DNA from: Bryoerythrophyllum caledonicum
Taxonomy: Eukaryota; Streptophyta; Bryopsida; Pottiales; Pottiaceae
Assembly: GCA_963971425.1 (NCBI GenBank)
Contig: OZ020517.1
Coordinates: 10,480,501 to 10,544,500 of the forward strand
Length of the DNA: 64,000 nt
Reading direction: 5' to 3'
The notes beneath the pieces are model-generated. The model did not search any database. It saw nothing but the letters and a program-made list of their open reading frames with translations, and was not told the origin of the DNA. The position numbers were made by a program, and so were the translations under genes. Below, one piece after another: positions 1 to 64,000 of this stretch (position 1 is the stretch's first letter; each line of letters starts with the position of its first letter).

Positions 1-599
1 GAGAAGCCCAAAAACCACCGGAGCCCATAATTGAAATGTAGAGTAGGTGAGATTTGGTGCCCTCTTTTGCCCAATGCCAATAATCGAGAGTGAGTAAAAG
101 AGAGAAGACATGCCATGGACAACCAACTCATGGAGGGTACCCAATGCCGATTGATCTTATTCAACTTTTGAGGCAAGGCCACCAATGAGAGCTCAATTGA
201 GGTGGAGCAACCCAAAATTGCACACTTCATGACCCAATGCCGATAATGACTGGGGTTTTCAGATTTTGAGTTATCGGTTTTGGGTTGCTTCATGCACCAT
301 TTCATGCATTTACCATTTTCATGCACCATTCCATGCGTATTCTATTGATCGGAATTGGATGGCCGATTGGAATTGGGTGCCTATACCTTAGTTAGATGAA
401 GCCCAGTTTCTTTCAATTACCCTAAACCCTGTATCCTAAACAAAAGCCTAAACCCCAACTTGAATCAAGATTTTTCAATTTGAAAGATGTCTTTGTGTGA
501 TTTTCACATGAATTATCAAAGTATATCCTGGTAGGCCCATCTAATTGTTGGTAGAGTATTTCATTTGTATACTCATATCATCCACCAATCACTTGCCGC
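1..599. other. No gene seen
   Basis: There is no convincing coding exon, RNA gene or structured repeat. A short phrase (cccaatgccgat and variants) recurs near 73, 140 and 235, suggesting degenerate repeat debris. Confidence 0.5.
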
Positions 600-1990
600 C
601 TTCTAGTGATGTTTTGGTACATTATCAAGTACAATACCCTCACATAAGTATACGTACTTTTTGCTTATGTACATTTCCACACTACACTACTGCCAAGTGG
701 GACACCTTCTTGAGGGCTGAAAAATTGTCAATTTACCACGAAATATTTGGCAAAAGATAATTTCTATGTTGACAACATGTGTGCCAAATTTCAAGTCCAA
801 GAGATGAATATAGAAAAATATAGTCAAAAATCTACTAACATGTGTAGTTATGAGAATTTTTTTACAGCTACCAACTTTGACACACTTCCGAGGATTGAAA
901 GAATTTTTTTTGCCCATGGAATTTTTAGTATGATACCACCTCTATGTTGATTACATGTGTGAAAATTTTAAAGTCCAAAAGATTCTCATAAAAAAAAATT
1001 CAAAATCTTGCAACATGTGTAGTTGTGAGAAACATTTCACTCCTGGCCATTTTTTACTCACTCCTATGGATTGAATTTTTTTTTTTGCCCATGAAACTTT
1101 TGACATGAGACTATCTCTATATTTATTACATGTGTGCCAAATTTGAAGGCCAAAATATCTACATAACAAAATATTTTTATCTTTTGTTATGAAATCTACC
1201 AACATGTGTAGTTGTGAGAAATATTATACTGCTGCCAACTTTGACACCCTCCCAAGGATTCAATTTTTTATTTTTTCCCATGAGATTTTGGACATGAGAC
1301 CATCTCTATGTTGATTGTACGTGTGCTTAAATTCAAGTCCAAAAGATCCACAAAAGAAAAGAAGAAAATCTAAATCTACCACCATGTTCAGTTGTGAGAA
1401 ACAATCAGGGAAACCATTTCACTATTGCCAACTTTGGCACCCTACCTAGGTCTAAAAAATTGCTAATCGACCATGAAAATTTTGGCACAAGATCATCTCT
1501 ATGTTGATAACATGTGTGCCAAATTTCAAGGCCAGAAGATGAATACAAAAAAACATCTTCAAAGTCTACCAACATATGTAACTACGAGAAACAATTTTGA
1601 ATATCCTTTTGTGTATTAATCATGTGGCCTTGAAATTTGGCACACTTGTAATAAACATAGAGATTATCTTGTACCAAATTTTCACGGTAAATTAAAAAAT
1701 TCAGCCCTGGGGAGGCTATCAAAGTTGTCATCTGTGAATGGCTCACAAATACAAATGTTGGTAGATTTTGAATTTTTTTTATACATCTTCTGGACTTGAA
1801 ATTTGGCATACATGCTTTCAACATAGAATTGATTTTGTGCCAAAAAATTCATGGTAAATTGACAATTCTTTAGCCGTCAAGCACGTGTCAAAGTTGGCAG
1901 TAGTGTAGTGAGAAAATGTATTGTACATAAGCAAAAAGTACAAATACTTATGTGAGGGTTCTGTACAAGGTGACTGGATTTGAAGCTGAA
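600..1990. mobile_element. Fold-back element with internal tandem repeats
   Basis: The outer arms, about 600-820 and 1795-1990, are imperfect inverted copies of each other. For example tactttttgcttatgt near 657 is the reverse complement of acataagcaaaaagta near 1925, and further matches continue inward. Between the arms lies a direct array of about five diverged 173-189-bp units, marked by the phrase acatgtgtagttgtgagaaa near 839, 1012, 1200, 1380 and 1569. No protein is encoded. Long inverted arms around a repeat array resemble fold-back DNA elements. The class is inferred and no target duplication was identified. Confidence 0.6.
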
Positions 1991-3147
1991 GAATTAGACA
2001 TAGGTGCATTTATAAGAGACCACTACATGTCCCACATGGAAACAATGGTGACCTCTAAAGACAATGGAGAAAGTTGAAGTTAACTACATAATTGTAGGGT
2101 TGCTGAAATTTGAATATGTGACAAACAAAGTTGGCTATGAGTTATACTACTAAATTTTTTCTGAAGATTTTGAAGTGATAGAGATGTTTAACCAATAGGT
2201 AGTAAGAACCAAGAGTTGGATAATAGAGTTATCTGCAAAGTATTTGGAGTTTGGCGCTTTGGAATTTGACTGGGTATTAATAGTTTTTGTAGGTCTTCAT
2301 ATGCTAAGATTAGAGGATGCTTAAGGCCCTTTGAAGATTTACATTATTTCCACATATTTCCCACCTATTTGTGGCTAAACTTGTGGTTTGTGCTACCTTA
2401 CTTCTCATCTTTAAGTATATTTACAATGATAATTTAAAACTATTGTAGATGTGCACAATGCCTAGAATGTAGGCTTATAAATACAAAGACCATCAGAGTT
2501 GGAATTTTAGATGAGCTCGGTGCTTACAATAAAGTGTATTCTTGCCATAACAAAAATTGCCCAGTTTTAGGCTATAACTTTGCCAAATTACAACTCCAAA
2601 TGCTATTTTTGAGCAAACATGTCCAATTCAAATTATCCACATTATACTACAACAAAAATTATAGCTCAATGTCATGATAACTTTCATTTTAAAATTCTTA
2701 CTAATTGACAATTTTGACCCATAGTGCTTTTGGTTTAACAATGAGAGAGCCTTTTTGCCTCTCTTGTTGCAAAACCAAGGGTCCCTTATTTTTGGATTTT
2801 TAGAGACTTCCACTTCTATGGTCACCCTTTCATTTTTCCTTCAATACAATTTAGATCAATCACAAAATATGAAGGCCTATTGGACGTTGACTTCTTTGTC
2901 TAAAGTATGAACTCTTGCTTATAATACAGATATGACAAATGATGTTGATTATATGTGGACTCCATAAGCCTCGTAGATAAGTAGATCAAGATGTATTGAT
3001 ATAAAAATTGGTTCTAAAATATAGATATTTGACACAATATAATCATTGGGTGAGAGCAAAGTGTCTCCATAATGTTCACATCTCCATGACATACGGCAAG
3101 ATTGTACTATACGCAAGGTGATACTATCAACATCTATAAGATTCACT
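1991..3147. other. No gene seen
   Basis: AT-rich sequence with only short chance open frames. No domain, RNA gene or clear repeat was recognised. Confidence 0.5.
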
Positions 3148-3951
3148 TTAACCCCTAAAGGCCCAATGTCCCCTCGCGGGACATTTGGAGTTGTGTAGGA
3201 TACCACGTTCTCAAATTTAGGCATGATTTTCTAAGATTTTTTGTTGAATGGGCAACTATTTTTGAGCTTCCCATAAACATAATTTTTGTAGAAATTTGAC
3301 TTACGGTTCAAAAGTTACAAATTTTTTGGTAACATATACAAATAGTGTGACATATAACAAATAGTGTAGCAAAACAATAATTTACTCTAAATTCTATAGA
3401 AATTTGAGTTTCTCTCTATTTAAAAAAAATAAAAAATCCTCTTGGAAAGAAAACGGAAATTTGTGCATCTACCACACAGATTTTTGAATTTCAAAACTAA
3501 GAGAAGGATATGATATATGCAAAACTTGAAATGTATTGTTAATTCTCAACACATAGTTGCAGTACGGGATTTTTAAGGACACTTTTATTCTCCTTCTACT
3601 TCTTAAATTTAGTCCACATGTGCCTAACATGGTCCTTTTAAGCTAATATTAGAAAATCACCGAATGAAGTGCCAAAAATTGCTGTAGAAGGTGGTCAAAG
3701 TTTGTTGAAGGTGTTTAGTATGACCTCAAGATGAGTTTATGTCTCAATTCAAAGGCTAATATCTTTCTATCCGTGCTGTAAAACTCAACAAAATGTTTAC
3801 CACATATACCTAAACAATTCTTGTACAAGATTCTATGGTTAGATATGTAAAAACTGTGTTTATTTTGATTTGCGTCTTGTGTTGAATGCATTGAAAGTCG
3901 CAGTTTTTAGTGAGTTTGGGTGCTAAAATGCCGTGGGCCTTTAGGGATTAA
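3148..3951. mobile_element. Non-autonomous TIR element (~0.8 kb)
   Basis: The terminal inverted repeats are ttaacccctaaaggccca at 3148-3165 and tgggcctttagggattaa at 3934-3951, matching at 17 of 18 positions. A small perfect hairpin (aatgtccc, loop, gggacatt) lies directly inside the left terminus. The interior has no long open frame. A TAA or TTA at both edges could be a 3-bp target duplication, as in PIF/Harbinger elements, but that assignment is uncertain. A related but larger element lies at 32135-33088. Confidence 0.6.
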
Positions 3952-4382
3952 TAGTCCTCAAATAGTAAAATCCAACCTTAATCAATCTACCGTGTCTCAT
4001 CGCTTAACTCTGAACCTTTTAATTCTCACTCCAACCAAATTAAGGAAGAAGATAACTCTATATATCCTCCAATGTGTAATAATCTCTTGTAGATGTACTT
4101 GTGTCTAACTTCTCTGGAACTTCTACTTGATCATAGATCAAAACGTGATCAAAATGGTGGCAAGTGATGGGTGGATGATATGAGTACAAGAATGGAACTC
4201 TACGGACCACTACTAGGGTCTACAAGGATCGGCTTCAATATTTCATTAAAAAGTTACAAAAAGTCATTTTTCAAATTGATAAGTGGATTTAGATTTCTCA
4301 CTCAAAGGTTCAAATGTAGAGGATTTATTTCCTTCAATTCATTATTACAAGTATCTAGCATGATTTAAACTAAAAGGAATAA
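3952..4382. other. No gene seen
   Basis: Only short chance open frames. Nothing else was recognised. Confidence 0.45.
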
Positions 4383-5112
4383 GGTAATTCATGGTAACCA
4401 ACCAATAATCATAACTAACACCTATAAAACCAATTGGGGTTTATCCAGCCCACTTCCATCCCATTACCATTCATTCACCTATTTAAATGGAGGTTTGCTA
4501 TCAGTAAAGACCCCTTACTTTTCGGGTTAGCACTTATCAGAGGTACTATTGGTAGCAACCGGCTAAACATGGCAGTACACTTTGAAAATTCATAACTAAT
4601 TCCAATTTCACTAGAAATATATGAAATCACTTAGGTTGAAACTGCAATTCTATTGGCTATCACTAAAGGAAAAAATGGTAGAATTCTTTTTTCTCTACAT
4701 TTATTGCTTAATTTGTCCATTATAGGGGTTTTACCTCAAGGTAAAATATCTCCATCACCAAGAAGGTAATCAATGTGCATATTGTTGGAGAGAAGAACAA
4801 ATTCTACTAATTTATTTATTAGTGATAGCCAATAGAATTACAATTCCAATCCAAGTGGTTTCAGTGATTTTCTAGATGAAATGTGATTTAGTTATGAATT
4901 TTCAAAATGTGCCGCCAAGTTTAATCGGTGGCTACCAATAGGTAACCTCCATAAGCGATGAACAAAAGTAAAAGGTCCTAACTAATAGAAAACTTCCATT
5001 TAGATGAATGAATGAGTAATAATGGGATGAGAGTGATTTGTATGTATCCCAATTTTCTAGGTGTCAATCATGTGTTTTGATTGGTTATCAAGGGGGGTTA
5101 CCTTAACCCTTA
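4383..5112. repeat. Two MITE copies in inverted orientation
   Basis: The left half (about 4383-4720) and right half (about 4800-5112) are inverted copies of the same MITE family seen at 18902-19743. Shared phrases include cctataaaaccaattggggt, the sequence around gaaaattcataactaattcc, and the terminal ttaaggtaaccc. They meet at a small palindrome (ttttacctcaaggtaaaa) near 4731. No protein is encoded. Confidence 0.6.
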
Positions 5113-5129
5113 ATCGTCAAAAGGTCTCA

Positions 5130-5236
5130 ATATTTTACATGTATGGTGTTGTATTTGAACATGATAAGGTTTAGATTGATTGAAATGGCCTCCAAATGAG
5201 AGATGCTAGTTGAAGAGTCTTTAATCCAGAGGCATA
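5130..5236 (+). repeat. Left arm of inverted repeat flanking LINE copy A
   Basis: This ~107-bp stretch matches the reverse complement of 18296-18402 at roughly 85% by eye. LINE copy A lies between the two arms, so A appears to have inserted into a pre-existing inverted-repeat (fold-back or TIR) element. Confidence 0.65.
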
Positions 5237-5307
5237 AGTCTTGCTAAACTTTAAAACATTTTTTGAACATGAGAAATGTATACACGTGAGATGTACACCT
5301 GTATATA

Positions 5308-5316
5308 TGGTTCCCG
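5308..5316. repeat. Candidate 5' target-site duplication of LINE A
   Basis: The 9 bases tggttcccg recur at 18072-18080 immediately after the TTC tail of LINE copy A. The length is modest, but the second copy lies exactly at the retrotransposon 3' end. Confidence 0.55.
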
Positions 5317-6099
5317 AATAGGTTCATCGGTTGGTGGTTCGATTCCTTCCAGATTATTAGTAGAGACTGATGGACCGTTTCTAAAGCTCTGTAAATCGTG
5401 GTGAGGGGAGAGGTAGGGACTTAGCTTGAGACTCAAGGAGTATGTGCTGCAAGGGGTTGCTGGCCTTGCTGTGAGCCTCCGTACTCTTGTTTGAGATAGG
5501 TTTTTGCAGGACTGAAAAGCAGTGGTAGAGTGTTGGCAGAGGCAGTAGCCAGATCTGAGTCCAGATTGTCGCAGAACATGCTCATAATGCTAGATCTACA
5601 CAGGCGTGATATGAAGCGAGTGGAAGCTAGTGTTGGGGTGTGGATCTGTGCACTCTAAGCAAGTACTCCTAACCTCCGCTTAGACATGGCAGTTAGAGTA
5701 GCAGATCTGCAATCCTTGCACAAAGTCCCTACTGATTCCAGATCCACGATCCAAGCTCACACTCAACACACACCAGATCTCCACCGAACAGCTACTAGGC
5801 AGGACAAAGGAAAGCGACCACTCTGAAGAGCAACATTCAACACATCTGCACCACCGCTTGCAACACACCATCCGCATCACAGATAAGTTCTGACCTATCT
5901 CATCTTTTCATTGCTGTAACTCACACACCACCAGCCAACACACTTTGTTTCATAAACTTTCTCCTTGATACATCTTTACAAGTCACATAGATCACCAGTA
6001 GTGATAGTAACCTAACACTAAAAAACACTACGCACAATCATCTTATCACTAATTCCTCTAACCTTTAGGCACAACATTAGCACATTCTACTTGCATACT

Positions 6100-6125
6100 G
6101 CACGCGGAAGCGCTAGAAAATTTTT
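6100..6125 (+). promoter_or_regulatory. Conserved leader motif (copy A)
   Basis: gcacgcggaagcgct followed by agaaaattttt matches 46646-46670 in copy C with a single change over about 25 bases. The rest of the two leaders is barely alignable by eye. Such local conservation suggests a functional RNA or promoter element. Its role is unknown. Confidence 0.4.
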
Positions 6126-6603
6126 ACAAGTCAAAATAGAGCACAAGTGAAGCAAATCAGCTGAAAGCGCGGCATCACAACTTACAACCCTGCAACACCA
6201 ACCAAAAACACTCCGCGTGCACACACAGAGTATCTGCGACACTGCCACAACCCCACAGATCTACATCAGCAACGATCATCAACAAAGAAGGGGATCTACG
6301 ACACAGATCGAGCAACTAAGCCACAACATTACATTGACGCAAACATCAAGAACAAGAGAAGAAAACGGACAACAAAGGTGAGTAGTTACAAACCTCTCTT
6401 TCCTTTCTCCATCTGCTACAACAGGACCCCCTCCCACTGCCCTCTCTCCCTGATCCTCCTCTCCCCTATCTCCCTGATCCTCCTCTCCCCTATCTCCCTC
6501 TTCCTCTCCTCCTCTCAGACCCCCCCGGCACCTTCTCAAGACCCCCCCTTAAATCCAACTGTAGATCCCCCCAAATCTATCCTCTCGGCAACTGCTGACC
6601 TTC

Positions 6604-6845
6604 TGACTCCCCTCCCGACTACTGAGATCCCCCTCCCAGAACACCCCCACACATAGATCCCCCCGAAACTCCCCTCTCAACAATTGTTGACCCTACGACT
6701 CCTCTACCGACTATTGAGACCTCCTCCCAGAATACCCCCACACATAGATCCCCTAGAAACTGCCCCCTTGACAACTGCTGACCCTACGACTCCCCTCCTG
6801 ACTACTGAAATCCCCCTCCAGAACACCCCCACACATAGATCCCCT
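6604..6845 (+). repeat. Tandem repeat, ~92 bp x 3
   Basis: Units begin with gactcc near 6604, 6697 and 6788 and each contains acccccacacatagatccc. The block lies inside the LINE A leader. Confidence 0.65.
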
Positions 6846-7174
6846 CCTCCCCGAACCTCTCCATACATAAGACTCCCCTCCCAACTTTCACAGGAAACCC
6901 TCCCCTCTCTCCGAAAATCTCACCCAAGCCTCTCAAGAACCCCTCAGATCGGAGACTCTCCCTCCCAATCCACACTGAAGTCCCCCCCTCCCCTCAAAAA
7001 CCCACCCCGGGCCTCCCACCACCATCAAACCCAAAACCCTGCGAAGCCCCTAGGAGCGGACAGGAGACTTGCGCGTGCGTACAAACTCCCCGAGCGGACA
7101 GACGACCTGAGACCTCGCAGCGGACAAGAGACCTGCACCCTCGTGAAGCTTCCTGCGCGTGCGTAAAGACTCCC

Positions 7175-7340
7175 CTGCGAGTACACGAAAGATGCGCTCC
7201 CCTACGCAAGTAAGTGAGCGCACACAGAACCCCCTGCGAGTACGCGCTGAAGTGCCCCCCTGCGCAAGCACGTGAGTACACACAGATCTCCCTGCGAGAA
7301 AGCAAACGAAGTGCTCCCCTACGCAGACAAGAGCCGAAAA
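7175..7340 (+). repeat. Tandem repeat, ~58 bp x 3
   Basis: Units begin with ctgcgag near 7175, 7234 and 7292 and include a conserved ctacgcaag-like phrase and cacacaga. The block lies inside the LINE A leader. Confidence 0.6.
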
Positions 7341-7701
7341 CCAACTGTCTCTCCCCGAAGTACTCACCCTGTAAACGCGAACTCAAACTAGGAGTTCCCC
7401 CGAGCGGACAGAAGACCTGCGACCTTGCAGCAACGGACTCCCTACCCACCTACCAAGCCCAACGACCTTCCTCTCCAACTGCTACCTCTGATAAGCGACC
7501 TCCCCATTCCAGGACCCAAGTCCAGCGACTCCCCACTCCAGGACCCAAGTCCAGTGACTCCCTACTCCCTAAAGTCCAGCGACCTCCTCCCCTCACAAGA
7601 AGACCAGGTAAGCTTCCTCAACCAGGTAAGTTTCTCTCCACTCTTCAATTTTGCGTGAAATTACACACTAAAGAAGCTAAGAAAATAAACAAACTAACGA
7701 C

Positions 7702-9336
7702 ATGTCTAACACAAAAAGAAACCTCCAGTTTGAAGTGCACATGGATATAGATGGTGAAGGGACAAGCAAAGCCCCAAATTCGAAAGAGAGAGGAACAACG
7801 AAAAACATGGAACTGGAGACAGGTAGCACCAAGAAGAGTAGAAGCGCACATGAAGAGGTAAGTCAATCCTCACCCCTCAACTCACTAACCATGACCTCTA
7901 AGTTTTGGCTAGGTTTTGAAGATATGGAGCGCCTCGCAATCGAAGAAGGATTGGAGGAACTCCTCTATGATGACAAGGTGGAAGATATGATGACTAGAGG
8001 ATTCCAAGAGCATGAGGCCAAGGAGTTCAAGACATCAAAGGTGGCTTATCCAAGGATACCCCAAACTTACTACCCCATTGCAAGACCGGGAAGCGAGGAG
8101 CAACACTACAACATCACCCAGATCCCCCACAACACCAAAGTCAACGGAGCCACATGTTTGGCACACGGTTTTCATGTAGCTATCCATTTCGAACCTCCTT
8201 CCTCCATTTTATTGCATGATGATGTTTACAAAATGATAACCCATAGGCTAGTAAACATGGACATCAAACTAGGAGATGGTGTTATGGATCCTATATATAC
8301 TCATTGCCATAGTGTCAAGAGGGGTGGGCAAAAAGGTGTATGGACCGGGATGTTTAAACTACACCTACTTAACCCCGAAACCGATGCTCTCATGATGCTA
8401 AAAGGCATTAGGCCGTTCATTCTTTCCATAGATGACCAAAATACAATTGGGAAAGTGTGTAAAGCTTACCCTCAAATTGCTATCTCTTCTAACCTCTCCG
8501 TGCAAGTGAGAAGTGATACATTGATAGGTATCTCCTCCCACCATCTTTTCAAGGACATCCTCATCAATAGCTTCAAGAGAGGTCAAGACTACGAGATCAC
8601 GGAGGTGTCTAAAGTGAAAGGAGACCCCTATGCCTTCATTGCCGCCACCTCTCCTCTACAAGCCTCCAAGACACAACTCCAACACATCACCACCTATCAC
8701 GAGGTCATCAAGGCAAGGAAGACCTATACCGGTAACCATATGACCCCCGAAACCAAGGCAAAGAAAGATGCCATATCTCTCACCCTCTCCCCTTTACCTC
8801 TTCTCATGAATGTGCAAGATGTCACTAACGCAATTCAAAGGATCATGGGTGTTAACAACGTTAAATCCATATGGTTCCATAAAGAAATTGGAGGTAGGCA
8901 TAATGGCAAAGCTAACGTGGAATGTGCTAACCCAATTGTATACAAGCAATTTGTTAGGAAGCACTTTGACATTGGAGACAACTATGTGGACTTCACCCCA
9001 CATTGGAAGAGCTTAGAAGGCACACACCCCCCCACGGAGGAGCAAGCCAACGCCTTTGGATTCAACGACATCAATGCCGCCATGGTTAACACCGTTGCAA
9101 CCTTCAAAATACAAGATGCCCCCGCCACCATCACCAAAAAGGAGTTGAAGGAAGCCTTGGAGGAAAACAACAAAAAGGTGATAGAAGAAAGCAAGAAGTA
9201 CACCGACACCCTACACAATTCTTTGATGGAGCATTTAGACAAGATGGAAGAAACTATGAATGCCACAAGACTTGCATTCCAAGCCATGAAGGGAAGAATG
9301 CCACCTAGACTCGAAGATAGACCGCCAAACATGTAA
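7702..9336 (+). CDS. LINE ORF1 protein (copy A)
   Basis: This intact 544-residue frame starts at an ATG and is the only unbroken retrotransposon gene in the window. The protein has a hydrophilic, basic N-terminus, then a WLGF-containing region (about 69-72) and a conserved block with KLHLLNPE, GIRPFIL and GKVCKAY. A later segment (about 370-445) looks like an RRM-type fold by its strand/helix alternation and has a counterpart in the B-copy ORF1. The C-terminus (about 485-535) is a lysine/glutamate-rich coiled coil. No CCHC knuckle is present. By analogy with LINE ORF1 proteins it should bind element RNA and multimerise into a ribonucleoprotein with the ORF2 product. The RRM assignment is by inspection only. 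It reads in the same direction as ORF2, about 600 bases upstream. Confidence 0.8.
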   Translation: MSNTKRNLQFEVHMDIDGEGTSKAPNSKERGTTKNMELETGSTKKSRSAHEEVSQSSPLNSLTMTSKFWLGFEDMERLAIEEGLEELLYDDKVEDMMTRGFQEHEAKEFKTSKVAYPRIPQTYYPIARPGSEEQHYNITQIPHNTKVNGATCLAHGFHVAIHFEPPSSILLHDDVYKMITHRLVNMDIKLGDGVMDPIYTHCHSVKRGGQKGVWTGMFKLHLLNPETDALMMLKGIRPFILSIDDQNTIGKVCKAYPQIAISSNLSVQVRSDTLIGISSHHLFKDILINSFKRGQDYEITEVSKVKGDPYAFIAATSPLQASKTQLQHITTYHEVIKARKTYTGNHMTPETKAKKDAISLTLSPLPLLMNVQDVTNAIQRIMGVNNVKSIWFHKEIGGRHNGKANVECANPIVYKQFVRKHFDIGDNYVDFTPHWKSLEGTHPPTEEQANAFGFNDINAAMVNTVATFKIQDAPATITKKELKEALEENNKKVIEESKKYTDTLHNSLMEHLDKMEETMNATRLAFQAMKGRMPPRLEDRPPNM

Positions 9337-9950
9337 AGACTAAAGACCCCAAGGTAATGTATAATTACCACCTAGTATCTACTACCTTCTACATACGGTA
9401 TTTTACCATAGATAGATACATCCTTCTCAGTAGTATTATACACGTAGCAACACCCAAATACTCTAATTGTATGATCTATTATACAAATACCAAATACATT
9501 TTACACTACAAATACATTCAAAAAATATCCAACCATTATACCATCTACTGTATATGTATTAAAAAATATTCCTATTATACAAAATACAAATACAACACCA
9601 AATACTACTTCAACAACCATACCAATTACCAAATACCAAATACAAAAATTTATACATCTTCATGTATATACACACACACATGTAAACAATACCAAAATAC
9701 ATACAAACACACCAACAAATATATGCGTACATATACAAACAAATAACAAAACAAATAACAAAAAAACATACACAAAAACACAAAACAATGTATACACACA
9801 CAAAAAATCATACACACATACACAAATGAAAACTTTCAAAAAAATACACAAAATAGGCGAAACCTCACATAAACAAATAATCACACAAACACAAAAAAAA
9901 TAAAAAACAAAAAATTAGTAATAATAATAATAACACTACTAACACCATAA
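9337..9950 (+). other. A/C-rich spacer between ORF1 and ORF2 (copy A)
   Basis: The plus strand is almost entirely A, C and T with very little G, in runs of ata, aca and aaa. Open frames on both strands here are products of that composition. The last in-frame stop before the ORF2 frame is TAA at 9948-9950. Confidence 0.6.
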
Positions 9951-10190
9951 AAAAAATACAATCCCACACGCCTACCAAAAACAAAAACACCCAATATTCA
10001 ATCTAAACACACGAACACCACAAAAACAACTACGAAAAATACAACCCACCCAAACAAAGACATACACACACCACCAAACAAACACAACCCCAAAACAAAT
10101 AAAATAAAAAAACCCCAAAAAATCACACAAAAAACAATAAACCCAAAACACATATCTAAAAACACGAAACCACTACTACTTCTAGGTGGA

Positions 10191-10208
10191 GAATTAGAAA
10201 CCCACCCC
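10191..10208 (+). other. Degenerate upstream 2A-like motif (copy A)
   Basis: In the same open frame as the main 2A motif, and about 184 codons upstream, is LLLLGGELETHP. It resembles LLLLLGGDIETNPGL but lacks the N-P-G core, so it would not be expected to work. It could be a decayed duplicate or chance resemblance in low-complexity sequence. Confidence 0.35.
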
Positions 10209-10742
10209 CATACAATTATAAGTACGAGTATAAATATCAACTCAGATACTGAAATATATCCCAACACAAACAACATAACAAACACTAATATCAATCCCAA
10301 TATATACACTAACACAACTACAAATAAACACAATTTAAAAACCCCCTCAAAAATCAACATAAACCCAAATACAAACACTCTGATAAGTAATAAACACAAA
10401 CACACATGGCCAAACACAACCAAAAAAATATATAAACAAACATACACATACGAATACACCATAAAAATAATAAATACACCTATGCAAATAAACACATGTA
10501 CACGCAAAAAGGTCATAACAAATGCAACTACATCCAAAATAAAAAATGAGACGATGATGATAACAATGATGACGATGATGAAATACAGGAAAACCAATAT
10601 CCATAAAACAAACACCCGCCCACCCCCAAACAAAAAATACTTTAATAATATAACAAAGCCTCAACAAAATATACAAAAAACAAAAACTTTAAAACACAAC
10701 AATAAGCATACATACCACAAACTCCTCCTACTACTAGGAGGA

Positions 10743-10766
10743 GACATAGAAACCAACCCAGGACTC
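10743..10766 (+). other. 2A-like ribosome-skipping motif, defective (copy A)
   Basis: LLLLLGGDIETNPGL followed by Met. The consensus is D-(V/I)-E-X-N-P-G-P and the final proline is leucine here, which should abolish skipping. Copy C has the full consensus at the matching place. Confidence 0.75.
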
Positions 10767-13700
10767 ATGCCTAACATACTAAAAATACACCCTACATTGC
10801 ATAAGAAAAATGCCAAAAAATACTTCATACCCAATACTATAAAATTACAACCAGAATATAGACACATTGCAAAATCTTTTGCCCCCTTTTTAAAAAATAC
10901 ACATACACTCCATTACACACATAACACTACCACCCAAACATAGCCCAATACATACAACAAAAAAATACGCATCCACCACCCCACGTTTTATATGCCTTAG
11001 TAGTCACTACTCATCCACACATAGATGAATGTAACTATCTCCTAAATCCACAAAACCTAAACACAATTACTTGGACCAATACACTCCTACAAACTTTACT
11101 AAACTTACAAAACCCACCAGAACGACACATTTACACCCCGCACCCGTATACAAAGTTTCTTGAAGACAACCAAAATATTATAAACCATGAGAACTCAATA
11201 CATAAAAGACTATACAACTTCTTACATAGTCAAGACATACCACCCTCAAATGATACAATAAAACTAAAATTCCCTTACCTCCCTAATAACCTCATAAATG
11301 AATCACTAAAATGTCTAAATCCTATACTAGAATACACCCACCCGCCCCCACCTCTTCCCTACATCCTTCCTCAAAATCAAAACAGTAGATCAAACCAAGA
11401 AAATACATACATAATCACATGGAATGCCTCCTCACTAAACACTGCCCTCCCTAGTTTGCAAACTTTAGTCACAAACATAGACACACCACCGGCCCTCATA
11501 GTTATACAAGAAACAAAACTAACTGCCACAAAATCTACAAAATATATACAAAATATATTTCAAAATTATAAACTCATCTTTAATAATACACATGCACTTA
11601 CAAGATGCATGCAACAACGGAGACCATACACACCGGGCCGCGGTGGCCTCCTTACACTAATACACAAAAAATATACATTCCCCGGCAACATCAACAAAAT
11701 CCCTACCCCAATGCACATATCACCATACATTCAAATAATTAAAATCACTAATCACCCACTACAATCGTGGTTAATCTTTCACATGTATATGCCATCCCAC
11801 CCCGAAGATACTAGATTTCTCTTAGATATACAAAACACTATTACATCCCAAATTAATAATAATCCCAATCATACATACCTATTATGTGGAGACTTCAACA
11901 GAGACATAGCGCTAATTGGCCGCCAAAATGGAAACCATCACACCCCCCCTCAAAACATTGATTACCAATGACGTCGCTTCACAGAAAACTTAAACTTCAC
12001 TTACATCAATATTGATACACAATTCTCTAGACAAGGTGGCTATAATTATAGTGATTGGAGTCTAATAGATGGATTCTATATAAATACAAACAACAATACA
12101 CAATACACCTCCACAAGAAACAAAGATAATATTCTCAACTCGGACCACTCACCCGTACAATTGCACATCCCAAATAACACACTAATTAGTAGAACTCCTA
12201 TAATACTAAACAAAGACACTATACGCATACTCAACCTTATCTCAAAAAACAATATGGAAAAATTCAACACAAAATTCTTTGAAGAAAACTCCGGACAAAT
12301 CGACTCCCTCATAAACACTCTTGAAAATAATAGTCAATTAACACAAACACAATGGCAAGAAGCATGCCACACCCTAGACAAACTCATCAATAAAATCTCT
12401 GATACACTAGAACAAACTTGTAGAGCACACCCAATACCTCAAATGACAAACAAAACTTCTCAACAAGGCGGGTACCTACCCCGCAAACTTTCTAAAACTT
12501 GGAAACAACACTTAACCACATACCATACCATGCGCAAAACCATTAGAATTGTAAAAAACAACCCTCAATGGCGGAACCACCCCATATACAATGAACTACT
12601 AACTATGCAACACATCCAAATCCCTACCCCGCCGCCTCCGGACCTTCCCCACGATACATGGATAAAAGATATCACGATAATTGCAAAAAATGCCAACATA
12701 CAAGCCCGGAAAATAATCACAAAATACACCAAAGAAAACATTAAAAAAGCCATCTCAAAATATAGACAACTATACGAAATTAGCCCCAAAAAAATTAACA
12801 AAAAAGTCTTTAAAAACCTTGAATCCTCGCCAATGGATTGTGTCACAAATCAATATAATAATATTCTAACTAGCCCCGAAGACATTGCGAATGAAATATT
12901 TAACCAACAATCCAAAACCAACAGACCAACAATACCAACATGTAATTACCAGCCACAACATACAATAGAATGTACATGTGCAGTACGCCAATACCCATGG
13001 CATGACCTAGACGGATATACCCTTGACAAACGGGGCGAACCAGAAATCCCACTACATAAATACCTCAACAGAGCCACATACGACACATGCCTTCAAAATC
13101 TTGGAAATAATAAAGCGCCAGGCCCAGACCGCATACCAAACTCAATACTAAAAAACATGCCTCCAAGATTTCATAAACTATTATTCCTATTCTTCTCTCA
13201 CTGCTATAAACAAAAACAAATACCAAACTCATGGAAATCAAGTACAACAATTTTACTATACAAAAAAGGGGACCCGTCCATACTACCCAACCATAGGCTA
13301 ATTGCACTAGCTAACACAATATATAAACTCTTTACCAGTACACTCACCTCCATACTATCCTTATACGGCGAAAAATTCAAAATCCTACATGATAGTCAAG
13401 AAGGATTTAGAGCAGAGAGAAGTACCGCACGACAAATACAAACTATAATAGCCGCACTAGAAGACGCAAAATTTACTAACCAAGATATATACATACTATA
13501 CGTGGACTTCAAAAATGCCTTTGGCTCAATTGACCATGCCCGACTTCTAGCAATAATGACGGACCTTGGTTACCCAAAAGAGGCAACTACACTTCTTGGA
13601 AACATCTATTCTCAATCATCTACTTGTTATACCGGTGAACATTTTGGAAAAACAAAACCTATTCCCATCCAGAGAGGAACTATACAAGGAGACACCCTCA

Positions 13701-16700
13701 GCCCATACCTATTCATTATATTCTTAGAACCACTACTCAGATGGCTAGAAAGAGGCAATTATGGATACACGTTTGGTACATCACAGGTCATAATAAACTC
13801 CACCGCATACGCGGATGACCTAGCCACCATAACTAACAAAATCAAATCGATCCAAATCCAACAAACAAAATTAATAGATATTGTAAATGGGCCGATATGG
13901 ACGTAGGTGTCCCAAAATGTGCCGCTACCGGATGCCCAAACAAATCCAAACTGACCCCTATCACTTTCAAAGCCCTAATGCAAGCCTCTAACATCAATTA
14001 CCGAAATCAACTGATCCCAATACTTCACCAAAATGAACCATACATATACTTAGGTACAAACCTTGTTCCCTCACTAAAATGGAAAATCCAAATCCACACC
14101 ACAACAACGAAACTCATCAAACAATGCAAAGACCTAACAACATGCCCAGCCACCATGAAACAAAAAATAAAAATGGTTGATACCGTACTACGCCCAGGTG
14201 TGGCATACAGTTTCTACAGTGTACCATACTCTATGCCAGCTATCAAAAAACTTGAAAAAAAAATAATAGCCATACAAAAAACCATATGTGGATTACCAAA
14301 ATGTATGTCAAATGCAATAACCCAACTCCCACATAACCTATTTGGACTCGATGCTTTCTCCCTAAAAAACGCATATCTCCGATGTATAGGCGAACAACTG
14401 CAAAATGCTTTAAACGATAAAGGAAGGCTTGGAAAAATATATAATGGACTAACTCATTATATCCTTGCCCAATATGGTGGCGCCGAAAACATACCCAGAA
14501 TTTAAAAAAGTGACTGTATAAGATCACCAATAACACGAACATTCTTCTTATTAAAACATATAGCTAAAGTCCACCTTAAAAGTACACTCCCAAAGTTCCT
14601 CATTAATCCTACAACACTAGAAATACTATGGCGCCAAGAAACACTAAACCGCAACACACTAAATGCCCAACTCTCCCAAAAGCTCCTACAAAAACTCCTC
14701 TCAAAAAACATTTTTGAACTAACCCAAATTATTTTACCCAACGGCACACATCATGAACAATGAGGACTTCAAAACCTACCATTTCACCCCATCCAAACTA
14801 ATAAAAAACGCCCTAAATATTGCTAAACAACTATTTTGTCACTCTACTTGCCCCAATACATGTCACACTCCTTGTAACATACACCCATACTCTCACATAC
14901 TTAAAGATTCATTCATCACCCTCAACAATAACATCATCCCAAGAAATATCCCCACATCAATCAATCCCCCTAACCCTCCACATACATACCATCCCCGTCC
15001 TCCTACGTACATCCCCAAAAATCCTACCACATATCCCATTAAAATCATCATACGCCATAAACATATCCAACACATAGACACAAATAACATACAAACTACC
15101 TACACAAAATATTTATGCCAATGGCAGCACAATGATAATATATACAATAAATGGCTCTCTCAAAGAGACCTTTTTCCACGGCACGACACCAATACCTCCA
15201 CACTAAACACCGAAAAATTAAAACAATACTACCAAAAGATCCAAAACAAAATATACTCAGATATCATCCTTGCCCACCACCTACAAGAACAACTCTCAGA
15301 CTCAAGATCCGTAACACCACCCATAATTATCCCACTCTTAAACATCTACACAACAGAATGCAACCCCGAAAATGATATCCTTACATCCTCAAACACAATT
15401 CAAATAGATAACAATCAAGCACATCTATACGAAGAAAACGGCCGACATTTACACAGCATACCCATTACCCGGCTCCAATGGTTATGGAACCAATATCATA
15501 CAACACTACAAACCCCTACAAACATTGAACCAACAACCCAACCCTTTGAAACCGAATTAATATGGCTGTACCAAAGATATAAATATCGAATACCAAAAAC
15601 TGACCCCCTCAAAAATGCGCAATACACAATACCCACCCCCATTTTAGACTCACTGATATCATCCTTTAACATCGAACACTCATACTTTTCCTCCCGGATC
15701 ACATGCCCTACCAAACTAAATAAATTCTACTCACCGTACGAAAGAGACAAAATATTTGGATCCCTAGGCAAGGCCTTTGAACACAAATGGATTGGAAATG
15801 GAATAGCTCACCTCCACAACGAGAAAGACATAGAACAAGCCATACATTGGGCTAGACTTGCCGCCAAACACGATCCAAATAACACAAAAACAATCATCAT
15901 CACACCGAACAACAATTGGTACCAAAACAACAACCAACATTCAAACCCATTCCTAGATTCCGACATCATTGCATTATTCGAAGCAGACACAATACCATAC
16001 GAAGAACCTAATATCCCACCCGAGCTAAATAAACCCCGAACAGAGCCATCTACATTACAAATACTATGCGTCCATCATCAAAATCAAACCCTGGGATCCC
16101 TAGAACAACTTGCGGAACTTACCTCCATAACAGACAATTTAAACATACACCGACTATACACAAAATCGGCCCCATCAACACCTATACAAACCTCCGTAAA
16201 TAGAAGTAAAAAATGGTTAAAACTAAACTATGTCAACAACACATTAAACTACTCTGTCATACCTCTCCCTCTTCCAGATTACCAAACCCATACCACACCA
16301 AAATTTAACCCCACATACAACTATTACACCGACGGCTCCTTTAAACCACCAGAACAAATTAGCTAGGGCTCTTGGCGCAGAGAAAAAGCTGGCTATGGCA
16401 TATATAATCCTACCAAAGAAATTGAACTAGCCAAAAGACTTCATGCACTACAAAATGTCCTGAGAGCATAACTCATGGCCATCCACAAAACACTACAAAT
16501 CATCACAACAAAATACAATGATGAACCTGCACATATATTCACCGATTGTATAAATGCACTCTACCTACTTAACACTCAAATAACACACCCTACCCTTCAT
16601 AATAGCCACCCCGACCAAACCATATTAACATCAATGGTCCAAATGTTACAAAACCGTACACAAATCACAACCCTCCACAAAGTGAGAGCCCATGTCGACA

Positions 16701-18034
16701 TTGATGGCAACGAACAAGCAGACAAACTAGCAAAAGAAGGCCGAGAAAAAACACACAAAAATGCCAAAGATCCACACGAACATGCCAATGCTACCCCATA
16801 CTACTTTCAAAAAGAAGATTGGCCTTCCAAAGAAGATACCCCCGACAAAGGCCCAATTAGATTTTTGGGCAAATATCTCAAAAAACAAGACCTCTACAAC
16901 AACCTTGACACAATCTCAGAAAATATTCATAACATAGAAAAATGGACTAACAATAACGACATAGACAATGAACTCTCTACAAACTTTTGGAAAAACCCCA
17001 TCATCTCATACTCGCAAATAACTTGCCTCATCAAATTCCGTATGGGTCAGTATATGAGAAACGCTCGCAAACAACTCTTCATTAGAATAGAAAGATTCCC
17101 ATCCATAACATGTCCCATATGCCCCTCAACGGACCCCGACACATGACTCCATGTCCTACTCAAATGCCAAAACCACCACATACACTCTCTAATTGTTAAA
17201 AGACATAATAAGCGGTATGGGAAGTCCAAAAACTAATCACCTCTTACAATAAATTGAGATGTTTTATACTAATGAACGCCGACTCTTATAATAACAATCC
17301 ACAAGAAAATACGGTCCCCCCTTGGCTACTCCCATGCTCATGTATGATCCAAAGATGTCATTGCAACGCTAGGCCCAAACCGGACATCCTTTGTGTTAAA
17401 GGTTTACCATATAATGACCCACCACCCGTTAACATCAACCAAGACTACACCATTCAATTCATTGAATTCACATCTGGCAATGATAGATTTTCCCCGGAAA
17501 CAATCCAAAATAAAATAGATAAATACCAACCCCTTATTGACGACATCATCGCCCTTGGATGGAATGTGGACCCCCTTATTGTAATCACATCCGGCGCTCA
17601 TGCCACCACCTTTATCCCATCTATGAAAACCCTAGAAGATACCTTCAAGATACCCATTGATACAATCAAAACCTCCTTTAAAAACATTAACACCATTGCT
17701 ATCCAATATGCCATGTCCATTCTTCTACATAAACGCAAAATCGAAAACAACCAAGCCCTCCCGGATACACAGGACCCCCTCCCTTAAATTCTTCCCCCTC
17801 CTTGAGTTATCATGATTAGTTGGTTTTGAGGTTTTTGACTAATTGCTTGGTTTGTGATTGGTTCGTTGACTAGTTACTTGGTGTGTGATTCGTTGGTTAG
17901 ATTGATTGGTTTGTGGTTCTTTGGCCACTTGCTACATAGTGTCTACCCTCATAAGAGGGAAGTAGTTCCAGCTTACTAATTCCTTGTCTACTGGGCATGG
18001 TCTTAGTAGTGGAACGAACAGACACTTTATTCAC

Positions 18035-18057
18035 GCCGGCCTCCTCCGGAGACCGGT
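18035..18057 (+). other. Conserved 3'-terminal hairpin (copy A)
   Basis: gccgg and ctcc arms pair with ggag and ccggt around a three-base loop, with one A/C mismatch. Equivalent hairpins are at 55233-55255 (C) and 38248-38269 (B, minus). Such 3' stem-loops in LINEs are known to recruit the element's own reverse transcriptase. That role here is inferred. Confidence 0.7.
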
Positions 18058-18071
18058 GTTCTTCTTCTTCT
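18058..18071 (+). repeat. TTC-type 3' tail of LINE copy A
   Basis: gttcttcttcttct directly follows the hairpin and is followed by the duplicated tggttcccg. Simple-repeat tails in place of poly(A) occur in several LINE clades. Confidence 0.7.
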
Positions 18072-18080
18072 TGGTTCCCG
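18072..18080. repeat. Candidate 3' target-site duplication of LINE A
   Basis: Identical to 5308-5316 (tggttcccg). Confidence 0.55.
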
Positions 18081-18097
18081 GATACATTTCACATGTT

Positions 18098-18126
18098 AGT
18101 TGAAGAATCTTCAATCCAAAGGTGTA
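18098..18126 (+). repeat. Perfect 29-bp inverted repeat, left arm
   Basis: This stretch is an exact reverse complement of 18296-18324. A diverged direct copy sits at 5208-5236, upstream of LINE A. Both belong to the inverted-repeat element that LINE A interrupted. Confidence 0.75.
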
Positions 18127-18295
18127 ATGTTTGCTACACTTCAATACATTATTTTGTATGCTACAAAAGTAAAATAAATGCTTGTATATACGGTTCGAAG
18201 TGACATATAACCCTTAAAGGTCGCTTGGGGACCATATATATGGTTACGTATTTCACTGTTAGGATACAAGAAATGCATTAAAAATTAACAAGACA

Positions 18296-18402
18296 TACAC
18301 CTTTGGATTGAAGATTCTTCAACTACCATCTTTAATTTGGAGGTCATTAAAACCAATCTCAACCTTATCATGTTCAAATACGACACCATACATGTAGAAT
18401 AT
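18296..18402 (-). repeat. Right arm of inverted repeat flanking LINE A
   Basis: The first 29 bases pair perfectly with 18098-18126. The full ~107 bp pair with 5130-5236 at roughly 85%. The host element therefore has several inverted copies of one arm. Confidence 0.7.
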
Positions 18403-18425
18403 ATGAACATTTTGCAACTTCTCAA

Positions 18426-18901
18426 GCATGTAGTTGGTGCAATAATGACCTAAGTTTGAAATGCCATGTGTCACTCAACACAAATACAAACTTTTGTAAC
18501 TATTGTATACATCAATTCTTACACCTTGTGTATCAAATACATAGAAAACATCATGTTGCAACCTAAACCTAGCTTCTTAGACTTTTAACCCTTTTGTGCC
18601 GAGATGGTTGTTTTGGGTCGATTTTGTCGCTTTCCGGGGTATAGCTCCTTCTATGTAAGTTAGATGCATTTTTTTTGGTTTAAAAAATGTATGTGGCAAT
18701 AGTTTATACGCTTCAAATGAAACAATTCCCGAACGCAGTGCTGCAAGCATTGGAGAGCTACAATGATTTTTGTGAAGTGGAGTCAACGTGAAATGTATCC
18801 TACGTGTAGATACCGTTCTGCATTATCTGCTAGCTATTGTACACAATCTAGTACCCCTGTGGATTCTCCTATGCCTTCAAAAGACCTCCGGCGTTAAAGA
18901 A
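18426..18901. other. No gene seen
   Basis: AT-rich with no coding signal. ttaacccttttgtgccg near 18586 and cggcgttaaagaattaa near 18890 are weakly inverted and may be eroded TIRs like those at 30561-30880. Confidence 0.4.
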
Positions 18902-19382
18902 TTAAGGTAGTCCTGCCCATCACCACCACCTTCTTATCACTCTATATTTGGTCCCAATCCCACCCCATATCCGCCCCATTTCCACCCATTCACTCTTTGT
19001 CAACTCCAAACCAAGGCTTACTATAGATCAAGACCCCGAACTTTTGGTTGGTGCTAACGAGGGGTACCAAGTGGCCAAACATAGCACCCCATATCCGCCC
19101 CATTTCCACCCATTCACTCTTTGTCATCTCCAAACCAAGGCTTACTATAGGTCAAGACCCCTAACTTTTGGTCGGCGCTAACAAGGGGTACTACCAAGTG
19201 GCCAAACATAGCAGCACACGTTGAAAATTCATAACTAATTCAATTTTCATCGGAAAAGATGAAATCACTTGGATTGAGATTGCAATTTCATTGGATATCA
19301 TTGAAAACAATTAGTATTATTATTTGGATTCTCCTTATACGCACATAGTTTAATCTGTCGGTCATGGGGGGGTTCACCTTAA
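18902..19382. mobile_element. MITE with ttaaggt termini (copy 1)
   Basis: It starts ttaaggtagtcctgcccat and ends gggggggttcaccttaa, giving short inverted termini. An internal ~125-bp segment is directly duplicated (near 18955-19075 and 19085-19200). The same family is at 19393-19743 and, twice inverted, at 4383-5112. Non-coding. Confidence 0.6.
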
Positions 19383-19392
19383 GAGTTAGGAG

Positions 19393-19743
19393 TTAAGGTA
19401 ACCCTCCCCATAACCATCAAAAACCCATAGCCAACGCCTATAAAATTGGGGTATATCCAACCCTCTTCCATCCCATTACCACCAACAAAGCTCCAAATGG
19501 AGGTTTGCTATTAGTCAAGACCCTCACTTTTGGTCGTTGGTTATGGAGGGTACCCACCCACTAAACATGGCTGCACAGTTTGAAAATTCATAACTAATTT
19601 CATTTTCATCGGAAAAGTATGAAATCACTTGGGTTGGAATTGTAATTCCATTGGCTACCACCGAAAAATAATAGTATATTGATCTCCTCTCTCCATATAT
19701 GCACATTCCTTAACTTGTCGGTTTTAGGGGGGGCTCACCTTAA
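19393..19743. mobile_element. MITE with ttaaggt termini (copy 2)
   Basis: It starts ttaaggtaaccctccccat and ends gggggggctcaccttaa, and lies only about 10 bp from copy 1 in the same orientation. The interior shares the tgaaaattcataactaatt and cggaaaa...gaaatcactt phrases with the other copies. Confidence 0.6.
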
Positions 19744-20721
19744 CTCCTCCAGATTAGTTAGAAGGCTGGCACCCATGTAGAGAATGATCACCAGGAAGGA
19801 GCCTGACACTCTTCAACACCCTCCTCACTCTCTCTTGCAAAAGCAGCTGTTGTGTGCCGCCCCAGATATGTCGCCCTTTGTCCTCACTCGCTTGTCGCCA
19901 CCACCTCCACCTCCACCTCCACTGACCACCGCATCACCACCCGCCAGCTTCCGTCACGTCAAGTATCACCTCTAGCTCATCACCAGTGGACTGATAATAC
20001 ATCTCACAACCTGCAGCAGTCGATCGATGCTCACGCACCAGCAGCAGCAACAGCAGCTGGTGATTCCCATCGATGGTTTTAGCAGCGCTAGGAGGACGTC
20101 CAGCTATCATTCCTACGATTGACTGATCGATACTCATACTGGTCGGAATATTGAGCTAGCTGGAACAATGCTGTGAGCTGAGGAGGAGTGTGGTTTTTGT
20201 AAGTTGGTTGACTTGTGAGCTCAGAGTTTGTGGCTATGGTGGCTAGTGGAGTGGGATGTGATGCAGGGTGACTAGTAGTTGCACCTTCTGATTAGGAGCT
20301 TGATCGCGTCTCTGCAGCTGTTGAATGACGGTTTGCTGACGGAATGGAGCTAAAACCGGTAGCAGCTCGCGGTGATAGTTTGTGAGTATTGTGAGCTGAT
20401 GTCAGGAGTAGTCGGCGCGGTGATGTAGGAATGACAGGTTTTGTTTGGTGGCTATGGCGGGTTGTAGATGTGACTGAGAGTTGGACTGATCAGGAAGCTC
20501 GGGATGGTTGTGCAGCTAGCTACATTGGACAGTTTGGTGAGGAGGGAGAATTGGAGCTGCAGGTGCTGGAGGTTATGTTGATTCACGTGGGATTGGAGTA
20601 GCTCAGGAGTGATGTCGAGGTTGGGGACTAGGAGAAGGTGCAGTTGATTCGCACGCAACAGGTGCAGTGGCTATGGCGGTTGGAGGTGAGATGTGAGTAG
20701 AGGTTCTGGTGAGGAGTGGCT
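19744..20721 (+). other. Upstream region of the ABCG gene
   Basis: This is more GC-rich than the preceding repeats and probably contains the promoter and 5' UTR. No convincing TATA box, upstream exon or transcription start could be fixed. Short frames here (for example around 19784-20137) look non-coding. Confidence 0.4.
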
Positions 20722-23700
20722 ATGTCGTCGACGACGGGGGAGGGCATCGACATCTGGGGCAGCCGCAAGGCGTCCTACGGGCGCGGCAGCCGGTCCTTCA
20801 GCGTGGGCTCCGACATGATGTTGTTCTCCCGGAACGCGACCCCCTCGCGGCGCCATCAGCAGCAGACGCAGGCACAGCAGCAGCAGCAGGAGGGCGCGGA
20901 GGACGACGAGGAGGCGCTCCGGTGGGCGGCGCTGGAGAAGCTGCCCACGTACGACCGCCTGCGGACCACCATCCTGCAGACCAGCCATGGCAGCCGCGTC
21001 GTGCACGAGGAGGTGGACGTCACCAAGATGGGCTTCGAGCAGCGCCGCCAGATCATCGACAATCTGTTGCGTGTTGCCGATGAAGACAACGAGCGCTTCC
21101 TTCACAAGCTCCGCAACCGAATCGACAGGTCCGTATGTCCAATCTAGTTTACTGTATAAAAATTTTGACATTTTCGGATACCATCTAATAAGCTCTAGTG
21201 TTGTCACATGAGTAGAGAAATGTTGGTCAGAGAGGTAGTACAATGGCAACTGCCGCAATGAACCAATGAAGCAAACATACTAGCCTTTCACCCATTTACT
21301 ATACTCCATTTCCTAGCTACAGTAAACATGATCAAACACTCTGTGATCAATGTGCAGAGTGGGCATCCAGCTTCCGACGATTGAGGTCAGATACGAGAAG
21401 CTGACGGTGGATGCCAAGTGCTTCGTGGGATCACGAGCATTGCCGACTCTCCGGAATGTCACCATCAACATTGCTGAGGTTTGATAATACGACACTTCCT
21501 ATAATATCAATGTTTTTCTGGCTCGAGTAGCATAATGGTGTTTCTCCGTTTTGCCCAAGTAGGCTGACATTCTGATTTTGTGGCTGTTGAACATGAAGAG
21601 TATTCTGGACTCTGTGGGGTTATCGCCTGCCAAGAAGACGGAGCTGAACATCTTGCACAACGTCAGTGGCGTCATCAAGCCCGGGAGGTAAATGTGTAAC
21701 GAACTCGCTTTGAATGACTTTCCTACACAGAAGAATCTGGGAGTTCTAATCACCTGTTGTGACATGACAGAATGACGTTGTTGCTGGGCCCGCCAAGCTC
21801 AGGGAAAACCACCTTGTTGCTCACTCTCTCCGGCAAGTTCGACAAAAGCTTGCAGGTACGTGATACCAAACGCAACGCTCGCGGTTTTGTCTAGAATTCA
21901 TCTGATCAATGTGCTGTTCTTTTCCAGGGTCAGGTGAAAGGGAACGTGACTTACAATGGCCACAGACTGGGCGAGTTCGTCCCCCAGAAGACGTCGGTTT
22001 ACATCAGTCAGCAGGACCTGCATGTTGCGGAGATGACTGTGCATGAGACGCTTGATTTCTCCGCGCGCTGCCAAGGCATAGGCACCCGCTACGGTAAGGA
22101 GAAGAGGACCAGAGCTATGAGTTCTCACATCAGCGAATGATCGTCACCACGTGATTTGATTTCTGGATGTGCAGAGATGCTTGCCGAGCTTGCGAAACGG
22201 GAGAAACAAGCTGGGATATTTCCCGAGAAAGACGTCGACGTTTACATGAAGGTCGGTGACGTTGATTGAGCAAGTCTCTAAGTTTGTGGTGTGCCTGATC
22301 TGCTGCTTCAATTCTCAACGTATATATTCTTTCCATAATCATGTCTGCAGGCAACGGCAATTGAAGGCATGGAAAGCAGCCTCTCCACGGATTACATAAT
22401 GAAGGTACGTCCGCTGCCTGTTCTTAGTACCATTAATGGCATAAGTTTGCACCAGATTGTTTCCAGATTGTTGTTTGATGGTGATGCAACCGCGTTGCAC
22501 TTCAGATTCTGGGATTGGATGTGTGCTCCAACGTGCTAGTCGGTGACAGCATGAACCGGGGCATCTCCGGAGGCCAAAAGAAACGCGTCACCACTGGTAT
22601 GTGTCGTGCTGAGAGTGTGGACCGTTTTTGGGCAGTTGATGGAGGTGCATAAGCTTAATGTGAAATTAAGCCACTTTTTGCAGGTGAAATGATTGTTGGC
22701 CCAACGAAGGCACTGTTCATGGACGAGATCTCCACTGGGCTCGACAGCTCTACCACGTACCAGATCGTCAAGTGCCTGTCCCACTTCTGCCATGTCATGG
22801 ACGCCACCATCATGATGTCGCTGCTGCAACCGGCTCCTGAAACCTTCGAGCTCTTCGACGACGTCGTCCTGCTCTCCGAGGGCCAAGTCGTCTACCACGG
22901 GCCCCGGGAGCACATCCTCGACTTCTTCCAGTCCTGTGGCTTCGTGTGCCCGGACCGCAAAGGCGTCGCGGATTTCTTGCAAGAGGTGAGAATAACATGC
23001 TATGAAACTCTTCAATAAGTTCCTATTCTTTCACTTGCTCTACAAGTGTGATGAATCTTACATGTCCTGCTGCGTCCACACCATAGAGCCTAATGTTTGA
23101 ACACATAAATGGCATCAGAAGACTTGAAGTGTTTTGAGATACAATTAGAGTGTTTGCATCTAGAAAGGAAGTACGTACTGTCCATCAGTGCTTGAAGATG
23201 TTTTCTGTTCTGATTTGAGCTAATTTACTGCCTTGTTGCAACAGGTGACCTCACGGAAGGATCAGGAGCAGTACTGGAGCAGCAGCAGGACGGAAAACTA
23301 CCGGTATGTGTCGGTGAAGCAGTTTGCAGAGAGGTTTCAAACGTTCCATGTGGGCGTGCACATGGCGGAGGATCTGGCCACACCGTACGACAAGGAGCGG
23401 TCGCACAAGGCGGCCCTCACCTTCGACCGCTACGGTGTCAGCAACCTGGAGCTCTTCAAGGCCAACTTCTCCAAAGAGTTTCTCCTCATGAAGCGACAGT
23501 CCTTTTACCATATCTTCAAAGCGTGCCAGGTAGTAACAACCCCATACGTAAACTCACAAACTTCAGGTGACGTCCACTCCACTGATCATGTTTTCTTTCC
23601 TCCAGATTGGGATTATAGCCTTGATTGCCATGACGACCATTTTTCGGACATCCATGGGCCACTCCACGCAAAAGGAAGGCGCGGCGTACATGGGCGCGCT

Positions 23701-26700
23701 GTTCTTCGGGATCTTGATCGTCATGTTCAACGGCTACGCCGAGCTTTCCATGACCATCTTCCGGCTGCCTGTGTTTTACAAGCAAAGGGACCTGCTGTTC
23801 TACCCTGCTTGGGCATTCGCTCTGCCGAGCATGGTGCTCAGCATCCCCTCGTCTATCGTCGAGGCCGGCATTTACACGCTCATCAGTTACTACGGCATGG
23901 GATTCGCTCCTGAAGCCAGCAGGTCTGCCAACAAAGTCTGAATTTATGTCCCTGATTACTTTGGTTTCAATGTGTGTTCTGATAATACTGTTTGTTTGTG
24001 TTTCCTGCAGGTTCTTCAGGTCGTTTCTGTTGCTGGCGTTGGTGCACCTCATGTCAGGCGCGTTGTTCCGGTTGATTGCCGGCATATGTCGGACCATGGT
24101 GATTGCCAACACGGGCGGGACGTGCGTGTTGGTAGTGTTCGTGTTGCTCGGGGGGTTTATCATTCCCAAGGAGAAGATCAAGCCGTGGTGGATCTGGGGG
24201 TACTGGGCGTCGCCTATCACTTATGCCGAGACGGCCATCACTGTGAACGAGTTTCTCGCATCTCGCTGGGATACAGTGAGTATTATCATCACTGATGCTC
24301 TCATAATAGAGTTAATTGTGAAGTCAGTAATTCTAATTCTTGTCTACTATGATGTCCAGGAGCTGCAGAACAGCACCATGACGCTTGGCCACAAAGTGAT
24401 GCACAACTTTGGGATCCACCAAGACGCTTACTTGTACTGGCTTGGAGTCGGAACACTGATCGGCTACGTCGTCCTCTTCAACACACTCTATACGTTTACG
24501 CTCACGTATCTCGACCGTAAGCTTCCACATAACCTTGTTGTATCGTATTAACATATCATCTGGATTGGTTATTCACCATAATCCACCTCCTCGTGATCTC
24601 TACAGCGCTGGGAAAGCCACAAGCAGTGATCTCAGAAGAAGCTCTGGCTCAGAAGAATGCAAACCGAACAGGCGAGGAGATCGCCCTCTCCACGTCGCGG
24701 CACTGCAAGTCTACGAAGCAGCTGCATGCGCGGTCCATGGACTCCATCAACATCTACGGTATGAACATGTGTACACACTTGTTGAGTTTCACACAGTAAC
24801 TTCACATGAAGGCGCTTGCATCGACATAGAATCTAGAGGTCATTCAAAGTCTCATGATCATGTGCCTTGGATGTAGGGAGCAACGTCCAAGAGCACGTGT
24901 TGAAGGTGACGTACGACATCCATTACGAGCCGCCTGGACCGCCGCTCCAGAAGCGCGGCATGATTCTGCCATTCAAGCCACTGTCCATGTCCTTCAGCGA
25001 CATCAAATACTTCGTCGACATGCCAGCCGAGATGAAATCCCAACCTGGCGAAAGATTGCAGCTTCTCTGCGGCGTCACCGGCGCGTTCCGTCCCGGGGTT
25101 CTCACAGCTCTGGTGGGCGTCAGCGGGGCCGGGAAGACGACGCTGATGGACGTGCTGGCGGGGCGGAAGACGGACGGGTATGTGGAGGGCGAGATTCGGA
25201 TCTCGGGGTTCCCCAAGGTGCAGGAGACGTTTGCGCGGATCAGTGGGTATTGTGAGCAGAATGACATACACTCGCCGCAGGTGACGGTGCTGGAGTCGCT
25301 GGTGTTCTCCGCGTGGCTGCGCTTGCCCCCGGAAACCGACCCCAAAACTCGCAAGGTGAGCCTGTCATGGTTCAACCACACTTTTTCCTAGTCCAATTAC
25401 CGTTGACTGAACGTGAATTTTACAGCAATTTGTGGAGGAGGTGATGGAGCTAGTGGAGTTGAAGTCGCTGGAGCACGCGCTGGTTGGCCTCCCCGGTGTG
25501 ACGGGGCTCGCCACAGAGCAGAGGAAGCGGCTGACGATTGCAGTGGAGCTGGTGGCCAACCCGTCCATCATCTTCATGGACGAGCCCACCAGCGGCCTTG
25601 ACGCCCGCGCCGCGGCCATTGTGATGCGCACTGTCAGGAACACGGTGGACACCGGTCGCACCGTTGTGTGCACCATCCATCAGCCCAGCATCGACATATT
25701 CGAATCCTTTGATGAGGTGATCCTGGATGTACTACGCAACTGATATGAGATAACTTAAATGACTGATTTGCATTTAGGCTTTTCATCTAGAACTTTTTGC
25801 ACAATCTATCATCTTGTACTACAGATGTTGCTGATGAAACGTGGAGGACAAGTGGTATACATGGGGCCGTTGGGGCGAAATTCAAAGGCACTCATCAAAT
25901 ACTTCGATGTAAGCCATTCTCCTGCAACGGAAGTTATTTACATGCACAATAGTGCCAATGGTTTCAGAAAGATAGCCATTGAATTTCCTTGCCTTTTGTA
26001 GGAGCTTCCTGGAGTGCCCAAGATCAAGGAGGGCTTCAACCCGGCAACGTGGATGCTGGAAGCAACGAGTCCCGCAATGGAAGCGCAGCTCCAAGTCGAC
26101 TTCGCAGACGTCTACAAGCGATCCTCCCTGTTCAGGTGAGCTCACATAATTACCTCTCGTAATCGCTCTCTGCACGTGCACCTTACTAACAGTTCTTTTT
26201 GCAGGCAAAATAAGGAGCTCGTGAAGGCTCTGAGTGTGCCCGCGAGAGGAGCCAAGCAACTGAGTTTCCCGACGAGATACTCACAATCGTTCTGGATGCA
26301 AACGGTGGCCTGTTTGTGGAAGACGAAGCTGACGTACTGGCGGAGCCCGGATTACAACTGCGTCCGTTACTTCTTCACCTTCATGACGGCTTTCATCATC
26401 GGCTCCATGTTCTGGGGCGTCGGCCGAAACACGTAAGTGTACAGGCTCCAAAATGAAAGCTGTTGCAGTAACCATCATCGTGGTCTAAGCCAAGTTCGGT
26501 GTGTAATGTGCAGAAGCGACGAGGTGAACTTGTTCAGTATTTTGGGAGGACTGTTTTCGGCGGTTCTCTTCCTTGGTATCAACAACGCCTCCAATGTTCA
26601 ACCAGTGGTGGCGGTGGAGAGGACCATCTTCTACAGGGAAAGAGCGGCGGGAATGTACTCTGCCATCCCCTACGCCATTGGCCAGGTGAGTTGATTGTTT

Positions 26701-27744
26701 GATCCTAAGTAGGGCCTTCTAGTTGTGTAGAAGCAGCAGCAAGGCATGATAGATTGAGTAGAGAAAGAAAAATCAACAAACAGATAGCTCAAGTGGTTTA
26801 CTAATTTTCTCACATTTGTGTGCAGACGTTGATAGAGATTCCCTACTGTTTGGTCCAGAGCATCCTGTTCTCACTGCTCACATACTCTATGATGAGCCTG
26901 GAATGGAACGCCGTCAAGATCTTCTACTACGTCTTCATCATGTACTTCTCCCTGCTCTACTTCACGTACTACGGCATGATGGCGGTGGCGCTCACGCCCA
27001 ACCAACAGATCGCCGCCATTGTGTCCTCGGGGTTCTACTCCATTTTCAACCTCTTCTCGGGCTTCATGGTCTTCAAACCTGTGAGTAATGCCACCTCCAT
27101 CGTCTACATTCATTGTGTGCGTATTCTAACAAAGTAGGCTCCCATTGTGTGCAGACGCAGCAGGGCGCGTTAGAATCATCACCTGAGCAGAGCCAAAAAG
27201 ATAAGAAAGTGGCCGCAGAGAGATCACACAATTGGCACTGTGAAAACCGCCTGTTTAACGAATGTGGGCCACATTCGTTATATCTTTGGTTTTCACAGTG
27301 TCAATTGTGTGATCTCTCTGTGGCCACTTTCTTATCTTTTAGGCTCTGCTCAGTTGATGATTCTAACGCGCCCTGCTGCGTCTGCACACAATGGGAGCCT
27401 ATCGTTAGGCATGAAAAGCCTCCTAGTGTGATCTGTAACCTTGGACTGGTGACGTTGTTCCCTTGCTGCAGAACATCCCGGTGTGGTGGGTGTGGTACTA
27501 CTGGGCGTGCCCGCTGGCATGGACGCTCTACGGCCTCATCACCACGCAGTTCGGCGACGTGACGAGCCTGATCATCCCCGCCGACGGCTCCCCACCCGTC
27601 ATGGTGAAGGAGTACGTGAAGAAGACGTTCGGGATGACCTCGGACATGATCGGTGCCGCGGTCGCCATGCCCGTGGTGTTCACCGTGGTCTTCGCTGCGG
27701 TTTTTGCGGTTGGAATCAAGTATTTCAACTTCCAGCAGCGGTGA
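20722..27744 (+). CDS. ABCG full-size PDR-type ABC transporter
   Basis: Twenty-two exons join in frame to 1,494 codons: 20722-21128, 21358-21478, 21599-21687, 21771-21855, 21928-22093, 22175-22251, 22351-22404, 22506-22596, 22684-22985, 23245-23529, 23606-23922, 24011-24275, 24360-24516, 24606-24758, 24877-25355, 25426-25716, 25825-25908, 26002-26135, 26205-26432, 26514-26685, 26826-27080, 27472-27744. All introns are GT-AG. NBD1 has Walker [10 protein letters not shown] (212-220), signature ISGGQ (353-357) and Walker B LFMDE (374-378). NBD2 has Walker [10 protein letters not shown] (937-945), signature VTGLATEQ (1041-1048) and FMDE (1066-1069). The two membrane domains lie after each NBD (exons 11-13 and 19-22). 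The end, KYFNFQQR, is typical of plant PDRs. It should be an ATP-driven plasma-membrane exporter; the substrate is unknown. The N-terminus is glutamine-rich from CAG repeats. ATG 20722 was chosen because the 407-base exon it opens splices in frame. Confidence 0.95.
20869..20891 (+). repeat. CAG-rich polyglutamine tract in exon 1
   Basis: A CAG-rich run encodes the tail of the [11 protein letters not shown] stretch near residue 50 of the ABCG protein, before the conserved [17 protein letters not shown] block. Length polymorphism is likely. Confidence 0.6.
27135..27401. mobile_element. Near-perfect palindromic MITE in last ABCG intron
   Basis: The element starts TAGGCTCCCATTGTGTGCAG and ends with its reverse complement. 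The ~130-bp arms match at about 95% by eye right up to the centre (aacgaatgtgg/ccacattcgtt). TA at both ends may be the target duplication, as in Tc1/mariner-type MITEs. It lies wholly inside the 27081-27471 intron, leaving splice sites intact. A transcript through it would form a very long hairpin. Confidence 0.8.
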
Positions 27745-29000
27745 TCCCAATTTTTTGAACCTCTTTTGTACATTAGGGATATTGTGGTGTGAGAAAGGGT
27801 TGAGTATGATGTTAATTCGGACTAGAGATTGATGAACGAAAAGCAGGAGGACAACCCAGCTTCTGAATGGCCACAGCTAGTCCGTAGAGAGTCGGGCACA
27901 TTTATTCTTTGAGAACGGGCAATTATCGAACCTCACTTATACTTTTACACACTTGCAGCTCGGCTAATTCTCACTGATATCAAGTGTTGGGACGTGTGCA
28001 TGTAACTGGAACACAAAGAAAACGAGAGAAATGACTCATATTTCATGACCTAATTCCATATCCAGATTCATGACCTGTTTTCATCCGACCTAAACTACCG
28101 ACACGGAATCCATGACCTAATTTTTACACAAACCCATGACAACTCTCAATACCATCAAAGAAACCCCAAGTAACTTACCTGATGATACCTGCAACCATCT
28201 CGTCCTGTGTCACTCACAATGTACCACCATCTCCGGTGAAGAAATCATTAACCACCAGAAACAACGTGATCGGGGCTACCACCATGCACACCTCCTCCGT
28301 GCAAAGAAACCGACACCATTGCCGACACATCCGAGTTCCTTCCCTTGCTCGACTCGCCCGGGCGCGGAGCTGCAGTAGAACTCCCCTTCGCCGTGCTCAC
28401 CACACAAACGTCGACACGAATTCTATCAGGCTCAGAAGGTCCTGCATCACGGTTCCTTCCGGGGCTCGGATCATGAACTGCTGATGGCGGCGGGCTGCCC
28501 TTCGCCTGCACGTCCAGCACCCTCACGCCATCGCCAGCAGCACTGCAGCTGTGATCTCTGCTGCTGCTGCTCCTGCTGCTGCTGCTGCTGTCTAACCCTA
28601 ATTTGGTTCCTCTGGGATCAACGACAGCTTCGCCGCTGCAACGTCCACTACTCTCTCCGCCTTCACGTGAGTCTGGCTTCTCCTCCATCGCTGCTGATAA
28701 AAACTTACTGGTTTCATAAGCCTATAAAAATTACTGGTTACTGGTTTATTGGTTTATAAAATAAAATAAGATAAAAATTACTGGTTTATTGGTTTCATAA
28801 GATAAAAATTACCAATAAACCGATTCGCTGATGAAAACTCCCTCTGCTAGCTTTTTGGTCAAAAAAACTCGCTGATGAAGGTTCTCTGATAGGTCTCTGA
28901 TAAAATTATTTGAGGGTGCTTGATAGGTCTCTGATAGGTCCCTGATAGGTCTCTGATAAAATTTTATGACGTTTCCCGATAGCTATCAGATCGGTTTTCT
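27745..29000. other. Region downstream of ABCG: 3' UTR and simple repeats
   Basis: No clear poly(A) signal was seen after the stop. There is a (CTG)n-rich run near 28557-28592. From about 28700 to 28960 short direct repeats occur (tactggtttattggttt; ctgataggtctctgata). No gene is supported. Confidence 0.45.
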
Positions 29001-30560
29001 GGTTGCACTGGAATTGGGTCCTCTGATGACTCTGCTCTTGGGAAGGTTGAGGGATGCATATCCAAAGCCGTCACTGTATTTAGAACCGTGATAGAGATAC
29101 CGTAGTGCACCCTAGCAAGGTCATCCAAAACAAAATCTAAAAATAAAAATGCTACTCATGTGGGCAGAATTATAGTAGAACTTTCATTTCATAATTTCTT
29201 TCTATTTTAAAGTCATGTGTGGAAAGACGTTCCAATCTTGTTACAAGCTACAACATGGGACATTTCCCTCCAGCTCTTTATCCTCTGGAGTGTGATTGGG
29301 TTGGACACTACACTAAACACTGAATATAGTATAGAGGGATTATTGATGTAGATCACTCACACTAATTTCCATCAAAGCATGTGCATGCCGAGTTCTAATT
29401 GGGTATTTGTTCTCAAGCAAGTGTGTCAGTCAACATATGCATATAAATTTTCAATTAGTGTAGGAAATTTCAAATAGTCTAGTCTACACTATATTCACAG
29501 AACGGTGTAGTGGAACCCATGTCGTCCCCAATGGGGCAATATACAGTATCAAAAAGTAAGAATGTCAATTTTTTTTAATCAAAATAAATGGGGAAATCTT
29601 TGTAAAACATAGCTTGACCGCACGGACGAAAACCAATTCTATTATTGATGTAGATTTGAAGCCAATTTATTGGTTTCAAATATTATATTTGGTCTAAAAA
29701 TTCAGATACTGGAGTTCTTTGAGTATCACTAACCTTGGTAACACTATGAGCCGATCCTCATGAATTGCTTCTGCTACATTTTGATAATCATGATTAGGCT
29801 TATTACCTTTCTGAAGGAAATATTTGAGCATGTTTAAATTAATCTAAAATATTATATGAATATTCAATATTCTTGCAATTTTCAGGAATATTTTATTAAT
29901 CTATTCAAAGTTTGCAGCACAGTAGAGACAAACATTAAGTATGGACAGAAGAGGAAAGAATTCATATATGCAACATACAACTTTCTAGCTTTAAATTTTT
30001 TTAATATATGTAACATTTTCAAATTTCAAGACCAATGGAAATAGATGTCACATTGCCCATAGGATATGGAATAGGGGACCACTTCCTTGTTTCAAGAAAG
30101 CTTCTTCAAACCTAACCACTTCCTAATGCCTACACCCACAAAATGCCACTTGTAGGACCACTTCTTTGTATACAACATGACAAACCATGTGATTTTAAAT
30201 AAATATACAAATAGGAAGTCTCCAACCCCTCACATTGTATCGATCTTTATGTCGATCTTTATAGTGTCTTTCCATGGACCGAGAAGTTAAAATATCCCAT
30301 GTCCATGTGTGAAGATAACCCTATTCACAAATACCATAGCATTGGAGCATGGCCATCCACCATCAACTAATTTGAGAAGAATAAGGTTCAACTTTCAAAA
30401 AAAGAGATTTCACCATTAAAAAAGTGCTTAAATGGCCTCAAAATATTTCCAAAAAAAGAATTACTCTACTTTTGTTGTTTTGCTCACATATTTTCCTAGA
30501 TGGTTCTTTTAGACTTTTTATTATTACGTTTATCTCCTTACCCAGGGTGTAAGTAATACT
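29001..30560. other. No gene seen
   Basis: AT-rich with only short chance frames. No recognised domain or structured repeat. Confidence 0.5.
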
Positions 30561-30880
30561 TAACCCTTTAGCGCCTGTGCGGACCACAAAAGTTGGACAC
30601 AATCTACGAGTGTAGTAGAATAGGCAAAACATCATCTACGTAGTGGGTACATTTCAGCACAAAAAAATCTATGAGTGCACTTTGTAGTTTGTTGATGCCT
30701 CCATGGATTAGAGATCGGAACGATTTATTGGGAAGCAAATGAGGAGCTCGAAATGCGTTCAAAGTATGCGAGAGACAATAGACTATTGCAGAAAGAGTTA
30801 CAAGAGAAAAAGCACAAAAAAAAACCAGGCCAGGGCCTCTAAGGCGCTAAAGGGCCTTTAGCTAAGGCGCTAAAGGGTTT
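30561..30880. mobile_element. Small TIR element (~320 bp)
   Basis: taaccctttagcgcc at 30561-30575 is matched by ggcgctaaagggttt at 30866-30880 (14 of 15 inverted). A second inner copy, ggcgctaaaggg, is at 30843-30854, so the right end is partly duplicated. Non-coding. Confidence 0.55.
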
Positions 30881-31511
30881 TGCCATGGATTTTCATCTTC
30901 CCTCTCATGACACAACTACTGATGCTCCTTATGCACATCATCTTGATGTACCATGTCCAAAGAAAATTTCATCCCCTTCCCCAGAAACCTTGGAACAAGT
31001 CTTTTCAATTATTTTCATGGTGAACTTGTCACAGGAAGTTGAAGTCAGAAATGTTGAGAAAGTGTCAACATGGGGCATGCAATCAAGCACAGGATTTTCA
31101 ATGTAACCCCCTCAAAACCTGGAAAACCATATCATTTTAAATTACATCCTATCATCCATCATCATACAAACAATTCCAACATTATATCTGATCTAAAAGT
31201 CAAAACTAGTCAAATCATTTACCACAAGATATCATGGTGCCAGAAAATGAAATCTACGAATTTTGCGTAAAATCTATTGATTATCTGAATTAACTTGACT
31301 TGGACATTATTCTACAATTAATTCAAGTTGTATTACCCAAGACTAAACAAGATAATCTGTTGTATAAGAGCCAGAATTAGTATATTCTTTCACCCTCACA
31401 ATATAAAGTGATTTTATAAGTTTATCCATATTAAATTAGTCTAAATATAATAGATGTTTGTATGCATAAAGAATTACACCGGTACTAAGGTCAGATGTCA
31501 TTAACTTAATC
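30881..31511. other. No gene seen
   Basis: A short ATG-initiated frame at 30885-31106 has no recognised homology. Otherwise AT-rich. Confidence 0.45.
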
Positions 31512-31976
31512 CCTTAAGAGCATCTCCATCCTTGGTGGGGAAATTTCCACGCGAGGATGGAAAACCTTCGTGGAGAAGGGGGATGGTTAAGGAGCTACCG
31601 GGAAAAACCGCGCGAAGGAGGGTGAAGTGATCAGCGAACAGAAACAAGACGGTCGTCAATAGGGAATGGGAACAGGAATGAGAACGGGACTAACGTGATC
31701 AAAGAACAGTTACGGGAATGGGACAAAGTGATCATGGAACTAGAACTGGACATTCCCCGCACAACCACGTGCTCCCACGAGAGTGGGGCCCTAGAACGCC
31801 ATATTCAGGCGGAGACCTGACAAATTTTTCAAATTTGGCGTCCTTGACCTTCGTGGTCAAAAACTCGGCAGACCATTTCCCCAACCCTTCGCTTGCGGTG
31901 GGGAGATTTTTGTTCCATTTCATGCTATTCCGGATAATTTGCCAAGGCCCCGTGCCTCTGTGGAGATGCTTTAAGG
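31512..31976. mobile_element. MITE with gagcatctcca-type termini
   Basis: ccttaagagcatctcca at 31512-31528 is matched by tggagatgctttaagg at 31961-31976, inverted with one base indel. The interior is GC-richer than its surroundings and non-coding. Termini of this kind are common in plant MITEs. The superfamily was not determined. Confidence 0.6.
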
Positions 31977-32134
31977 ACCATGGTATTATTAAAAAAATTC
32001 TACTCCATTAATCAAAAACTGCCAAGATAATTTTTTAAGAATGTAACCATTTGATATTTTCTTAACTTATATTTGATGATGTGGAATTTTTCTGTGAGTT
32101 TAAACTATACGGATTGAAAGATAATTGCCGTCAA

Positions 32135-33088
32135 TTTAACCCCTAAAGGCCCAAGGCATTTTCACGCCAAAAACACTTCAAAATTGCTCATTCTAGTGCA
32201 ATGAGTAATGAGGTAATTGAAACCTTTAATTTCTATATTAAACCGTAAGATCTATACTAAGATTTATTTGTTAACGTCCTCACAAAATTTCATAAACTTT
32301 GACCGCACGGATTGAAAGATTATAGTGTTTAAAGTAGAGAAATCCGTTCTTCTTCTTCCCTGCTTTGAGTGGATCAGCAGACTTTGACTACTCTTGGTGT
32401 CAAATTTTTGCACTACACAAGGTCAAAAGACATTACCATCATGTTAATCATAATGTTATTTCCTTTAACACCAAGTTTCAGAGGTAGAAAAGGGCTGTAG
32501 CGTATTCAAAACAATTGTGCAAAGAGTGGAGGTTCAAAAATTGCCAATTCACGTTTTATTTTTTTGTGAACTAAATATGTTTTAGAATGATATTCCGAAT
32601 GGTCAATAAGAAGGTTTACACCAGATCTTGTAGTAGAAAAAATAAAATGTAAGAAACATGAGGATCTCTAAGTTTTATGGGGAAAAGAAGAAGTTTTTTT
32701 GGTACCTTGCCCGACAAAGTGTGACAATGTGCGAAAATGTTTGACTTGGAATAATATGATATTTTCTACTTAAGACAAGAGATTTTTTTTAAAATATGAA
32801 AGGAAATATTATGATTTGCTAGTATAGAAAATCTCACATTCAATAGATTGTCCTAGCAATAGTTTTTGGAGTTGCCTGGTGGCCTGCTCTCCCCATTTGA
32901 AATTCAAAACCCTATTACTTTTTCATTAAATGTCGGATTTAGGAAAAAAATTGGACCCACACAAAGCTTTTAGCAATGTCCATCTACAATAGAAATTTCA
33001 AAAAGGAATGTTATAATTTGACACCATAGGAAGCTGCCCAAACCTTCAAGAGTCCCTCGAGGGAACTCTTGGGTCTTTAGGGGTTAAG
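32135..33088 (+). mobile_element. Non-autonomous TIR element (~0.95 kb)
   Basis: tttaacccctaaaggcccaag at 32135-32155 pairs with cttgggtctttaggggttaag at 33068-33088 (19 of 21). A near-palindrome centred on ccctcgaggg lies just inside the right end, mirroring the hairpin inside the 3148-3951 element. Part of the interior (from about 32260) recurs inverted at 61430-62160. No coding frame. Confidence 0.65.
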
Positions 33089-34208
33089 TGAAAAAATATA
33101 TCCTATGAATGGACACTTGGTCCTTTAGGGATTAAGCTCCCTAAATTATTTAGAATAGTGGTGTATGAGGAGTTTTTTTCCCTTCTACAATCAAAATAGA
33201 ACAATTTTTGAGATTCTATTGAGGTTTAAACTCCCAATATTGAAATAATTACAAATTTTCAAAGTATAAAGAAAGCCACGACCTATTCTTTGTCATAGAT
33301 TTTGCCCTATGTCCACTAGAGATTGTGTTAGTATTCACCCAAAGTTCCCAAAAGCTTCACAAACCAAGCATTGGAGATCTTGAAAATAAAATTACCCGCT
33401 CTAAATAATGTGATCCTACAATCACATTAAATTACTAATAGTGGTCACAACCTTACTAGTTGCTATCCTTCCTTAAAACCATTGTTGTAGTAGACTATAG
33501 ACGTCATAAAATCACCTTCAAAAAACATATAGTGGTACACAACTAGACAATGTTGAGATGTGATTCAATCACGCTTCTTGGGTGGATGGTGGACGTAGGA
33601 CATTTGACCTTAAACACGCAATTAAGCAATTATGCACTTAGCCAAGTGCACTGGTTGCTGGTAGAAAGCCGCAAGTTATTTGCTCATAACTTTTAAAAAT
33701 TCAAAATTTGGCAAGAGTCTAGTATGTTTTTTGTCACAAAATTTTGGTGTTTGTCGCGTCAAACATTAACATCTTCATGTTGATATAAGTAATGTATTTT
33801 TTACATTTGCTACCTTTTTAAAAAAAATATATGATTTCTAATCTAGTTTGCAAATCCTGCTACAAAATTATAATCATGTACCTAAAGAGATAATAAATGT
33901 GTTTTGAGTTATTATAGGATTTTAGAGTACTGCACTACAAATACAATGTGTAAGAGATACAAAATATATATGCAATTTCCTAAGACAGTGTAAAGTATCT
34001 CAGTGTATTTTATAATGCAAAAACATACATAATCAAACAATTCCACACTACTGCTGAGAGATTCTAAAATCAAACATATCATATGGACCACCCAATATAT
34101 AAATATATACCACCCACCGAACGATAGATACATCTTAAACTGCATTATACTAACGTACTTGCCACCTAAACTGCGTGCATGCTCTACTATAGTATATAGC
34201 TCCAAGTC
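33089..34208. other. No gene seen
   Basis: AT-rich. The phrase ggtcctttagggattaag near 33118 looks like another copy of the terminus of the preceding element. No gene is supported. Confidence 0.45.
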
Positions 34209-37200
34209 TCAGAGCTCATCTTCTAGCGCAACAACTCCCTCCGCATGTCCAATGGCGCTACCTACCATAGCGGACAGTTCATGATCCTGTACTACACGAT
34301 CTTCCACATCTTTGATGCTAATGGATGCACACTCAATATATCGGTAATTGCCAGGAACACCCTTCCGCATATGCCTTACGCTATCATCATTGTAGAAAAA
34401 TCCATCCTTTGTATTGAAGGACATCTCTTGTTCTAAGGAGAAGGCCCCCTGAAATGCAATGATGTCCTTGGATATGCTAGATCTTGGAACGGAAGGCAAA
34501 AAGGTCCGGTATCACTCTGAGTACCTCCGAACATCTCATGTGTCTCCGATACCGGCTCTGATTGAGAAGGCATCGAAGGCTGTGGAGTCCTCCTCTGCAT
34601 TGAAAAAATTCCAATGAGTCTAATTCTTCTTCCTCCACCTCCAGCCTAGGACCATCAAATGTACGCCCCCCTCCTGCCACTACCGCCAAACTAACATCCA
34701 CAATATCGGTATCCTGCATCTTCTCTATAGGTGTTGCAGACGTCTCCCTTGAAATATCTCCCACCGCTCGCTACGTTGATGGAATTCTCTCTCTTGGAGG
34801 AGACTGGTTCACTTCATCTTTATCGTTGTCTGAAGTCATGTAGCTCGGGCTACTGCGAGATGAGGAATCTTCAGTGGTACCTGAACGTGGCAGTCTCTCA
34901 TATAAACCACCTCCATCCTCATTGTTTTCTTCATTCCTCGCTCCACCAACCGCCTCTTCGGTCTCATGTCAATATTGCAACCAGTACTTGTTCCACCAGT
35001 CATGACCAACAATTGTCCTTGGAACTTATCGGACAACTCATTGTACAGGAATGAAACTCTCTCTGTACAATCATCAATGATAAAAATCTCAGATCCCTGG
35101 AAATGTCTTTGAAGGATCGTGGGAATGGCCGTAGATATGTTACACGCCACTAAACCCCAACCACGGGGCAAGTATGAGCCCACTAGTCTTGCCAGCTCTG
35201 ATGGAGATCTCTCAAGTGAATCAACTTCAGAGGATTGGCGTGCCTCACTCTAATGATCCAAGAATACAAGTGGAAGTGGAAGGTCTCTAGAAACATAGTT
35301 CGGGCCAAGAGATGTACCCTCAGGGTGCTGCATACAAATCACAACATCGCCAATTAATTGTACTACTTGCTCTAGACGCCCATTCTCTGTAAAATCGAGA
35401 GCATAGGGATTAACCGAATTGGGATCAAATGCCCAACATCCACGTCGCATAGTACATCCTTCTGGAAGCTTCACCTTGGTGAAAAATTCTTTGTTGGCAT
35501 ACACGGCCGTTGGTAACAAGAAGATGACGTTCCATCGTTCAATATTTGCCATCCATAATGTCAGCTGTGCAAAAGCTGCAGATAATTGGGCGTCTCCCCA
35601 ATGACCATCTCCATGCCTCCCACCGCCACGCCGACAATCAATCACCCTCAAACATGGTTTCACCAGCTCTATGGAGTCGGTGCAGAATAATCCTCTTCTA
35701 CACCAAACCGGAAGAAGATTCTCTGTGTCGTTCTCGCCTGGCCTCCTAACTTCGATCTGCCATTCCCAATTAGCAGTAGCCAACCGTCCCACATCCACGA
35801 ACAGTCCAATGTATCCACGCCCGCCTGCTGCAATGTTACCATAATGAAACCTGATGGAAGGGATGATGAGGTAGCCTATGTCTTCTAGTTTAGACACCTT
35901 CCCCCGCACATGAGCACTCCAAGTTGTTTTCGTGGTAGCATTCAAAAGCTTTCCAAAGGTATCAAGTTGTTCGTTATTCCTCGAAAAATACTTCCCTATA
36001 CAGATACGAAAGAACTCCTCCATGGAATTAGGTGTACTTTCCTTCTTCTCCACCATCAAGCAATGAATGGAATTCATCACAGCTTCCCGTCTCTGATATT
36101 GGTCAACCACACCGGCAATCGTACAAAGATGTGGGTTCGGGTCTTTTACACCGTTGAAGTAATATGCTTGACGAGATCTTACTCGGTCCTCCTTCACCGG
36201 CTTTGCTACAGCAGACTTTGCCAACCAAAGATAATATGGATTCGGAACCCTATCTAACGGCCTCAACTGATTCTAGGTCATCTCTTTTCTTGTTGGTCGT
36301 ACGTCCACATTTGGATCCAGCTCTTTCTTCCACGCCATGTCCTTCCACTTATTCTCTTCCTGCTTGCTGTAAAAGAGAATGTCGTCTTTATAATCCTTGC
36401 ATACTTGAATGATAGCTTCAAAGCAATTAGTGCTCGGATTCCATGCGTGATTGGTCAAATCCTCCATGTTTTTGGCCAACCTCTTCACCGTGACAACTCC
36501 GTCCCCCTTGGCCAATTTATGCACTGCACTTGCCGCACTCATAAAAGCAACAACCCTGCGTGCGTCGTCCATACGTAGTGTACTATCACGCCTCCCGTAT
36601 AGATTCCAAATTTGACGGATCTTCCTCAAATCCTCCTCCAAGGTAGAATATGAATGTCCCTGGAACTCCACTACGTTGATCCGCGCAGACTTCTCAATGT
36701 AGAAGTGACGATCATCATACACTACAAATGAGGCCTCCCGCCGCTCAAACGTGTCTAGGTACTCATTTAAAGGCATAATACCATCTCTCCACTGTTGCTG
36801 TGGAAACTTTCAAGCTGCTACTATGTGTTGCCCATCCACCGGTTCCCAAATGATATGATCTTGAAGCCAATAATATTGGGATCTCATGGCATCATGTGTA
36901 GAAGCACTCACGTGTGCAATGAACATGCACTCAAACTCTCATGCAGTTCCTACCAACGAAAATGCCAACTCTTGCTTCTCAACGACACCATCATCAGTGG
37001 TAGTACGCACGATGTATCTGATCAGTCGAAGTACCAATCTACTCACCCGAGTCGCGGATTTTGGGTCTCTTAAGCGGTTAAATACTTCTTTGACCTTCTT
37101 CTGTAATAAAACCTGGTGGTTTGTTTCCGGATTTTCCACAGAGACAATGCGGTCTATGTATGCCTTAAACACAAAATTTCCCCACACCGATCCTTTTGCA

Positions 37201-38128
37201 ATCTCCTCCTCTGTAGGCACTGGTGCTTTTAAATACATTGAAGTTGGAACATCCAGTGGTATCTCCGCAATGTCTTCAAAATCCTCTGGTACACTGTCTT
37301 ATAGGTTGTGAAATGCTTCTTCCTCTAGCGCCATGGCTGACAAATCAGCTAAATCTCCCGGTGTAGATGCATGGGCCCTACAATGACCATCAGACGTCCT
37401 GAGCCCCGACCTAGCAACCCGGCCACCCGATCTTACACTTCTTCCAATCAACCTCCTCCCGCTTGGATCCAAACTTGATGGGCCTTGTCTTAAACCAGAA
37501 GCTACATCACTCTCAACACATCGTGGCTTCTTCGTAGGACGTCTACTCGTTAATGGGGGATTGAATAATGTTTGTACCTCAGAAGTTGTGGTGGGATGTT
37601 GGCCTCCACTTCCCCTCCCCCCTCCAGTGGTCGCCAATCCAATTGCAACAGCTCAGCAAGAATTCAATAAACTTATGTTTCTTCTGGTTCCGCTCGTGGG
37701 GCTTGAATTGTCGCACGTGATGGGTCCCTTTCTCGTAATGCCTCATATATAATATTTTCTCTCATAATCTTCTTAGCCTTCAGCACCATCTCCGGTGATA
37801 ACGCTAGACAGGCTAACACATTATTGTGCTTAGCAGTACGTACCGCAAGAAAGTTGTTTAACCAAAACGTCTGCAATGATTTGAGGAATTTCACTTGACC
37901 AGGATTTTGAAGAAGATTCAAAGGGACAGATGCAAAAAGCAACTTCTTCGAAAGAAAAGTCTTCACCTCCGATTGACCTGGACCCAATGCACAAGTTACG
38001 TATACCATACCATCACGTCGAAGAGAAATCGCCTGGATTTTGCCAAAACTCCTCTCCAACGCCGATATATGCTTTCCCAGCTCAAAGGGATAATCCGTCA
38101 CCCACAAAAAGGAACTCATCTCATCCAC
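34209..38128 (-). pseudogene. Unrecognised decayed gene
   Basis: A chain of minus-strand segments looks protein-like in composition. From about 37637 down to 34836 they stay in one reading frame for about 930 codons with no frameshift, broken by stops at 37299, 36939, 36810, 36273 and 35250 (ending at a stop at 34836). A further piece in another frame lies upstream (38128-37673) and two lie downstream (34764-34477 and 34499-34209). The central piece has alternating hydrophobic strands and helices (LVKPCLRVIDCRRGG; ERWNVIFLLPTAVYA; GSEIFIIDD) that could be a Rossmann-like fold. No family was recognised. It may be a transposon-derived gene. LINE B's 3' end lies about 100 bases beyond its 5' end. 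Confidence 0.5.
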
Positions 38129-38219
38129 TTCCGCGATCCACTAGCCGTGGCTCTTCTAGATTCTGTCAATTTTTGGTGGTGCCATAACGCTACACTCAAA
38201 AAACCTGTATATCATTACA

Positions 38220-38229
38220 AAACCATAGT
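38220..38229. repeat. Target-site duplication of LINE B, 3' side
   Basis: aaaccatagt is repeated at 61407-61416. It directly abuts the TTC-type tail of copy B (minus strand). Confidence 0.65.
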
Positions 38230-38526
38230 AAGAAGAAGAAGTAGAATGTCGGTCTCCGAAGGAGCCGGCATGATAAAGTGTCTGTTCGTTCCACTACTAA
38301 GACCATGCCCACTGGACAAGGAATTAGTAAGCTGGAACTACTTCCTCCTCTCGGGATCAACACTATGTAACAAGTGACCGAACATCATAAAGCCAACCAT
38401 AAAAGAGTATCAAGGAGGGAGGGGGAGAGAGAGGGAAGGAGGAGAATGAGGGGAGGGGGAAATGGGGAGGAGAGAAGGGTGGGGAGGAGGGTGTGTTTCG
38501 TAATGTCTCAAAATGAGGGGGTAAAT
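38230..38526 (-). other. 3' UTR of LINE copy B
   Basis: The terminal ~110 bases match copies A and C (hairpin at 38248-38269, then tacttcttcttctt on the minus strand). The region just after the ORF2 stop differs, with a pyrimidine-rich run (minus strand; about 38400-38500) not seen in the others. Confidence 0.7.
38248..38269 (-). other. Conserved 3'-terminal hairpin (copy B)
   Basis: On the minus strand ctcc/ggag pairs around a TTC loop with flanking gccgg/ccgac, weakened by one mismatch compared with copies A and C. Confidence 0.65.
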
Positions 38527-41500
38527 TTATGGAAGGTCTTGTGTAACGAGAAGGGCTTGGTTGTTTTCAATTTTGCGTTTGTGTAGGAGGATGGACATAG
38601 CATGTTAGATGGCAATGGTGTTAATATTTTTAAATGTCTTTGTAATTGTATAAGTGGGAATTGTAAAGGTATCTTCTAGGATTTTTAGAGATGGGATAAA
38701 GGTGGTGGCACGAGCGGCGGTTGTGATTTCAATAGGGGATTCTACTTTCCATCCGAGGGCAGTGATGTCCTCAATAAGGGGTTGATATTTATTGATTTTG
38801 TTTTCGATTGTTTCTAGGGAGAATCTGTCATTACACTATGTAAATTCGATGAATTGAATGGTTTAGTATTGATTAATGTGGTTTGGTGGGGGGTTATTAT
38901 ATGGTAGGCCTCTAATGCATAATATGTCCAGTTTGAGCCAAGCATTGCAGTGGCATCGTTGAGTAACACATGTACATGGGATTAGCCATGGTGAACCGTA
39001 TTTTCTTGTGGGTTGTTATTGAAGGAGCCGGCATTCATGAGGATAAAACATCTTGATTTGTTATGAGAGGTGATTAATTCACGGATTTCCCATACAACTT
39101 TGTTATGTCTTTTGACAATTAGAGAGTGTATGTGGTGGTTTTGGTATTTAAGTAGGATATGGAGCCATGTGTCGGGGTCTGTGGAAGTGCATATGGGGCA
39201 TGTTATAGATGGGAATCTTTCTATTCCAAAGAAGAGTTGTTCTCAGGCGTTTCCCATATATTGACCGGTACGGAATTTGATGAGGCATGTTATTTGTGAG
39301 TCTGAGATGATGGGATTTTTCCAGAAATTTGTAGAGAGTTCATTGTCTATATTGTTGTTACTATTCCATTTTTCTATATTAGAGAAGTTTTCTGCGATTG
39401 TGTCAAGGTTGTTATAGAGGTCTTGTTTCTTGAGGTATTTGTTTAAGAATCTAACCGGGCCTTTATTAGGTGCACCTTCTTTAGAAGGCCAATCTTCTTT
39501 TTGGAAGTAGAAAGGGGTAGCATGGGCATGTCCGTATGGATCTTTGGCATTTTTATGCGATTTTTCGTGACCCTCTTTTGCTAATTTATCTGCTTGCTCG
39601 TTTCCATCAATATTGGTATGGGCTCTAACTTTGTGAAGAGTTGTTATTTGTGTTCAGTTTTGTAGCATTTGGACCATTGATTTTAATATAGTTTGGTCGG
39701 GGTGGCTATTGTGGAGGGTAGGGTGTGTTATTTGGGTGTTTAGTGGGTAAAGTGCATTGATACTATCGGTGAATATGTATGCGAGTTCATTGTTATATTT
39801 TGATATGATGATTTGTAGTGTTTTGTGTATGGCCATAAGTTCTGCTCTGAGGATGTTTTGTAGTCCATGAAGTCTGTTGGCTAATTTAATTTATTTAATG
39901 GAGTTATATATACCATATCCAGTTTTTTGTTTGCGCCAGTTTCCCGGGCTAACTTGTTCGGATGGTTTGAAGGAGCCATCGGTATAGTAGCTATATGCGG
40001 GTTCAAATTTTGGTGAGGTTAGGATTTGGTAGTTTGGGAGAGGTGGGTGTGTTGCAAGGTAGTCTAATGTACTATTGGTGTAGTTTAGTTTTGACCATTT
40101 TTTGTTACAATTTACGGGGGTTTGTATTTTTGGTGGTAGGGCCACTTTTGTATATAGGCGGTGTATGTTTAGGGAATTTGCTATGGAGGTGAGTTCGGCT
40201 AGTTGATCTTGAGTGCCAATAGTTTGATTTTGATGATGGACACATGTTATTTGTAATGTAGATGGTTCAATTCGGGGCTTTCTTAGCTCAGGTGGGATAG
40301 TGGGTTCTTCGTATGGGATTGAGTCTGCTTCAAATAGTGCAATGATATGGGAGTCTGGAAATGGGTTAGATTGTTGGTTAAAGTTTTCGTACCAATTTTT
40401 GTCCGGTGTGATAATGAATGTAGCTGTGTGGCGTGGATCATTTTTGGCAGCAAGGCAGGCCCAATGTAGTGCTTGTTGGATTTGCTCTTCATTATGAGGG
40501 TGAGCCATATCCTTACCGTTCCATTTATAGTCAAAGGCCTTGTCCAAGGAGCCAAATATTTTATCTCTTTCAAAGGGTGAATGGAATTTTTTTAATTTGG
40601 TCGAACATGTGACGGGGGAGGAGAAGTATGATTGTTCGATATTCAAGGATGAGATTAAGGAGTCTAGAATGGATGTGGGTATTGTGAATTGTGCACTTTT
40701 GAGGGGATTATTTTTTGGAATGCGATATTTATATCTTTGGTAAAGCCAAATTAGTTCGGTTTCAAATGGTTGGGTTGTTGGTTCGATGTTTGTAGGAGTT
40801 TGTAGTTTCAAATTGTGTTGGTTCCATAGCCATTGGAGTCTAGTAGTGGGAATATTGTGTAAATGTCGGCCATTTTCTTCATATATATGGGCATGATTGT
40901 TCTCTATTTTGATTGTGTTGGAGGATGTGAGGATGTCGTTTTCGGGGTGTCATTCCGTTGTGTAGATGTTTAGGAGTGGAATGATTATGGGTGGAGTTAC
41001 GGATCTTGAGTCTTGAAGTTGTTCTTGGGGGTGGTGGGCTTGGATGATTTCCGAATAGAATTAATTTTTTGATAGTTTGTTTTAGTTTTTCGGTGTTATA
41101 TGTGGAGGTATTACGGTCATGTCTTGGGAAGAGGTTTCTTTGGGGAAGCGATTTGTTGAATATATTGTTATTATGTTGCCATTGGCATAGATATCTTGTA
41201 TAGGTATTTTGTATTTTGTTGATATCTAGGCGTTGTATATGTTCATGGCGTATGATATTAGTGATGGGGTATATAGTGGGATTTTTGGGGATGTATGTTG
41301 GGGGGCAGGGGTGGCGTGGGTGTGGTGGATTGGGGGGGGGTGGATTGGTGGTAGGGTAGTTTTTGGGGAGGTGCTATTATTTATGGTGATGAATGGGTCT
41401 TGGAGTATGTAGGAGTATGGATGTTTGTTGCAGAGGATATCGCATGTGCTGGGGCATGTTTGATGGCAAAAAAGTTGTTTGGCAACATTTAGGGCACTCT

Positions 41501-44500
41501 TGATTAGTTTGGATGGGGTGAAGTGGAGGGTTTTGAAGTCCTCATTATTCATAATGTGTGTGCCGTTTGGTAGAGTAATTTGTTTTAATTCGAAAATCTT
41601 TTTTGAGAGGATTTTTTGTAAGAGTTTTTGAGAGAGTTGGGCGTCTAGTGTGTTATGGTTTAGTGTTTCTTCTTTCCATAATATTTCTAATGATGTAGGA
41701 TCAAAAAGGAAATTTGGGAGTGTACTCTTAAGGTGAATTTTAGCTACGTGTTTTAATAAGAAAAATGTATGAGTTATTGGTGATCTTATGCAATCCGTTT
41801 TTTTAATTCTAGGTATATTGTCGGCACCGCCATATTGAGCAAGGACATAATGTGTTAGTCCATTGTATATTTTCCCGATTATTCCTTTGTCATTTAGAGC
41901 ATTTTGTAATTGTTCTCCTATACATCTAAGATAGGCATTTTTGAGGGAGAAAGCTTCAAGTCCAAGTAGGTTATGTGGGAGTTGGGTCATTGCGTTTGAC
42001 GTGCACTTTGGCATACCACATATAGTTTTTTGTATGGCTATTATCTTTTGGTCGAGTTTTTTGATAGCTGGCATAGAGTATGGTACAACATAGAAGCTAT
42101 AGGCTACGCCTGGGCATATTACGGTGTCGACCATTTTAATTTTTTGTTTCATAGTGGCCGGGCATGTTGTTAGCTCTTTGCATTGTTTAATGAGTTTTGT
42201 GGTCGTAGTGTGAATTTGGATTTTCCATTTTAGAGAGGGAACAAGGTTCGTGCCTAGATATACATATGATTTGTTTTGGTGTAGTATGGGGATTGGTTGG
42301 CCTCGGTAGTTGATGTTAGAAGCTTGCATTAGGGCTTTAAATGTAACTGGATTCATTTTGGATTTACTTGGACATCCAGTAGCAGCACATTTTGGGACGC
42401 CTACGTCCATACCAGTCCATTTGCAATATCTATCGATTTTATCAATTTGTGTTTGTAATGACTTTATTTTGTTAGTTATAGTAGCAAGGTCATCAGCGTA
42501 GGCGGCGGAGTTTATGGTGATTTGTGATGTACCAAAAGTGTATCCATTTTTGCCTCGCTCTAGCCACCTAAGTAGTGGTTCTAAAAATATAATAAATAGG
42601 TATGGGCTAAGGGTGTCTCCTTGGATAGTTCCTCTATGGATGGTTTGTAATTGTCTAGATGTACTTCTCTCTGCCCTAAATCCTTCTTGACTATCATGTA
42701 GGATTTTAAACTTTTCACCGTATGACGATAATATTGAGGTAAGTGTACTGGTGTAGAGTTTATATATTGTGTTGGCTAATGTGATTGGTCTATGATCTGG
42801 TAGTATTGAAGGATCTCCTTATTGGTATATTAAAATTGTTGCACTTGTTTTCCATGAGGCTGGTATTTGTTTTTGTTTACAGCAGTGAGAGAAGAATAGA
42901 AATAGTAATTTATGGATCTTGGGGACATGTTTTTGAGTATTGAGTTTGGTATACGGTGTGGTCCTAGGGCTTTGTTATTTCCGAGGGTACGGAGGCATGT
43001 GTCGTATATGGCTCTGTTGAAGTATGTGTGTAGTGGGGTTTCAGGTTAGCCTCATTTGTCTAAGGTAAATCCATTTAGGTCATGCCATGGATATTGGCGT
43101 ACTGTGCATGTGCATTCGATTGAGTGTTGTATTTGGTAGTTACATGTTGGTACTGTGGGTCTGTTGTTTTTTATTTGTTGGTTAAATATTTTGTTTGCAA
43201 CGTCTTCGGGGCTAGTTAGAATATTATTGTATTGATCAATAATACAATCTAGTGGTGGGGATTCGGATTTTTTAAAAACTTTCTTATTTATTTTTTTAGG
43301 GCTAATTTCGTATAGTTGTCTATATTTTGAGATGGCTTTTTTAATATTGTCTTTGGAGTATTTTGTAGTTATTTTTCGGGCTTGTATGTTGGCATTTTTG
43401 CAATTATTGTGATGTCTTTTATCCATGTATCATGAGGTAGGTCCAGGGGGGGTGGGGCAAGGATTCGGGTATGGTGCACATTCAGTAATTCGTTACATAT
43501 GAGGTAGTTGTGCCATTGTGGGTTGTTTTTTACGACTCTAATAGTTATTCGTATTATATGGTATGTGGCTAGGTGTTGTTTCCATATTTTTAAAAGTTTG
43601 CGGGGTAAATAACCGCCTTATTGTGATGTTCGGGTTGTCATCTGTGGTATTGGTTGGGCTTTGCAGGTTTGTTCTAGTGAAACGGAGATATTGTTGATAA
43701 GTGTATCTAGGGTGTGGCACATTTCGTGCCATTGTGTTTGAGAGAGTTGGTTATTATTTTCAAGGATGTTTATGATGGAGTCAATTTGCATGGAATTTTC
43801 TTCAAAGAACTTTGTGTTGAATTTTTCTAAGTTATCTTTTGGAATGGAGTTAAGTATGCGTTTAGCAGTGTTATTTGTGATTATAGGGGTACGGCTTATT
43901 AATATGTTATTTGGGATGTGGAGTTGTATAGCCAAGTGGTTCGAGTTGAGAATAATGTCTTTGTTTGTTTGTTGTGGAGGTGTATTGTGTATTATTATTT
44001 GTATTTATATAGAAGCCGTCTATTAGGCTCCAATCACTATAGTTATAGCCGCCTTGTCTGGAGTATTGTGTGTCAGTATTTATGTAGGCAAAGTTTAGGT
44101 TTTCTGTGAAGTGGCGCCATTGGTAGTCTATGGTTTGGGGGGGGAGTTATGGTTTCCGCTTTGTCGACCAATTAATGCTATGTCTCTGTTGAAGTCATGC
44201 ATATCATGTAAGTGTGAATAGGATTCAAATTCATTTGTGATGTAATGGTGTTTTGTATATCTATAATATATCTAGTATCTTCGGGGTGAGATGGCATATA
44301 TATGTGAAAGATTAGCCATGGTTGTAGTGGTTGATTAGTAATTCTAATTATTTGGAGGTAGGGGGATATGTGCATTGGAGTGGGGATTTTTTTGATGTTG
44401 CCCGGGAAGGCATATTTTTTGTGTATCAGTGTAAGTAAGCCACCACAGCCCGGTGTGTATGGTCTCCGTTGTTGGATGCATCTAGTTAGTACATGTGTGT

Positions 44501-45378
44501 TATTAAAAATGAGCTTATAGTCTTGGAAAATATTTTGTATGTATTTTGTAGATTTTGTGGCGGATATTTTTGTTTCTTAAATGACTATTAGGGCCGGCGG
44601 TGTTTCTCTATATGTGGTTAGAGCTTGTAAGCTGGGGAGAGCGGTGTTCAAAGATGACGCATTCCATGTAATGATGTTTGTATTTTTATTGTTTGTGCTA
44701 GTGTTTTGGTTTTGTGGGGGGAGGAAGATGGGGGGAGGGGGTGGATGGGTATATTCTATTATGGGGTTGAAACAATTTAACGTCTAATTGATTAGATTGT
44801 TAGGAAGGTAAGGGAATTTTTGTTTTATTGTGTCGCTTGAGGGTGGTATAGTTTGGCTATGTAAGAAATTGTATAATTCTTTATGTATTGAGTTCCCATG
44901 GTTTATGATATTTTGATTTTCTTCAAGAAATTTTGTCTACGGATGTGGGATATGGATATGTCTTTCGGGTGGGTTCTGTAAGTTTGATAATGTATGTAAT
45001 AGTGTGTTGGTCCATGTAATTATATTTTGGTTTTGTAGGATTAAAAGATGATTACATTCATCTATGTTTGGATGGATGGTAATTACTAGGGCATATAGGA
45101 TGTGTGTTTGTGGGTGTGTATTTTGTTGTTGTATGTAATGGGCAATGTTTGGGTGTGTAGTGTTGTATAGATGGTGTAATGTATGTGTGTTTTTCAATAA
45201 AGGTGCAAATGTTTGAGCGATGTGTTTGTATTCTGATTGTAGTTTTATGGTATTTGATATAAAGTATATTTTGGCATTTTTCTTATGAGATGTCGGATGT
45301 CTTTTTAGTATATTAGGCATTGGTCCCAGGTTGATTTCTAAGTCTCCGCTTAGTAGTAGTAGGATTTTTAGGTGTTTA
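38527..45378 (-). pseudogene. LINE ORF2 polyprotein, broken (copy B)
   Basis: It has the same domain order as copy A: a degenerate 2A-like motif (45321-45344), an AP-type endonuclease (about 44600-43900), reverse transcriptase, RNase H (DGS retained near 39985; GNEQAD near 39600), and the C-terminal finger and KPDI-type region (about 39200-38640). The longest clean segments are 42410-41226 (394 codons) and 40811-39891 (306 codons). In the RT about 225 bases are missing at about 42640, removing the motif around YVDFKNAFGS while keeping QGDT and YADD. The endonuclease GDFN motif is also lost to a frameshift. It cannot be active. Confidence 0.8.
45321..45344 (-). other. 2A-like motif, defective (copy B)
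   Basis: LLLLSGDLEINLGP followed by Met. It lies at the same place as in copies A and C. The essential N-P-G-P has become N-L-G-P. Confidence 0.65.
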
Positions 45379-45623
45379 GATTTGGTGTTGTGTTTTAGAA
45401 TTCTTGTTTTTTGTGTGATTTTTTGCGGTCTTTTTTGTGTTATGGGAGTTATGTTTGTTTGAAGGTGTGTGTGTGTCTTTTTTTGTGTTTATGGTGGGTG
45501 TAGTAATAATTGATGTGTAGTGTATATTGGGTGTTTTTGGCTTTGTATTGGTGTGTGGAATTGTATTCTTTTTTGAGGTGTTTATTTGATTTTTATTGTA
45601 TGTTTTGTGTGTGTTCACGTATT

Positions 45624-45626
<3 letters not shown>

Positions 45627-45656
<30 letters not shown>

Positions 45657-45670
45657 TTTTAAAAAAAAAA
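45627..45670. repeat. (GTT)n and T/A tract in LINE B spacer
   Basis: About nine GTT units are followed by a run of T and then A. On the minus (element) strand this is an AAC microsatellite within the ORF1/ORF2 spacer. Confidence 0.75.
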
Positions 45671-45709
45671 TTGTTCTTAATTTTGTTTTTGTTTTGTTTT
45701 GTTTTATAG

Positions 45710-45722
45710 TACATAAGTATAC
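45710..45722. repeat. Target-site duplication of nested LINE C, 5' side
   Basis: tacataagtatac, 13 bases, is identical to 55273-55285. Joining the sequence outside the two copies restores a continuous A/C-rich spacer of LINE B. Confidence 0.85.
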
Positions 45723-47340
45723 ATGAGAATGTTGGGGTTCAACTCCATAATGAAGAGCGATGTCTGAGAGAAGCTGAGAGCTCCGTCTTTTCAGGTTAGG
45801 TGCACAAAGAAGTTAGTCTCTGGGAAGAGGTGTGAGCGCAACGAAGGTGGCTGGATCCGTTGCATACCGTGCTCATAGCTTAGATCGGAGGCAATAGTGG
45901 GCTTTGAGAGTGGCGTTGTGTTGGAAAGGGGTAGTAAAGGTTAGATCTAACTCTGGCATACGAATTTTGAGCAATTTGAAGGGAGATCGGATTATGGGCT
46001 GATCTGAAAGCACTGGGACCATGTGTTGGAATTCAATCTAACTTCTTAGAACTCAAATTCGATATACAGATGCAGATCTAGCTTGTGTTGGTTGTAACGC
46101 CCTAAGCCCACTTAGACTTCTTGATTGCTGCCCCGACCTAGAAACCACCACACATACGATCTGAAGTTTATACATAGGCCCGTGACAGCAATACTTTACA
46201 CAGAGGACCGCTTACTAGGACAAAAGCGAGATCAGCACAGTGCACACAGCTAGGAGCGAATACAAGATCAGGAGAGAGCAGCCAACCAATAGAGATATCG
46301 AGATCACAAGTCAACACGAGCACAAGAGAGTGTCATCAAGATCACGAAATCAAGCGGACAACACTCCACCTCTAGAGTGCCCAGGTTCGATCTAACCTTA
46401 CTCCATTTCATTTTACTTTTTGCTTGTTTATTAGTGTTTGATTTGTTTGCAAATTACAGTACATCAGTGATACAAAGAGATCTACACAACATTTACACAT
46501 TAGTAGATACCTTGGACATCTCACATATCACCACGTACACGCACATTACATGTAGAACGCCACAAACTCACTATAATAACACGTACATACAGCTCCACAC
46601 TAGAATTCTAATAAAAAAATCCTATCAAGATCGTGTGTGTAGATCGCACGCGGAAGCGCTGGAAAATTTTCCCAGATCTAGATCTACCTGCACATCAGCA
46701 ACAAAGACACACAACATCAGTACTGAAGAAAACGACACCTCGACAGGAGTGCACAAGAACACGACGCAACGGCCAACAAATCCGTAACTCTATCCACATC
46801 ACAACAAGACCTCACAGCAAGATCGCAACATACAACAACACCTCAACAGGGAGCAACCTACAGCAATTTCACACCAAGACTCGATCAAACGTAACGCAGG
46901 ACCAAGATCCAGCCCGCGGCAACATAACAGGGAGCACACTCTACCCCTCCTCTCACAGTTCTTCCCCTTCTTGCATTCCTCACTCACCGCTCTCACCTTG
47001 CTTAAACCCTCCACCTCTCCTCCCTGTCCCCTCCCTCACTCTCACCACAGATCCCAAGCTCCCCCACTCAAGCCCCCAGCGCATTACTACAGACAGTCAC
47101 CTGAATCGAACCCAAAGACCCCGACCCAACCCTCCCCAAACCCTCGCACTCACACAACTTCTCCCTGCAAACCTCTCCCCATAGCGACCCCTGGAACTCC
47201 CCCTGCGACCTACAAAACCTTGGAAACGACCTTGTGAATCTTCATAGCCACCCCTGGAAATCCCCCTGCGACCTACCAATTGGTAGTAGCGACCCCCCTA
47301 ATCCCCCCTGCGACCTACCTAATCCCCCTTGCGACCTACC
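45723..47340 (+). other. Leader (5' UTR) of LINE copy C
   Basis: It shows little similarity to copy A's leader except a block around 46646-46670. The downstream part becomes C-rich as in A. Frames at 46377-46787 and 46633-47184 overlap one another and have no counterpart in the other copies, so they are not called genes. Confidence 0.5.
46646..46670 (+). promoter_or_regulatory. Conserved leader motif (copy C)
   Basis: cgcacgcggaagcgct followed by ggaaaatttt matches 6100-6125 of copy A with one change. Confidence 0.4.
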
Positions 47341-47345
47341 TAACC

Positions 47346-47720
47346 CCACTACCCATACATATACTGATACGTATATTGATACATATACTGATACGTATAA
47401 TGATACATATACGGATACATATACTTATATGTATACTGATATATATATTGATACACCTACTGATATATATATTGGTACATATACGGATACATATACTTAT
47501 ATGTATACTGATATATATATTGATACACCTATTGATATGTATATTGGTACGTATATTGGTACATATACTGATTCATATATTGATATGAATACTGATATGA
47601 ATACCAATACGAATACTAATACGAATACTTACACGAATACTTACACGAATACTAACACGAATACTTATACGAATACTGATACGAATACCAAGACGAATAT
47701 TGAGGCACATACTAATACGA
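47346..47720 (+). repeat. Hexanucleotide-type minisatellite (gatacn/tatact)
   Basis: The stretch is built from gatacatatact-like units, including a longer ~70-bp unit directly repeated (atatacggatacatatactt near 47408 and 47482). Later it drifts to gaatactaatac-type units. It is open in frame but is a composition effect. Confidence 0.7.
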
Positions 47721-50700
47721 ACATACGAATGAATACAAATATAAAACCAAATACAACTACATATACACACACAAAGACAACCACACACCATCAAAGAAAC
47801 ACATACATATACACACACACAAAGACGAATACATACAATCAAAAAAACACCCAAAAAAATACCAAAGCCACATACAAAAACAAAAAATTTCAAAACAAAA
47901 CAAAAAACCCACCTACTACAAACTACTAATATTAATTGGAGGGGACATAGAGACTAACCCAGGACCCATGCGGAACGTACTAAAAAGACACCCTGTTTCG
48001 CACAAAAAGAATGCCAAAACATATTTTATACCAAATACCATAAAACTACAACCCGAATACAAGCACATCGCCCAAAAATTTGCCCCCCTTTTCAAAAACA
48101 CACATATATCACATCAACAACATAATGACACATATCCACACATCGCCATATATATAAATCAACATAATGAACACCCTCCATGCCACATTCTATATGCCCT
48201 AGTCATTACTATACACCCCAACATAGACCTCTGCAATCAACTCCTAAACACACAAAATCAAAACATAACCCAATGGACCAATACACTCCTACACACTCTA
48301 CATAATCTACAAAACCCACCCGAAAGACACATTAGTATCCCACACCCTTACACAACATTTCTTGAAACTAATTTAAACACCATAAACCACAACACATTGA
48401 TAAACAAAGAACTAGATGACTTTATATACAACCAAAATACACCCCCATCAAATGACATGGTTAAACAAAAATTCCCCTACCTCCCTAACACAATCATAAA
48501 TGAGTCACTAAAATGCCTAAATCCCCTCCCGGAATACACACATCCACCCCCACCGCCAAACCACATCCCACCACAAACCATAACCCACACACAAACAACA
48601 ACAACACAAGCATAATAACATGGAACGCCTCATCCCTCAACACCGCGCTCCCAAACTTACAAAACATAATTATACACACTAACACACCACCGGCACTCAT
48701 AGTCATACAAGAAACAAAAATATCGACCACAAAATCCACAAAATACATACAAAGACTATTTCCTGACTACAAACTTATTTTCAATAATACACATGCCCTA
48801 ACACGATGCATACAACAAAGAAGACCATATACACCGGGCCGAGGGGGCCTCCTCACCCTCATACACAAAAATTATGCCTTTCTAGGCAATGTTAAAAAAA
48901 TCCCCACCCCAATGAACATATCCGCATACCTCCAAATTATGGAAATCTCCAATCACTTATTACAATCAAGGCTAATCCATCACATATACATGCCATCCCA
49001 CCCCAAAGACATCAGACTCACCGAGGACATCAAAACTAACATCACCACCCATATCACCAACAATCCCAACCACAACCACATCTTATGTGGTGAGTTCAAT
49101 AAAGACGTTGCCCTCATAGGTAGACAAAACGAAAACCAACACACACCACCATAAATAATAGACCTACAATAGAAACAATTTACTAAAAATCTAAACTTCA
49201 ATTATATTCCCACAAACACTACGTACTCTAGACAAGGAGGATACAACTATAACAACTGGAGCCTAATTGATGGATTCTACGTACGTGCAACTAACCATAC
49301 CACATTTACTTCCACAACAAACAATAACATTCAACTGAACTCTGATCACTCACCTATACAACTCCACATTCCAATCAACACATTTATAAACCGTACACCA
49401 ACCAACACAAATAATGACCACATACGTATCCTCAACCCCATCCCACAAAACAACATAGAATTATTCAATACAAAATTCTCTGAGGAAAACTCACTACGCA
49501 TTGACTCCCTAATAAACAAATTGGAATCTAATAACCATCTTTCCCAAACACAATGGCAAGAAGCCTGTCACACCCTAGATACACTCATCAACAACATATC
49601 CAATACAATTGAACAAACTTGCAAAGCCCAACCCGTACCACAAATGACAAATCGAACATCACAACAAGGTGGATATTTACCCCGGAAACTATCTAAAACA
49701 TGGAAACAACATCTAACCATTTACCACACCATACGGAAAACCATAAGAATTGTAAATAACAACCTCCAATGGCGAAACCACCCTATTCTCAACGAACTCC
49801 AAAACCTTCAACACACACAAATCCCTAATCCACCCCCCATACACCTACCTCACGACACATGGATAAATGACATAGCATTAATTGCAAAAAATGCCAACAT
49901 ACAAGCCCGAAAAATCACTACCAAACATACCCAAGAAAACATTCGAAAAGCCATCTTCAAATACAGACAATTGTATGAAATTAGCCCCAAGAAAATAAAC
50001 AGAAGAATATTCAAAAATATGGAGTCCCCACCATTAGACTGCATCATCGACCAATATAACAATATACTAACTAGCCCAGAAGACATTGCAAACGAAATAT
50101 TTAACCAACAAACAAAAAACAACACACCTATGGTAAACACATGCAACTATCAACTGGACCACCGCACTACATGCACATGCGCAGTACGACAATATCCATT
50201 GCATGACCTAGATGGATTCACATTAGAAACAAGAGGAGACCTGGAAACCCCACTACACACATACTTTAAACAAGCTACATATGACCATGCCTATGTAACC
50301 TAGGAAATAACAAAGCCCCCGGACCGGACCGCATATCGAACTCTATTCCAAAAAATATGCCCCCAAAGTTCCACAAACTACTAAACCTCTTCTTCTCCCA
50401 CTGCTACAAACAAAGACAAATCCCCGCTTCATGGAAAACAAGTGCAACGATCCTACTATACAAAAATGGAGATCCATCCATGCTACCAAACCATAGACCC
50501 ATCGCACTAGCCAATACCATCTATAAACTATTTACGAGCACATTCACATCAATACTATCATCATATGGCGAAAAATATAAAATACTGCATGATAGTCAAG
50601 AAGGATTCCGCGTAGAAAGAAGCACTGCTAGACAAATCCAAACAATAATAGCCGCATTAGAAGATGCACGATTTACAAACCAAGACATATTTATATTGTA

Positions 50701-53700
50701 TGTGGACTTTAAAAATGCCTTCGGCTCTATTGACCACGCTAGACTTTTAGCCATGATGACAGACCTTGGATACCCCAAAGACGCCACCGCACTAGTGGGA
50801 AATATATACTCCGAATCCTCAACTTCCTACATAGGAGAACACTTTGGTAAAACTAAACCCATAGCCATCCAAAAGGGAACAATACAAGGAGATACCCTAA
50901 GCCCATATTTATTTATTATATTCCTAGAACCACTACTTAGATGGCTAGATAGAGGCAACAATGGATACACATTTGGGACATCACAAACCACCATCAACTC
51001 CACGGCATACGCGGACGACCTTGCGGCCATAACCAACAAAATCAACGCCATAAAAATACAACTTAACAAAATAGACAGGTACTGCAAATGGACAGGTATG
51101 GATGTAGGGGTCCCAAAATGTGCCATCACTGGATGCCTAAATAAATCAAAAACAAACCCCACCGCATTCAAAGCCCTAATACAAACCTCTAACATTAATT
51201 ACCGAAACCAACAAATACCCGTTCTACACCAAAATAAACCATACACATATCTAGGAATAAGTCTTGTCCCCTCCCTAAAATGGAAAACCCAAATTCATGC
51301 CACCACCACAAAATTAATCAAACAATGCAAAGAACTAGTAGCTTGTCCGGCCACTATGAAACAAAAAATAAAAATGATCGACACAGTTTTAAGACTAGGC
51401 GTGGCATACAGCTTCTACGCGGTACCATATTCAATGCCCGCCATAAAAAAACTGGACCAAAAAATAACTACCACACAAAAAGCTGTATGCGGCATGCCAA
51501 AATGTATGTCTAACATAATTACCCAACTACCACACAACCTCTTTGGACTAGAAGCCTTCTCACTAAAAAACGCATACCTTAGATGCATAGGAGAACAACT
51601 CCAGAACGCTCTAAATGACAGTGGCAGACTTGGGAAAATATACAAAGGCCTAACACATCACATCCTCGCACAATATGGGGGGGCAGAAAACATACCTAGA
51701 ATAAAAAAGACAAATTGTACAAGATCACCGATAACACGTACCTTCTTCTTACTAAAACACGTAGCAAAAGTCCACCTAAAAAGCACTCTCCCCAACTTTC
51801 TTACAGAACCAACAACACTAGAAAAAGCTTGGACTCTTGAAACACAAAACCACAATACACTCAACACACAATTATCTCAAAAGTTATTACAAAAACTCCT
51901 AACAAAAAATATCTACAAACTAAAACAAATCTCCCTACCCAACGGAACACACATCATGAACAATGAAGAATTTAAAACCTACCCCTTCACCCCATCAAAA
52001 CTTATTAAAAGTGCCCTAAAAATAGCACGACAACTCTTTTGTCACCCAATATATCCCCCGCCACCCAATACACATACCAATACACATACATACTCTCATG
52101 CAATTAGAGACCCATTCATCACTATAAACAATGACATCACCCCAAGAAATATCACCACACAACCGATCCACCCTCCCCACTCCCACCCACACCACCCCCA
52201 CCCCCCAAACCACATCCTCAAAAACCCCACCACCTATCCCATTAAGAACATCATACACCACGAATACAAGGAAAAAATAGATAAAAACCAAGTAGAAAAT
52301 AATTACACTAGATATCTATGCCAATGGACTCACAATAACCACACTTACAACAAATGGCTCCCCCAAAGAAACCTCTTCCCAAGACACAACCAAAACACCA
52401 TTTCACATAACACAAATAAATTGACACAATATTATCAAAGAACTCAACACAAATTCTACACCGAAATTATCCAAGTTCACCACCCACAAAACCAACCCCA
52501 AGACACAAGGTCCGTCACCCCACCCACAATAATCCCCCTACTAAACATCTACACAACGGAATGCAACTCCGAAAAAGACACTCTTACCTCATCTAACACA
52601 ATAAAAATTGACAAAGACCAAGCACACTTATACGAAGAAGATGGAAGGCATCTTTTTACCATCCCAATCACTAGGCTCACATGGTTGTTGAACCAATACA
52701 ATACTAAACTTCAAACCCCTACAAACATTGAACCAACAACCCAACCGTTCGAAACCGAAGTCATTTGGCTATACCAAAGATACGAATATAGATTACCAAA
52801 AAATAACCCCCTTAAACTTACACAATATACACTACCCATACCTATACTTAATTCACTAATCTCCACATTCAACATCCAACACTCATATTTCTCCTCCCCC
52901 GTCACATGCCCCACCAAACTCAACAAATTTTACTCCCCCTTTGAAAGAGATAAAATATTCGGATCACTAGGCAAAGCCTTTGACCACAAATGGATAGGTA
53001 ATGGTATGGCCCACCCACACAATGAAGAAGAAACACAACAAGCTCTACATTGGGCCCGCCTCGCGGCCAAACATGACCCAAACCACACCTCCACCCTAAT
53101 CATAACCCCAGACAAAAACTGGTACGAAAATCATAATCCACACTCGGGCCCCTTTCCCGATACACACATCATCACAATATTTGAAGCCGATTCAATAACA
53201 TATGAAGAACCCACCATCCCACTAGATCTAAAAAAACCCAGAATTGAATCATCCACTCTACAAATAATATGCATCCACCACCAAAATCATACTCTAGGCA
53301 CACAAGAACAACTAGAAGAACTCTCTTCCATAGCAAAGACTCTAAATGTACAGTGGATACTCACAAAATTGGCCCCACCAACGCCAATGCAAACACCCGT
53401 CAACAGAAGCAAAAAATGGTCAAAACTACACTACAATAACAATACACTAAATTACACCTTAACACCCCACCCCTCCTGGAGTATCAAACTAACACCCCAC
53501 CTAAATTTAACCCCGAATATAGCTACTATACTAATGGCTCCTTTAAACCGCCAGAACAAATTAGCCCAGGATCTTGGCGCAGAGAAAAAGCCGGTTATGG
53601 AATATACAACGCTACGAAAGAAATCAAACTAGCCAAAAGAATACATGAACTGCAAAATATCCTCAGAGCAGAACTAATGGCCATCCACAAAACACTAGAA

Positions 53701-54987
53701 ATCGTCTCAACAAAATACAACAATGAACCGGTGCACATATTTACAGATTGCATTAACGCACTATATTTATTAAACACCCAAATAACACATCCTACCCTCC
53801 ATAATAGTCACCCCGACCGAATCATACTAGAATCAATGGTCCAAATGATACTAAAAAGAGAACAAATTACAACCCTCCACAAAGTCCGAGCCCATGCTAA
53901 TATTGATGGCAATGAACAAGCGGATAAACTTGCAAAAGAAGGAAGAGAAAAATCACATAAAAATGCCAAAGACCCACATGAACACGCCCATGCTACCCCT
54001 TACTATTTCCAAAAAGAAGATTGGCCCTCCAAAGAAGACACCCCCGATAAAGGCCCAGTCAGATTCCTGAGCAAATACCTCAAAAAACAAGACCTACATA
54101 ACAATCTTGACACAATCACAAACAACTTTCCTAACATAGAAAAGTGGACTAACAACAATGACATAGACAATGAACTCTCTACAAATTTTTGGAAAAACCC
54201 CATCATCACCGATTCACAAATAACATGCCTTATCAAATTCCGTACCGGTCAATATATGGGAAACGCCCGTAAACAACTCTTCTTTGGAATAGAAAGATTT
54301 CCATCCATAACATGCCCCATATGCCCCTCAACGGACCCCGACACATGGCTACATGTTCTACTCAAATGCCAAAACCACCACATACACTCTCTAATTGTTA
54401 AAAGACATAACAAAGCGGTATGGGAAGTCCAAAAACTAATCACCTCCTACAATAAATCGAGATGTTTTATATTAATGAATGCCGGCACTTTCAATAACAA
54501 TCCACAAGAAAATACGGTCCCCCCGTGGCTACTCCCATGCTCATGTACGACCCAAAGATGTCATTGCAACGCCCGGCTCAAACCGGACATCCTTTGTGTC
54601 AAAGGTTTACCATACAATGATCCACCACCCGATAACGTCAACCAAGACTACACCATTCAATTCATTGAATTCACATATTGCAACGATAGATTTTCCCTGG
54701 AAACAACCCAAAACAAAATAGACAAATACCAACCCCTTATTGACGACATCATCGCCCTCGGATGGAATGTCGACCCCCTTATGGTAATCACATCCGGCGC
54801 TCGGGCCACCACCTTTATCCCATCTATGAAAACTCTAGAAGACACCTTCAAGATACCCATTGAAACAATTAAAACATCCTTTAAAAACATTAACACCATT
54901 GCTATCCAACATGCCATGTCCATTCTTCTACATAAACGCAAAATCGAAAACAACCAAGCCCTCCCCGATACACAGGACCCCCCCTAA
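47716..54987 (+). pseudogene. LINE ORF2 polyprotein, broken (copy C)
   Basis: The first open frame is 47716-48615 with a canonical 2A motif at 47944-47967; its first ATG (47968) immediately follows the motif. A frame change near 48550 leads into the AP-type endonuclease (TWNASSL near 48620; QETK near 48707; GEFN near 49090, where copy A has GDFN; SDHSP near 49342), with stops near 49152 and 49170. After a one-base loss near 50290, one 1,091-codon frame (50357-53632) holds the RT (YVDFKNAFGS, QGDTLSP, YADD) and a linker. Another shift near 53480 precedes RNase H (YYTNGS; copies A and B have YYTDGS), then the CCHC finger (near 54311), RHN, KPDI (54580-54591), FIEF and KIDKY (to 54729), ending 54987. 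The polyprotein is decayed, but the RT and restriction-like parts are the best preserved of the three copies. Confidence 0.88.
47944..47967 (+). other. Canonical 2A-like ribosome-skipping motif (copy C)
   Basis: LLILIGGDIETNPGP then Met matches the full D-(V/I)-E-X-N-P-G-P consensus with the usual hydrophobic lead. Skipping would occur between the last Gly and Pro, separating an N-terminal A/C-rich-encoded peptide from the endonuclease/RT polyprotein. 2A-like motifs are known near the N-termini of APE-type LINE proteins in other organisms. Function here is inferred. Confidence 0.85.
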
Positions 54988-55272
54988 ATTCTCCCCCCGC
55001 CTTGATTTTCATGATTAGTTGGTTTTAAGGTTTTTGACTACTTGCCTGGTTTGTGGTTAGTTCGTTGGCTAGTTGCTTGGTTTGTGATTGGTTGGTTGGT
55101 TGATTGACTTGTGGTTCTTTGGTTTCTTGTTACATAGTGTCTACTCTCGAGAGAGGGAAGTAGTTCCAGCTCACTAATTCCTTGCCTTGTGGGCATGGTC
55201 TTAGTAGTGGAACGAACAGACACTTTATTCACGCCGGCCTCCTTCGGAGACCGGCGTTCTTCTTTCTTTCTT
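54988..55272 (+). other. 3' UTR of LINE copy C
   Basis: Closely similar to 17788-18071. It ends in a hairpin (55233-55255) and a short TTC/TTTC tail, then the target-site duplication. Confidence 0.8.
55233..55255 (+). other. Conserved 3'-terminal hairpin (copy C)
   Basis: gccgg and ctcc pair with ggag and ccggc around a TTC loop, with a single C/A mismatch. It is the best-paired version of the three. Confidence 0.75.
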
Positions 55273-55285
55273 TACATAAGTATAC
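55273..55285. repeat. Target-site duplication of nested LINE C, 3' side
   Basis: Identical to 45710-45722. The first T could also belong to the tail. Confidence 0.85.
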
Positions 55286-55413
55286 TATGGTATATTTTCA
55301 TTTTTTCTTGTAGATATATATATTTTTTTATTTTTTTATTTTTTTTGTATTAATATACGTTTTAGTGTATATATACACTATGACTTGATTATTTGTAGTG
55401 TTGTTTAACGCTA

Positions 55414-57002
55414 TTAGTTTGACGTGTCCATCTTGTTTTCAATGACTCTTTGCTCCCGTTCCGATGCTTGAGTTTCCGCTGCCATGATGGTTGCAATGAG
55501 TTGAGATAGTAGAGTGGACATTTCTCCCCTTAGGGATTTCACCGTGTTCGCTTGCACCAAGTCCGCATATTGTCTTGCTTCTTCCACAATTTCTCCTTTC
55601 ATGGTCTTCATTTCTCTTCAAAGTTGTTGTAGGGTGACGCCATTATTTTTGTTTGGGCCATTTTCCATGGCAATACTGCGTTTGCTACAACCGAGTTAAC
55701 ATCCGTGAATCCTAATCTGGTTAATTCGTCCGCACTAGGTTTGTTACTACTATCCAAGCTTTTGGGGTGGGGGTGAACATGATGTACTTGCCATCTAGTT
55801 TTTTGTTTTGTTTGACATATTTTTTATACACTGCTGCATTTAGACACTCAATGTTGCAAGTCCCTACATGTCAGCCATGTTCGAGTTTGAAGAATGTATC
55901 GATCACATTCTCTTCCCCAAGTATGGACTTGATCCCATCTACTATTTCTTTTTCACTTTTTGTTTTGTTGAGATTTTTTGCAATGAGAATTAAACAATTC
56001 TTTTTTGCGATCTCATCCTCATCCATCTTTCGGGTAGCAAAGACCGGTACAAAGATCTCATTATCAAATGAGACTTTGTAGTCCTTTACTTTGGCCGCTT
56101 GCACTGGAGAGGGAGTTTTGACCCATGCGAATTCAAAAAATCCTTTCTATTCTACCCCTGTTACTTCAAAGTCATATCTTCTTTTCGAAACCATCTCTCA
56201 CAATCTCGACATGCAAGTCATATGGTTCTCTATTGACAAGACTAGGGCCAAAATTTTTTACTGATAGGAGGTGTGAAAAGGCCAAGGTGTCGTATGATTT
56301 GCATACTTTCCCTTTGTGGGGGATTCCTTCATTCAAAGTAAGAATGAAAGGTCTTAACCCTAGCAATAGCCCTTTTCCATCCCTTTCAGGATCTATTAGA
56401 TGTAATTTAATGACTCCATTCCATTTTTTGGGCTGATGAAAGCAAAAGATGGCTATTGGTTCACCTATCTGGGTACCAAGGGGGATTCCCATGTCTTTTA
56501 GCCTTGCTTTTGTCATGTCTAGCAGAACCTCTTTTGTCCATATTTGATCACCAAGTTCAAAGTGAATTGATACTTGGTAATCCAAGGCAAAGCCATCTTC
56601 ATCCACCTCAACTTCACTTAGGAGTTGGGTGAGATTGAAGTGGTTGCCAACCTTCCCATCGGATCTTTGTGAGATCCATTCCTCTTGGGGAACAAATGGG
56701 GAAGAGGGCATGGCTTCAAAGCTTTCAGCTGCTTCTTTTGGATTTAAACCATTTTTTACTAGTTCTTCTAAGGCAATTATAGGTACTTTTGGACTGCCCC
56801 TATTTTTTGCAAGAATATTCATCATATTAAAACCTAACCAGTATTTGGTGTGAGGCAAACTTGTTGCCTTCACCTTTTTCTGGGTGGTACTTGCAACAAC
56901 CATAGCATTTTGAGATTCATTCATGGCATGTGGATTTTTCTCAACTACTAATTCAACAAACAATCTTTTTGAGGGGGTGGCCATAGTTTGGGGTTGAGCC
57001 AT
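55414..57002 (-). pseudogene. LINE ORF1 protein, broken (copy B)
   Basis: It is homologous to the ORF1 at 7702-9336. The start is placed at ATG 57002 because MAQPQTMATPSKRLFVELVV aligns with that protein's N-terminus. An upstream in-frame ATG at 57893 would add about 297 residues with no counterpart. Shared blocks are YWLGF, IHFE, KLHLIDPE, GLRPFIL and GKVCKSY. The frame breaks near 56170. The RRM-like region continues in another frame (56104-55871) and the C-terminal coiled coil in a third (55611-55414). Identity to copy A's ORF1 looks much lower than for ORF2. Confidence 0.75.
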
Positions 57003-59409
57003 GCTATAAATGTCAAAAGCAAGGATGTCACTAAAAGTATTGTAGAAGTTTACTACAGTATTTCCCCTTATCGCCTTGTCTTTAGCTCCTTCCCTCAATA
57101 TGTATTGTGAGCTTGTTGGAGCTAATGTGATCAAGAAGGAATATGCAATAATTAGATAGATGATATGCAAGCAATTGACTTGACCCTTGTTTTCTAAGAG
57201 TTCTAATTGAGAAGGACTAAGATAGTGATGTTTAGTGACTTTTATCCATATACATACATGAGAGGTGGCAAAAAAGTGGTCACCTCCCCAAATAAGTAGA
57301 TTTGATATTAAGACTTGTGTAAGTGACAATAGGTTTGCATAATAAACCCAGTCATAGAGAAAACTAACAAGCTGTGAGGGGAGTAATAGTGAGCTGTGAC
57401 CTGGATGCGTAGTCTCTTGGTTATCAAGGGTACCTGGAGTTAAGTCGTTGTGGCCGAATAATTGGGCTGTCTTCCACGACTTTCTATAAGCTGAGGTTGG
57501 GGCAACACCGTCGTGGTGGAGTTGGGGAGTTGCCTCATCGTTCTTCTTTTCTACCTCAGTAAGTTCGCAGCTCCTACTATCCCAGGGTCTTGTGCTCTTC
57601 GCCGCTTCTTTCCCTCCCAAGGTTTCTGTGTACTCCGAGCTTTTGCCTCCGTCTTCTTCTCCCTTCAAGTCGCTTGTGTCTTGTGTGCCGGTTATTTTTC
57701 TGGGGCGGTAGCCGTCTTCTTTCTCCAAGGTTTCTGCGGCCTCCAACCCCCTGCGTCGCTTCCTAGTGGGCGCCGACCTCCTTATTCTGCAATCACCTGC
57801 ACTTGCCGCCTCCGAGTCTTTCAGTTGGTTCTCAATTACTACTCTAGGGCAGTCTCCAGCGCCTTTCTTCTGGGTTTCAGCGGGCGCCGTCATGCGATTG
57901 AGGTGAGCTCCAGTTCCTCCGGCTTTCGGATCGTTGTTCTTCTGAAGCGTAGCTGTTTCTCCGCAACGGTCTTGACGGAATACAAAATCAATCTTGACGC
58001 TTCTATTGTTGGCAGCTTTGTTCTTCCGTTGGTGGCGCTATGGTGGTGTGCTGGAGGCCTGAGTGTAGCTTCCGCTCTTGCGGGCTCGAGTTGTTCGGAT
58101 CTAAGAGTCGGGACTCTGAGTTTGGGGGGCGGGTGCTTCAGTTTCGGCGAGCTCTAGTTGGTTTCGTGCAGCTTATTGCTGCTCTCTGGTAACGCTCGTC
58201 TTCTCTCTGTCACTACACGTCTTTGATTGGAGTCCTTCCTTCCAGCGTGCCAATGTTGTCTTTGGCTTCTACACTGCGACTTTTTTGAGCTTCTGTACTC
58301 ATTCGCTCTGGTTGGGGTTCCCAAGTTAAAGGGGTTAGTGTATAGGTGAGGGCTATGAGCAAGATTTAAGTTCCTAAGCAGTAATATGCATGTGAGAAAG
58401 CGGTAGGGTTTGTGAAATGAAAACAAAAAATCAAGAGGTAAGGTAAGAAGTGCTCCACTATGGGAGGGCGTTGGATCCTTCTAGGCCTGCAACTCGGTAG
58501 GAGAGGGCGGCGCTCCTCCGTTGACGCTTGCTACTCAGCAGATGGGGATTTGTCCGGCTGAGTACTTGCTCCGTGGTGACTTCTCTTGGCTGGAGCTTGC
58601 TGCTTGGTAGATGGGGAGGCCTCGTGCTGCTCTTGTGTACTCTGTATATGTTGGGCTATGTCTCCCCGGATTGAGATCGCTTTCTCCCAAGAGAAAGTGT
58701 GTGTAGCAGAGCAAGGGTGGGGTGATTGAGAAGAAGATGATTTCTTCAAGAAAGGTTGGTGTGTTTTATACCTTTTGGAATGTTCTTGGAATGTGATGAA
58801 TTTGTCTATTGATGTTGGATGCGTTTCGCTTACATCTTGCTGGCGGCTAGGGTTGTATGTTGGTGCTGGTCGTACGATTGGATCTTGACGGTTGGGTTTA
58901 AGATCTGAACTTGCTGTTGTCTTCACTTGGTCTTTTTTGAGGACTTCGGCGTTAGGGTTTTGTCCAGTCTTGTTTATCTTGATGTCTGATTTGTTGAATC
59001 TGTTGCCAGCACGATCAAGGTGCCGTTGTGATGTCCTGGTGGCTAGAGTGATGATCATTCTGCTGCAGTTGTTAGTATATTTTGGTGGGGGAGAAATGCA
59101 CAAGGGAAACCATGGAATAGGTGTGAGAGAACTTACCTGAGGTTGTGCGTACCTGTGTCCTAGATTTGATCTAGGATCTTGATCTTCATGGTGGTAGCAT
59201 GTGGTTGATGTTGTTGTTTGTTGATGTTGGTGTTGGATTTCTTTGTGTGGTGTTGGTGGCTGCGTCCTTTGTTGTTGTTGCTGATTAATGCTAGTCTTGG
59301 TATATGTTGGTGGTATTGTCCCAAGTTGAGGCTGCGCACTGCTATTGGCCTGTTGTTAATGCTGCTGATTATTGACCAGCTTGATATTTGTTGATGATGT
59401 TGTCTCAGG
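57003..59409 (-). other. 5' region of LINE copy B
   Basis: The minus strand has several long open stretches (57893-57003; 58426-58154; 59103-58531) in different frames without recognised domains. They are treated as leader sequence. A role in expression is possible but not visible. Confidence 0.45.
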
Positions 59410-60750
59410 TTGAGGCTGCCCTCTGCTAGTGGTCCACTGCTGCTGCTGCCAAGTGTTGGTGTTTCTCTTCTTCTGCTACTGCCGAGTGTTGGTGTTCATC
59501 TTCTTTTTATGCTTCCAAGTGTGAGCGGACATCTTTTGCTGCTGCTGCCAAGTGTTGGTGTTTGTCTTCTCCTGCTGCTTCCAAGTGTGAGCAGACATCT
59601 TTTGTTGCTGCTGCCGAGTATTGGTGTTTCTCTTCTTCTGCTACTGCCGAGTGTTGGTGTTCGTCTTCTTTTGATGCTTCCAAGTGTGAGCGGACATCTT
59701 TTGCTACTGCTGCCAAGTGTTGGTGTTTGTCTTCTCCTGTTGCTTCCAAGTGTGAGCGGACATCTTTTGCTGCTGCTGCCAAGTGTTGGTGTTTGTCTTC
59801 TCCTGCTGCTTCCAAATGTGAGCGGACATCTTTTGCTATTGTTGCCGAGTATTGGTGTTCGTCTTCTTCTCCTGCTTCCAAGTGTGAGCGGACATCTTTT
59901 GCTGCTGCTGCCGAGTGTTAGTGTTCGTCTTCTTCTGCTGCTTCCAAGTGTGAGCGGACATCTTTTGTTGTTGCTGCCGAGTGTTGGTGTTCGTCTTCTT
60001 CTAATGCTTCCAAGTGTGAGCGGACCTCTTTTGCTGCACCAACCAAGTGTTGGTGTTCGTCTTTTTCTGTTGCTTCCAAGTGTGAGCGGACATCTTTTGC
60101 TACTGCTGCCGAGTGTTGGTGTTCGTCTTCTTCTGTTGCTTCCAAGTGTGAGCGGACATCTTTTGCTATTGCTGCCGAGTGTTGGCGTTCGTCTTCTTCT
60201 AATGCTTCCAAGTGTGAGCGGACCTCTTTTGCTGCACCAACCAAGTGTTGGTGTTCGTCTTCTTCTGTTGCTTCCAAGTGTGAGCGGACATCTTTTGCTA
60301 CTGCTGCCGAGTGTTGGTGTTCTTCTTCTTCTGTTGCTTCCAAGTGCTAGTGCTCGTCTTCTGCTTCTGCTACCAAGCGCTAGTGCTTGTCTTTTGCTTC
60401 TGCTGCCAAGTGCTAGTGTTTGTCTTCTATTGCTGCTGCCAATTACAGGTGGTTGTTTGCTGCTATTGCCAAGTGCTAGTGTTCGTCTTCTACTATTGTT
60501 GCCAAGTGTTAGCGTCGATCATTTGTTGCTGCTGCCAAATGCTAGCATCCATATTTTGCTGCTGCTGCCAAGTGCTGGCGTCCATATTTTGTTGTTGCTG
60601 CCTAGTACTTGTGTTCGTCTTCTGTTGTTGCTGCCAATTGCTAGCGTCCATCTTCTGTTGTTGCTGCCATGTGTTAGTATTCGCCTTCTGCTGCTGCCAA
60701 GTGTTAGTGTTCGTCTTCTGTTGCTGCTGCCGAATGTTGATGGTTAGCTG
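59410..60750. repeat. ~60-bp minisatellite in LINE B 5' region
   Basis: About a dozen copies of a ~60-66-bp unit carry aagtgtgagcggacatcttt (near 59518, 59685, 59748, 59813, 59879, 59946, 60074 and others). Each is made of two related ~30-bp halves ending in ctgctgctgcc-like sequence. From about 60340 a shorter ~30-bp form takes over. Unit lengths are mostly multiples of three, so long frames stay open on both strands (plus: leucine-rich repeats; minus: 20-residue acidic/histidine repeats). No evidence for translation was found. Confidence 0.8.
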
Positions 60751-61406
60751 ATATTGCCACCGGTTGTTGATCTCCTTGACATCTGTGTTGTGATATTGAC
60801 TGGTGCGCGTTGAGAGATATTGGTCCTTCTTGGTTAGGTCTTGTGTCTCCTCTTCCTTAGGTCGTTGGTGTTTCCAAAGCATACTCTTTATCTGTGTACT
60901 AATTGTACAATAAAAACAAGTGTGAAAGCAACAATTGTAAATGGATGGAATGCAAAAAGGTGAGAGAGAAAGTGTATCTGACTGTCTTGAGTGTCTTGGA
61001 GGCTCGTGGTTGTCTCGTTCTTGCTTGTGTTTTCCTCGCATACTTCTGTTGATCTTGTGTATCATCTCTCTTTGCTGAATGTGACCCGGTGTGGCTGGTT
61101 CAAGTGTGGAGTGTGTCAATATCCTCTCCTGGTTTAGATCTAGATCTAGATCTGGATCTTGTGGTGAAGGTTGTGGGTCAGTTACTACTGGTCTAGTCCA
61201 ACACAAGGGCCCGCTGCAAATCTACCAAATAGGCCATATCACTAATCTCCAGCAACCTTCTTGCACAAGTCCATCTAATCCATTCCAACGCCCCTTCCCA
61301 ACACATGTATATACTCACAACGCTTTTCAACAAATAATGACATTCACAAGTGGGCTTCCGAGTAAGGTCCAACACCTTTTACTGCCTTGTGGGCCAAAAT
61401 TTGTCT
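60751..61406 (-). other. 5' end of LINE copy B
   Basis: The boundary is set by the 10-bp duplication at 61407-61416. There is a (gatcta)n-like run near 61136-61158. It is not similar to the 5' ends of copies A or C by eye, so the 5' boundary is less certain than the 3' one. Confidence 0.5.
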
Positions 61407-61416
61407 AAACCATAGT
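61407..61416. repeat. Target-site duplication of LINE B, 5' side
   Basis: aaaccatagt, identical to 38220-38229. Confidence 0.65.
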
Positions 61417-61429
61417 CACTATTAGTATG

Positions 61430-62160
61430 GAATAAGAATTTTTGAACCTCGACTCATTGCACAATTTTTTTGAATATGCTACACCCCTTGTCTACCTCTA
61501 AAAACCAAATTACTACACAAGATCTAAATCCAATACCATCATGTTAAGCATGTTGTTAGTTCTTCGGTGAAATAGCATATCAATCCAAGTCAATTATTTT
61601 CACACATTGTCACACATTTTCGGCCAAGGTACCAAAAAATCTTCTACCTTTCCACATAAAACTTTGAGATCTTCGTATGATTCACTTTTGATTTTTCCTA
61701 CAGCATTATGTGATGTAAAACTTCTTATTGACCATTTGGATTCTCATTTAAAACAATATCTAGTTCCCCAAAAAATTTAACGTGAATTGAGAATTTTTGA
61801 ACCTCCACTCATTGCACAATTTTTTTGAATATGCTACACTCCTTGTCTACCTCTAAAAATTGGTACATATCAATCAAACATCATGCTTAACATTATGGTA
61901 ATTAATTGAGACCCTTTAAAATGCAAAAATTGGACAACAATTGACGTCAAAGTCTGCTGATCCAGAAAACGCAGGGATGAAAATGAGCCTTTTCTCTACT
62001 TCAACATTATAATCTTTCAATCCGTGCGGTAAAACTTTATGAAATTTTGTGAGTATATTATTTAGTAAGTCATTATTGAGATCCTACGGTTAAAACTACC
62101 AAAAAAACTTCATTTTTTTCCCTTTCTAATTGCACTAAAACAAGCATTTTTAACGATTCT
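61430..62160 (-). repeat. Partial, internally duplicated copy of the 32135-33088 element
   Basis: The stretch ccgtgcggtaaaactttatg near 62022 and the Phe-like text gaatttttgaacctc (near 61435 and again 61793) are inverted matches to 32260-32560. The segment around ttgaacctc...cacaatttttttgaatatgc occurs twice. The terminal repeats were not found. Confidence 0.6.
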
Positions 62161-62343
62161 TGGTTGAGATATTCTCTACATCATTTATGGACCAAGGTAC
62201 TTGGGGTATCAATATCAAGGGTATCACCACCAGGGTATGACTTACTTAGCACCATAACCGGTTATCAACTAAGGTATCAATTTCGGATATCAATTTAGGG
62301 TTTTGAATTAGGGTTTTGGAATTGAGGGTATCAATAATGGATA
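62161..62343. repeat. Degenerate ggtatcaat repeats
   Basis: The phrase ggtatcaat or ggatatcaat occurs about six times without a regular period. Confidence 0.45.
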
Positions 62344-62399
62344 TCAATTCTTTGGACCTTTGGATAGTCGTAGGAGGGATGTACACGCGCACACCCGTG

Positions 62400-62700
62400 C
62401 CATAGTTGTGAGGGAGGCTGGAGTGTGAGAGAGAGGGTTTGGAGGAGGGAGAGGCGAGTGACTCGGTGAGAGGCTTGTGGGTTTGTGAGAGAGGGGCTTG
62501 TGAGAGGGCTTGTGGGTTTGTGAGAGAAGGGCTTGTGAGGAGAGAAGAGTTGTGAGGGAGAGGAATAGAGGGGAGGTGTGAGGAGAGAAGAGTTGTGAGG
62601 GAGAGGAATGGAGGGGAGGTGTCAGGGAGAGAAGTTGTGGGCGGCTAGGGTTTGGGAGAGAGAAGGAGAAAAGTTTGGGAGGTGTGAGGAATGGAAAAAA
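62400..62700. repeat. G/A-rich tandem repeats
   Basis: Repeats of gtgagagaggggcttgtg are followed by two direct copies of a ~46-bp unit (gaggagagaagagttgtgag near 62538 and 62579). The minus-strand open frame over this block (62790-62344) is low complexity. Confidence 0.6.
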
Positions 62701-62790
62701 AAATAGCCCCCCCATATTTTGGTTGCCGCGCCTGCGCCACGCCGGCCTGCCTGCGCGAGGGCTTCGAGGGCTGCCGCGAAGGGCTGCCAC

Positions 62791-64000
62791 GCTAACTTTG
62801 ATTTTTATGGCGCACTAACTCAAACTTCAAGTGTTGATTTTAATGGCCACCCTAAACTCACGAAGCTCTTCTTCACTGTCGTCAAGAGGTGGCACGCGAC
62901 AAAAACTCACGAAGGTCCTTGCTCAAGTTTTTAGCCATGAAGTTTTTAGATGAATGGAGGAGCACGAGCAGTTGGGGGTGTGCACGCACACAACCCATGA
63001 GGCATCACGCGAACTCCATGGGTTTGATTTTTAGGGTTTGGGTTTCCGATTGCGGCGGCTAGGGTTTCAGGTAGTCGGCTGATGTGCCATACCATGGTTT
63101 TAGTGCCATACAACGGGCTACTCTCATTATTGAAGTTCTCAGTGGGTTTTGGTGTCACTCTTTGATGTCACTAGTTGACTCACTAGTTGTAAACATCTAA
63201 CTTCTATTGAATTTGTAATTTTTGAAGATACTGAAGTTGATGTTTTCATTTGTGTGCTCAACTATTGGTATTGCTCACCTTACTCTATCATAACTCTGAC
63301 TGACCTTTAATCATCATGAATTTAACCCTCGAGTTTCCTCGTATTCAGAATTGAAACAAAGTCAGAAGCTTATCAAATTTGCAAAAAACTCCTCGATGTG
63401 CAAATTTCCTCCAATCTACACAGTACACACAAAGTTGACAGAAATTAGTAAATGAAGTAAAAATGCACATGGCCTTGAGGTTTCAATTGCAAGAGAGCTC
63501 TCTTTAGAAACTGGGAAGAGAAATGACCTCTAGATTTGTATAGAAACCTTATATCCATGTTGGAACCTTGTGCCTTAAGTTTACTAGTCAAAATTTGACT
63601 TTAGAACTTTGGACCTTTTGCTTTGTTTTTCCTTATGTTTAAACTTTTTACATATTATATTAAAATTTTGGGCTATAGCCTATATGTAATACAAAGATAC
63701 TTGGGAGTTTTTATCACATGGTTTACCATATAAATTTTATGCATCTGTTGCAGGTAAAGTGGGAAGGGTTGAAAAACATGTTCAACTACTACGACAGAAT
63801 GGTGATTTAATGTTGAATGCCATCAAGCATCAGTGTGTGTACCGCTAATACCTGCAATGTATCTTCAGGTAATCATTTATTTTTATACAAGTTTAAGATT
63901 GATTGTTGATTGATCTTCTATACTATGTTGTTTGTAGAATATTATAATAACCTTTAAATGGATGTACAAGCCCTTTTTTTCATTAGCGATTGTAACAAGT
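62791..64000. other. No gene supported
   Basis: AT-rich. ctgttgcag followed by gtaaagtgggaagggttg near 63745 could be a splice acceptor of a gene running off the right edge, but the following frame is only about 30 codons and is unrecognised. Confidence 0.4.

Follow-up and report, generated by a model that had tools for sequence, protein, structure and literature searches.

A non-LTR retrotransposon family of Dualen/RandI-like build with two endonucleases and a CAPAM/PCIF1-like domain

Results

One LINE family in three copies

The analyzed window, a 64-kb stretch of DNA, contains three copies (A, B and C) of one LINE family, which very probably represents a non-LTR retrotransposon of 9.5-12.8 kb that has a Dualen/RandI-like build, inserts without site specificity, ends in a (TTC)n tail and moves by the mechanism proposed below. 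In its layout, ORF1 (seen in A, B and a further genomic copy, L030) appears to be followed by a leader rich in repeats, then by a 2A peptide and ORF2. The domains of ORF2 run in the order EEP endonuclease, reverse transcriptase (RT), chromo-like region, CAPAM/PCIF1-like (cap-adenosine methyltransferase) domain, RNase H, CCHC finger and R2-type RLE nuclease. We read the domains, their order, the selection on them, the 3' hairpin with its (TTC)n tail, 5' truncation, target repeats and unlike flanks from sequence and fold prediction.

Tblastn searches with seven domain queries from copies A and C, in which one of the three matched copies was always the query's own, recovered the EEP (in two pieces), RT, chromo-like region, CAPAM-like domain, RNase H and finger plus RLE in all three copies (Table 1). 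An earlier note on this DNA had placed an EEP before the RT, an RNase H after it and a finger plus RLE in every copy, and tblastn, together with Pfam for the EEP, RVT_1 and RNase_H, bears this out. The note's stretch for copy A, 9951-17787, is only part of that copy, which probably spans 5317-18071; The note also missed ORF1, the 2A peptide and the CAPAM-like domain, and did not recognize that copy C lies inside copy B.

The 9-bp repeat TGGTTCCCG occupies positions 5308-5316 and recurs directly behind the tail of copy A. The ends of copy A are supported because the second repeat abuts the tail, a 9-mer over a long search stretch being weak by itself. Likewise, the 13-bp repeat TACATAAGTATAC lies at 45710-45722 and again directly behind the tail of copy C. 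All three copies are defective, broken by frameshifts or stops. In copy A, the finger/RHN stretch is interrupted by a stop codon (17146) and a break of frame (near 17212), and copy C has residue changes in the EEP (GEFN instead of GDFN) and the RNase H (YYTNGSF instead of YYTDGSF). The 5' end of copy C does not align with that of copy A and, judged by sequence identity to genomic copy L020 (96% for C, 79% for A), the two copies belong to two subfamilies. An Rfam scan of the window returned no families.

Table 1. Coordinates of the element copies and their domains within the window, with the evidence for each.
Feature	Position	Strand	Evidence
Copy A, probable whole extent including (TTC)n tail	5317..18071	+	12.75 kb; 9-bp repeat
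Copy A ORF1, 551 aa	7681..9333	+	homology to 56172-58034(-) ORF and L030
Copy A leader ORF with 2A-like GDIETNPGL	9951..10943	+	pattern reading
Copy A EEP (AP-type) endonuclease	11303..12400	+	Pfam PF03372, tblastn
Copy A reverse transcriptase, frame break inside	13088..14298	+	RVT_1 E 1e-22; tblastn
Copy A chromo-like region, weak	15002..15217	+	homology to copy C (tblastn)
Copy A CAPAM/PCIF1-like domain	15389..16237	+	PF12237 E 7.5e-8; tblastn
Copy A RNase H	16304..16747	+	tblastn
Copy A CCHC finger and RLE	16958..17775	+	91-92% aa identity to copy C (tblastn); stop 17146, frame break ~17212
Copy B 3' part: EEP, RT, CAPAM-like, RNase H, RLE	38235..45709	-	3' end approximate; tblastn
Copy C, inside copy B	45723..55272	+	9.55 kb; 13-bp repeat
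Copy C 2A ribosome-skipping peptide GDIETNPGP	47941..47967	+	agrees with D(V/I)ExNPGP consensus
Copy C EEP endonuclease	48612..49601	+	tblastn
Copy C reverse transcriptase	50285..51499	+	RVT_1 E 1.6e-26; PDB matches R2, L1
Copy C chromo-like region, weak	52205..52420	+	PF00385 E 0.022 / 0.0011, below cut-off; PDB CBX4 E 0.6
Copy C CAPAM/PCIF1-like methyltransferase-fold domain (predicted)	52592..53440	+	PF12237 E 1.5e-10; AF2; PDB matches
Copy C RNase H	53506..53949	+	PF00075 E 5.6e-13; tblastn
Copy C CX2CX9HX4C zinc finger	54313..54369	+	direct reading; within R2-matching model
Copy C RLE nuclease (predicted), RHN	54370..54984	+	AF2 model, fold searches, motif indices
Copy C RLE motifs	KPDI 54580-54591; E of FIEF 54667-54669; KIDKY 54715-54729	+	motif indices
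Copy C 3' terminal hairpin and TTC-type tail	55231..55272	+	fold z -5.1 for 55160-55275
ORF with copy B ORF1, parted by copy C from the other sections of copy B	56172..58034	-	blastp to copy A ORF1

ORF1, leader and 2A peptide

By blastp, ORF1 of copy A matched the ORF at 56172-58034(-) (E 4e-29, 32% identity over 231 aa), and it also matched L030 (2-349) at 44% over 117 aa. Copies A, B and L030 are the only ones with a matched ORF1; most fetched stretches end at 10 kb and may fall short of it. Copy C had no ORF1 match, though the 13-bp repeat bounds the copy. A Pfam scan of copy A ORF1 gave no family above the cut-off, and a PDB search yielded nothing beyond two weak matches to adhesins (E 0.48 and 0.66). 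By eye, its C-terminus is coiled-coil-like.

Judged by its sequence, ORF2 is preceded by a 2A skipping peptide that fits the consensus: among 12 long sequences, ten carry DIETNPGP and one DIETNLGP, and none was found in the remaining one. Tandem repeats lie upstream of the 2A; several copies have units of roughly 123 bp, and copy C has units of 12/72 bp. The copies are frame-broken across the stretch from ORF1 to the 2A. Trypanosome and sea urchin elements that bear a 2A belong to other LINE lineages. They share the consensus of the present family, D(V/I)ExNPGP, which passages of one paper give for LINEs such as trypanosome L1Tc and sea urchin elements (PMC4981915).

Two endonucleases, an RNase H and the RT

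ORF2 spans approximately 2,340 codons, measured by distance as the frames of the window copies are broken. The Exo_endo_phos profile (PF03372) matched the EEP of copy A with E 4e-6 (27.2 bits vs a cut-off of 24.5), and the RNase H (PF00075) is placed between the RT and the RLE. At the C-terminus, the AF2 model and fold searches point to a CCHC finger joined to a PD-(D/E)xK fold with a lysine on a helix (KIDKY, model residues 186-190, falls within the helix formed by residues 180-199), which, as modeled, is an R2-type RLE. On the fold searches of the AF2 model, we rejected a look-alike C-terminus without a nuclease fold. The motifs are well kept among 23 copies (20 fetched and the three in the window, several of them truncated), where exact patterns found QFIEF in 23, NKIDKY in 21, KPDILCV in 20 and KRHNKAVWE in 18. 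A scan of a contig database gave two short matches only, both from bacterial bins and confined to the RNase H.

The earlier note had read CX2CX9HX4C, RHN, KPDI, FIEF and KIDKY here, with 26 residues between the Asp of PD and the acidic residue, and had made its proposal depend on a PD-(D/E)xK fold in this region. The motifs and the spacing read as it claimed, and the predicted fold agrees. Its further suggestion, that the long spacing may mark a distinct branch, gains no support from the spacing itself: one relative, P0014, has an extra insert of about 20 residues at this place, so the spacing varies within the family and defines no branch by itself.

The best PDB matches of the RT were turtle and zebra finch R2 (2.3e-28 to 5e-25), followed by L1 (1.4e-15) and silkworm R2 (1.6e-14), the last no better than L1. 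A separate search with profile A2 against PDB sequences gave RNase H/retroviral RT and one designed protein among the best 60 of 101 matches, and no R2.

The CAPAM/PCIF1-like domain

The stretch separating the RT from the RNase H holds a domain that, in copy C, matched the PCIF1_WW profile (PF12237) with E 1.5e-10 (41.4 bits vs a cut-off of 31.1). Its AF2 model (pLDDT 85) is predicted to have the methyltransferase-core fold of CAPAM/PCIF1, and all six PDB matches at E <= 0.001 were CAPAM. We considered whether the profile match reflected a WW domain; this was ruled out by the CAPAM matches in PDB and by what is given in passages of PMC7641849.

The catalytic motif is altered. The CAPAM/PCIF1 enzyme has NPPF, whereas the present family, in which the domain is embedded in a LINE polyprotein, has AHPH in 22 of 23 copies, the pattern being unmatched in one. 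Some relatives have NPEY or NPKY, nearer to NPPF (the P0142 row was misaligned and was set aside from this comparison). The Asn of NPPF is needed for CAPAM/PCIF1 catalysis.

The chromo-like region upstream is weak. The chromodomain profile (PF00385) reached E 0.0011, below the cut-off, in one of eight members, and the PDB match to CBX4 had E 0.6; on these values, we did not accept a firm chromodomain call.

Relatives elsewhere and the RT tree

Protein searches returned 159 relatives from metagenome-type sources, the best 120 of the 159 at 40-87% identity. Starting from a distant relative, P0131, we obtained 22 proteins (itself counted) among 7,976 scorable candidates, with PF12237 listed in 13 and PF03372 in nine. 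An RLE profile built from the nearer relatives (C-terminal domain E < 1e-4) matched the C-terminal stretch in 14 of the 22. Four proteins, P0132, P0135, P0140 and P0147, combine EEP, RT, CAPAM-like domain and RNase H in one ORF with an RLE-profile match; in P0135, the finger half passes and the RLE half reached only 2.4e-4 in round one. Eight had no RLE match in round one, of which P0151 matched in round two, when the profile included round-one relatives. Six of the seven other negatives are 1135-1804 aa long, and RNase H is absent from their listing.

In an RT tree of 24 rows, 18 metagenomic relatives and the window element formed a clade (support 98/96) that excludes R2, L1 and a single element from Diplonema. 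The tree took 19 of the 22 relatives, leaving out P0133, P0143 and P0151, for which the anchor pattern failed. The tree, which has three lineages outside the clade and in which long branches meet, shows cohesion and does not give the clade a name. It partly answers the earlier note's call for an RT phylogeny: against R2, L1 and the Diplonema element, the element groups with metagenomic elements of like architecture. The PDB matches are mixed between R2 and L1.

Selection between subfamilies

We compared copies C and A by the Nei-Gojobori method with Jukes-Cantor correction. The dN/dS was 0.16 and 0.10 for the two EEP pieces, 0.04 for the RT, 0.08 for the thumb, 0.18 for the chromo-like region, 0.09 each for the CAPAM-like domain and RNase H, and 0.20, the highest, for the RLE. 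Overall, these ratios (0.04-0.20) point to purifying selection on all segments tested between the subfamilies. Uncorrected ratios were 0.10-0.34, and synonymous differences outside the 3' end were 0.64-0.68, near saturation; as both copies have decayed, the ratios are pushed up. The synonymous difference of the RLE is 0.18, far under the rest (RNase H 0.46), so copy A has probably undergone an exchange with the other subfamily at its 3' end. Because this exchange looks recent, the RLE ratio rests on few changes.

Insertion mode and copies in the genome

A pattern search of 43 copy ends found one and the same terminal hairpin in 37, with a (TTC)n- or T-type tail of variable length behind it, and no match in six. 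The flanks at the 37 ends read are unlike one another, and site-specific insertion was therefore not accepted. Copies are frequently 5' truncated. Among seven truncated copies tried, four (L024, L025, L028 and L033) have target repeats of 8-12 bp at both junctions, L023 and L038 have none, and the 3' end of L026 was not found. In the other 12 copies tried, the boundary used was internal in most; L020, which may have its real 5' end, gave no repeat. Taken together with copies A and C, target repeats are 8-13 bp long at several copies. These marks suggest target-primed reverse transcription without site specificity. The family looks recent, as at least 84 close copies at 93-100% identity are present in the 437-Mb genome (the best 84 of 10,558 first-look candidates scored).

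Alternative explanations

Two other origins for this architecture were weighed. An ordinary APE-type LINE (I/Tad/L1-like), in which the finger and the region next to it only resemble an RLE and the EEP is the sole cutter, would account for the EEP, for insertion without site specificity and for L1 among the PDB matches of the RT. It also counts in its favor that APE-type LINEs commonly carry an RNase H together with a finger at the C-terminus. It is nonetheless very improbable, since the APE-only clades (L1, I, Jockey, CR1 and RTE) have no RLE, whereas the RLE fold is predicted here. We find it unlikely, if less so, that an R2-lineage element captured an EEP secondarily, lost site specificity and converged on Dualen without being related to it. 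Vertebrate R2 proteins take the top three places among the PDB matches of the RT, and the RLE is nearest to R2, a likeness that is weak because the LINE rows from PDB are R2 and L1 only. Against this origin stands the RNase H between RT and RLE; moreover, divergent metagenomic relatives share the domain order, so the capture would have to be old.

The CAPAM-like domain might alternatively be an active methyltransferase that places m6Am/m6A on the element's RNA (or DNA), disguising or stabilizing it. Its CAPAM fold, its dN/dS and the NPEY or NPKY of some relatives would fit such activity, which we regard as rather unlikely given that AHPH, with the catalytic Asn lost, prevails in the family.

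Proposed mechanism

We propose that ribosome skipping at the 2A would free ORF2p from its leader. ORF2p would then bind the 3' hairpin, nick the bottom strand and prime cDNA there, that is, perform target-primed reverse transcription. The RLE may make the first nick and the EEP the second, or the reverse; we lean toward the RLE as first nicker and the EEP as second-strand cutter because the RLE adjoins the finger, an arrangement that R2 shares. RNase H would clear the template, and the CAPAM-like domain, with its catalytic motif altered, would most likely bind the element's RNA at its capped 5' end and not methylate it.

A broader reading is tentative and open to considerable doubt: a deep, widespread LINE clade may have built a host-derived, cap-recognizing CAPAM into its polymerase polyprotein. 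Here, a dead cap-binding module would tether capped RNA of the element itself, so that copying is cis-preferential and the 5' end is completed, the two endonucleases splitting first- and second-strand cutting. It has long been asked which strand each endonuclease cuts when a LINE integrates, and an element that keeps both nucleases under selection would make these roles directly testable. A CAPAM-like domain in a LINE would tie reverse transcription to mRNA-cap recognition, offering a way to study how LINEs locate their own RNA and complete the 5' end.

Comparison with known LINEs

R2 elements lack an EEP and an RNase H and target 28S rDNA. In R2, according to passages of PMC10499050, a CCHC finger accompanies an RLE fold with Asp996, Asp1009 and Lys1026, the lysine on a helix; the present family resembles R2 in these features, as modeled, and in its RT, and differs from the R2 group, where the RLE is the sole endonuclease, in having an EEP.

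LINEs with two endonucleases are already known as Dualen/RandI. Passages on these elements describe APE and RLE in one LINE (PMC3636483, PMC4640811), an RNase H (PMC4640811), non-A short-repeat 3' tails in all eight RandI families (PMC3747384), and hosts among green algae (PMC4438587, PMC8226300), with annotations in cryptophytes too (PMC12747079). The present family is alike in APE plus RLE, RNase H and a non-A short-repeat tail, and differs in having a CAPAM-like domain and a 2A, neither of which those passages mention. The name Dualen-like, given in the earlier note, accordingly stands for the two endonucleases in all three copies and the RNase H in ORF2, an assignment by architecture. RNase H between RT and RLE is Dualen's order too.

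Among the titles and abstract openings listed from the open-licence literature, mostly without subscription papers, there was no report of this dual-endonuclease kind of LINE in land plants or of a CAPAM-like domain in a LINE or transposon. The host is probably a plant: the earlier note's land-plant origin is consistent with TTTAGGG telomere repeats at four of six contig ends (all the readable ones), a repeat that also occurs in algae. The original Dualen description reportedly included a cysteine protease domain; the window ORFs scanned with Pfam had no protease family. Among the metagenomic relatives, P0140 adds a Ulp1-type peptidase (Peptidase_C48, 20.9 bits vs a cut-off of 20.7) and P0145 carries a PHD finger.

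Probable sequence exchange, nesting and accessory features of the LINE family

Comparison of copies A and C of the LINE family, segment by segment, revealed that copy A resembles copy C much more closely at its 3' end (16958-17775), with 91% amino acid identity and a synonymous difference of 0.18, than in the remaining segments, where the synonymous difference is 0.46-0.68. On this sequence evidence, a template switch or gene conversion at the 3' end of copy A is likely. Copy A is flanked on both sides by an inverted pair of a short repeat (5118-5265 and 18267-18414, 83%). The insertion of copy C split the ORF1 and ORF2 of copy B apart. Elsewhere in the window, a 33/66-bp minisatellite of ~40 units occupies 59437-60738.

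Upstream of the 2A peptide, the leader carries tandem repeats. In 12 of the 19 copy rows compared, a sequence nearly reverse-complementary to the terminal hairpin of the element's 3' end lies ~170 bases 5' of 2A.

Features of the LINE copies (window positions unless a fetched copy, L019 or L020, is named)
Feature	Position	Location	Detail
Tandem repeats	47355-47721	LINE leader, 5' of 2A peptide	12/72 bp
Tandem repeats	L019 963-1452	LINE leader, 5' of 2A peptide	~123 bp
Near reverse complement of element 3' terminal hairpin	L020 2299-2330	Upstream of 2A	
Copy C insertion, including target duplication	45710-55285	Within copy B	13-bp target duplication

Two metagenomic relatives carry extra domains: an N-terminal Ulp1-type peptidase in P0140 (residues 80-209), and a PHD finger in P0145 (894-935), located after the RT and before the CAPAM-like domain. 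Among the best matches to the Pfam reverse transcriptase family RVT_1 in the genome were Ty3/Gypsy elements (L002-L004 and L007), which, judging by eye, we take to resemble fungal and moss Tcn1-like chromoviruses.
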